A stretch of DNA of 64,000 nucleotides from Paramacrobiotus metropolitanus (GCF_019649055.1 NW_026570295.1:62001-126000); one strand, 5' to 3'; counted from the stretch's first letter, positions 1 through 64,000 are shown. Notes: generated by a model from the sequence alone, not told the origin. Numbers and translations: made by a program.

Positions 1-818
1 CCACGGAATGCGACACATTCAGATCGTCCACAGCGTACTTCATTGGGTGGGGGAAGACCAGGACCGGGGGAAGATGGTGGAGAGAAAGACTGGATGGGGA
101 AAAGCCAGCGTCAAATCGTTCCTGGCTTCAGAGTCTCATGATTCTGCTGGTTTCGTTCGCGTCGTGCATACTGTACATGCATCCATCAGGAAAAATTACT
201 CTGCGACAATTTCTACGGATCCGAATTGCAATTTTAATGGAGTGGGGAAAGAAATGCGGGTTGGAACAGGAGAGAGGGAATTGTGCGGATCCCACAGTTG
301 AAAAATTTCACAATTTTCTCTGCTGCTCGGTGTGTGCTGTGCAGCTTGAACTGTGCGCAGCGTTTTGCAGGGCATCGAACCAATTAGGCAGAGTTTATCG
401 CCATGCCCAACTTCCAATTAGGCCAACACCACTGGCTGGCCTGCGTTGGCTGGAATTCCATTGCAGCCAGACAGTCAGACGCTGGCTCACTGTCGATCCC
501 AATGGAATTGCGGAGGCCGCCAATATGGATTACCCAATGCTCGGTGCCTTTATCAATATTTGTTTACCATTTCCGTTTTAATATTTCTCCCACCGTTATT
601 GGTGGGTGTGGAAATTGACCAATGGGAAAATTGGCGTTTTATTTGTCCGTATCCGTACGACTTTGAGTTTTTTGACAGTCTCTTGTCCCTGTCAAAAAAA
701 TATCAGTGACAATCGCGACATTTCAGTGCTGGCCAGCGAAATGACCATTGCTTTATTAGGCCAGGGATAACAAGTGTCAATCAAATCAGAAGGATATTTT
801 AGAAATTAGTCGAAAAAA
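1..818. other. No recognisable gene
   Basis: Several overlapping open frames cross this stretch on both strands, but none shows a known motif, a signal peptide or consistent splice signals. They look like chance frames. It is the 5' flank of the MAM gene and may contain its promoter or untranslated exons, which I cannot delimit. Confidence 0.5.
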
Positions 819-941
819 ATGTTGACAACCGTTGCAAACACCGTTGTAATTATTGCGACAAGAATGCGACGAATTTTCCGGCGTTTGCTTTTACACATTT
901 TTCCATATGGCTTGATTGTGTATTCTGCATGTAAATCAATA

Positions 942-3900
942 ATGGGACTTGTGAAAGCGTACGGCAAATCTTATTACCACACCCTACTACAGGTTTTACC
1001 GGTTTTCTACGGTAAGCGCACACCCTTCTATAACGTAATCATAATTTATCGGTAGCTGTCGACCGTAGCCCGGTATTGGTGTGTTTTGCAGTAATATGGC
1101 ACACCTTAATCGGACAATCAGCGGTACATTCCCAGGGCTACAATTACGCACTGATGGGTCTGTCGGTGACGTGTGATTTCGAGTGGGGATTATGCGGATG
1201 GAACCAGGAGACAGCGCCGTTGGATCAGTGTGACTGGCGACGACAACGCGGTGTCGCCGGGAACGGCTGGTTTAAGATACAGGGCGATCATACTCCCGGG
1301 AAAGATGCACGTGAGTGGAAAATATAATAAATTTATTTACATTTAATCATTAAGGAGTAAGGACTAAGGTCATAAAAATTACTAGTTAATGCATGTAATG
1401 CAGTTCATAAAAATTAGTAATTACTAATTTATGCATCGGCTAATTTATTATCCGGTGGTTTTTTTAACTGGTCCGAGTATTAATTGTACGAGTAGTTCTA
1501 GCTGAATTGTTATAGAAGTACCGGTTTTATAAGTCACAATTTTTTAAATGAATGAAATAATTAACTACTACTCTAGTAGATAATTAATTGCCGTTAATGC
1601 TAACGCTTTATATTATAATTCATTGATTTTCGGCGGTTAGTACGTTTTGTATTCATACGTTTCCAGATTTCTAAGAGCTTAAGCTGTAACCTAAAGAAAT
1701 ATCAATACAATAATACCAATCAACATACGAGTAATTACGAACTCGGTTTTCTGCTGCAATATGCAGGCGTACAGCTACGAGTAGGTGGGTGGTGAAATGC
1801 ATAATGTGTGAGAAGGAATCGTAGTGTAAAGGGTTTAGAGCACGAAAAAATATTTCTACCGATAGGCTAATCTGCTGCCAGTATAAATCAAAATAAAACT
1901 GGTCCGTAATATAATTTTTTGAAATATGAAGAAAGGATGAGTTCAGAGGAGATGAGATTCCTATAATTACCAGAAAAGGTAGCCTGCGAATTGTGTAAAG
2001 AAAAATGTGAATACATATATACGTATATATACATATATATATGAAATTATTTGAAGACACATACTCTGTATATTTTGTACAAACGCATTATTCCCATTGA
2101 CCAGGGGTTATCAACTCACAAGACTAAGTTACACGCTAGTACCGTAAAACAAAATAAATCCTTATCAAACCGAAACAAGCACAACATGGGTTTATTATGG
2201 AGCAGATGGATACTTCCTGTTTCTGGACGCGGCGGACTGCCTGCCCAAACCCCGCCCACCCAGTATCCCTATGGATCCCGACCTGATCGACAGCTTCGAA
2301 CAGCCGGAGCCCGACGAGATCCTGGCGCAGCAGATGGGTGTGGCCTCTTCCTCCCGCCTCCAGCCGCCCCTTACCGGCCGTCTCCAGGATCCGCCGCCGC
2401 GCTTCAACCGTACCCACCGGAAATGGCAGAAATCCCTCACCGGTAAATTCCTCCACCATCACCGGCCGCGACCAGCCGCTCTGACATCGGGGTATCCGTA
2501 TAATCAGCGCCAAGGAATCAGTTACAATAACTATAATTATTATCCCGACACCATGTATCCGTCGTCGGCGTCCTATCCTGTAAAAAATCAATACGCCACG
2601 GGGCGGTATGTGCCGCCGGTTAACACGGATACCAACTCCGATACCAAGCCTTATGATCTGCCGGCAACGGGGGGTTATAATAGCGCGGGACAAGCCGCAC
2701 CGGATCCCCGGGATTTGGCTGGGATGCCGGTGGCGCCGCCTATGACCAATCCCTTTAATATGCAACCTAGTAAGTGCGCGTAGTAAAACGATTTGTCCTT
2801 GATACAATAAGAATGCATTGCGATCGACTGTATAAGATGTCACTTATAACTTATAAGTGACATCTTATAAGTTATAAGTGACGTGTATACGTTGACAATA
2901 ATTGCGAAAGAATCGTAATTTGTATTGGGTTTTAATAATGCAAGCCAACTCAGTTAGATGACACCATTATAAGAATAAAATTGAATTTTTAGCGAACTTA
3001 TATGTTACGTTTACTTCTACAGTCTTTCTTGCAAGTGTAAAGAACAATATTCGATCGTATGAGCTCATAGTACTCGTATCTATATGAGAAATTGATACAC
3101 TGTTGTTTAATGAATGTTGCGAACCGTAGACAATCATGTCGGACATATGCCGGCCGGCGGCGATACCGCACAGCCGTACACCGCCCATCTGATGGGGCCG
3201 CGCATCGAGACGCCGGTGAACTTGACGTTGACGTTCTGGTATCATATGCGCGGAAACAACCTTGGCCGGCTGACGCTCTACCGGAAGGTACTGGCACGGC
3301 CCGACCAGATCATCTGGGAGAAGACCGGCCAGCAGCATTCGGGATTCCAATGGATAGAAGCGCATGTCGCTCTGCAGCGCGGCAGTTATCAGGTATGCAA
3401 TTAAACATCATTTTGTAATGAAACCCGTGTATAACATCTGTACGAAAGACCGCCTATACCTACTACGTATAATACACGAAGACGTAGTGTGAATTAATTC
3501 TTTGGCACGTGTAGCTCTTTTGATTCCTTTTTGCACATGCACGTTAAAAGCCCATAATACGTAAGTGTAATTTCTAATGATTGAAGATGTAAATTAGGTT
3601 AAGTTTTCTACCACTAATTTTGATCGTAGTTACTTTTCGAGGGCACCATCAACTCAGCCCAGTCTGCCGGTGCAGGTGCCGGTTACATCGCCTTGGACGA
3701 CATCCAGTTGGACCGAGAAGCCGGTACAGAAATTCATCCTTAATAAATTTTCTGCTTATTCATCAATAATCACGAGTGTTGCGTTCAATTAGAATTACCG
3801 CTGCTTAACAGCCCGTCATACGTTAACCCCGCCACTCCACCGCCACATCCAGCATCCGCTGCCCAGCTCCCCATCTCCCACTACAACGGCTACATCCCCG

Positions 3901-4882
3901 TGGACACCACCGTCTCCACACACTCCACCCGCACCATCACTTCCACAACGCCTCCGCCCACCACCACGCCCACCACCATGGGGCACCCATTCCTGTTGCC
4001 CAACTGGAGCATCTCACCGGAGGGGTACCTGGTCTTCCCGAAATTCGTTCCCGAGACGACGCGTGCACCGATGACCTCGAGGGTCACCTCGACGATCGCG
4101 ATGGAAGGTCACAGGACACCGGAAGGAGCGGCTGGTACGAAGGCCTACATTCGTATGACGCCGCGTATTCTGTCGCGGGAAGAGATGCCGATGGTGGGGC
4201 GAGCACGGATGGACAACGGTGGGCGCCACGAGGGGAATGCGCTGCTGCCGTTGGACCATACAGAGATCTCCGCGGTGATCAAACCACCTCCGGACGACGG
4301 GTTCAACCAAACCAAATTGTTTATAATTATCGGTAATTGTCGATAAAATGCAATACATCGAATTGAAGAACTGGTTGCTTCTAATTTTCGTACTATTTTA
4401 TTATTAATTTAAGTATAGTTAAACTGATTTAGCATTTTACATTGCAGATAGCGATGGTTGTACTTCTACGTATTTAAGTAATGTCTGTGCAAAACTCAAC
4501 ATTATGGCTCCGTTTAACGTACTTTACTAATCCAATCTTAGTTTTTGCACTGCACCATTTAACAAACTTAATTGTACTGCGATTTGGGAACTGCCAGTTG
4601 CATGTTGACGTTTACTTGTATATTATGCTAAACGTTATGATAATTTGCTCGTACCCTGTGTAATTATGATTATCACGATTTGCAGCCTCCTGTTTCGGAG
4701 CGGCCGGCGTCCTGGCTATCATTGCCTTTATCGTTAAGCACGGCAAATCCGGTGTGTATAGTTTGATACCTTGCCTACGCCACCGGCTAGACACGATGCC
4801 GGTAACGCCGCGTGCCTCCTACGTCCGGCGACCGCGCCATCCTCCTCCGCCGCCTCCTGTTGCGCCCCGACAGTTTACGTAG
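942..4882 (+). CDS. MAM-domain single-pass membrane protein with long insert
   Basis: Inferred exons are 942-1011 (first exon uncertain; the frame is open from 819), 1092-1310, 2206-2769, 3130-3392, 3630-3723, 3793-4332 and 4686-4882; phases agree at every junction. A hydrophobic N-terminus precedes the MAM start (CDFEWGLCGW). The MAM pattern resumes at GYFLFLDAADC, then FWYHMRGNNLGRL, and closes with GYIALDDIQL. Between the second and third parts lies an insert of about 180 residues rich in Pro, Tyr, Asn and Gly. After the MAM come a Thr/Pro-rich stalk, a membrane helix encoded across the last intron (LFIIIASCFGAAGVLAIIAF) and a short basic, proline-rich tail ending RQFT. MAM domains act in extracellular adhesion or receptor assembly, so a cell-surface role is likely. 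The ligand is unknown and the exact start is uncertain. Confidence 0.75.
2841..2880. repeat. Perfect inverted repeat in MAM intron
   Basis: Two 17-bp perfect inverted arms (2841-2857 and 2864-2880) flank a 6-nt loop. Each arm is itself close to palindromic, so the site could form either a cruciform or two small hairpins. It lies in the intron after the insert-coding exon. No function is apparent. Confidence 0.85.
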
Positions 4883-5620
4883 AAACGAAATCCCCGGTTT
4901 AATTTAGATTCTGTTTCCTGGAATGTGTAGCGTTAAGTGTTAATGTTGCTGCTTAATACAACAGCACTGACCACATGAATTTTATACACTTCGATCTTGG
5001 TCTTTGACCTACAAATGTATGTGTCGATATATAGATATATGCAACGTCATTTGTCCCTAACAAAGGTACTTAAACATCGACACGATATTAGTAACACGTT
5101 GACATTATTAAATGATCATTTAAAAATGTTAGAGTGAATGAAAATCCCGTTTTCCTTATCCCTTGACTTCATATAGGGGGCGTTTGTACTACAGTTTTTT
5201 CTTAATTTTAATTCTTAATTTAATTTCATTTGTTGAGTGTAAGATTAACTTCGACGACGAAAATGCATTTTAATGCTTGTAATAGATGTACTCGTGTGTT
5301 TACTACGAATCGTGTGCTTTTGAATGATGCCTACTATGCACTGTAATTCATGTAATGTATTAACGTAAGTATCAGTCCGGGCTTTTGAACAGTTTTTTTA
5401 CCTGATATTAACGGCTCCTGGTTTCACTTGATCATATTACGCTAACATTTAACCAATCCATACAAATGTCGGACAACATGGCTTCCTACAATGCCATATA
5501 GTTGCCGCATGGATGCACTGCACTTCCACCTGGATTCATGTCAAGATCTTCCTGATTATTATATGATACTTAAATGGCCGCATCGTGGTGTGTTCACTCA
5601 TCCGGTCACGTTAACCGTAC
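4580..5620 (+). repeat. Source copy of a segmental duplication (MAM 3' end)
   Basis: This 1-kb stretch holds the end of the last MAM intron, the last exon and the 3' flank. It matches 13250-14350 in the same orientation at many blocks, including the proline-rich coding end and the 3' flank near 5460-5610 versus 14160-14350. Limits are approximate because the match fades at both edges. Confidence 0.75.
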
Positions 5621-6820
5621 TCGCGTTTTCCCGACGGCTGCGTTGTGTGGTGTAAATCATAACAGACAAATATGGGTATGATACTCGGTAAAAGCTCTGC
5701 TCGACAAGGGGAAAATACAGTAATCATGCTAACAGTTTTCTCGGTAGGAATTTAAGGTTTCCGCCGGATGCACGATGCGGCGTCTTAGGTTGTGATCTGC
5801 AAGAAGTTCCACTGAGCCGCTAATAAACTGTTCGCATGCAGGCGGATCAGCTTGTATCATCATTATCCTCGTCAATGTTCCATTCGTACATCGCAAAAAA
5901 TGACAATTTTCTCTTTATTGGGCAAAAAGCCATCAACATAAAAAGCCACGTATTCGCGTAATACTACATATGTACTTAAAATAACAATTTATCAGAAAAT
6001 AGCGATGACGTGCCCCTGGATTTGCAAATGTAGATGTTACAGGAATAAAATATAAAATTTATAACAGTGTAGCCATGATTTCCATAGCCGCAATCCACAA
6101 AACAGTTACAAAACCAGTCGTGTGATTGTACAAATCACAAACGGGCGTTTATTTGTACTAGATTCTTCTGACAGAAAATAAGCACTTCTACAGTATGCAC
6201 TCGTATAATAAGATGCTTTGATAAACATTATCGAATCTAACAGACATACTATCTATATAAAGCCGTATAATAGAGCAGAAATAACACGTTCAGTCTACCA
6301 GTATAATAAAGTGCGGCAAAATTTTTATTTGTATTAATTCCTCTTCGAGAAATGGCGATCTGAACCCTATAAAAAAACAAGTACAAGTACTTCTAGTTCT
6401 ACTTATATTGTACAGAGTAGGGCAGTGATCAGTCGTTCGGCTATAGAATGCAGTTGGGCAGGCCCGCTTTTACCATGCCATATTATAATTTTATCTTCGA
6501 AAAATTTTCCCGTACAGAGTTATAAGCAGATTGCTAAGGGTTTCAAAAAAATGAATCAGGGATTCATTTTTCACATTTGTCAGATCTGCATATAGATATT
6601 TAATTGTAAAACAAGGATTTATTATCCGTATCGAAAACTAATTTTACCCGTTCAAGCCCGGGAAAAGGTATCGGAAAACTAATTTTACCCTTACAAAACA
6701 TTTCAAGCCCGGGAAACAATTTCGATTTCAAACGCAAAACACCGAAGAACTCCAATAGCCGAAGCCCAAAGGTGGTGCCAAGATAGTGAGAATAGCCATT
6801 TTCTTGATTTTTTCTGCTCT
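4883..6820. other. Intergenic, AT-rich, no gene seen
   Basis: The first 700 bases are the 3' flank of the MAM gene, duplicated downstream. The rest has no frame with a recognisable motif. A short direct repeat (a block ending in caagcccgggaaa) occurs twice near 6640-6720. A TATA-like run occurs near 6255 without a clear gene after it. Confidence 0.5.
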
Positions 6821-6821
6821 A

Positions 6822-6829
6822 TATATAAG
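6822..6829 (+). promoter_or_regulatory. TATA box of F-box gene A
   Basis: TATATAAG stands about 75 bases before the start codon at 6904, a fitting distance for a core promoter with a short leader. No other gene starts nearby. The transcription start would be expected near 6850. Confidence 0.5.
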
Positions 6830-6903
6830 CGAGGGCATTTGTGGATATACCCGTTGTCAACATCTGTTGCTGTTCCTTATAGGAGTCCGAGGGTCGGAAC
6901 AGA

Positions 6904-9359
6904 ATGGTTTTCACTTCAATGCCTCCGTACGAGCGGCTGTTGGCTGATGCGCAGCAGATGAGCTATCAGAACACGGTCGTCGTACGCCACGATGACGACG
7001 CGTATTGGCTGGGCCACATTCAGGATATCTCCGGAGAATTCGCGCTGATCGACTTTCGGTCCGCAAAGGTCAGATCTAGAGCCAGTTGGATCCATGCGGG
7101 CTGCGTATGGCCCTTGCCGTTCAGTAGGGATGCTAGTAAATATGCAAGCTGTAGAAATATGCAACTATTTGCGGCACTTCGTGATGAAGACGACGGGCCA
7201 TTTCGTTTTCAACCTGCCGTTGTGATGGGCGGCATTAGTGGGTGCCAATCCTGCCAGATCGTTTACGTCAGAGTGGAAAGCGGAGAAAATGAGGGCGTTC
7301 ACAAGGCTCGCATGGAACTGGTGGACAAATGCCAAATCGTCGTCAGCGAGCCGCCGTTGCTGTACCGAGTCAACGGGCTAATGTTCAAAACACTGTTTAT
7401 TCCCTTTGACGGAGCGCAGTATATTTTCGCGGACGCTTCCGACCCATCTCGCATCATCAAGCATTATCGTGACGCGATGAGGCGTCACCGGCTGATGACC
7501 AACTTATCGGATTGCTGTCGGTTTCATCTTCGAATTCTACGCGATGGATGCATGTTTGTGGTCTTGACTCTGGCAGCAGATTCAGAGACGGCGCAGCGGA
7601 TGGCCACCGCCCTGTCGGAAATGCTGCTGACCCATTTAGCCAGCCGAGCCGACCTGCCGCCGTTTATTCACAGCGATTTTAGCGGCGGTGAGGAGCTCCC
7701 ATACGGAACAGATGGGAAATGTTGTTGTGCTTCCTACTTTTGCTGGCAAAACGTGGAGTCAGAACCCATACGTATGCTAGGTAGGTCTGGCGAAATGTAA
7801 AATTAAGTGCCTTGAGCTAGACAGATGCGTAAGGCCAATGTCCAAACGTCGGCAGAACTTGTGCCGGCCGAAGTTTTGTCTGGTCAAGATGCCGGCAAAA
7901 ATTCTTATTCTGGTGGTCAAAACGCCGACAGAAGTTTTGCTACTTAGCGTATGTTTTGACTTTAATATAGCTTATATAAAAAACACAGTCTTGCATATTA
8001 TCTGTTCGTTGATAGGCGGTGTACTACATGTAAGTACTTATATACTATGGTAGTACATGTGAGACTTAAGTGAATCTTTGTTTGTAGTACATTACTTTGT
8101 TTTTGTTAGTGGTACATTTGCTTTTATATGGATCGCACTCTATATACGGATATTACAAACATCATCTTAACAGCATCTTTCGGTTCTTGTAGATTCGCAA
8201 GCTGACCAACTGAGTGAAGATGCCTGTATTAATTACCTGCCGCTTGTCCTCCTGAGCGAAATTTTCTCTTTTGTGGAACTGCATTCGTTTATGAGGATTA
8301 AAAGGTATTGAGACGTTCGTATCTCTATTATCGCGTAGACTGGACGGGGACGTGCCTGGCCTGCGTTATTGGACAGATAATATTGCGAGTATATCCTCGT
8401 GTCTCAGGATCTTTTTTGCTTCATTTAGCTTGAGTGTACAGATAGTCCCGCAAAACATAAAAGAATCCTACGAAAATATGTATATCCCAAATCGCTACTC
8501 CCTCAGTACTGACGATTACCCGGTACCTCTTTTTTTGTAGAAGTATATACGCGATATATATTTTTTTCACTACGCTAGGATTATTAATTATTTGGTTTCT
8601 TTGTTTCGCAGAGTATGCACTTTATGGCAGCAGCTCCTGAGCAGTCGTGGCGCAATTGAGCATATCCAAGTCTGTTTGGAAATGTGTACTATAGAAACAG
8701 ATTCCGACAACATCAATTGCTACAAAGTAGCATCTCTTCTGAGCCGTACCATCAGCTCAACGACAAAAAGTCTTGCTATATTGAAGCCTTTTTTCAACGA
8801 GCATTATTTAGTTGGTTTGTTGGAAGCCATGCAGATCAAGGTGCCTACTTTAATTTTCAAAGATTACACGATTACCGATTCCGGATACCAACGTGACTTC
8901 GACTGTAGTAGCTTGTCATCATCTCACGACAAAAAATTTCGAGTGATGCATAATGCGACAACATGGCTAACATTTCACCAAGACAACAGCGAGCGCATCT
9001 TGCTGCACAACTGGAAACAGAGCAATATTTTCGGCCGAGCGCTGCATGAAATATTTTTTACTTTGATTCTGCGTGACCTCGTGGTTTTGCCACCCCATGA
9101 GAGGGAGTGGATGAAACCGATCTCTCATGTTGATGTGCTGGAGATTGATAAACTGCAGATCACGATTCCCCAGCTCATTTTGGATTGCAGTCAAGAATCG
9201 CTGAGTTTGACTAGCCGATTCATGTGGGCTTTGGACAACAACTTCCCGCCCGTTCCGGACGACGTTCATACACAAATCAAGAAGGTCCACGCTCGCTGGG
9301 TGCAGACACTCGCTTATCCGCAGGAATGGGACAGCATTCGCGTAAATCTATCGTTGTAA
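6904..9359 (+). CDS. F-box protein with N-terminal SH3/Tudor-like module (copy A)
   Basis: Exons 6904-7780, 8193-8304 and 8612-9359 join in frame to 578 residues. The start is the first ATG after a TATA box. Residues 20-75 show an SH3/Tudor/Agenet-like pattern (NTVVVRHDDDAYWLGHIQDI, then a hydrophobic strand and a Trp). The F-box spans the exon 2-3 junction at about residues 305-345 (YLPLVLLSEIFSFVEL, then RVCTLWQQLL). The C-terminal 230 residues match no family I recognise but are conserved in copy B at 37.0-39.6 kb. F-box proteins usually bring substrates to Skp1-Cullin-1 ubiquitin ligases through the F-box and bind targets with the rest. That role is inferred from the family; the substrate is unknown. 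Confidence 0.7.
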
Positions 9360-11204
9360 GTTTATTTTAAAATTGATAAATTGAATTTACTGAAAATGAT
9401 TAATCCGAAGTCAGTAAATTAAAAATTATGAATATTCTCAGTATTTTGCCACGTACGGTATTCTGCTCTGCGTCCACTTCCAGTCTAGAATCTAGCAGTC
9501 TTACGTCTAGTAAAATTTAGCAGTTTTGCGTTTAGTAAAATTGAGCAGTCGTATACCAATTGCTGCATTTAGAGTGGCGTTATAGCTTTCGACCTTTCTC
9601 AGCGCAGTGCGTTTTAGTTTACCTTCTGCTTTTCTTTTGGTTCCGCATTTCTCACATTTCTGTAATGGCATTATCAGAATACATACATTTTACTGTTTAG
9701 AGTCAAAGATTAAATTATTAGAAACGCCGGCTACACAATGGCACACTGGCATACTGCACGTAAGTATAGACTGTGTAGTACTATATATGGTCCCAGTAGC
9801 CACACGGCCCACAAAGCAGATTTTCCGAATTTTAGTTTGAAAACGAGTTATTTTCTCGTATTCATTATATCGACGAAATCGTAGGAGTTCCCAATTAGGT
9901 ATAGCCGTCCTCATTGATAATGTTAGCTGGGCATACAGACATTGTTTTGAATTAAACCTTGATCCCGTACCCTTCGGTGATAACCGGCATGATAACCGCT
10001 GGCGTAACGCATGCTTGAGCCACACTTTAAATGCGAAGCCAAAATCGTGGTGGATGTCCGGCAAGAGGATATTATTGTCGAAGTGTAAAAATTGGTAACC
10101 GGCTCGGATATCTTTTGGGTTTGCGTTTGATTTGCCTGGACGTGTAGCAGTCACAAAAAATATGTTCGCAACGGGAAAATAAACAGCTAAAATGGCAGCA
10201 AATGCCAAAACGGTTCCCAATCGAAATTCTCAGTTGTCACACATACAGACGGCGACAGGCCAGGGGAACAAAGTTCTGTCTTTGTTCCCGCGCGTACCGA
10301 CCTCTCGTGCACAGTGCCGTAATCGTAGAAGAGTGGTGGATTTTCAAGTACTGCGGTTATACGTTTGCTCTTCGTTTGGAGCCATGTGCAGGAGGTGGAA
10401 TAAACGGGTTTTTGTTCGCAGGTTTAACGGGTTTCACGCGGACGGAACACCGAGATCATGGGTAGAAACCGATTTGCGAATTGTGGATGTGTCCAAGCTG
10501 AGCAGAATGGCGCTGTTTGGACTCGGGGAGGTGTTTCGCTTTGGACAAAAAGCGGTACCTTAGCGAACGTCGTTTATTTCATCTCGCTCGCTCTGCCCTG
10601 ATTGTTCTTTCCCTTCCTTTAGAATCTGCTGACGTGGGGAAGATTTTCAGTTAACTAGCAAATTTACAACGGCCTACAGTTGTTGCGCTACAGTTGTTAC
10701 AGTTTTAAAACCCTGAACAGCTTACCTGCTTTGCTATGGTTTATTTGATACGCTAGAGTAGGATGTAGTCCGTTATATTACTGTTGTATATTAAGTACAA
10801 GATCTATACTACGCGCGGCGCCCCATAGTTTTGAGATCTCTATAACCATAAAACTTCTGGAAAAACGGACAACGCCATTAGATCCGGGATAGTTCAGAAG
10901 TGGCCGGCATGTGTTTTTTTTATGAAAATATCGAGCCGGCATCAAGTCGGCATCAAGACCAGATTGATCCAACCCATCTTAAAGGTCACCTTGAAACTTA
11001 GAAATATTTGCCTAGATACAATACAAAATACCAATTGACATAATTATCACTCTAATTAAACCGAAAAATAAATAAATTATTGTACTTACTCAAACACTCG
11101 CGTTATTCAAACATTGCTGCCAGTGTTGCCGAGCTCGAAACACGTTTAAAATCAACCGATATAAAATGTAAAAATATCAAATATAAAATCAATACGAAAA
11201 ATCA
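9360..11204. other. Intergenic, no convincing gene
   Basis: A 176-codon frame on the minus strand (9690-10220) begins with a hydrophobic run but has no ATG at its start. A 123-codon frame on the plus strand (10192-10563) starts with ATG but is basic and featureless. Neither has supporting splice structure or a recognised motif. I regard both as unproven. Confidence 0.4.
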
Positions 11205-12400
11205 CTGGACGAGTGAGTGACCGAAACACTATCACCGACCACTGAGCGGAATCTCTAGATGAGTGGGTGACCGAGCTACCACCACTGACCAGTAAGAAAA
11301 ATCACTAGACAAGTGAGTGACCGAAACACCATTACTGCCCACTGAGCGGAATTTCTAGGTGAGTGAGTCATCGAGCGGGCTTTGCTCTTGCTCACCTAAC
11401 GGGCTCTGTGCACTGGACAGTAGTTGTAGCAGGGTCACATCCTCACCTAGCGATTTTTCTCCTTACCTAGCGATATTTCTTACTGGACAGGTTGAGCTCG
11501 GTCAGTCACTCACCTAGTGATTGAGTGCGTCAAAAAATCGCTAGGTGAGTACGTGACCGAGCTACCACCACTGTCCAGTGCCCAGAACCCGTTAGGTGAA
11601 AGAGTACCGAGATACCACTACTGTCCAGTGCATAAATCCCGTTAGGTAGATGGGTGACCGAGCTACCAATACTGTAAAGTGCACAGAGCCCGTTAGGTGA
11701 ACGCGTGACCGAGCTACCACTACTGTCCAGTGCACGAACTCCGTTAAGTGATCAGTGACCGAGCTACCAGTACTGTCCAGTGCATAGATCCCGTTAGGTA
11801 GATGGGTGACCAAGCTACCATTACTGTCCAGTGCACAGAGCCCGTTAGGTGAACGCGTGACCGAGCTACCAATACTGTCCAGTGCACAGAGCCCGTTAGG
11901 TGAACGCGTGACCGAGCTACCACTACTGTCCAGTGCACGAACTCCGTTTAGCGATCTAGTGACCGAGCTACCACTACTGTCTAGTGCATAGATCCCGTTA
12001 GGTAGATGGGTGACCGAGCTACCAATACTGTCCAGTGCATAGATCCCGTTAGGTAGATGGGTGACCAAGCTACCATTACTGTCCAGTGCACAGAGCCCGT
12101 TAGGTAAACGCGTGACCGAGCTACCACTACTGTCCAGTGCACGAACTCCGTTAAGTGATCTAATGAGCGAGCTAGCACTACTGTCCAGCGCATAAACTCC
12201 GTTAAGTGATTTAGTGACCGAGTTACCAGTACTGTCCTTTGCATAGATCCCGGTAGGTAGGTGGGTGACCGAGCTACCAAAGCTATCCAGTGCACAGAGC
12301 CCGTTAGGTGAACGTATGACCAAACTGCACTATTACTGAGCAAAACAGAGCAGGGCCTGCTAAGTTCTTAATGGGTGACCTATCTAGCACCACTGTCCAG
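11205..12400. repeat. 51-bp minisatellite array with three unit types
   Basis: From about 11550 to 12340 some 15 units of about 51 bp follow one another, each containing a block like tgaccgagctaccactactg. Upstream to 11205 lie more degenerate units. Units differ in their second half and fall into three types (A ending gaacgcg, B ending aagtgatc, C ending gtagatggg), mostly in the order C-A-B. As 51 is a multiple of three, long frames run through the array on both strands, up to 243 codons with a 17-residue period. They are a by-product of the repeat and there is no sign that they are coding. Confidence 0.9.
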
Positions 12401-12419
12401 TCTTAGCGTCCTTTTAGTT

Positions 12420-13249
12420 TGTAATGTGATACTCTCGTGGGTGATTAGATTCGGATGGTTTTTCGCTAAGAAAATTTAACAAAAAATGATCTGTAAAGTC
12501 AAAGTAACTGCGTTCGACTGCACGAAACCAAAACATCCATTTTTTTATAAAATTTTTGTTATCGGGCTTTTCAGATTTATCCGTTCTAGTTAACAATCCG
12601 TAAACCGGCCAAGGAGTTTAGAACCCAAGAAACGCGGAGGCGAAGCCGAGGCTGTTTCTTGTATTATATATGTATATCTATATATATATGGTGTTACTAA
12701 CGTACTTCGGAGTACAAGTACTTACTGTATTTTACATGGTGCTGACTCTGAGCTCATTAGTCTTTGTTTACTCGTAGTATTTTTCGTGCCTTTGTGAGTG
12801 ACGCTATTTGACTGAGTTGTTTAACTGCTCGTACATAGTTATTAGTTATTACAGAAATAACGTTTGTCGACATTCCCATATTTAAAGGAGACGGAATAAT
12901 GCGCAGTAAGGCTGGCTCTACTTAATTAATTTTAAAACGAGCCAACGAAATAATTATGGCATCCGATGTAAGTCGATAAACTGAACGCAGACGAATGCTG
13001 CCCTACAGTTACCACGACTTATAAACTCTTGATATTCCTTTCAGCATTGTGCTTCATTTAACCGGAATCGGCATAATTATTGACTTCATTTGACCGGCAT
13101 CTGTATAAAACCAGATCGCAAAACAACTAATTAATTTTTGTAAAAGTGGTGTAATTCAAAACCTGAAATGGATTACTCGACCACATACTTGATTACCCGG
13201 TACTTGCTCGACTAAAATTCTTGTATGCAACGATAACTACAAAATATTT
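12420..13249. other. Intergenic, no gene seen
   Basis: AT-rich sequence between the minisatellite and the duplicated MAM tail. It has short TA-rich runs near 12670 and no frame with a recognisable motif. Confidence 0.5.
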
Positions 13250-14350
13250 ATGCGGTTGCATTTTAACGTCGCTGCTATATACGAGGTATTATGGTATACG
13301 TTATAATAATGTGCTCGTACTCGTTTACTACGGTTGTACGGTAGCTTTCTGTTCCGGAGCGGCCGGCGCTCTGGCTCTCATCGCTTTTATCGTTAAGCAT
13401 GGCAACTCCGGTGTCTATAGTCTGATACCGTGTCTGCGCGCCACCGGCTAGACACGATGCCGGTGACCCCGCGTGCCTCCTACGTCCGGCGTCCGCGTCA
13501 TCCACCTCCGCCGCCTCCTGTTGCGCCCCGACAGTTTACCTAGGAAAATCGAAAAAAAATCCCCGGCTTAATTTTGATCGCGGCCTCCGCTTGTTTCCTG
13601 GGGCAGCTTGTTTCATGGGCTGTGTAGTATTAACGCAGTTGCTTAACCCAACAGCACTGATCAGCTCGTAATCGTTAAAATGATAATTAAAACACTCCGG
13701 TCTAGGTCTGCGTCAGTATGCAACGCCAGTTGTAACTAACCAAGGTACTCAAATACCTGCACCATATTACTTGTCATGTTAACATTATCAAATGATTATT
13801 TTGCATTCATATTTGCTTACTTCCGGTACCAGATCTATGACTAAAAACCTCGTTTTCTTTTTTTCTAGATTTCATAGGGTGGCGTTTTTACGTTAATTTT
13901 TCTTAATATTTATTAGGTGCTCTTTCATTTTTTAAATTGTAACAACTCCAACGAAAGCAATACATTTTAATGCTTGCAATAGCTGTGCTCGTATAATTCT
14001 ACCATAAATCGATATCGTGTGCTTTTGAAGTATATCTACTATGTACTATATCTGTATAACGAAAAGTATCATGTGTTAATCCGTGCTTTTGAACATTTTT
14101 TAAAACCTGACCATGGTGAATCGGTGATATTAACGGCACATGGTTTCACTTGATTATAGCGCATTGACATTTAACAAATCCATACAAATGCGAGACAACA
14201 GATGGTTTCCTATAGCTACAATGTTATACAGCTACCGCATCGATGCACCGCATTTCCACCTGGATTGCTGTCAGGATCTTCCTGATTAATATATGACTTA
14301 ATTAGCCGGTGTTCCATCATAGTGTTTCACTCATCCGGTCACAATGACCG
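13250..14350 (+). pseudogene. Decayed duplicate of the MAM gene's last exon and 3' flank
   Basis: The stretch matches 4580-5620. The copied exon begins near 13346 after a preserved AG acceptor and encodes the cytoplasmic side of the membrane helix (SGAAGALALIAFIVKHG). After SLIPCLR it carries two extra bases relative to the source, which shift the frame to an early TAG at 13449-13451. Downstream, the proline-rich tail is still visible in the other frame. No upstream MAM exons are present, so this is an orphan 3' fragment copied at the DNA level together with intron sequence. Confidence 0.8.
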
Positions 14351-14918
14351 AGGTCGAAAGCGGTACGGCATAAATGAAAAAACGTTACTGCTACATTCAC
14401 CTTTGTAGAACTACCTTAAATCGCCAAGAGGAAAAATTACCACCACGAGCAAATCTGTTCGTTTCTTGGGTGTTTATTATCGAGGGAACAACAACAATTT
14501 GCGCGCTTGTTTTTGCTAGCGCATTTCCGGTACGATATGAATAACACTGGTGCCGTTACACCGGCTGCCGTAATATTCCTCCATAAATCGGCGCAGCTGC
14601 CGGTATGTATTTCCCGTACAAATCCGGCTGCGGCATTTACCCCGCCTGTATATATCAGCTGATTTAATAACCACCGCGGCACTATGCGTAATTAAAGGAA
14701 CCGCTGGACGATCGATGCCACACCGTCCACCAGAAGATTTGTTCCTAATATGCTACATGATTGGCTTATAAATCCCGGTTATAATTGCCGCTAGAATCCC
14801 GCATGTATCGATCCAGCCAGCCGCTCGCTGTAAGCGTTCACATTCCAACCTTGATCATTTTATTTTGCTAAGCTGCCAAAGTGATTAGCATGGTCATGCG
14901 GGAATCGTGCTATTTTCC
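14351..14918. other. 5' flank of receptor cyclase homologue 1
   Basis: No coding frame is supported. The stretch must hold the promoter and leader of the receptor gene that starts at 14919, but I see no clear TATA box at a fitting distance. Confidence 0.4.
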
Positions 14919-17900
14919 ATGCCTAGCCGATATTTACTGTCTGCATGCTTCTTATTATTGAGTACCGTAATATGCTGTGTTGGCGGTGGACGGCGTCCGT
15001 TGAACGTCAACCTGATGACCTTTGGCTACAGCCAACCGATTTACACCGGGGCCATACCTTATGTGGGACCGGCGTATGATATGGCGCTGGAGGATATACG
15101 GGAACGATACGGGAGTGTGCTGAATATTACACACACGTATTTGTTGAATCACACGAAAGGCAGTTGTGATAGTGTGGAGAATGTGGAAGCCCTGCTGGCG
15201 GAGTTCTATTACCGGACCGAGGAGACGGCCGATCTCACCACCATGATTAATCCCGGTATTTTGCGGTGTACTTATACTAGTGTGATAAAGGATTTTCTAT
15301 TTATTTGTCAAATTGTTGTAACAACGTATTTATAATGTATACCCTAGCACTTTAGTATTTTCTTTAATCCACAAAAAATTGATCAAAATCAAAATTGTGT
15401 TTAAAGCTTTACGCAGCATTTTGCTTTAGTATACCACTTATCATTACTGCTTTGTTTTATGGTTTTCTGCATTTAAATTTAACGCATCAGTATATATACT
15501 ACCAAATTTTCATTACTTTGTTTAACCAAACATTTGATAATATTGAAAGTTATGCAAGTTTTTGCTATGCATACGTAGTGCAGCTGCCTTTTTAATTTGC
15601 CAGTAGATTAGTGCTGTTTGACACTGAAATCATGGCGAAATTGTTACAAATTTATACATATACATACATATATTCATATACATATACATATATTTATATA
15701 TCATATACAGTATTTATACATATACATACATTTATTCTTTATACATATTTTAATCCTGCAAGTACTTGGAAACCCAGGAATACCTCGTCCATCTTTTTAA
15801 TCGAATTGTTAATTTTTTGAGATGTACGCATGAAACATTAACGCGATTACAGGCTGCAACGATCCGCCTACGACTGGTCTATTAGCGTCACAGTGGAACA
15901 TCTTGCAAATTACAACGTAAGACGCCGCATCATGCATCCGGCGGAAACGTCGAATTCCTTCGGAGAATACCGCAATAACATGATTACTTTTCCCTTCGAG
16001 CTTTCGAACAGACCTTGTACCGAGTACCAGTACTGCATTAGAAAAATTGTCTAATATACGTACTATAAAACCTAAATAGCGCCGCCGCCGGCAGAATGTA
16101 CTATGTAATAGTTATCACGGGGATTTTTTCAACCGGCTCACATGCTTCATAAATTCTGATAATTGGCATCTGACCAATCTATGCGATGCGTGGATATAAC
16201 CTGATATAACCGTCAGTGTAATTTGGGCTGTTCCGTTTATTAAGAGATCGTATCACATTATACGGAAAACCACACTGCCGGCGGCTATTTTATGTACTGT
16301 ACCGATTTTTATTTATGTATTGGTATTTATTTATTGTGCGTCATGTATACATAGGGCATCGGACGCCGGTTTCAAGCAGGAGCGCCGGATGAATCCCACG
16401 TGGATCTCCCTGGCCACCGGGACCATCTCCAACGTGGTGCTGGCCATTCGCACCCTGCTGGAGGACTGGGCGTGGCGCAATATCTACCTGGTGTGGGATA
16501 CCGGCTCCAGTCCCATGTACAAGTCCCTGACCAGCGCCACACAGAACAGCCTGAAGAATGCCAGTGTCGGCAAGGAATTCCAGACGACGCTCCGCACGCT
16601 GAATGTGCCGGGCGATCCGGCGTGGACGCTGCTAGAGATGCTGGCGGAATTCCGCAAATCCAGCCGCAGTATGTGCAAATTATTTACTAGTAATGAAAAA
16701 ATTATGGATCGCCTCGTGTTATTTATATGGACCAATGTTTATTTTTTTAGAACTTTTATTTCATAAAATCATTGATTTATGTAAGGAAAACTGCAAATAA
16801 TTTTGCATCGAATGCAAATTACAAAGTACTACTGCATCTTCCTGAATGTAGTGCAAACTCGAATACATATTAGCAAGTATTAAGTTTTTAGGATTCCAGG
16901 ATAAATCAAAATTGACCTTTTTATGTGCAGTACGGTAGCGGATTTTTTGCTTTAATAATTTCTTTTGTTTTCAGTTATGATCTTTTTTGGCCATTCGAAT
17001 TCGTTCCGGAGAACTTTGGTGAGCAAAATAAATTGTTGTCGTTTTGTTTTCGAGAACGTGACTTAAATGTAAGAAACAGCCGCTCGAATTCTGGCTTAAA
17101 TTTTTTGTCAGTTTTGAACAGTTTAGAAATTATCGCGGTAAATGGTAACTTATCTGTACATGTGTACACTGTTGCAGATTGCGGCTGCCGGACAAAATAT
17201 GACAAACGGGGATTACGTATGTCCATATTTAAATAATATTTTATTACCGCTTTGCAGCAAGCATTTTGTATTTGTGTACTATGTAGCAATAGGTGAAAAG
17301 CTTGCAACTTGTCCATGACCGTCGTGATTGTATATTTTATACAGAAAAGTAATTCAAGCGATCGTGTAATTTGCAGATATACATCGCCATTCAATCACTC
17401 TACCATATGCAGATCTGCGGCAATTTTTCTTGGAAATACGATGATGCCGATGATCTGGTAAGTGCATGCGCTCATTTAGTATTCTGGCGGAAATAATTAC
17501 AAGTTAACAATGTTAGCGGTAGCATACAAGGGTGTTCCAGTAAACGAAACCTCTATTACGTAGATCGTAAACACAATGTCTCTTGTAAGCCAAAGGCATC
17601 CTTAGCAAAACATCTGGAACAGCATGCATATGATATGATACAGAGTACGTCTATAATACGATTTACTCTATTACCCTCGTATAATGCTGCTAATTTTATA
17701 ATTCGTAGATAGCCAAAACCGCATACGAATCGGTTCTGTTATTGGCCGCTGAACATCCAGAACGAGAGGAATACGAGAAGGATCCGTTCTTACGCGAATG
17801 TCGCCAACGCTCCCGATCCACCTACAATCTCACCTATTTCGAGCCGGTACACCGTCCGCGATTACCAACAAAATTGCAGGCTATTCTCAATTTTTTATAT

Positions 17901-20900
17901 GGCTGATTTATTTATTTTCGGTATCCCCTGCAGTCACCATACCTGAAAGCCACATATGCCGGCGTCTTCATGCTGGCTGAGGTCAGTATGGCGCAGAGAC
18001 AGTGACCTTTACTGCACGTACCGATGTATTTGAAGCAAAGGTTTTTGATTAGGTTTTGAATGAAACGTACATATCGGAGCCGGCGTTTGACTGGAAAGAC
18101 GGGGAGAGTTTGGCCGGGAAATTTCTACGCCGCACCTACCACTCCCGGGTGGGTCTTACCGGGGTTAGCCGCTTCGGGGATGCGGTGGTCAATTTAAGTC
18201 TACGCGCCAGCAGTCCGACAGGAGATTATTTACAAGTAAGTGAACATCAGCAAAATACTACTGTAGTAATTATACTTCTATACTCATGTTGCTACATACG
18301 GGATATCTTGCTACCTATCTATTTCTGGTTCGGACCATATTAATTTTGACTGTCACTTGACCGCGAATTCGTCGAAAGCTTTTGAAGATTATGTTCAATG
18401 TTTTTTGGTTAAATGTGATATGTAATTGCCAGCGTCTGTCTATAGTAAGAAAATTAGAACAACGACGATAAAGAATCTAAAGGTCATACATATACTGTAA
18501 TATGGGATTTAATGTAGTCACATTGTAGTGCAGTGACAGAAATGGAACTTACTCGTATATAGCACAACGTGCATATCTGTAGCAAACGAACGTATTATAC
18601 ATATTATGTTTCCGTAAATTAGCATTAAATTTTTTCTGAAAATACTGCTAATTTTTTTCTTCCTGCCGAGCTTTTTACAGCAGCTTTACTGGCAGTATAC
18701 CCGTAGCTTTTTTTGGATAGGTCGTTAAACAGTGGGACAGCGAAAATCAACGTTACCTGAACGTCAGTAGCATTTATTGGCCCAACGGCTACGGTCCACC
18801 GCCCAACGTCCCGGTATGCGGATACGAAGGTCTTTCGTGCCACGATCCAGGTACACTAAAGATTCTTTCAATATCGCTCGCAATTATCTTGTGATTCTGC
18901 TTGGATAGCGGACTATGTGCCGATTGTGGCTGGCGTAATTGGAGCGGTATGTGTGGCGATCGGGGCTGCGATCATGGCCGGATACCGCATAAGGTCATTC
19001 ATTTACTTTTCCCGCTGCAATCGTTATTGATTAGTTGTTTTGAAAAATGGTTGTGCGACGCGCAAATGCAACTGTTTACTGACAGACAATTGATAAATAA
19101 AGGTCACGCGCAGCACAAGCCCTGATCAGCGATCGCAGTTGGGTGTTGGATGCGCTGCTGGTGCAAAGTGTCTCCATGCAGGATTCTATGCACTGGACAC
19201 GTGTGCCGCCCCAGGCAAGTTAAAATGTGTTTATGTGGTTATTTATCTACGCCCATAAATCATAATTATTTATATGTATTTCTATACAGTATTCTGTTTT
19301 TATACTTATGAATTACAATTGTTAAAAATACCTTTACACCGGTATGCTTTTTTCAGCTTTAGTTTAATATTTGTAAAAGTAATACTAATTTATCTGTCAC
19401 ATTTGATGGTATTTGTACACGTTGTACAGATAGAATGTATAACTAAAAAAGAACGATGGAAGTGTTCGTCATAATCATGAACTCAAAGGTTTCGGTTTTT
19501 CCAGAGAGTTTCGTGTTACGCATGGTTTTCGCGAAGTCGCTTGGACATGATGGAACCAAGTTCGGTAATCAGCTAACAACTTATAAAATTCATGAAACTG
19601 TAAAAAAGTACTAACGAAGCCCTCGCAGTCATATTAATTTCGTTTTGCGTACCAGACAACGGCAGCAGCGCATGTCGTGGGTAAAGCGCTGTACGACGGC
19701 AACTACATCTGGTCGAAGTGTCTGCACACGCTGCCCATTGGCGGCAACAACGCCAGCAGCATGATGACGCGCTACAATCCCTCTTTACAACTGCTAATGT
19801 CACAGGTGGTAATACCTGTTCGTCGCAGATATTACTACGCTCTGTATTATGCATGAATTATGATTGCAATTGTGTAGATTCGTGGAGTAACACATCCGTG
19901 TATTAATCGCACCGTGGGACTGTATGCCGGTCCATCGTTGGGCCGGCTGCAGTGGATCCACGTGGTCAGTCAGTGGTGTCCCCGCGGGTCACTGCATGAT
20001 CTCTTCCAGAGTGCTTCCGTCACCGTGGATGTTGAGTTTCGTTGCTCATTAGTCTGTAACTTAGTTGAGGTTAGTTTTTTGCAAAAATAATGGTGTATGA
20101 GTAATCATTTTTATATGCAATTGCAATACATTAGGTATACTTACAGGGCCTGAATTTTATCCACACACAGCCGGTAAAATTCCACGGGAATTTATCCGGC
20201 AGCCGGTGCCTTATTGATCAACACTTTACACTGCGGATTAGCCAAGTCGGTAGTTATCAGCTGCAGAACTTGCTGCAGCTGCCGGCTGACAATAATCGGC
20301 GCTATCGCGATCCAACACGGTTCTTCTGGACGGCACCGGAAGTGCTGCGCCATGAGTGCCCGCCCAGTCAGTTGACCGATGTCTACTCCCTGGCCATGAT
20401 CCTCTATGAGATCTTGCTGGCCAAACAACCTTACCAAAATGATCACGGCATCGATCCGCACGGTATATTCCAGATTTCGGCAAAGAGCTGATGAACCCTG
20501 TTATTTATACGAGTTCTATAACTACATAACAAACTGATAAATTTCAATATGACATTTATTTTATTATTTTTACTTACGATTTATGCTCAGAGCATTAGCA
20601 TGTCCTATTTAAATATTATTATTATAAAAATTTATTAATGACCATGGTATATATAGTTCTAATCCTGCCGCTTCATGACTGTTTCTGTTCATATATCTGT
20701 TAGACATTTGCAACACAATCGTCTTAAAAATCAGTGGTTTTTATGCGCCTCCAACTTGTAGGCGCATAAAAACCACTGATTTTTGGAGGCTCCAACTAAT
20801 GCAATAATCAGCTGTCACTTCGTGATCTTTTCATTCAGTTCCACATAATTTGTGCAGAAATCCTGCGAGCGCTGACGCGTAACAGCGGCATTCTGCGCAA

Positions 20901-22267
20901 CGAGCCCATTCTCCGCCCGTCTTTCACAAACCAAGAGCTGCAACCCGAGTGGATCGACCTCATTGAGCACTGCTGGGACGAGAATCCCTTCCGTCGGCCG
21001 GACCTTCGCCATCTCCGCCACGCGGTGCACCACATCATGGACAGCATGGATTTGAAGTGCGGTCGCTTGTCCTATGGGGAAAATGTCCTGCAACGCTTTC
21101 TCCTCTACTCCAGTCAGCTCGAGCAGGAAGTCAGTAACCGCACCGCCATGCTCTTTACGGAGAAAGCCAAGTACGACCGCCTACTGGAAGAGATGCTGCC
21201 CAGGTGCATACCTGTATGACTGTATATGTATAGCATCAATAAAAATCATATACATATTAATATAGCATATTTTTAAAGTATTTATTTTTATACCATATTG
21301 TATAGCAACAATATAGCATACTTTTACTAACTTTACTGAAGATGTTTTTTACTGAATATTTTTACTGACTTTTCCGGTATCGTTCACGGTGTATTAGCGT
21401 TAATAAGACAATTTGTTTATAAAGCACATACCTGGATTTATTAGAACGTTGGTGCTGAGACTACAACGCGGAGAAGCCGTGACACCCGAAGTGTACGATT
21501 CAGTGACGATCTCCTTCAGCAGTCTTGACGGAATGGCAGAACCTCTGAGCCGGGCCACGCCCTGCGAGCTGATCCTGGTGATGAACCATTTTTTCGAAGT
21601 CCTGGACACGGCCACGGCGGGATTAGTCGTCCATAAAGTGCGCACTGCCGGTGACCTTTACATGGTGAGCAGCTGTACATATGCTACAGTCAAGCAACCA
21701 TTCAGATTTCTGGACGTTGTTTGATAAATCAGCGTTGTAGATGGCGTGCGGCATACCGGATGTCAGTCACATGGAGCATGCTCGAGAAATGTGCCTTATC
21801 TCGCAGAAGATGCAGCATTTGTTCGAGGCGTCGGGACGGGAGGATATTAATCTGTTACAATTGCGCATCGGCATACACACGGGTATGAATGCTCATAACG
21901 AAGTGTTAACGCATTATGGGGACGAATACAGATAATTCTACAAATTTTTATATTTGGCAGGGAGCTGCGCTGCAGGAGTGATTGGCGGCAACCGGCCGCG
22001 ATACTACTTGTAAGACTAATACGTCGCTTATACAGGTTTCTTGAATTCTCCTCAGTTTTATGGCTTTTAAACTTTTGTGCCAGGTTTGGGGAAGCGGTGA
22101 AAACCGCTAGCCAGATGTGTCAGTACGGGGAGGGCGACCGCATCCATCTCAGTCAGACTACGGCGGATGTACTGCTGGATAACTTTCCCCATTTCCACAT
22201 TGTGCCGCGCGGTCGCATTGCCATACACAACCGGAAGCGAGTACTGACCTATTGGTTGCTGTTCTGA
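14919..22267 (+). CDS. Receptor guanylate-cyclase homologue 1, probably inactive
   Basis: Twenty exons, phase-consistent, give 1057 residues: 14919-15255, 15853-15916, 16355-16668, 16975-17018, 17178-17216, 17377-17457, 17709-17846, 17934-17981, 18053-18235, 18721-18850, 18909-18993, 19103-19214, 19656-19805, 19878-20069, 20147-20462, 20858-21203, 21445-21664, 21741-21882, 21961-22009, 22084-22267. Order of parts: signal peptide, ANF-receptor ectodomain (MTNGDY motif), membrane helix at 463-485, kinase-homology domain (DVYSLAMILYEIL; HCWDENPFRRPDL), dimerisation linker, cyclase domain from about 861. Natriuretic-type receptors make cGMP on ligand binding. Here the first metal Asp is Ser886, the guanine-reading Glu and Cys are Arg926 and Tyr996, and the catalytic Asn and Arg are Lys1003 and Gln1007; only Asp930 remains. 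It should not make cGMP. The start at 14919 puts the signal peptide at the very N-terminus. Confidence 0.85.
15640..15735. repeat. TA/CA microsatellite in cyclase 1 intron
   Basis: Irregular repeats of atacat and atat units in the intron between exons 1 and 2. They create spurious frames of Tyr, Ile and Thr on the plus strand. Confidence 0.8.
20726..20784. repeat. 25-bp perfect inverted repeat (hairpin) in cyclase 1 intron
   Basis: Arms 20726-20750 and 20760-20784 are perfect reverse complements around a 9-nt loop, within the intron before exon 16. A decayed half of the same sequence is seen near 25829 at the edge of the cyclase pseudogene, so the hairpin was present before that duplication. 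It could be a small foldback element or a structured intron RNA. Confidence 0.9.
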
Positions 22268-23190
22268 ATTTTGATTGCTCAGTGCGTGTCAGTGGTGGAA
22301 GTTGTCTATAGTCGTACCTATAACAAGCGAAGTGCCAATATTATTCGCCAATGTGCGGCCATAAGAAAAATTAATTTACTTTTCTACAGCGCAACAAATG
22401 CTCAGAATTTGTGTATAACAAAATGGAAGCAAAAATCATAATGAGATGATGGTCGCACCGAAAAAATTTATAATATGCCTTTAAAATTATCTTGCACGCG
22501 TTCCGTACTAGTCGTATTGTGCATATAATTATGTATTGTCTACGATACTCGTAATTATTTTAACGGCGCAGGTGAGTATACGTACCGGCAATTTCCGAAT
22601 TTTTTATCACTGGTTGAAACAACTGCCTCCGAAAAGGCACCCGACGCGTGCTACAAAGATTACTCGTTGTAAGTATGTGAAGTTCCTTTACAAAGAGTGT
22701 CTTAACTCATGTCCTTGAAATTTGCATGAGGAAGTACAGTACGTTTGTGCTTCCAAGGTAAGAACGTTTTTGTTGCACTCACTTGTCGGTGTCATTCTGC
22801 ACTTGTGAGTTATGACTACCCGTACATGTGTTGCCGTCTTCGATAGCGGCACGAAGTTGCAAGTGATAACGACGTCTATCGCACCAACAGTAACGAACGT
22901 TCTTGTAACTCTTCATCACAAATAATTCCTAACACGTCTGTGGGAAAAGCGATGCGAATTCGCGCACCCAAAACATACGAGTAGAGGCAACCCAGCATTC
23001 AATAGAAAAACATTTAATAAAAGTGACTAAAACACATCCTTCACCGGTTGTTTTCACCGACGTTAACGTCAAAGCAAAAAGTAAACATTCGTCGGAAATG
23101 AACAGAAAGCCGGCAAAATAAATCGTATAAAAATGAGTAAACTGTAGCCATTTCTAGTATTATCCAGGAACTGCATATAAAGATCGATAA
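22268..23190. other. Convergent intergenic region between cyclase 1 and BTB copy 1
   Basis: The 3' flanks of two convergent genes. Blocks near 22990-23180 resemble the 3' flanks of the other BTB copies (near 26940-27130, 30290-30470 and 34360-34530), which supports tandem duplication including the 3' untranslated region. No further gene is seen. Confidence 0.5.
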
Positions 23191-25066
23191 TTAATAACCA
23201 TTTCCACATGCCCCTACGCCATGCAGTCCCGCTCGCCAGCCGTTGTTCGCTTTCCACTGCGTCACCTGGTAGTGCGCCAATATCAGCTCACCGAAAAACA
23301 TTTTGCGGCGCATATTGTTATTATTCTTGACAACCCAACGACAGGCCGTGGAGTAAAGAAAGCGGGCGGACTCACAACTGCCCCGAAATGAGATATGCAC
23401 CGGCTGGCCGTGTTGCAGGATGTCCGCCGCACGCACCACATTGTCTGGCATCGCTGTGGTATGAGTATGCGGCATGCTAATGGCAAGCCACACCAACGCC
23501 ACCTTCTTCCCATCCCATCCGGTAACCTCGGCTGGCATCCACCAATCTCCGTTACGCACAAAGACACTGTCATTCAGCTGAAACTCGGGCACCACAACGC
23601 GGAACACTCCAACACGGCGCTCCGTGGGAAAGGCCAGTGCCGTCGGCTTCGGGTCGGCGTTGTGATACAAGAAGATGCTGCCGATTTCAGCCGCGTTCAG
23701 GAGTCCACTCTGTTCATGTACACCTTCCATTATATACCGCAAAAGAATAAACAGATAAGAGCTCACCTGGCCAGGACCCTTGGCTAGCTGCGACGAAGTC
23801 AGCAGTGGGAAGCGCACCAGGTACAAGGCGTCTCCCAGCATCTGACGCCGATTGGCACCGGACGACTCCAGATCGTTACGGGCACAGGCCGCCGCTGCCC
23901 ATCTAAACCATGCCAGCATGTACAATAGTCAAATATATATACTAATTATATTTCTACTTTTTGGATTTATTTTTATGTGGTCCTTATTTCAATTTTTCCG
24001 TTCAGTAAATTCATATACTAATTCACAATGTCAGTTCATTAAATTCGGTATTTTCAAAATCGAACGCGCTGGCGTGTCTAATGTTTATGAGCCTCTTGGC
24101 CGTTTTACGGTATCACCGACACAGCCGCACGACGATAACTGGTTACACAGGGTGAAAGGAGTGCATAACTGCAGGCTTGTAGCCAGTCGTTCGTACCGTT
24201 CCACCGCCAAATACACCGCATTCTCCTCCGCCGTGAGTGTATTGCGCTGCAGAATCATCCGCAGCGTCGCCTGGCTGATGGCCGCGAACTTATCCAATCG
24301 CAACACCGCTTCACTATTCACGTCCACCACATCCAGGCATTTCGGGACGACACTGTCAGCCTTCCATTCGACGGCCTGCAATGTACAAATCTAACCAATC
24401 AGTTTTAGTTTTAGCATTACATGATAATGCGGCGCATGCTTACGACGCACCTGTTCCAGCGTGGTCAGGCAGTTGTCCACATTGAGCTTGCTGACGATGG
24501 AATCACTCAGACCAGAGCAGATCTTCACCAGTCCAGGCAAGTCGTACTTGTCAGCCGCACGCAGCGTTGCAAAGACATTGCCAGCATTCAGATTTTCCAC
24601 GGCATCAGTGTACATGAAGCTGCAAACAAGGTAAAATGGAGGCTGAGATGTGGAAGAGGAAACGGCAACAAACAAGTATCCATTTCCCAGCGACCTACCT
24701 GAGGAGATTGTCGAACGCTTCTGGAAGGATATCGGGAATATCGAGAGCTTTTTGGCACTTCTCTGGCAGACTCCCGTAGAACATCGTGCGCAGCACGGAA
24801 CTGCGTGCCGCGAGGATCAGCCTGCAAGAATACATACACCACATTTCTGCAACTGCAGAAAACACGCCTGCACCGTCCGCTGTCACTCAGTCAGTGTGAT
24901 CTCACTTGTGCGCGGAGAAGTTCTTCGATGGGCCGAAGTGGCGTCCTACGGTGAAGTGCACATCACACAGATCTCCATTCACCAACAGTTGCTGCATGCA
25001 TTTCGCCAGCTTCCATTGAGAATCGGGCCCAACACACGCCGTCGAGGAAGTCACATTCTTGGACAT
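23191..25066 (-). CDS. BTB-BACK protein, BTBD3/6-like, with novel C-terminus (copy 1)
   Basis: Exons 25066-24906, 24821-24699, 24619-24451, 24375-24197, 23902-23767 and 23709-23191 give 428 residues. An in-frame stop just upstream fixes the ATG. The BTB core reads GDLCDVHFTVGRHFG, then LILAARSSVLRTMFYGSLPE, then FMYTDAVENL. The BACK part includes TAEENAVYLAVER and RRQMLGDALYLVRFPLLT, closely as in BTBD3/6. After SGLLNAAEIGSIFLYHNADP, where those proteins begin a PHR domain, this one has a different module (DSVFVRNGDWWMPAEVTGWD; VVRAADILQHGQPV). BTB-BACK proteins commonly bring substrates to Cullin-3 ubiquitin ligases; that role is inferred. Its 5' region and first exon match copy 4 better than copies 2 and 3. 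Confidence 0.8.
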
Positions 25067-25828
25067 GATCGGTTATTCTGAATATCGACAGATGCTCCAA
25101 AGATGCAAAAAATGCCTCAAATCTGAAAATAATAGATCGTATGAAGACTGGCGTAAGTAAATCAGTAATCACGGTGGTAAATTTACTCAAATTAGAATAA
25201 CCAGAACCTGCAAAAGTCCCCAACACAAACAAAATTTAAAAATTCGAGATCCGCAATAGAAGCTATACAGGGAAACGACCAGTAGCGAGGAAGTCTCAGG
25301 AAGGCTAATTTGCCATTGATAATCTACGGCGCAAGTCACTTCCGGAAGCTGTTATTTTAAGTGGTGCGCAACCTTTGCGAGAAGACAGTTACCAGTACTC
25401 ACCTGTTCGGTGATTGCATTGTGCAAACTCGGCAAGTAACTAGTAAGTACTCGTACTTCGCACGTACGACGTACTTACATATTTTGAAAAATCTCATACA
25501 GCATTTTTGGTTTTCGAAAAAAGGAAGTTGTGGAATCCTTGTACGTTTCAAATTATTTTACTTATTATCCATTTAGTCGTCTTTTGGGTTTTCAGGTTCT
25601 TTGTGCTCTTCCTGCCCAAGCGAGTTAAATTCGCCTATGACTTACAATTGCAATTAGTGTAACAAAAATTAAATGCGAATAATACGGATCGAAATTCTTT
25701 ACCGGAGTTCTTTGTTGTAATTCGTATTAATTTACCAAGATAATATCGGTCTTGATCAGGGTTCATGTACACATCTACACAGTTAAGCGATGACAAACAA
25801 AATCATCATCAGAAAAGTCAAAACTTTT
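25067..25828. other. 5' flank of BTB copy 1
   Basis: A block at about 25250-25400, including a stretch reading gcgcaacctttgcgaga, is repeated at about 36570-36830 upstream of BTB copy 4. It is probably a shared promoter region. No gene is seen. Confidence 0.5.
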
Positions 25829-26930
25829 TTATGCGCCTCTAAATTATAGTAGTGATTGGTTTACCTTGCCGTGACCTTTCAAAACCTTTGCAGCATATAC
25901 CTGATTTGTACACAAATCCCGCGGGCACTGACGCGTAACATTGGCAAGCACCCATTCTCCCCCCGTTTTTTCCCAATCAGGAGCTGCAACTCGGAGTGGA
26001 TCGACCTGATTGGGCACTGTTGGGATGGGATTCCTTTTCGCCGGCCTGACCTTCGGCATCTCATCCCCGACGTGCACCACATCATGATCAGCATCGAGCA
26101 TTTGTACGGACACTTGTCCTATAGGGAAAATGTTCTGCAGCAACGTTTTCGCCTGTGCTCCAGTCAACCAGAATCGTCATGCTGCTCACGGAGAAGGTCT
26201 GATATGATCGATTACTCAGTAGGAGAGTGTCATCCCTGTACATTTTATTGCTCCAGTTAAACCTACTTCATGGGGATGGTGATGCTGTCGCCTTTACATG
26301 GCAGTGTTTAGTGCATTAGCGTTAAGACAACAATTTGTTTAAAAAATGTCTTATAGATTATGTGAAGATTGATGTTGAGATATGCAACCATGGAAGCGGC
26401 GACACCGGAAGTGGGCGATGCCTAGACGATCTCCTTCAGCAGTCTGGACGGGATGGCATCTCCTTTGAGCCTGGCCACACCTTGCAACCTGATCCTGGTG
26501 ACGAACCATTTTTTCGGGGTCTTGGACTGGCCGTGCACAAAGTGGGTGCTGCCGGCGACCTTTACATATGGTCATCAGCTATACGACTATTGCAGTCAAT
26601 CAACCATTGATAGCTTTCATGTTTGACAAATGACCGTTTTAAATGAAGCGGCACCCCGGACGTACGTCAACCACATGGAGCGAGCTCGCGAAATGTGCCT
26701 TAGTCTTGCAGAAAATGCATCTGTTCGAGGCGTCGGCCGGGGCGGGAGGATAGCAAACTGATACAACTGCGCATTGGCATACACACCGGTTGGAGCGATT
26801 GTAATTTGTAATGAATGATAAACACAGCGTGTCAATGCATGCTTCTTTTTTGTGAAGCGAACTGCGCAGCGGGAGTAACTGGTGGCAACTGACAGCGCTA
26901 CTGCTTGGAAGATTGACTGGTACAAGTCCA
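25829..26930 (+). pseudogene. Pseudogene of receptor cyclase 1, 3' part
   Basis: Segments match exons 16-19 of cyclase homologue 1 in the same order and with introns kept: 25905-26215 (WIDLIGHCW, FRRPDLRHL), 26380-26575 (TISFSSLDGMA), about 26642-26790 (REMCLS in another frame) and a short piece near 26858. The acceptor of the first has changed from gcag to acac, a TAG interrupts the segment near 26422, and small indels break the frames. Kept introns show a DNA-level duplication, not a processed copy. It lies between BTB copies 1 and 2, in the same relation to copy 2 as the intact gene has to copy 1. Confidence 0.85.
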
Positions 26931-27151
26931 TTGACAGACAGTCTATCCATTTTCACTTTGGCCGGAAAAAATATTTATTATCACGTTTCGAGAAGCAGTG
27001 GGAACATTCAACGGGAACAAAACACAATTAAATTACGGAAGATTATTAAACTAGTGCGGTCTCTACTGTCATGCAGAACCACATATAAAGATTACCATGA
27101 ACTAATACAAGTTACACAACCATCTCCGGAACCAGTAAGTCCATGTGGTCA

Positions 27152-29103
27152 TCACCGGCCATTATGGGCTTTCCACTGCGTCACCTGACGGTGTAGCAGG
27201 CTCAAGCAGCTGAATGGTACGGACACAGTACGAGGACCCCAGAAGACCTCATGCAGACCATCCGCCGCAGCCTTTGAGTAACTGGCTGTCTGGCAGTTGC
27301 CAGAATAAAGAATGTGCAGGGGCTGCCCCGGCTGCAGGATTTCCGATGCTCGCACCACCTGGTCCGTCGTTTTGTAAGAACGTGTGCCACTGCAACTCCA
27401 CTTTAACACTAGCTTCAGCCCGTTCGAACCGGTGATGGTGGCCGGCATCCACCAATGTCCTTCGACAGTCTGCGCAAAGACAGTTTCATCCGGCTGAAAC
27501 GTGGGCGCTGCAGCGTTCGGCAATCCCGTGCGGCACTCCGCGGAAAAGGCTGGTGCCGTCGGCTTAACCTTGGCTTTCTGTTGCAGGAAGATGCTGCCGA
27601 TTTCCGCTTCAGTCAGGAGACCACTCTGTTAACGTTAATGAATCAAACACTGCAGGGTGCGTGCAAAGGGACAGCCCGACATCAGCTCACCTGGCCAGGA
27701 CCGTTGGCTAGCTGCCACGAAGTCAGCAATGGGAACCGCACCAGGAACAAGGCATCCCCCAACATCTGACGCCGATTGACGGCAGACGAATCCAGGCCAT
27801 TCCGTGCACAGGCCGCCACTCCCCACCTACAAGTTGCCAGCATACATATAATTACCAGGTTTATTATTATCACCATAGTAATATTAATAGCAAGCCAACT
27901 TCTTCAAGTAATGATACGAGCTACGTATTTATTGTAGAAAAAAGTTTAATTTCCGGTTCATTTCTACGAGGTTTCTGTTTACAGTTTTCGTATAATCAAT
28001 CCTGTATGGCGTATAATGTCTAGATTTCCCGCGCTGGCATTCTTATCTTTCACGAGACTGTCGGCTGTTTTAAATGTCAGTTGTTTTAAATGATGGCTGG
28101 CCCATACGCCAATCAGCCATTCGTACCGTTCCACCGCCAAGTACACCACATTCTCCTCCGCCGTAAGTGTACTGCGTTGCAGAATCATCTGCAATGTCGC
28201 CGGGCTGATATCCGTGAACCGATCCGATCGCATCACCGCATCACTCTGCGCATCCACCAAATCCAGGCATTTTTGCGCGATACCGGCAGCACTCCACTGG
28301 ATGGCCTGAAATTAGCAGTCAAACAATCCGTGTTGCATAAAGCACCGTAACCATTCGGGCCACAAAACTACACACCTGTTCCAACACGGTCAGACAGTTA
28401 TCCACACTAAGATGGTTGGCGATGAAGTCGGAGCAGATCCTGATCAGCCGCGGCAAATCGTACTTGTCAGCACAAACCAGCGTCGGGATGACGCTGTCCG
28501 CAGTCAGATTCGTAACATCACCGGTGTACAGGAAACTAAGAGCAGCGACAGCGGGATGTCCGGAGAATTAATCGAACAGAAACAAGCTGGCAAAAATTAA
28601 TGTGAACAGCCGTGCTATTACGAATGCTCGTGCTGTTTTTCGTATCACGTACTGTAGCATATTAGAGAAGGCCTCTGGCATCATGTCGCGGATGTCGATC
28701 GCTGTGTCACCGTTTTCAGGCAAACTCCCGAAGAACATCGTCCGGAACACCGGATTGCGAGCAGCCAGAATGAGCCTAAAGCAGCAAGCATAACAGTAAT
28801 AACACCAACGGATTTAAGAAAGTATACGGATACACAACTACGCATGTCATTACTGACAATCTGTTGTACAACCTGTACACTACAGCGATGAGCGAGGCTG
28901 GATTCGTACACGCCATCACGATTCACCATAAACTCGTACCTGTGCGCGTGGAACTCCTTGGCTTGTCCGAAATCCCGTCCCACCACAAAGTGCACGTCAC
29001 TCAGATCGCCGCTGCACAGCATCTCCTGCATGCTAGCGGCGACTGTATCCTCGGAACTGGGTCCATTACGAACCGTCGATGATGCAGACGGATTCATCGA
29101 CAT
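27152..29103 (-). CDS. BTB-BACK protein, BTBD3/6-like (copy 2)
   Basis: Exons 29103-28940, 28775-28653, 28535-28376, 28305-28127, 27826-27691 and 27625-27152 give 411 residues. The frame is open to an ATG at 29181, but a well-kept acceptor (ttctgtag, also found upstream of copies 3 and 4) lies between, so the inner start is preferred and a leader intron is likely. The order of parts is as in copy 1: BTB (GDLSDVHFVVGRDFG; FRTMFFGSLPENGD), BACK (TAEENVVYLAVER; NRRQMLGDALFLVRFPLLT) and the WW-containing C-terminal module (GHWWMPATITGSNG; VVRASEILQPGQPLHI). The last exon is shorter than in copy 1. All splice phases agree and no lesion is seen, so it is probably functional. Confidence 0.8.
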
Positions 29104-30476
29104 GGTCGGGTTACCCGTTACTGCGTCGAAAACCCAGCGACTGGAAAGACTGCGCTTGAATCCTACAGAAGAATATGCCACAGATCAAAGGAAAATGCCG
29201 TACACGGTCACGAATCACGATCCCAAAGTTAATAAAAATAACTTGCAAAATGCGAAAATCAAAACCTATTTACTTTTTAGTACTTGTATCGAGAAAATGA
29301 TTGAAAATCCGATTGAAGTCATATTAAAGTGCCAGAAAATAACCATGTGAGTGGCTGAGTGCGAATTTTCATTTTCCATGCAAAGTGTTCACGGCTCACG
29401 TAAACGCCGTAAGGCGGAGGCAGTGGGCAACCATGTTACGATAGCTTGCTTCCGCTCACTGGGCTTTCCGAACAGCTCGCTTTGCCACCAATACAATTTT
29501 GATTTTGTATGCCTTTAACACTTTTTTCATTTTTGTTTTGTTTTTCAATGCTAAAATTTTAAAATTGAGATGATAATTTAAATAGTTTAAATATTGTCCG
29601 TGCTTGCAATTGTGTTACTCGGGTTACTGTAGTGCAGCAAGAACAGCCCCGCAGTCCACCGTATCTGCAACATGCTAATACTGCGACGTGAATGAATAGT
29701 AAGTAAAAATTATAAAATAAATTTCACATAAAATTAAATTAATTTTATAAGTTGTGGTCGTAGACTCGTAGCTGTATAACTTTTATAAATAAAAGTGAAG
29801 TCTTTCGTGAATTTATTGATGTTTACGCTTCAGATTTAATGAGAGAGGTCGTTTTTATGAAAACTAACCATTTCTGTGAATTTTGTTTTGTTAGGACATT
29901 TTGCTACCTGGTGACCGGAATATGAAACTGTTTAGTCACACTGACCGGAATACGAGAAAACGCGAAGTACACTTAAACAAATGTTAGCTTGTCAAAAAAA
30001 CCGTTTTGGGCAAACAATAAGTAAAACAGTGCAGGACACGGTCTAGCGCGGCACGACGTCACGGTGTATACTATATCTATATTTATAAACATAAGCACCA
30101 AAATGTGGCGCGTCCATTTGGACTGCAATGAGTTCTCATGGCGAAATGTGCGCAAAGTTGACGATGCTAATTCACGAGAATCACTCCGTTACAGACACCT
30201 CATTTCCCGTTCTTATACTCGTCTAAGAAAGCACTTTTATTTCCAGTACTGTTATGAATCAAACTATCAAACACTTTTACAGGAGCTAACGTAAACACCG
30301 ACCAGAAATTCCATCGCAAAAAAAACAGAATGGTGGCGAAAATAATAATGCAAGACAGTAAATGGTAGTGATCTCTAGTGTGATGCAGAAATCCCGTACA
30401 AAGATCAAATATAACCTAATAAAACCTGTGGAAGTCAGTAGTAAGTCCACGCAGCACTGTAGATACAGTACCATCC
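29104..30476. other. Region between BTB copies 2 and 3
   Basis: It holds the 5' flank of copy 2 and the 3' flank of copy 3 and no supported gene. Unlike the spacers before copies 2 and 4, I find no cyclase remnant here. Confidence 0.45.
29388..29478 (-). repeat. Conserved upstream block, BTB copy 2
   Basis: About 90 bases here, containing cacggctcacgtaaacgccg, are repeated nearly unchanged at 32708-32800 upstream of copy 3. The surrounding flank is less alike, so the block may be a shared promoter or leader exon. It lies about 300 bases upstream of both start codons. Confidence 0.7.
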
Positions 30477-32386
30477 TCATTGTTTATTGTCAGCTTTCCA
30501 CTGCTCCACCTGATGGTGCAGCAGACGCAAGAGGCTGAGCGGCGCGAAATACGGAAGGCTACCCACAGTGACCCAGTGTTCATTGTTTGCGAACATCGGG
30601 ACAGGATCCATATCGTGCTCTACATGGCTAGCCGGCTTATAGGAGCCTGCAAGGCGAATTTCCAAAGGCTGGCCCGGTTGCAGGATGTCCGCTGCACGCA
30701 CCACCTTGTCGTCGTTGTGGTAACCCTTCCGCCGTTGCGACTCCAGTCTAATTCCAGCAGCATCCCATCCGATCCGATAACCGTGGCTGGCAACCACCAA
30801 TCTTCGTCCGCAGTTCACGCAAAGACAGGCTCACCAGGCTGAAACGCGGGCGCAACAACTTTCGGCAATCCAATACGGCGTTCGGTGCGAAAGCCAAGTG
30901 CCGTTGGCTTAGCGTTGGCATGATAGTGCATGAAGAGGCTGGTGATTTCCGCTTCATTCAAAAGCCCACTCTGTTAACAGACAGCGTCAAACACTCACAT
31001 ACTGCAATTTAAATGTCAAAGATAGCCTGACGGAAGCTCACCTGGCCAGGACCGTCTGCTAGCTGCGACGGAGTCAGCAGTGGGAACCGCACCAGGAATA
31101 ACGTGTCATCCAGCATCTGACGCCGATTGACGGCAGACGAATCCAAGAAATTACCAGTGCAGGCCGCCACTGCCCATCTACAACGTGCCAGCATGTGTAC
31201 CTAATTCCCGTTTTTATAATTTATCATCGCATACAGGAAAGCCCAGTCGTTTAAATCATTTTTCATAAAAACTTTTCAATTTTTTGTTGCATTTTTATGA
31301 AGCGTTTGGTGTTATTCTTGGTATAAGTAAATCAAAATCGAATGCGCTGGCTTTCCTATGCTTCAAGAGCCTGTCAGCCGTTTAAAGTAACGATCAACAC
31401 CGCAACCCTGAGAGCCGCCAGCTATTCGTAGTAGTTAATTTCGTACCGTTCAACCGCCAAATACACAGCATTCTCCTCCGCCGTGAGTGTGTTGCGCTGC
31501 AGAATCATTCGCAGCGTCGTCAGGCTGATGGCCGTGAACTCATTCGATCGCAGTACTGCTTCAGTCTTCGCGTCCACGAAATCCAAACAATTCTGCACGA
31601 CACCGTCAGCCTTCCAGTAAACGGCCTGCCACCAGGTACCGATCCGTATGAGTATTACATAATAATGCGGTGCACGATGACGACGCACCTGTTCCATCAT
31701 GGTCAGACAGTTGTTCACACTAAGGTAATTGGCGATGAAGTTGGAGCAGATCCTGATCAGCCGCGGTACGTCGTACTTGTCAGCACAAACCAGCGTCGGG
31801 ATGAGGTTATCCGCAGTCAGATTCCTAACATCATCGGCGTATAGAAAACTAAAATACAGTCAGTGGCAGCGGATTAGGACGAGAATTAATCGAGCAGAAG
31901 CAAACAGCAATGAAACTGAACAACCGTACTACGAATGCTTGTGCTGCTCTTCGTATTACGTACTGGAGCATATTGGCGAAGGCGTCTGGCAGCATATCGG
32001 GGATGTCGATGGCTGCGTCACCGTTTTCACGCAAACTACCAAAGAACATCGCACGGAACACCGGATTACGGACAGCCAAGATGCACCTAAAGTTAGGACA
32101 AGCATAAAAATAACGGATCAGAAACGTACACAGATACGCAACTAGGCATATCAAGTAAGTTGCACACTGCAGCGAGACTGGATGTGTGCACGCCATCAAA
32201 ATTCAAGATACAGCCGTACTTGTGCGCGTGGAAGTCTTTCACTTCCCCGAACTGACGTCCCACTGCGAAATGTACATCACTCAGGTCGCCGCTGCACAGC
32301 ATCTCCTGCATGCTATCCGCTATCGTCCCCTCAGAATTGGGCCCATCACGAAGGTCCGTCGCCGATGCAGTCGGATTCATCGCCAT
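30477..32386 (-). CDS. BTB-BACK protein copy 3, C-terminal module lost to a stop
   Basis: Exons 32386-32220, 32086-31964, 31848-31689, 31625-31447, 31177-31042 and 30970 onward align with the other copies. In the last exon a TGA at 30815-30817 stands where copies 2 and 4 have a Gln codon, just before the WW motif. Reading would end at 306 residues. Beyond the stop the same frame still reads DEDWWLPATVIGSDG, then a one-base shift near 30720 moves the homologous text (DDKVVRAADILQPGQP) into another frame as far as 30477. The BTB and BACK parts are intact, so a shortened adaptor lacking the C-terminal module may still be made. Otherwise it is a young pseudogene. A sequencing error could explain one lesion but hardly two. 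Confidence 0.75.
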
Positions 32387-33692
32387 GGTCGGGTTACTGC
32401 GTCGATAACTGTTACGCCAGCGACTGGAAAGACTGCACTTGAATACTACAAAAGAATATGCCACTGATCAAACGGAAATACCGTACACGAATTAGGATCC
32501 CGAAGTTAATAAGAAAAACTTGCAAAATGCGAAATCAAAAACCCATTATGTAGAAAATCCGGTTAGAGTAAGTACAGTACTAGTACTCGTACTTCTACTG
32601 TAAGTGTTGTAGCAGTCTACGTACTTGTACTAACCGGTATATAAAAGCTTCTCCAGAAGTAACCGCACGACTGACTGTAAAGTGTGAAATTGCGAATTTT
32701 CATTTTCCATGCAAAATGTGCACGGCTCACGTAAACGCCGTAAGGCGGGGGCAGCGGGCAACCATGCTACTGTAGCTTGCTTCCGCTCAATGGGCTTTCC
32801 GGACACTGGACAGCTTACGAATTCCTTTTTTCGCAAAAAAAAACTGTTAATCGCACACCAAAAAGTTTTTTTGTATGCATTTAAGTTTTATGTTTGGCTT
32901 TTTCTACGCTGATAATTTTAAATGTGAAGAGGATTTTCCGCGCTTGCAATTGTGTTATCCGGGTAAGTCGGGTGAGTCGTCTAACTGTAGCACAGCAAGA
33001 AGCAGGCTCCAGAATGTCACAAGCCTCTATAATCGCTTGTTTCTATAATCGCTATAATCGATTGTTCGCTATAATCGTATCAAAGAACACTAATTCTGAA
33101 TGTGAGCTGGACTGAAGGAGTTGTGTAGCTGCGGACCATGTTATGATACAAAGGCCACCGGCTGTCGCACTCTGTACACGGCCCCATGCCCATGGCCACT
33201 CCGCATAGTGCCGCCCAATCTCTTTCCGTAACGCGCAGATTCTGTAAAGCATCGTAGCTAGCAAATAGCAATGCACGAATAGAGTTAAACTGTTAGTTGG
33301 TTAAAGATTTTTCCCTAAACCACAATAGCCTTTTCAGCTGGCACAGTGATTAAGCAAAAATTTACACGCACTCGGTAGCTCGCCTGGATACGCGTAGCCG
33401 GGGTTTCGCGTCCATTCAACGAAAAATGCAAGCTAGGATGGGAAGCGATTCTTTTATGGAACTGGTCATTGTGTTTCCTTCTGCGCATACAGGGTACGTA
33501 TTCACCGCAAGTATCTGCGAAAAAGAGTTCTTGTGTACATGAGTAAAATGAATGAAACGTTTGGCTTTGCACAAACACGTTAAAGTGTTTTCGACTCACT
33601 TCGTTTTCTTCGTTTTCTTCGTTTTTTACAGCACAATAACCACACAGTTTTAAAACATGCGAATGCTTAAGTACAGTAATGCACTCGTAGAC
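32387..33692. other. 5' flank of BTB copy 3
   Basis: It contains the second copy of the conserved upstream block (32708-32800), a run of overlapping tact/agtac motifs near 32570-32640, and no supported gene. A minus-strand frame at 33080-33271 is unexplained but matches nothing I know. Confidence 0.45.
32708..32800 (-). repeat. Conserved upstream block, BTB copy 3
   Basis: Partner of the block at 29388-29478, with the same orientation and the same place relative to the gene. It begins with the same catgcaaa word and shares nearly every base through gctttccg. Confidence 0.7.
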
Positions 33693-33743
33693 TTCGGGAC
33701 GGGGGAACATTAATCTGCTACAACTGCGCATTGGCCTACACAT
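33693..33743 (+). pseudogene. 51-bp relic of cyclase 1 exon 18
   Basis: The stretch matches 21828-21880 (end of exon 18) at most bases, including ttcgggac and aactgcgcattggc. It is isolated, with no other cyclase exon detected around it. It lies between BTB copies 3 and 4 and is oriented like the intact gene, so it is probably the last trace of another duplicated cyclase tail. Confidence 0.65.
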
Positions 33744-34547
33744 TCTGACACTGGTACGGTTGCACATACCGGTAATTATAAAAACGATTGTGCCCCATGA
33801 TCGCATAACGCACTGTAGGATATATAATGCCTAAATTATTATTTGTTATACACTTGCGGATACTTGCACCATATTTTCCCCATTCTATGCGCGAATTAGG
33901 GGCATTACTTGCTTTGCAACAAAAATGGAAATGAGGGAAGTTATCAGGGCAGGGCATCTGCCGTAGTATGGCTGAGAAGGATACGGTCGTAATATATTAC
34001 GAGGATTTTGAAATGGTTCACAAAGGACAAAAACTGTAAATGACCTTCACATTCTGTGTTAGGACTAGGTATAGACATAGCCGCGTAGGGGCATCTGGTT
34101 AGTGGACGCAAATACACAGAAGGTCCCGGCGCATCCACTGACCATTCATTGGACAACAATGAGAACTGGTTGTAAAATATCTTACTCAAACCTGAGAAAC
34201 CGACGGAGGCCTAATCCCAAATTCTTCATGCCAAATAGCTTCCGATACAGTTTCGTTAAAAACGAGGCGCACTTATTCGCCGCATTTGTTTGTGAAACGC
34301 CTTATAGAAGATATCCGGTGAGTCGGTAACTAACAATACCATTACACGCTTCCACCGGAGCTAACGCAAACACAGACAAAAATTCCATCCCAAAGGAACA
34401 AAATGTCGGCAAAATTAATCACAAAAAATGGCAAACTGTAGCGATTCCTTGCGGAATGCAAAAGTGAGGTACAAAGATCAAAAGTATAAACTAAAAAAGG
34501 CCACCTCTACAGGCCAATAAAGTCCACGCAGCCCTGTGGTCGTCCCC
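33744..34547. other. 3' flank of BTB copy 4
   Basis: The part near 34360-34530 resembles the 3' flank of copy 3 (30290-30470), with shared words such as aaattccatc and gtccacgcag. No other gene is seen. Confidence 0.5.
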
Positions 34548-36364
34548 TCAATGCCCATTGTCGCCTTTCCACTGCGCTACCTGATCGTGCCGCAGGCTCA
34601 AGTGGCTGAACCCAACGAAAAGCGTACTATGAACCACGGTGACTTCATGCCTACCACCCGCCGTGGCTTTCAAATAGCTAGCCGGCTGATGGTCGTCCAA
34701 ACGGAGCACGTACAGAGGCTGGCCAGGTTGCAGGATGTCCGCTGCACGCACCACCTCGTTGGACTTTATGGTATAATCCTGTGCGCCGGTGCGACACCAC
34801 TTCAGCGCCACATGCATTCCATCGGATGCGAAAACCTTAGCTGGAAACCACCAGTGTCCTCTTCCGGTTTGCGCAAATACCAGCTCATCAGGCTGGAAAC
34901 CGGAAACGTGGCCAGGCGCCGGAGCGCTCGACGACCCAGTGCGGCGCTCCGTGGGAAAGGCCAGTGCGGTCGGCTTCAGGCTGGCGTTTTGGTGCATGAA
35001 GATGCTGCCGATTTCAGCCTCGTTCAGGAGACCACTCTGTCAAATAACAGCAGACTTTGCAATGCTTCACTTAATCGCATCAAACATCCATACACTCTGC
35101 CTGCAAAAGGAGTCTGAAGTCTGCTCACCTGGCCAGGACCGTCAGCCAGTTGCTTCGAGGTCAGCAATGGAAACCGCACCAGGAATAGCGCATCCCCCAG
35201 CATCTGACGTCGATTGACTGCGGACGATTCCAGGCCGTTACGAGCACAAGCCACCACTGCCCATCTGAAACACAGCAAACATGCGTTGTTTCTATCAATG
35301 ACTATCATCATAATATCAGCCCAATCTTTAAAAAAAGATAAAAAAGCAGGTTACGGAAAAAGTTACGGAAAAAACGGAAACAGTTACGGAAAAAGTTGAG
35401 AGTACAGTACCTAAACAAATTATACTTTAAATTTCCTTATGGTTTGTAGAAATTCCTACCGTTCCACCGCCAAATACACCGCATTTTCCTCCGCCGTGAG
35501 CGTGCTGCGCTGCAGAATCATCCGCAGAGTCACCGGGCTGATGGCCGTGAAATGATCCGACAGCAGTACTGCACTACTCTTCGTATCCACAAATTCCAGG
35601 CATTTCTGCACGACATTGTCAGTCTTCCATTCGAGGGCCTGCAGTAGCAATCGACCAAACCTTACGCGTATGCAGTGATGCTAAAAATAACAAATGCCGC
35701 GCACCATTACCACGCACCTGTTCCAGCATGGTCAGGCAGTTGTCCACACTGAGCTGGTTGGCAATGAAGGTGGAGCAGACACTGATCAGCCGGGGAAGAT
35801 CGTACTTGTCAGCCGCACTCAGCGTCGCAAAGACATTGCCCACATCCAGATTATCCACTGTATCCGTGTACATGAAGCTGTCAACACAAGCAAAAGCAGT
35901 CGCAATAAAGCTGAGTTCTCTGCTGAGACCAAATACACAAATGGCTGAAGAAAACAGAAAGAGCACAAACAACACATTAGTCTTCATTTCCCAGCCACGT
36001 ACCTGAGGAGATTGGCGAACGCTTCCGGATGGATATCGGGAATGTCGAGAAGAGTTTGGCATTTCTCAGGCAGGCTTCCGTAGAACATGGTGCGGAATAC
36101 GGAACTGCGAGCCGCCATGACGAGCCTGCAAGAATTACGCAACATCATTCCGTTAAGGCAGAAAACGCAGATTCGTTTATCGTGAGTTTCAGTGTGGGCT
36201 TACTTGTGCGCGGAGAAGTTTTGAGCGGTGCCAAACTGGCGTCCCACTTTGAAGTGTATATCGTTCAGCTCCCCAGCCAGCATCATCTGCTTCATGTAGT
36301 CCCCCAGTTTCCATTCAGAATCGGGCCCATCACAAACCATGGAGAAAATTGCGTTCGTGGACAT
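34548..36364 (-). CDS. BTB-BACK protein, BTBD3/6-like (copy 4)
   Basis: Exons 36364-36204, 36125-36003, 35877-35718, 35638-35460, 35264-35129 and 35036-34548 give 415 residues in frame. An acceptor-like site (ttctgtag) upstream suggests a leader intron. Visible parts are BTB (GELNDIHFKVGRQFG; MAARSSVFRTMFYGSLPEKC; FMYTDTVDNL), BACK (TAEENAVYLAVER; RRQMLGDALFLVRFPLLT) and the C-terminal module (GHWWFPAKVFASDG; VVRAADILQPGQPLYV). The first exon is the same length as in copy 1 (161 bases), shares GPDSxWKL and NFSAHK with it, and has matching upstream DNA, although copies 2 and 3 lie between. The likely role is a Cullin-3 substrate adaptor, by family only. It seems intact. Confidence 0.8.
35338..35398. 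repeat. Short tandem repeat in BTB copy 4 intron
   Basis: Four or so imperfect copies of gttacggaaaaa lie in the intron between exons 4 and 5. The repeat is absent from the matching introns of the other copies. Confidence 0.75.
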
Positions 36365-36990
36365 GTTAAAGGTGGTAATATATGATCCGCGGATGTTCAG
36401 AAAATCAAGAAACGACTGAAAGCTACAGAATAATATGCCAATACGGCAGTAGCCGAGTACAGGTATCAGTACGTATGTACTTGTAATCGTAAAATAATTT
36501 CAATGCCAGTGATGTTTGATCACAAACATTGCTTGCAGTAACTGGTAGTAGTAAGCACAAACCACAAACGTACATACAGGGAAACGGCCCAAAACGGTCA
36601 CAACTAGACAGGCTAATTTGTCAACGAATATTTTATTAAGTTCAAAACTTCAAATCGCGACATTACAGTCATAATTCGATTAACTACGGCCCGGGCCAGC
36701 ATTGCATTGCACAATTAAGAATTAAAAAATCTTTAAATTTGTCAGTTATAATACAGCGCAAACCACTTCCGGAGCCTATTACACATGGTGTAGCGCGCAA
36801 CCTTTGCGAGAGGGCAGTTACTCCCGGCGGCAGTTTGTCATTTTGCCAGTTTACAGCGCTTTGCTGGGTGTCTGGGTGTTTGACAAACACTACAGTACTT
36901 ACGCAGGTTCTTTTCTGGAAGATAGTGGTACTGCTGCAGTTTAGCGATTAGCGAAGGTGTTGAAATTCTGCGTAACTTATCACACTTTCC
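36365..36990. other. 5' flank of BTB copy 4
   Basis: The stretch 36570-36830 matches 25250-25400 upstream of copy 1. It forms the divergent spacer to F-box copy B. No gene is seen. Confidence 0.5.
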
Positions 36991-37003
36991 ATATTTTGTC
37001 ATA

Positions 37004-39570
37004 CCATGATGAGCGCAAGTTGTGCAACACCACGGCACTTTCGCGAACTGTGGTCGGGAACCCGGGAAATCAACTTCGCGGGAACACCGTGCTGGTGCAG
37101 CGCGACTGCGGCAAATGGTGGTTGGGATACGTGCAGGATATCAGTGCCCCGGACTTCCTCGTCGACTTCGATGCCAGCACAGTTAAGGCCGAATGGACTC
37201 ATTCCAGTCGTCTCTGGCCACACCACAGCTTGTGTGGCGACCAGCACGGCAGTTTGAGGCCATATGTTCACACTACCCTGCAGGTGGCGCTGCGGAAGAC
37301 CCACGGTGGGCCGATGGTGTTCCGTCCCGCCCGGGTCGTAGCGGAATTGGAGACACTGATGCTAGGTGTGCGTCTGGACGAGAATAAGCCAGCAAAGTGC
37401 CGCTTCGTCCATCGCGGCCAGTTCGTTGAACGCCTACCGGCGCCGAACGATGGGCAGAGTTTTTTCCGACGAACTGATGGCTTGACGTACACAAAGCACG
37501 TCATCCACTTTCCCGCCGCTGAACAGCTGCGCCGCGTCGATTGCCTGCCCAAGTTAGTGGGCCGGACTTGCAAATTTATCTTGGCTAGTGGGGATGTGCG
37601 TTGGCTTTTCGGTTGTTCTTCCATGCGAACAATTGTCTGCACTCTGCAGTACTGGAGCCACGTGTTTCTATTCCATGGGACCGCCTCTGGTCGGCGGGCT
37701 GCACGCGCGAGATACGGTTCACGTGGGTGTACGCATGTTCGTGCGAGCGGGAAGCGACACTATGACATTCATCTGTCTGGAGGTGCATAACGACGCAGGT
37801 GGGCGCAGGATGTCCTGGGATGAGGAGGCTCTCAGGGATGTCTGCAACAGTTACTTTAAAAAGAGTTCAGCTAATACCGTCGAAGCTTTTCCATTGGCTT
37901 TGGATCTCTGTACGGTCAGTACGACACGCTCGAACAGTCGAATTTACTTAAGTATCAATGTATCATGTCTGGTATCCATATGATCTAATATTCCTTCAAA
38001 TGAAAAATTCCGGGGGGAACGTGCCCCCGTGCCCACCCCCCTTAAATTCGCCCCTGCTGATATTTATTGCAAAATCGCAGATTCGTAGTAGTGTACTCGT
38101 ATCAAAGTAAGTTTAACTAATATTTATTTAGAGTACTTACGTATGATTTATAAATTATAAGTAATGCATAACGGTAAGTTTGTGGTTTACTCTGGTAAGA
38201 ATTCGTTTACTTTCATGGTTATCTACAATTTAATTTACAGTAGACTGGAAAGGTTAAAGGAAAACAACCACAGCTGTAGGGCCATGATCGATGCCGCTTT
38301 TCCTCGCTGGATTTCGATGCTGATCCGCTGGCAAAGACATTCCGTGGTTTTCTCTTATTTTCTGTCCAAGCTCCGTTCAATTTAGTTAATGGTACAGTAT
38401 TGTTACGAGCATGGAAGCATTTAGTTGTTCTTCTTTTGTAAAAACTGTTACATGTTTGCGTGCAGCCGCTTAATTCTTGTGATTCATTATATTCATGTCA
38501 ATGTGCACAAGAAGTCCTTTTATTTCGCAGATTCGTCCGGGGATTATTCCACGGACGTACAAGGAATGTCCATAAATGATTTACCCCACCCGATCTTAGC
38601 TTGGGTTTTTGGTAATATGGATGTGGATAGTAAACTGCGCTTGTACAGGTAAATTCGCATCAGTCCTTTCCTAAATTAAACTCAAAACGGTGTAAACGGC
38701 TGTTGTGTAAAATGTGGATTGTGTCACAGCCTTTCACATGGAAACTGTATCCATAGCATTAGTTATTTTTTGTACATTATTCTACTGTTTCAACCAGGGT
38801 TTGCGCGTTGTGGAGGGAGATTTTGCGGGGATATAAGGGCCAACAGCCGGTTATCCTGGAGTTTGCGCAGATGTGGCCGAAGACGACTTACCTGCCTGAT
38901 CGACCTTTTGTGTACGATTATCGCCACCTACCAACTCGTAGCCCTGCTGGACCGTAGCATTACGACGCAGACCAAAGCGCTGGTGCTAATAGACTGCCAG
39001 CGTTATCCACCCGGCGACGATCTCGGACCGAAGATGGCCGCCGTCAAAACTGTACTAGCCGCTAAAGGAATTCGTTTGTCCCTGATTATCGTGAAGAACG
39101 GCTTTGATGTCACTACAAAATGGGCAGCGATGTTTCTGGCCATTGACGGCCATAAGGCCGGTAAAAACGTCGACGGCCAGCGAATGAGCGCTCTGTCCGA
39201 CGTGATGAGCGTATGCGACAAGCTGGTTCTGATCAACTACATGGCGTCGAAATCGGTCAGCGAATCAGCAGAGAATCTGATATTCTTCTTCGACGACCAG
39301 GATGAGATTGTACCTAAAGCCCTTACTTCGGCCGGCTGGCGTACCCATTTTGTCTTCGTCGATTTGGGTGAGAACATTCCCTACCTTCGTTTTCGCCGCG
39401 AGGAAACAGCGACTGAACAGTATCTGCGGTTTTTACGCGCTGCCAAGGATAACTGCCCACCCGTCAGCCTGTATCTGCAACAGAAGGCCGCAACGATGTA
39501 TGCGCGATGGGTGAATATAGTGGAATACCCCTATGGATGGATCGGCATTCGCAAATTCCTGAAACTGTAA
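37004..39570 (+). pseudogene. F-box protein copy B, frameshifted
   Basis: Homologue of copy A. A suitable ATG at 37004 is in one frame, but the SH3/Tudor-like part (NTVLVQRDCGKWWLGYVQDI) begins about 37086 in another. A further shift is needed near 37570-37690 to reach DTVHVGVRMFVRAGSD. The F-box exon is 38531-38648 (DLPHPILAWVFGNMDV), and the last exon starts at 38798 with RVCALWREIL. A third shift near 38900 leads to the long conserved C-terminus ending in MYARWVNIVEYP, which matches copy A (VHARWVQTLAYP). Three breaks suggest a pseudogene or a poorly assembled stretch. The long open C-terminal frame, about 220 codons, implies that decay is recent if real. The family role would be a Cullin-1 ligase adaptor. 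Confidence 0.65.
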
Positions 39571-40586
39571 GCAGCATGAAGTAGCAAGTTAGCAACAGTG
39601 TTATTCGATGGTTTGATACTTGAGTAAACACGCACGCGTACGTACTTCATATAGTAATACTATTCACGGACATTTCGTATGCACGTGCTGGTAACAATTC
39701 TAAAGGTCATCTGTATAAATTACTGTATAGGAATATACTGTCTTATTTTACAATGTCTCCATTTCATAAGTCAGTTGCTGCTCCGCTGGGGTACTGCTTA
39801 GATTAAGAAAACTTATACATTTCTACATATACGATAGAAACTTTACCTTTTTAAGAAAACTTGAACCGTTGGGGCAAAGGGAAATGATTTTTGTGCGATC
39901 AGGTTCAACAGTCTTCATCCGGATGATAACGCACAGCCATGGGACACGATGGATCTTCGCCATCTGGATGTTTCCATTTTGAACAACTTGACCGTCGCGG
40001 CACTGCATGGATGCTTCGATGGCTCAGGCAGGTGAATGGCGTCGCTGTGTCTCATTGTGTTTCTTCGTTTTTTGTTCGACACCTTTGTCCCGGCACTGGT
40101 ATCGCAGCAGGACAGGCTTTGCACCTCATCGTATCCCCATTAACAAGCTTCCCATTGTGGTCGGGTAACTTTGTAAGAACCGCGAGCTGTGCATTTATTT
40201 TTTACCGGAGTTTAGTCTTTTTCATCCGCGCGTTAGACTAACCAGGCAAAACTGATGTCTTTCGTTTTCGTTTTCACTGATAGCTTCCGGCAGCTGATGC
40301 GAATACATTACGAGTACAATTTATAGTTATTAACTAATTTTGAGATTAAAGTACGAACAATACGGCTGCATTGCGTGGAATGATTGCTGTACTTTTTCTT
40401 AATACCAATCGTGACCGTGTCTCACGGTGAAACAGTTGCAATAACGTGCAGATTCACTGCGAAGATCTGCTTGATACTTCTGCATAACCTTCGAAAGTAG
40501 AAAACATTTACTGTACACACGTTCGAGAAAAAAAGATAAACCCGTCAAAAACAGTGTTCTCTTCATTCGGTAGCATTTACAGAGTA
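39571..40586. other. Spacer with a possible F-box exon relic
   Basis: Mostly featureless. At 39911-40029 (+) a short open stretch reads DLRHLDVSILNNLTVAALHG and ends in AG before a GT, the same phase as the F-box exons of copies A and B. It could be a third F-box remnant, but the similarity is weak and no partner exons were found. Confidence 0.25.
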
Positions 40587-42044
40587 CTATCCACTGCCTC
40601 CAAACTGTGCGGCTAAGCCGTTAATAAGGTCGCTATAGCATTGCGAGGGATTCGGTGCGCAGACCGGATACTGCGTGGTCCATGTCTCGGTCAGGAAATC
40701 GTTGGTGGACAGGCAATAGGGCTGCAGGACACGGTCCACGGCGGCGCGGTACTCGGCCAGCACCGCCGGCGGCAGCGTGTCGGGACGCTGGCGGGTGTTG
40801 AAGAAGAAGTTGGAGTTTTTGCACAGGTTGGTTTGGACGTCCTTCTCCAAGCAGAAGAAGCGCAACTGCCAATGCGTGTAATTCTCCGCGAAGGCATACG
40901 AGGTCAGACTCACTGCAAAGGTTAGTGTTTGTCAGGATAGTACGAGTAAAAGCAACGAAGCAGTATCATGACGAACACGCACTGTGCTCGTAGTCAGTGT
41001 TAGTCTGATACAAGAGTATGTTGTTTTTTCATTACTTGTACGTGGCGCAGGGTATTTCAGTTATACGGTAAAGAATTTAATTAAATGTAATGCATAGCCT
41101 TTAAATAAAACGCAGGAAGTTATTGGTTCAATTAAATACAAATCTTTTGCAACAAAGATCATACTGGTGCAAAAACAGATTCTCAAATTAGCCAGTAATA
41201 ATATGGTTAGGGTCATTGTACAAGTAAGTACATAATATATCTATTCCCGAAAAATTGGAACTGCTTACGTACGTACGAGTAATTAATAGCCGGTTATAAT
41301 TAGTCGAAATATGACAATTGATACCTATAATTATTCCAAAAATGCGCTTGCGGTTAATGCAGCGGAATTTGTAGTACCGGCTACAGCTGTTCCGTGAATA
41401 AAAAATAGTTATTATTAAATGTACGTACACGGCTGTGGTGAATCATAGTTGTACACCACCATCACCTCCCGTCCGTCCTTGGTGACGTAGGTCTGCGCAT
41501 ACTGTCCGGCACAGGTCTTATAATCCGGCGTCCACCAGGTGATCTGCACATTGGCCACCATGGCCTTGGTACGGGTGCCCGGCACCACGCCCTTCCCGAT
41601 CTTGGCGGAGTGCAGGGCGTCGTTGACGCGCGGCGGATGCTCTCCTAGGTACATGTAGTTGTACCATTGTCCCGCTCTCTACCAACAACAACAACAACAC
41701 TTCCACTGCACGTTTGCCGTCAGCCTGTAAATTATAGGGAGAAATATACCGCTTCTGGATCGATGTGGGGTACCGTGGGAATTTCGGGTATACAACCACT
41801 CGGCCATTGCCGCGCGGATGTCACGGCCACAAAGGTCACAACTGCAATTATACAACGGTTATTTTGTTGCGTATTAAAAAATCAAGACCATCCCAAATTT
41901 ACTGTCATAATAATTAAAGTTACTATTGGCGACTGCATTAATAAAATTAAATAGCTCGCTTCGTTCGGTTAACACTTAAGATATATAAAGAGGAATAAAA
42001 ACAAGCCGGCACTTACATAGTAAAACGTGTACAAAAGAGGCCAT
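40587..42044 (-). CDS. Secreted lipocalin-like protein
   Basis: Four exons, 42044-42017, 41841-41750, 41678-41429 and 40912-40587, give 231 residues with consistent phases. The first two encode a signal peptide (MASFVHVLL, then FVTFVAVTSA). The mature start GCIPEIPTVPHIDPEA followed by AGQWYNYMYLGE fits the lipocalin beginning, a Cys-Pro region and then GxWY. Further on come a central strand region (VMVVYNYDS), YTHWQLRFFC, and a C-terminal TLPPAVLAEYRAAVDRVL helix followed by Cys, as in apolipoprotein-D-like members. Lipocalins bind small hydrophobic ligands in a beta-barrel, and this one would be secreted. Seven cysteines in the mature part suggest disulphides. The family call rests on motif order only; a search of the full translation would settle it. 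Confidence 0.6.
41683..41700. repeat. Short aac repeat in lipocalin intron
   Basis: Five or six aac units directly beside the acceptor of lipocalin exon 3. Confidence 0.7.
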
Positions 42045-42629
42045 ACTAATCGTACTAATTGTTCCCAGTGCAAAATCCAACGAACGTGTTCTTGACAATG
42101 AACTTTCCGCAGCAAAACACAACGCAGTGTAATTAACGTCCGTTTGATGGCCTCGTCGGTGGAACGAATCACATGTGCACCGATCACATTAAAAGTATTT
42201 ATTTACTTTGTACTGTAGTTCTGCAAGTAGAACGGTGGAAATACAAAGTTATGTAACTTCGTGCCACATCGAGGTCATACACAAATACAGTAAAAAACCG
42301 AAAGATTAGAATCTGCACGTTGCATAAGCGTTTTGATTAGAACGCGTATTGCATAATATATTTCACCAAGTACACATACAGAGAAAGACTGCAGCCGATC
42401 TGACCAAGCATAGAAAAAAACATATAGTTCAGCGTGCTTTAGAAAAAACACCGAAGTAAACGAGATACGTACATATCAGCGCCAATCAAACAAACCAGCG
42501 TATAGAAAATTAAATAACACAGCCGGAGAATATCCCCAAAATTTATTATATAACCGAGACGCAGCCATCTCGATAAATTTTCTTTATTTTTTTCAAGGTT
42601 TTTGGCCTTCCACTCGGACATCCACCGAC
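42045..42629. other. Spacer between lipocalin and cyclase 2
   Basis: The 5' flank of the lipocalin gene and the 3' flank of receptor cyclase 2. No coding frame is supported. Confidence 0.5.
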
Positions 42630-45600
42630 TCAGTCGTCGGGCGGGAGGGGATGCGGCACGAACGCCGGTTCCCCGCTGTCGCCCGGCGGATGGTGGATCT
42701 CCACGGCCACCGCCCCCGGGGGACCGTCCGCCTCGGCCAGGGTCTCGTCGATAATCTCCGCCAGGATACTGATGTCGGTGCTGTACAGCCAGAAGGTGGC
42801 CAGGTCGGTGTGGCGGGTAATGGGCGGCTGGCGGAGTTCCGTGGCGAATTCCGGGCAGTCGGCGATCAGCATGGCTGTCGGTTTGGAGATGTGGATCTTG
42901 TCAAAAAGGCAGTGGGTGCACAGTACCAGTCCCACACGCAAGACGTTGCCCAGACTGAAAGTTGGTGTCGTTAAAACACACGTATGGTTTAATTACGTAG
43001 CTGTATAATCCCCGTTCAGATGATTAAACTGGATTTGCAGTATATATTGTATGCTCGTATAAGGGATGTGCGTGTACTTACAGTCTGTACTGGAGTTTCA
43101 TGCCTTTCCCGGTAATCACAATTGTGCATGAACCTGTAACGATTAGTTTAATGACCTGGGTGGAATTTTGCTGCCGCACTCCAAATTTGCAAACACCTTA
43201 TCGCTTTTTCGTTAAGTACCGTATGCCAGTATATATATGTACAACCACCAAAAACTGAATGCAAGAAAATTAGCTAAAACAAATATATTTATTCTAGTAT
43301 TAAAATGTTCATTCATTCTACACGTGTGAATTGGTACGAGATCAGTTATTTCGAATATCACAAAATTTTATTTCGTGTCGAATGACTAGAAAATGTTACA
43401 ATGTTAAGAACACCGAAAAAGGTCACCGGACTGAACACCAGTATATGTTGTACGGTATTTTGTACCTGTGTTAATGGCCATTTTAAGAAAGACCGGAATT
43501 TGTTTAGCCGCAAACGTCTCCCGGACTGTCGACTGTACGGTTAAGGCGAAGGCACAGATCTCGCGGGCGTTGTCCAGTGCGTTGGTTGTGGGCGACATAC
43601 CCGAGACAAACTGTCAACACAAGTTACCAGGATAACGCGCTGTTCATCGCGGTTTTATCAGGCGTCTTACGGCGTTGTAGTCGGAGAGTGTGGCAATGCG
43701 GGACACATGGAATTTACTGATCAGATCCTCCAGGATGGCCTCGACGTCATTTATAACGACGGTGGTGTCGGCGGGGCTGTTTTGCTCTATAAAGGCACCG
43801 AGCCCCTCCATGGAGGTTAGCAGTACCGACACGCTATCCATGCGTTCCGCGTCTTTTAAAGGATTTTCTCCCGCTCGTATTCGAGTGACAATATATCTAC
43901 AGAAATATATCCTTGTAATTTGTACAATAGTTCGCTTTGGTTGCTTCTACAGATATATAACATCATATATATGATGATTCATATATATATTCATATATAT
44001 ATGATTCATTCTTTCATATATACGAGTATATGATTTGTATTATTTGTATCATATATAGATATAAAGTATGTCATATAATATTTCTATACGTAATATGCGT
44101 AATATATTGTGCATCGATGTACTGATATATCTGTATAACGCGTTTCAGCCAGGTATACAGAACCCGTACTGGTACAGATGCAGTAGGAATGCATGCTTTC
44201 TTTTGTTTTTTTATCGTTAAAATTGTATATATTATATGCAAAGGTCATTATGAGCAAATGCCTACTTTTATAAACGGCAGGTGCATAACTATTCCGTTCA
44301 AAGGTCCTGGCAATAATTTAATTTTGCATATGTAATTGTCTGTGACCTTTGGAAAAGAACATTCCTACGACGAAATTAAAGAATTGCTATATATTTCATA
44401 TGTACATAATACTTGTGATGTTGATACATATTACTTATGTACATATTACTTAAGCACATATTACTTATGATGTTTCATATAAGACGATCTACTTGTATAT
44501 AGGCTTGTATTGTACTAGTATGTAAAAGCACTTTTGTACATACGACTTACGCGGGTAGTTTGTAGGACAGGATCTCGTAATACTTCTCCACCTGCTGCTC
44601 TAGTTGCAGCGCCTTCTGATTAATATCATTCTGCAGTTCCTCCGTGTAATCCTGCAGTCGCTGTATGAGCTTATCCATGACCTGTTCACCGGCGATCTTC
44701 CGTGCGCCCGACGGGCCGGCCGAGAACTCGTTAAAGTAGCTTTTCAGTTGAGCAATGGATGGACGCAGGTCGGGATTGGCGTTCCAGCAGGACTGCAGTG
44801 CCGGGACCATGGGTTTGAAAGGCTTCGGCAAAAGATTAAAGTTCGCCGTCTGCTGCAGAGGATTGTGCTCGCCAAAATCCAAATCTATATGTACACGATG
44901 ATGTTAATAAACGAAAAGGTCACGCTGATCAAGAAATTTCAATTGTAGTAATAGTTAATAATTGTCAAAAAGTATTTTGTAGCATTCTAAAAATATTATT
45001 ATTGCTGTCTCTATTTCTTTAGCATAATTACTTTTCAATGTCCAGAAATCGTAGCGATTATTCTTAAAGCAATACCAATTACGTATATCATTAAATATAT
45101 TTAGGTATTTGTTTAACACCGTTAATAATATTTTAATATTGTTATTTAACAAGTATAAGTACCTGAAGGATCCAAGTACAGCAGCCGTTTATAGAGTCGC
45201 TCCTGCGTGATAATCTCAAACAAAATAAATCCGGTGGAATAAATATCCCGTTTTCTTCCCGAGACAATGTTGGAGGTGAAAAACTCGGGTGCCGCCCAGT
45301 ACGCCGGTTCCCATTCATCACAGTCATATTTGCGCATCTTAAAATAGCGCGGATCCAGCCCGCGTTGGATACGCTCATAGGCCAGGTGGATGATCTTCAC
45401 CGAGAAGAACTTATCCACGTGCAGCCGGAAGGTACTTAACCGGCCGTGATACATTATACTGGAGTTGTGGATGTACTCCAGCGCCTGTAAAGGGCAATGA
45501 CACAAATACGTCGCACTTGTGCATTTATTCGGTTATTCCTATGGATTCTGTGGAAGCGGTAGAGCGATTCCCACGCTGCCTCAATCTTGGGAACAGCTGT

Positions 45601-48600
45601 ACTCACATCGAGGTAATCGCGGGCAAACGTACTGCGCACGCCTAGATCCAGTTCCCCGTAGGAGTCGAAGACTTCGTAGAGGGATGCTTTGGATGCGTAC
45701 TCGGCGATGACGGTGATGTGCTGCTCGAAGTTGTTCTCCAGAATGGTCAGCCCGATGAAACGGCATATACCCGTATGCTGTACTTTCCTTAACTGTAAAA
45801 ACAATATTTTTTCATGTTTTTTTATTGCATGCCTTTTGATTTATACCACATAGTACACTCTTTATAACTTTATAGCACTGTTTTATACTGCTATATACTT
45901 TACTTTTTGAATTTAATCTCTCAATATGTATACAACGAGCTTCGCTCAATGATACCAATCAAATGAAGAATTTGTCCCAATTAACATGAGAAGGGACTGT
46001 GCACAACACATTCATAGCATCTCAACACACTCTTTACTTTATACTACATGTATTGTATATTTTCTTTATTTTTCCTTTTACGTTTACTTTATCTTTATTA
46101 CGAATTTTCATGTGCATGTTTTGATATGTACAAATTGGTATAATATACTGCAGCAGATACCGGTAAGGCAAATACAGGTAATTATTTATTGGATAATTTA
46201 ATGTTATTTGTATTTCTAATTTTCCTAATATGTTCAGATCTAATGCCGGCGTACCCGTTTGAACAGCAACAGCAGATGCCGATGCGTGGTAATCTCCGAC
46301 GTATAAATGTAGCGATTGGATATGGCGATGGAGTTCAACTGTACCGCTCGATCATCATAGACAGCGACAGCCGGCTGTTCGATAAAATATCATTATCATA
46401 TTAATAAATTACCATATCAACATTAGATTTTCCCAGCGTTTTTTCCGTCAGTTCAACTTCGCTTATTCAATAATACTCCTTTTTTAAACTATATACAGCT
46501 ATTTTTTGCACAGGTTATTTGTGTGGGACATACGATTTTGAATTTGGTATTGAGCGTCTTCGGTTGCTGTGACTGACTGGTGCCGGGTACGGCGAGCGGC
46601 CGGATGAGTTCGCTGTTGATCTGCCACCAGGGATCGAACAGCTTCAGCTCCTCTTCCTTCTCCTTAATACGCCTGTAAATTTATCCGGCGTTATCAATCA
46701 TTAGTTCATCATGCCAATAGCTTGGCTACGTCATACTCACCTAATTCGTCGCAGAATGATCCATCCCAGTATCAGGACACCGGTTATCGTTCCGAAGACC
46801 GTCCCATAAATCCACCGCTTGTCCACTACAACCAGATTAGTGAAATTACAATTTCCATTGACAATTTATACGAATTAAATGCAGCTGCGGAAAAATCGTT
46901 AACAGAAAACTTGTTTGTACCTGGCGGTAGACAGTTAGGATTGATCACGTTTTCGTTGCGATATCCGCATTCTGGTACGTTGGGCGGTGGCCATGAACGC
47001 GGCCAGCTGGGATCACGCAGCTCTATCAAGGTACCGTTTTCCGCGGTCATGTACAGGAACGCCTGTTAAAATATTTACGGATGAATACGTTTTTAAGCAA
47101 AGTACTATTCAGTAGGTAATGATAAGTACGTACAAGTACTGCTCATAAATTAGTTACAATTTGGGTGGTTTTTTTCTGCATTTGATTGTATTAGTTTTCC
47201 CGGAAATATTATGTGATCATTAACCTAAATTTGTCGAGTTCATTCATGCTGCAGCGTTTTATACATCACAAAATTAGTTAATATTCTTTATAATCGCTCG
47301 GTTACTTTACTGTCGCTTATTATATTATTATATAAATATTTTTATAGTCCTGTACATTGTACGAGTATTTCATTTAGAAATGGACGAAGTGCATGTTAAA
47401 ATTAGGTTTAACGAATGCTGAAAGCATTGTTGCATTAAAACAGCGCAATTCAAGAAATCAGTTATGAATTTTTATCAGCATTTGTTTGTAAACTAACAGA
47501 CGTATTGGATTGCGATAGTTGTCGGAAATTATTATGCCGGCAAGATGACTGTCCAGTACACATTACGGAAAAATATCAACCGATGCTGACCCTGACGGTA
47601 TTATTTTGAAGGAAACCACCGGATCGATGCCGGGATGGAACTCGCGTTTGGCAAAATTCCTAGTATCTTAATGCACATCAATAGTTACTCGAAAAGGAAA
47701 TACCTCACGTTGGCCGCTGGCATTGAGGAATGTCACCATTAAATCCATGCGCCGTTCACCTTTACCGTCAATGTAGAATGGAATGTTGGTCTCATCGATG
47801 AATGACTGATTGATAAACTGAATGGCCAGTGCCTTTCCGCTGGTGACATCAAACCCGTCCTCCGGATAATTGAAAAACACCAACTGATCCAGAATCTGCG
47901 CGGCAAACGATTAGAGAAGATTAATTGTGGTAATAATGGTGCACGCAAATTGATGGAAATGGGATTTCAATTTACCTGGCATACAGCGGCAACAGCTGAG
48001 TAACTGGCAGCGATACTGCTAAAGGGCTGCAAAAAATCATGTTAAGTAAATGGGGATCGAAAGTGTTTTTAACGCATATCGCTAGAATATAAAGTAAAGA
48101 AATTTACCTGACATGTCAACTTTATGTTTACTAAATTTTCATGGTGTTAATATTAATAACTTGTTACTAATAATATTGTTAACATTATTATCATCAGTTT
48201 GTTTGGATTTATTTTTGCACCTTTGATGCACATGACCTTCTTTGCTAGCGTCAAATAATTATATGTTGTCTATAATACGAGTATATAACATAATATCTGT
48301 ATTAAAAAATCTTAACTTAATTTACTGGCCATTACTGCGAACGCGGATGTGATATTTATGATTTTATTAATTATGATTACAGTCAGTTGTTCACGTAAGT
48401 ATAATTATATGCGTGTACCTGATCGGAAAGAGGATAATTGTAATTGTATACCTCCCGGGATCGACGATGAAATTTAATGGAGAGATTACGCGCTAGGGGC
48501 AGTAGTTCGTCGAGGACATGCGGAAGCCCGTCGGAGCTGTGTGCCGGCTGAAAGACGAGGAGGGAGCGGAAGGCCTCGCGTGCCACCTGTATACGGGGAA

Positions 48601-51600
48601 CAATAGTCATGCCGGCTCCCACACTCTTCCGGTTATTTAATATTCTATGCTGCATTACATGCCGAATTTTATGCGCATACACAAAGGTATTATGCGCTTA
48701 CTGCGTCGTTCCCGTCATAATACTGCCACGATGTATTGCCGAATAATCGGTTTTGGAAGATCTCCACTGCCACATACACCTACACAAGCAACCGTTTTTC
48801 ACGAAAAGCACAAACTGTCTGATTCAAAGATTTTCAGATAACTGGAACAGTAAAAATTATTAAATAATAATTACTAGTTTGTGTTTTACTTATAGGAAGT
48901 TATTCCTAAACTCAGAAACGCATTTTATATAATTTTAACAACAATAAAAATTTTTGTTATTGCATTCAAACATTGCATTTTATCGCTAAAAACACCAGTT
49001 GACAATATCCAAATTTTCAAACTAATTGTTATAATAATTAAAATTCAATTAGCTACGCTGCCAACAGCACACGCTTGTACACGTCAATACGTACGTAATC
49101 GCCATTGGTCATATTGAGTCTAGACGCTTGTATCTGTCAAAATAGACCCCAGTTTCAATTGACCTTACGCAGCACATATTTCAATAGTATTTGGGTTTCT
49201 TACAAGGAGCTGGCGTAAATAAACCGGATGCATGAAGACCAGCATAACTGCAAAACACCACCGCATAGAGAATTGCCGGGGTAATTATAAGCCGGTATAT
49301 ATAATACATGTGTATTGACCGTACTTCGACTGCGCCAGCTGAACTCCATCAATTCCCGTTCGAAGTCGATACCGCGGCGCGAACTGACGTTTTGCCGCAC
49401 CACCAACCGCCCGGGGGTCTGTTCAATGATCCGCTGAACGGAGTAGGCCAGGGATAGTTGCGACGGCAACCCGGCCACATCCACCAGGATGACCACCGAC
49501 GTCCAGTGGTACTGCGCCAGCAGCTGATCATAGAATTCCCCGTACTGCGAGCTGGACACGTACGCCGTGGAGATCCACGTCGGGTTGCGCTCCCGGTCGC
49601 GGATTTTATACGAAGCTGATACGCTGTACAAAGAGAAATTCATCGGTTATCCCGAATTCCCGATTACTAAAAAATTTCACCGATCAAAATAGTTTTTATG
49701 ATCTACCATTATTGCGAGACCGCAGATCATTATTTACACGGTTGATGCAAATCATGCAACGTTTATAACGATCCCGAAAATCGCCTGAAGCCTCTGAACT
49801 ACAATTTCCACTAGTGTATGGTGCGTTACAGAAGACAGCCAGTCGATTATTTTGGTTTATTAGTCTGGATTTTTGGATAATTTGATAGCGTTTTTCTGAA
49901 ATCCTTTAGTTTTGCGCCTACGCATTGATAACATATGTTACCGCGACTGGTACAAATTTTCGGTACATGATTTTACTTCATGCTGGATAAATGTCAAAAA
50001 TGACCAGTATCTGTAATTAACCATTCTGAAACATTTTCTTCGCTTTCTGAAAATTTACCAGGTGATCGATGTGGCTCTGTATTATGTACATAAAAACATT
50101 TACTGCTGTACGTAACGTGCATGGTAAAATTAACGTATTGTGAAGTTGGGAATTTTCGTGATACGTTGACGGTGGAGGAAAATAATACCCGTAGGTCAAA
50201 CTGTACAATTTGCAAAAATCGTTGTCAAGAAATTTATTATGCATTTACAGTATCTCTGTGCAGAGCCAGCATCATCCGGTCCCAACCCCGTTCTTACATT
50301 ATTTTTGCATCTTGTTATTCTTCCGCAATCCGCGATCCTATGTAAAGGAATCGCTTAATGAGAAACCGCGGGCTATTTAATTATTATTTGGTGATTTACC
50401 GAGACATTTCTGCGATTTGGTGGCACACTAAAACTATAACATGTTGAAGTGTTTTTCCTTCCAGGTAGCGGGAGTTTCCGTGCTCCCGTTACGCAGCGCA
50501 CAACACAAAGCATTGCCTGCACAATGCCCAAAGTCTCGAACAAGCAGTGTCATTATATCGTGTAACTGCTGTCTGGCACGCCACCGGGAATCAGCAGTTG
50601 CTGGGGCGGCTGCAATCTTAATGTGCAAGTATTTTTAGGAGAACCGGATGCCGGCACTCTTTGTGGCAGTCTTGCAACATACACTTATTAATGGGCACAT
50701 GTAGTGAAAAAGAGACTGAAAGTGTAGCACAGTGGCTCAAGAGTTGAACGTGTATAACCTTGAGTTTGCCTCTTGAAAACCAAAATATACAAGCCATGTA
50801 CAATAGGCGACTCGTGTCAACATTTTTGATTTTTGCCGTCAAACAGTTCTTCCGTCTCTTCTATCTGGATTGTGGCCATTTTCATAGCTGTCCAAACGTC
50901 GTTTTACATTATTCACCAACAGCAACCTAATAGCGTTTCGGTAAATTTAATCTTTGTTGGTATTTTATTTATACCTTTCTGCTTTTTTCGAAATGCTTTT
51001 TTTTAAGTAAAACGTACAAATCTGGTCAGACGTTCCGAACGACAGCCGGCATAACTTACGTGGAAATCAGCAAGAGATCCCAATTGGCCGCCATATAGTT
51101 GACCGTACTGTCTTCCAGGCACGCTGCAAAACCAACAAAACATAAAGGTCACAATTCCACCTCTTACTGTTCCGACCAGCTGTCGACAATTATATCATCA
51201 CATAAAAAAGCAAAAAAAGCCATTACATCCGCTTCGATTAACAGCTCATTGAAGCGCAGCAAATTGCTGCGCTTTTTTACAGGGAAACCTTGATGAGTGG
51301 GTTCGGGAGGGGATGAATGGGCGTGCGGACGCGGGACCCGGCTTCCGTGCGTCTCCCGCGTCGCAACCAATATATATACGCATTAAGCGGGCTAATGAGT
51401 ATTACGGCCTGTCACTCCGCTGACCGCGTGCTGTGCAGGGCCACGAAACGAAGTCATCATTAACGAAGTCAGCCACTCAATAATCCGCCCTTGGTGTCCT
51501 TGATTACCGCATCGAATAGGCTGTATATGCATCGATTCCCGAGTTGGCGAGGTGTGCGTACCGGTGATCTTTTACGCTGCTGCCCGTGACTCTTTCACCA

Positions 51601-52938
51601 CACTGTCTTAACCGGCAACTGTCTTAACAGTAAGGTGTCGACGCCAAGCGCTTTAAATGCCGGGTTTCTCCATCTCACGGTCATCGATTGATGTGAAACT
51701 ACAATTTTTACCACCTGTCGCCCGGCTTCGCCGCCTTGTCTTACGCGATGCTGGGGTTAAGGCGAAGATATAGACAACGCGATGCAATCGTCAGTTGTGA
51801 ATTATGGGTGTCAATTGGTAAGACGGGTGTAATTACAGCCAGTGGATACCTATCAGCGTTAATCGCTGTCATAGATAAGGGTTGCAAAAAAGGTCTATAT
51901 TCAGTTTCTTAACAGAATTTATCAGCTTCGGAACGGCAACACAAGCAAACCTTTTGGAAATCAAATGAATGCTGAGAAAATTTACAGTGTTTCAGGAAGC
52001 GCTCTAGTAAACCAGTGTGTATGGTTGCAGCTGCAACAAATGCCATGTACCGTACATGAAGGGATGCGTTCAGTAAAGCTACTTGCCGCTTAAGCCGAGC
52101 GGGGATAAAAATTTTTTGGGCCCAAATTTTGGCCGGTTTTTTGTTATTCGGGAGGCTGTTTCTGACACATTTTTATCTAACTTTAAATAAATATTGAGTC
52201 TGTACTAAACCGCTGCATGAAAAAGGCGATCGCTCGTCCATTTTGCTCTGCTGGAATTAATTTTCTGGCCCTTAAAATGTATAATCTACACGTGATGTCG
52301 GACCAAACAACTCCTAGTGCTGCAACTCCTACTCTGTAATAAAGAGTAGAACAAGCTTCATTCTCGAGAAACAGTATTTCCGGCGCTTGACATTCTCTGC
52401 AAACTGGGCCGTACATATCTCCGTTTCTTCAAGCGAGCACCTTGTTTTCTAGCGCTAGCAATTGTTTCTTTAATTGGCTTTATTAAAAATAATGGTAGCG
52501 TTGTGTTGATAAGCGATGGCATGCCCGTTGTGCGTTAGAGAATATGTATTAATGTTGTACAGAACGCCGGTACTGAAACGATTTTACGCAAACCTTACCG
52601 GGAGCAATAAGGACGTAAACGGCGTCCTTCGTCCGATTAAGATTATAATACCACCGCCCGACGATATCATCGGCATGCAGCCCCAGTGCCGCACAACTCG
52701 AATAGTTACTATCGGTCAAATACGTATTGTCGACACGCAGCGTCTGGGCATACTTCATTGGATGGTTCATGTTTTTCACGGCGTAATCGATGGCCGGACC
52801 GATGTAGGCGTTGGAGGCGAAGGTATTGGCCGGGGTCATGTAGCCCAGGGTCACCAGGTGGACGTCCAGCGGGGTGCTGGTCGTCGGCACCACCATGAAG
52901 ACGCCGATGCGGAGGAGGATGAGGACAACGCTGAGCAT
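42630..52938 (-). CDS. Receptor guanylate-cyclase homologue 2, probably inactive
   Basis: Twenty phase-consistent exons give 1116 residues: 52938-52599, 51123-51060, 49623-49325, 49247-49204, 49133-49095, 48779-48702, 48586-48419, 48026-47976, 47895-47704, 47062-46921, 46825-46741, 46672-46534, 46374-46255, 45792-45607, 45484-45163, 44884-44551, 43896-43671, 43610-43466, 43133-43082, 42954-42630. The parts follow homologue 1: signal peptide, ANF-receptor ectodomain (MTNGDY), membrane helix at 476-497, kinase-homology domain (YWAAPEFF; DIYSTGFILFEII), coiled linker and cyclase-like domain. The catalytic region is more eroded: Ser896 replaces the first metal Asp, Ala936 the guanine Glu, and the region that normally reads PRYCLFGDTVNTASR reads LQYRLLGNVLRVGLV. 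Only Asp940 remains of the metal pair. The tail is acidic and proline-rich. A ligand-binding, signalling-inert or decoy receptor is the simplest reading. Confidence 0.82.
43965..44110. repeat. AT-rich microsatellite in cyclase 2 intron
   Basis: Irregular runs of atat and catatatatga, partly palindromic, in the intron between exons 16 and 17. Confidence 0.8.
51253..51276. repeat. Palindrome followed by T-run in cyclase 2 intron
   Basis: An 11-bp arm (aagcgcagcaa), one central base and its perfect complement, followed by further T residues. It resembles a terminator in form but lies in the first intron region of a eukaryotic gene, so no such role is claimed. Confidence 0.6.
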
Positions 52939-53119
52939 CGCCGCTGTACATGATCATTCAACCACCCGGCATCCGCGCTGATGGATAGCGTGCTGCGGCG
53001 GACGGAGGATGATGATTCAGCCTCATGTGCGGATTAGACAACGCGCAGAAAATCCCGAATAAATACCAACATTCTCCGGCATCTTCGCCATGATATAATC
53101 CGTAAAAAAAATAAATATA

Positions 53120-53400
53120 ATTCCTCCTCGCCTCGCTCGTTTATTTGTCAACGGTTTCAGAACGAAATTCGGCGCGTATATAAAATAAAATTAAATCCCG
53201 CTCGATTCGTTCGTTTATTTAATCGGCACCCAGGTCAAAAGAAGTTAGACTGTATATAAAAAAATAACTGCAAAATCCGTTAGCAAAATAAATGTTCAAT
53301 AAATCCCGCTGGCTTCACTCGTTGATTCTATCGGCGTCAAATTAAAAGAGATTTAACGGATATAAAAAATAAATCAAAAAGTCCGATAGCGCAATAATTG
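53120..53400. repeat. Degenerate direct repeats
   Basis: Three related blocks with words like ctcgttcgtttattt, aatcggc and tatataaaa recur at 53136, 53202 and 53310. Spacing is uneven (about 70 and 110 bases), so this is an eroded tandem or several insertions of one small element. Confidence 0.45.
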
Positions 53401-56400
53401 TCACCACTGTCAACGTGTCTGAAAATCCGATAAAACCCAGCTGTACGTAAATTTCACAGTTTAAGGAGCAGAATGCCGAAATCCATAGTCACACATTTCA
53501 ATCAACGGCGTTTTTTTTGGCTTAACCAAGTGCATCGGTGATGGGGAAGATAAACCCGTAACATGTACATATGATCTCTTTTACCAGCTCATGTTAACAT
53601 GATCCTGCATCCGAATGGAATATTTGCGGAGAAAATAAAGATGTGATGCCGGGGTCGCACTCAGCGTGTGATAGGCAAATAACACTGGCAATGCTGCCGG
53701 GCATTCAAGTGCCGGTTTACCGATCACATTACTCCCGTGTGCTGCTCCACAGATGCATCATCACACGTACCTGTGCTATATAAAACTATATACAACGCCT
53801 GTATATATAAAATCCCCGTTTATACCGGTGCCGGATCGATCGCGTCAAAACCGGTTGGCTGGCGCTTGTCAAGAGGGGATTTATTAGGTTTTATCTTCAC
53901 CGTTCCCTTGGCGTCCCCGTGGTTGTGGATATGGAGAGGGAGAGCGCGTCACGTCAAATTGTCAGTCGGCAGGAAAAACACTTCCTCTTTCCCAATGTGA
54001 TGCATGCAAACGCAACTCTTTTCACCACATCCGCAACACGTAGCAGGTACCGGTGTGTGTTTTGTGTTTACCAGCTGGTGGATCCTCTGTGTACTCGTGC
54101 AGATCCCGTTACGTTGAATCTGACCTTTTGTCAATTTACTCTTTCTATAAAGCCGCAAAAAGCCGGCGTTTCTATTGTGTGGGGAATGTACTTGAGGTGT
54201 TATTTTTTCAGCAGAGCCGTTGATAAAATTATCAAGATGTACCAGCAACTTTCAACTGAAAAAATAATGTAAACGCATTTTCGCAGTTTATTGCTTATAT
54301 CAGCTAATTTAACTGCACATTGGCTGCATTTTCATAAATTTTCATGTTTTTCGGATGAACTGAATTTTTCTTTATGAAAAATTTGTTTGACTAAATCTTC
54401 ATCATTATAAAAATTGTATTCGTACTCGGCGTTGTCAAAAATTGTACTAAATTGAGTTTGTCCCATTTGTACAAAAATTTATGTTTAATGTTGCTGAGTT
54501 TTTTCCCTTGTAAAAATCAGTATATTGAGTTACAATTTTATCACTGAAAAAATAAGATTAATTTGGCTGAATGTTTCCCTTGTACAAAATTATATTTCGG
54601 TTCAATTTTTTCCCATTGTAAATTATATTAACTTTACAGAGCATTATATTATCATAATTATGATAAAATTAATAAAAGAACATTATATTAAATCTGTACC
54701 TGACCTTTTCTTGAAAAACTATTAAGTAAATCTCGGGCTAGCAGATAAGAACGTGATATACAAGTAGAAGTGCAAATCTTCAACGCATGCTTCACAGTGC
54801 GAACATTAACAAGTGCACCTGCGCACAAACACCGGGTGGAGGGAATTGATGGATCGATGCGATAATCATAATGATCGGGCACATTTGTGCCGCGGCACGG
54901 ACGCTGGTATTTAGCGACGCGTAATAACAGGATCAGTCATCAGGTGCGTGGAAGGAAGTAGCGAACCCTTCTCTCCCTCTCTTTTACGTTTATATTTGCC
55001 AGAGTGAGCAATTGGCTTCCACTTGATAGCGTGCTAAAACGCAATGACCATGATGCATTTAAATGGCCGTACATTTTTTATGCGCACCGGTTTTCAGCCT
55101 TGAAAACGACGAATCGCTGCATATATATGGCATACGGCATGTACTGATAATATACGCGCGTATATATACGGCATATATCGATCGTGACCCGGCGTCGCTG
55201 TTTGTCTGTTGTCCTTGCCGACAATAATTCTATGTGGATTTTCCACTGTGCTGCTTTCCTTTTTATTCGATTTCTCGATACAGCACCGGACAATGGGGAA
55301 TTGTTGGGCGCTGCTGTTGTCCGCAGTATACTGTATGCGATACAGTCAGGATCGATTGCGCCGTGATTGTTCACGAACTCAGTTCCTTAAACCGATGTGT
55401 GACCTTTTCATCGTAACGCCGCTACGCCGACGACAGGAACGCTTTGGTCTTGTCAGCGTCAGCGAAAGTCCAGCTTTGCTTAAATAACTTCTCAGTGTAA
55501 TGCGTACTGCATAGAAGTGTAAAGCACACAAGTACAGACTATTACAGTCGTGTGTGCACCACCTCGATCCTGCCTAATAATATCGTCATGGTTTTGCAAA
55601 TTTCAAGCCGGTGCAAAATATAAATTTACAGCCGAGTACAGTGCGATTAATTCATTTCCAGCATAGAAAAGGTAGTCAAGTGGCTCGCGTTCTAGTGCAA
55701 CCATGCGTGTACAATGTGCCCAGTTATATTACATAGTGAAGTTGTCGACAATGCTTATTAAACATAAAATAAAATGCCGATTTTTGTCAACAGCGAGGCT
55801 GATGCGAGAACTGGTATCTGTTGAGCATGTTAGGTATTTCAGTTAGCATTAGGGACCGAAAAAATATTAAACTTATCGACGCAAGTATTCGCAGTTCTAC
55901 AACGCAGTCTTGGCGGTCCAACACCTATAAAGTTTAAAGAGCAAACCATCATTTAATCGGTAAAAGTTAGCATGACAACAAAAATGCATGCAGTGCTCCT
56001 CTGACGCAAATTTTAAATTTTAATCTAAAGCCAGTTGTTCAGGGCATGACTCAGAATCAGCCGCTGCACTACGACACTACGCAAAAAACAATTAATTTTC
56101 TGCTGTGTAATGGCCTTTCAGTTTTCTACCCGCGTATCTGTCGCAGATACATATTGTACATGTCACATACCTCATAATATATATATTGTACATGTATAGC
56201 CGTTTAACGGTAGCTTCGCAGGTTACCGCCTTCACAGCGCCCTCACAAGTCAAAATCCTGGCAGAAACAATCTTGTGCGACACGTCGCTAATTTAGAAAG
56301 GAAGCATCACATAATTTCTAATCAAAAACAATAATAAATAATTATTATTTATCTTAATTTTACTACCTTTAATCGTAGATTTCCGTACGAATCACGGAAA

Positions 56401-56662
56401 AATCAACTGAAAGCTACCTGAACGACTATTCCTTGTCCTTTTCTTTACTTGTAAATTTACTGCATTGCAGTTTATAACTGATAACTATTCTGAATCCATG
56501 ATTCACAAAACGATTTCATTAATTGCAGTTCACTGATTTAATCAGACAGCTTCCGCCAGATTCCCTTTTTCCCATACAGAAAACTCTACATGACTACTCA
56601 GCCGCCGGTAGAGAAAATTAATATACAACAGCGTCGGAGAGAAAGAAGTAAGTATCGGGTCT

Positions 56663-56695
56663 ACAAATTCTATCACACTGTGTGATAGAATTTGT
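56663..56695. repeat. 16-bp perfect inverted repeat
   Basis: Arms 56663-56678 and 56680-56695 are perfect reverse complements around one base; with one mismatch the pairing extends a little further. It lies in the spacer about 900 bases beyond the trehalase stop. Confidence 0.85.
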
Positions 56696-57574
56696 GGACC
56701 CTCACACACACAACACACACAAACACGACAATAATCAATAAATACACTCGCCAATATACAATGAAATGGACACCAAGATCGGTTATAATCAAAGGCCTCG
56801 ACCTTGCGCGAAACTACGTACACTACGATTTCTTCCCTTTAATCCAGCAACTCACCGGCGCCTCAATACCGCAGCTGAGTATTTTTGGTCTTGTAAACAG
56901 TGTACAATTAAAATTAATTAACACGAACACATGCCAGTACCAGTATTTACAATAATTATATGTAAAAAATAATGTTCAAATCGTTATAACGGAAAGCTTT
57001 ATGCATTTGTTTTATTCCGCTACGCTACAATTTCTGTCGATAATATTCTCTCATCTGCAACTCTTATTTATACCGCAATATCAGCCAATATGAAATTGGT
57101 CTGTTATTGGTTACCCACACATTATAAGCAATCATCAGTACCTACCAGGACAATTCGTAAACTTCGGTTCATGTATAATTTTTCCAATTAAACACAAAAA
57201 CGTTGTATTACGTATTTTTTCAGGGTATTTTCCATGCGTGATCTTATAAAACCACAAACAGCAACGACGCTATCCAGATAATACATTTATCTTTCAAAAA
57301 CGACCGCGTTGACAAATTAGCAAAATCCGGCGGATAATATCAATCAGCATAACCAAAAGCTAAGCATAAACTCCAAACAACACAACCGTTGCTTTGACAA
57401 TCAAGCTACACGTATTTTCCCGCCATTTCAAAATTGAACGACCGGCCAAACCGTCAAAATTCCACTACACCACCACCCACTATTCACTCACACAATATAT
57501 AGCCCGTACATCAAGCTCTCTGCTTCACCACAGTTCAATCGGTCAGAAAGGTCAACATCGCCACTCCCTTCACA

Positions 57575-60500
57575 TTACACAGGTCCATCCACCACCGTCT
57601 CTGTTTTCGCTCCATCTTCCTCCGCGGCCAGCGTATCCAGCCGGGTCTCCGTGCTGACGGGCGTGCTGATGGGCGACACGAGGTCCGTCAGCGTGGCCAC
57701 CTCCGACAGCGGCGCCACCTCCAGATTCCCGGCCACCTCCACCTCGCCCATCCCGCCGGATCCCGAGGGCGACCGCACCAGCGCCACGACGCTCTTCCGT
57801 CGGCTGTCCACCAGCACGGGCACTTCCGACACGTCGGGGGCGGAGAGGTCGCCGGGGAAGAGCTCCAGGAGACGCAGGACGGTCCCGTTGGTCCAGCCGA
57901 AACCCTCCTGCACCAGGTACTCCCCGCCGCTCCCGTACGCCCCAGCAGTGTTGGCGTCATACTACCGGGGATGACACAAACGTTGGGGTAAAGTAGAAAA
58001 AGAGGAACATTATTATAAAGTGTTATTTTATCCGTGTATTAATTATTTGTGCTATTAAGTTGTTTTTTATGATTCCCCCAATGGCGCAGTAGTAATTAAG
58101 CAAATTAATAAATAAATATAATTATCATCTGTTTATTTTATTAATTAATTAATTATTTTATGCGGTAATTTTATGGAACTAATTTATTTGGTTTTTATTA
58201 ATTAACGAATTATTTTTTACTGACAATTTAATTATTAATAATTCTTGATTACCTTTTCGTATAAATGCGATGTCGCGCTGAAACCGGTAAAGACGGCTGA
58301 CACCCACTTTTGCGCCCAGTCCACCGCCATCTCACGGAAATCCGGATTGTGCAGAAAACCTAACCAATTAAGGATGCGGATCGTGAAAGAGCAAACTGTA
58401 GCCTTAAAGAGTAAAAAATCAAATACACCGAATGCAGAAGTGCAAACAGTGTTAAAGAAAAAATTCATTCAGACACAACAACAAACTAATATACGTATTC
58501 CGGTACGTAATCGTTCAACTTTATATGCTTCAAAGTGCATCTCGACGAAGATTTTGAAAAGATACCGTGCCATTACACTACACCGACCAATATTCATTAT
58601 ATTTACCGATTTACCAATATTCATTATATTTACCGATTTACAATATTCATTATCTTTACCGACCAATATTCATGTGCTTCACAACGCACAGCGCTGTTCT
58701 TTGCTGACATTAATAATCTTTACGAATAAAATATATTTACAATCGCTTTTCAAGCGGTTATTTTTCAGTAATACACTGCACCAGAAACCTGGGTACGATC
58801 GTGTTCTATCTGTACTAGTAGGGCCACGCAGGCACAGAGTCATATGACCCAACTGATTTTCTCTGGCAAAGAACACAGCTATGGCACCAAGTTGCGGCTG
58901 AAAACCGTCCCGCATCCAGTTTATTTAATAATGAATGGTTACCTTCAATCAGCATGGTCTGCAGCGGCGGCCAAGCATTGGGGAAGTCCCATTGCGTATG
59001 CCGATCCGAGCTCTTGGAGAAGGAGCAGGGAAATCCACCGGGATATCCGATCACTTTTTGCACCTACACAGAATATCACGCTAACGCTACGGATAGGAAA
59101 TGACCATCCGCAACTCGAAAACATTCATTCGATCATATGTTTTCGAAAAAAATTGATAAAAACCGCTAAACTGTGTAAAACAAATCATTTGTAGATTATT
59201 TTCAAAGTGTCTTCAACTGCATTTCGTCGATTTTCTTCGCGTGCAATGAGAAAAAAATTTAGCACAATTAAATATACAATTTTTTTCTTTTTAAGCTATT
59301 TAGAATACACGAAACTTCAAGTCAAAGGTTTCGCAAAAATGTTCAAAACAGATGCATACAGCTGGAAGATAAACATTTGATTTACGCCTAAATTATGCTT
59401 AAAAAAATTTTGTTTATTTTCAAAGTTTCTAAGTTGCCCTTCTTCCGATTTTCTTCGCTCACACAGAGTCAGAAAAATTCACCATATTTAGAAATTAAAG
59501 TTTAATTTTTTAATCATTTTTAATACGCAAAACTGGAATGTTGGGTTGGGTCCCGTTTCCGGCAGACTTACATCGGCCGCCTGCAGGACCTGCTGCATGA
59601 ACTGGCTGTCCGTGACGGTGACATTGTGGCCGTTGCAGCGTGTGTACAGCGGCGCCAGATTGGCCAGATAGAAGGTCTCCCGCTGCCGGTGCAGCTTCAG
59701 GTCGAAATCATACCAGACACCGGCGCCGGCGTTCCAGAACACCGCGTGGATGGCATCGCCGCGGTTCAGCGCCATATTGTCGAAATGCTGCGCTTTCTCC
59801 TCGTCACCTGTGGATGAACAGCAGGAATTATCCTGGACGCTGCACAGTCAGATGCAAATAACCCCACAACATCCAAATAACAGGTGCGAAGTTCATCAAA
59901 GCACATTCCGTCACAAATGCTTCATCGTATGTAAACACAGATAAAAAACCGCAGTTAAATATGTCGTACATAACCAGGTGACCCGTTCTAGCGGACTAAA
60001 TTTCAAATTTAATAATTAACTTTAACTCTCCATTAAACTTAACCAATTTCTATCGTGATTAATTTGTTATTACCAGATTATTTAAATTTCCGCTTAATTA
60101 AATAGTTTACGTGCAGGCGATATACCCAGTTACAGCAATACTCGTATTAATGAGAAATAAAATCCTACTGTTCATCATCTAACGCATTTTAATCTGGATA
60201 CCCTCAAGATTTATTCTCCTAAAAACTACGCTTGCTTTCCGTCGGTCAACCTATCTATACACTGCACTGGAGCTGAAAAAACTGGAAAACCTGCTACGGT
60301 ACGCGTCATGGATTTAGTGTACGCCAGAACACTGGTTGGAACAAACCTGCCCGGCTTCACGCCACTTCACTACATTAACTATAATGCTGGCACGCTGGGC
60401 GTCAGTTGCTTTGTTAGACATTAATAAGCGCGTAGTTGCATACATCAACTGCCAGCGCCTTATTGTACGAGAACATGAACAAGGATCAACACAACACCTA

Positions 60501-63500
60501 CCCACGTGACGGTAGAGTGCGCTGAGAATTTTCTCGTGGGCGTAGAGGAAGGCATTGAGATCCACCGGGATGATGGTCTGCGTGCGGATGGTGAGGAATT
60601 CGGCATCCGGGGTGTCCAGCCAGCGTGTGGAGAAGTCCACGCCGCTCTCCGCCGCCGCCGCGATGTTCTCATGGAAACTGAAGTGGCCTGTAAAAAATAA
60701 TCACATCCGGCATGGCTCTAAATATTTCGCGTCGACAACCGTGCTGAAATGCGGAAATGGCAGCGTATCGTTCATCCCACCCATGTGTGTGATTAATCTC
60801 TAGGTGCTCTGTATTGCTAGTAGGCATTCATGCGACGGAACACGAAAAAATTATCCAGTAAACAAATGAGCAACGTCAGAATAAAAAAGAATTACAACAA
60901 ATTAGGAGCGGCACAAAAATATTCATTATTCAATGGTGTCAGTTCCAAATCAAACTTATTTCCTGCTGAGAGAAAGGAAACGGGCAATACCGTGCGATTT
61001 TTTAAACGTTCAACCGATAGCGTACGATAATTTTTATAGTTAAATACACTCCTTAAATCACAGGTACAAAAAAACTATAAGTACTAAAAAATAATAAGAG
61101 CAACGCTGCTTAAAACTCAAAGAAAATAAGACATTTAAACAACTTAAGAAGACCGAAACGCAAACTGAACTGGCATAATGCTGCCAATAAATCACTCACT
61201 CTGTTGGGCTTTTTCAGCAGCGGCCAACAACGTCCTAGCATCGGTTAAATCCTCAAAATATGATTCCGGTCGCGGCAGAGTCAATCCTCCGCCGGTGTAG
61301 CGGTTCAGCGTGTAGGTCTTCCCGTACCAGGACACCATGACGGAGCGGGCGGTCATCCAGAAGGTGTGCTCCTTATCCACCGCCGGCAACACCTGCCGGA
61401 TGAACTCATCGCGCTCCTCCTCGGTGACCGTCTTGTGGTTGATGTAGTGGTCCACCATCAGGGCGAAGAGCGGCGGCTCCGAACGGTACGAGTAATACGT
61501 CCGACTTCCGTTGGGGATTAGGCCAATTCTAATGAACGGAAGATAGGGGGCATGATGCAACAGAGGATTACGTTTTGCTCAACTTAACGCATTTTCTCGG
61601 GATAGAATACCATCAGCAGCTCAGCTTTCCAGATAAATACAATAAGTGCCAAATTACAGCACTTCCAATTCAGAAACAGCATACTTCGAATGCTGCCTTA
61701 TATGGGCTCCCCTTATATTACTCTCCCTTATCTGGGCTCCCGGCTAGTTAGCAATACCCGTCAAATTAAATTTATCGGATTTATAGCAGAACCGGATCGG
61801 ATTTATATAAGATTTTATCGGATTTATATAAGATTTTGAATTTAGAAAGATTTAGAATTTTAGAAAGATTTTGAATCTGTCGTTGATGCAACCTGAGAAC
61901 TTTGAAACAAACTACTAAATGCTACAAAAGTACTGACAAAATAAGTATTTCAATAAATTTCAATAAATCAAAAATTTCAGTCAGGCATAACACTGATAAC
62001 AGCTGCGAAAGTGTGAATAATAACGTAACCGCCCATGTAGAGGGTTGCTCATATTGCTCGGGAGCCCAGATAAGGGAGAGTAATATAAGGGGAGCCCATA
62101 TAAGGCAGCATTCGAAGTATCAATATAAAGAAATAAAATACAAGAAATCTGTCCTGTAATTCAGAAAAACGAAAACAAAATACAGTCTATAAAATATTTG
62201 AAAGTTAAAAAGAAACTCCAGTGTTTTACGTAATCCTCATTCAGAAAAAGGACTACCAAAAAAAGAAAGAAAAATTCTGACATCAAAAAGCTGAAATATA
62301 ATCTGTAAAGAATAAAAAATATATTTTCCGTAAATATACTTGTTCGCAGCGACGGAGAACAAAACAAACTAACACGTATTTAAATTTCGTTTTTATGGAC
62401 AGCAGTGTTTTTTGGGACTAATGCTGATTCTCACATATTTAAAAATTTAATTCGTATAAATAAATGAAGACAAAAACGAAATAACATTTGTTGCTTTCGT
62501 TTTAAGCAGCTAATAGCGTGAAACACAACTTCCATGATGTGAAAAGCCGACAATTACACAGCACTGACTTGTCAATAAGATGGGCGAAGTTGAGGATCAT
62601 CCCCTTGGCCGTCTCCTTCATTCCCGACACCATCAGGCCCTGGATGATCCAGAAGGAGTCCCAATAGTACAGCTCCCGGAACCGCCCTCCCGGCACGATG
62701 AAGGGGAAGGGCAGGGCGATGAGGGTGTGGCGATCGGGATGCAGGATCACATCTTTATTCACCTATGCACGCATAGCAAACCGAAATCAAAGACATCAAA
62801 TTTACGGTCGAAAGGAACCGCCTGAATAATTAAAGCGCTGCACCGTACGTCAATAGCATCATCCCACCAGCGGACGCCGTCAGTGAGCAATCAAAATTAA
62901 CAGTAACAGAGTAACTGAGCCTGTGATAATCTGCGGAATTTATTGTCTACCTTCTTTCTCTGTTTTCTAGTTTTTCTAAATTTCTGTAAAATTAGCAAAT
63001 AAAAATGCGCGTAAAATTAAACATAAAATCGGCAAAATTCGACTGAATTCCCAATAAACGGCCACACGCCAAAACCGATCAGAAATTAAAATTTTTATTT
63101 AAATAAAAAAAAAATCTGACCATTAAAGCAGCACAATCCAAGCAGCAATTAATTATTAATACGATAATTAAAAAAATAAATATTAAAAATACAGAAATAA
63201 ATCAACAAAAAATCAGACCAGGATCAACTGTAAACAATTTGGTTTCTTTGATCGAGCAACGATTATTAAAATCATTAAATAAAAGCCAAATCTTACGCAC
63301 ACAGTAAACAGCGAAAGTTGAAACAGATCGTTCTGTCATCGAAAGCAATTAAGAAACCGTCTCGTTAGACGGTTGCTGATCACACGCCTGGCTGATTCTT
63401 TTACACTGCAATCGCCCAGAAAAATTTACACATCTTCTCTACAAACTGTCCCCGTGCCTTACCATGCGGCCGAGCTCCTTCCACTTATTATGCACCCGAT

Positions 63501-63810
63501 GCGCGAACACCCGCAGCACCGGATCGACAATCCAGCTGGCAAAGGGGAAGCCCCCCTCGTCGGGGGTGGCGAAATCTCCAGGGACCACCTGGTCCAGATC
63601 GGCGCCCGCCGCCGCAAAGTACGTGTCGACAAAGTTGCGGATGTCGATCTGGTTGATGTTGGGCCACACGCCCAGCTTAGCGAACTCCTCCAACACCACC
63701 GCGGGATCGGAGAGCAACGGACGATCCACGTACGTCTTGGAATCGGTGAAGATACCGCTCATCTGCACGGTGTGCAGCAGCGGTCCGGTACAGAAGATCT
63801 CGCTCTCCAT
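57575..63810 (-). CDS. Trehalase (alpha,alpha-trehalose glucohydrolase, GH37)
   Basis: Exons 63810-63463, 62762-62569, 61528-61200, 60687-60502, 59807-59572, 59063-58943, 58359-58253 and 57961-57575 join in frame to 635 residues. It hydrolyses trehalose to two glucose molecules. Family marks in order: GPLLHTVQ near the start, first signature PGGRFRELYYWDSFW (from residue 140), IPNGSRTYYSYRSEPP, ESGVDFSTRW with Asp308 in the position of the catalytic Asp, YPGGFP, second signature QWDFPNAWPP (from 455) and EYLVQEGFGWTNG. The usual Trp in the ESGWDF motif is Val307. The first exon begins at the catalytic domain without a signal peptide and no acceptor is seen just upstream, so the product looks cytosolic unless an upstream exon was missed. 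About 90 extra C-terminal residues, rich in Val, Ser and Glu, follow the domain. Confidence 0.9.
58586..58676. repeat. Tandem repeat of about 26 bp in trehalase intron
   Basis: Three to four imperfect units of the form ccaatattcattatatttac lie in the intron between exons 6 and 7. Confidence 0.85.
61681..62120. mobile_element. MITE-like element with 61-bp perfect terminal inverted repeats
   Basis: The arms 61681-61741 and 62060-62120 are perfect reverse complements over 61 bases and enclose 318 bases without coding capacity. The interior has short direct repeats (cggatttatataagatttt, twice). The element lies in the trehalase intron between exons 2 and 3. A TA next to each outer end could be a target duplication of the Tc1/mariner type, but it is also part of the palindromic arm, so this is open. 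Perfect arms suggest a recent insertion or strong pairing. Confidence 0.8.
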
Positions 63811-64000
63811 TTTCAGCGTCCAATCACGGGGTAATTAAATTTCGGATGGGAGGAATTATGTACGAATTGTGTCACAGAGAAGGCATAGATGGTCGACAAA
63901 ATAAGTGTCAAAGAAAACCGTAAACACTGTATAACAGTGAGTTGTGATCAGTTCTCCGTTGTAGAAGAAAGGAAACGATTACTGATTATATAAGTAATTT

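Follow-up and report, generated by a model that had tools for sequence, protein, structure and literature searches.

The window, a 64,000-nucleotide stretch of the Paramacrobiotus metropolitanus genome (GCF_019649055.1 NW_026570295.1:62001-126000), carries a cluster of four genes on its minus strand, between positions 23191 and 36364, which spliced protein-to-DNA alignment resolves into six exons apiece (Table 1). Exon sizes are near-identical across the four copies, at about 161, 123, 160, 179, 136 and 470 nt. The full protein encoded by copy 4 matched the Pfam BTB (5e-25) and BACK (7e-10) domains and had no Pfam match in its C-terminus; the best PDB sequence match to its BTB domain was BTBD6 (2vkp, 8e-20). 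These results support the BTBD3/6-type BTB and BACK domains that the initial annotation had assigned to all four copies, with the exception that copy 3 is not whole. The last exon of copy 3 contains an in-frame TGA (30817-30815) followed by a change of frame, so that the intact set is limited to copies 1, 2 and 4, and copy 3 is probably a pseudogene or an assembly error. The linker that follows BACK, which in copy 4 begins at a shared phase-0 intron and is common to BTB-BACK-PHR genes, was present as annotated, as were the WWxPA, VVRAxxILQxGQP and QVxQWKxxN motifs.

Table 1. Coordinates of the four-gene cluster, counted from the first letter of the window.
Feature	Position	Strand	Basis
Copy 1, BTB-BACK-tandem Tudor gene	23191-25066	-	spliced alignment
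Copy 1 exons	25066-24906, 24821-24699, 24619-24451, 24375-24197, 23902-23767, 23709-23194, then stop	-	spliced alignment
Copy 1 C-terminal tandem Tudor module	23194-23589	-	homology to the AlphaFold2-modelled copy 4 module
Copy 2, BTB-BACK-tandem Tudor gene	27152-29103	-	spliced alignment
Copy 2 exons	29103-28940, 28775-28653, 28535-28376, 28305-28127, 27826-27691, 27625-27155, then stop	-	spliced alignment
Copy 2 C-terminal tandem Tudor module	27155-27505	-	homology to the AlphaFold2-modelled copy 4 module
Copy 3, same architecture, broken last exon (region 30480-30970)	30480-32380	-	spliced alignment
Copy 4, BTB-BACK-tandem Tudor gene	34548-36364	-	spliced alignment, Pfam
Copy 4 exons	36364-36204, 36125-36003, 35877-35718, 35638-35460, 35264-35129, 35036-34551, then stop	-	spliced alignment
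Copy 4 tandem Tudor module	34551-34904	-	AlphaFold2 model, structural match to the 53BP1 tandem Tudor domain
Copy 4 BTBD3/6-like linker (SGLL..E..SIF..KP..F.TERR)	34941-35036	-	conserved

Predicted fold of the C-terminal module

Given the last exon of copy 4 together with 68 paralogous last exons, AlphaFold2 returned a model of the module (mean pLDDT 88.8, pTM 0.73) that consists of two tandem 5-strand SH3-like barrels. Numbered by last-exon residue, barrel 1 occupies 47-102 (predicted strands 52-56, 62-71, 75-80, 86-91 and 95-97), barrel 2 occupies 107-149 (predicted strands 107-112, 115-124, 129-134, 137-142 and 146-149), and an end helix covers 150-160. The top Foldseek match of this model was the tandem Tudor domain of 53BP1 (E 1e-5), which VIA-align 2 superposed on the module with a Z of 15.3 over 113 residues (2.2 A, 8% identity), and Crb2 ranked second (Z 11.3). 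A single Tudor/Agenet or PWWP domain was rejected as a description of the module, as the remaining structural matches covered only one barrel at a Z of 9.0 or less, against 15.3 for the barrel pair.

From the agreement of AlphaFold2, Foldseek and VIA-align we therefore identify the module, at the level of its predicted fold, as a tandem Tudor in the 53BP1/Crb2 arrangement; descent from an ancestor shared with 53BP1 has not been established. Because identity is so low and hhalign found no match between the module and a single 53BP1 sequence, we treat the likeness as one of fold. Sequence profiles gave independent but only weak indications, with PHF20, PHF20L1, the HDGF PWWP and the Pcl Tudor amongst the matches in a PDB-sequence profile search (E 0.014 to about 1, alongside a few unrelated entries) and Myosin_N SH3, DUF4537 and Agenet amongst Pfam members. 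The initial annotation had proposed a barrel-like module, possibly of Tudor/Agenet type; the Tudor assignment is supported and can now be sharpened to the 53BP1/Crb2 type, with two barrels in place of the one envisaged. The two barrels and end helix share their mutual arrangement with 53BP1 and Crb2, whereas sequence identity to these proteins is only 8-16% and the module is fused to BTB-BACK and not part of a DNA-repair scaffold. UHRF1 likewise joins a tandem Tudor to the ubiquitin system; however, it is a RING ligase whose barrels are arranged differently with respect to one another, such that only one barrel could be aligned (Z about 8).

Copy number and descent of the family

Using the last exon of copy 4 as the query, we searched the assembly from which the window comes (533 contigs, 169.8 Mb in total). 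Of 237 first-look candidates, at least 150 gave scored matches, with E values ranging from 7e-110 for the best to 6e-3 for the weakest one listed; by hand count, the listed matches are spread over 35 contigs. Chance is excluded by this number of scored matches to the last exon in the same genome. The count of at least 150 copies is a lower bound, and it reveals a scale beyond what the initial annotation saw, so that the finding had been under-called. Gene models were built at 79 distinct loci, 62 of which contain the full BTB-BACK and module, 15 of which are partial (several being cut by the ends of the stretch examined) and two of which contain the module only. The two introns nearest the module have the same positions and phases in 74 and 73 of 80 models, the intron just before the module-bearing last exon being common to 73, and the last exon is open and of normal length in 74/80.

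Individual members depart from this pattern. One (L081, G000:C11:1321843-1324484) has only two exons, of 158 and 1096 nt, and thus retains a single canonical intron; retro-copying or gene conversion of a segment may explain the loss of the other four. Two others (L080 and L086) have long acidic tails of D/E runs after the tandem Tudor module. BTB domains as a whole are very abundant in this genome, with 1040 first-look candidates for PF00651, many of them single long open frames, unlike the tandem-Tudor family.

The gene structure of the family descends from that of BTB-BACK-PHR genes (BTBD1, BTBD2, BTBD3, BTBD6). BTB, BACK, the linker and all five intron sites that precede the last exon (HK/, LR/, NK/AV, ER/W and Q/SGLL, slashes marking the introns) are common to the family and to the PHR gene at L023; ER/W and Q/SGLL were also seen in most other PHR loci, as far as these could be read. 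The BTB-BACK-PHR genes of this genome likewise have the same linker and the same start of the last exon. Because linker and intron sites are shared in this way, the swap can be placed downstream of the linker (...KP..F....R), within the last exon. In a tree of the BACK-linker region, all 75 tandem-Tudor rows fell on one side of one branch (86/59, 88% of bootstraps), which, as far as this alignment can tell, is compatible with a single origin of the replacement of PHR by tandem Tudor; the tree rests on 135 columns, which offer little resolution, and some PHR rows are partial. Viral and prokaryotic sources of the module were considered and rejected on the scans made: one viral scan gave no match, a search of BFVD gave only matches of poor superposition, and one prokaryote scan produced a single 40%-identity match over 42 residues.

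With upstream exons and the start of the last exon the same as in PHR genes, the C-terminus might instead be a divergent PHR domain missed by Pfam, in which case these would be ordinary BTB-BACK-PHR proteins. Several results argue against this. The PHR model (PF08005) finds just five loci genome-wide, none of which belongs to the tandem-Tudor family, and the PHR domain is encoded over further exons; AlphaFold2, moreover, predicts two separate 5-strand barrels and not the divergent PHR fold that would have refuted the initial annotation, and the structural matches are tandem Tudors. We have rejected this reading, which now seems highly improbable, and accept that PHR is missing and replaced, as first proposed. 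Five PHR loci agree with the published range of 4-7 BTB-BACK-PHR proteins in a metazoan genome (PMC1257465), a number that contrasts with the size of the tandem-Tudor family.

No earlier description of this domain combination was found in the open-access literature, where our searches for BTB with tandem Tudor returned nothing relevant; eukaryotic protein databases were outside the scope of the search. Tudor is also unmentioned in a survey of BTB architectures (PMC1257465). The BTB-BACK-tandem Tudor architecture is absent from Pfam and from the open-access papers searched.

Constraint, the module face and a proposed role

We pooled dN/dS over 21 disjoint close pairs, in three of which one member is broken or overlaps another (copy 3 of the window appears under two names). 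Purifying selection is evident, with values of 0.27 for BTB, 0.30 for BACK and 0.30 for the linker, as compared with 0.61 for barrel 1 and 0.55 for barrel 2. When module positions were divided into site classes, picked by the analyst from the predicted model, the core gave 0.26 and the loop/cage-face positions 0.86. A sign test that leaves out the three compromised pairs found that the module outpaces BTB-BACK in 15 of the 17 independent pairs that could be used (p 0.002; median dN/dS 0.52 versus 0.29), and mean amino-acid identity over all pairs is 30% for the module and 49% for BTB-BACK. The module thus evolves about twice as fast as BTB-BACK, which could reflect relaxed constraint. Positive selection is not shown, since no site class exceeds a dN/dS of 1; what the substitution patterns show is functional constraint combined with a divergent module face.

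The expansion might accordingly amount to a family drifting under relaxed constraint, with many copies decaying and no diversified role in recognition. In favour of this reading, copy 3 is broken, stops occur in the last exon of some other copies, and birth-and-death families often drift. However, general drift sits poorly with the difference in dN/dS between module core and loop/cage face and with the large majority of last exons that remain open and of normal length, and we regard it as unlikely. Judging from a BTB-BACK dN/dS of about 0.28, the family genes look functional.

Given the fold, the module might also be a reader of methyl-lysine histone marks of the 53BP1 type, making these proteins chromatin-targeted ubiquitin ligase adaptors. 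The cage of 53BP1 is formed by W1495, Y1502, F1519, D1521 and Y1523 (PMC5974088), which we mapped approximately, by structure range and motif, to module positions 56, 64, 80, 82 and 84. Aromatic residues occupy these positions in 1, 31, 71, 7 and 0% of copies, respectively, and position 82 is seldom acidic. Aromatics are common at the cage-like positions 62 (63%) and 80, which speaks for a reader, whereas the equivalents of W1495, D1521 and Y1523 are almost never aromatic and that of Y1502 is so in a minority of copies. Across the aligned copies, and within the limits of the approximate mapping, a family-wide methyl-lysine cage of the 53BP1 type is not conserved, leaving a histone-mark reader a doubtful interpretation. 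The residues that are conserved in the module (F54, W63, P65, A66, R97, A98, L102, Y121, H130 and W156) appear to lie mostly in the core, an inference from the pattern of strand alternation and not from coordinates.

The phi-x-E pattern of the BTB domain, which we take to be the Cul3 contact, survives in 54 of 63 copies, and cullin genes are present in the genome. Because these features accompany a BTBD6-type BTB and a BACK domain, a Cul3 adaptor is the most likely role. Many proteins of chromatin and RNA biology contain Tudor domains, and the copies could conceivably function without Cul3, as BTB-dimerised scaffolds or as transcription or chromatin factors, all the more so as Cul3 binding is not universal among BTB proteins. 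The domain types and the retained phi-x-E pattern weigh against such Cul3-independent functions, which strike us as quite unlikely even with the precedent of BTB proteins that do not bind Cul3 (PMC4852199). In adaptors of this kind, the substrate module is considered to be the PHR, kelch or MATH domain (PMC1257465, PMC4852199). As BTB-BACK-kelch, BTB-BACK-PHR and MATH-BTB proteins all take their substrates through the partner domain, we infer that substrate binding is the most likely function of the tandem Tudor; the divergence of the module face suggests, again by inference, different targets for different copies.

We propose that the PHR domain of a BTB-BACK-PHR gene of BTBD1/2/3/6 type was replaced by a tandem Tudor in the 53BP1/Crb2 arrangement. 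In the resulting proteins the BTB domain would dimerise and bind Cul3, BACK and the linker would carry the module at the C-terminus, and substrates would be bound by the barrel pair, whose core is conserved and whose loops diverge, different copies recognising different targets. Binding to Cul3, ubiquitination, the kind of target and diversified target specificity are all inferred, in the absence of binding, expression or proteomic data. On balance, and with no other species compared, we think it probable that the cluster belongs to a very large lineage-specific BTB-BACK family, derived from such a PHR gene by exchange of PHR for tandem Tudor, whose members are Cul3 adaptors with diversified receptors.

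The MATH-BTB (BATH) proteins of C. elegans and grasses offer a parallel, since there too BTB adaptors of Cul3 type have undergone a lineage-specific expansion and possess a recognition domain that varies, although their recognition fold is unrelated and precedes BTB, whereas the module of the tandem-Tudor family is C-terminal and follows BACK. The C. elegans set has 46 members; the tandem-Tudor family is several times larger. Arms races recur among the substrate adaptors of cullin ligases, as with F-box and MATH-BTB proteins in nematodes and plants. A tentative extension, about which we remain somewhat sceptical, is that the 150 or more adaptors form a large diversifying repertoire in which a fixed tandem-Tudor core with a diversifying face steers ubiquitination towards targets that are numerous or that change (those of pathogens, mobile elements or chromatin, for instance), adding a third type of arms-race adaptor to F-box and MATH-BTB. 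The swap is a clean one, traceable by intron positions, and the family provides a system for direct tests of how new E3 substrate receptors evolve and how a Tudor fold evolves once it is freed from reading methyl-lysine.

Neighbouring genes

Head to head with copy 4 lies an open reading frame (36945-37790, plus strand) that is single-exon-like and belongs to a second, larger multigene family (also represented by L088-L112), with 708 first-look candidates of which the best 150 all have E < 1e-30. It had no Pfam match above the cut-off. Its AlphaFold2 model resembles the N-terminus of FMRP, a tandem Tudor with KH0 (Foldseek 2.3e-7; Z 10.2 but rmsd 8.8), and a frame change near 37600 means that the window's copy of this FMRP-like family may be broken. 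Comparison of the C-terminal module with the FMRP-like family, for a possible homology between them, gave an hhalign probability of 31% only, and the arrangement of the barrels differs. Further out, pieces of guanylate cyclase catalytic domain occur at 20800-22267 (plus strand) and 43644-45840 (minus strand), with kinase-like pieces nearby, and receptor guanylate cyclases probably flank the cluster.
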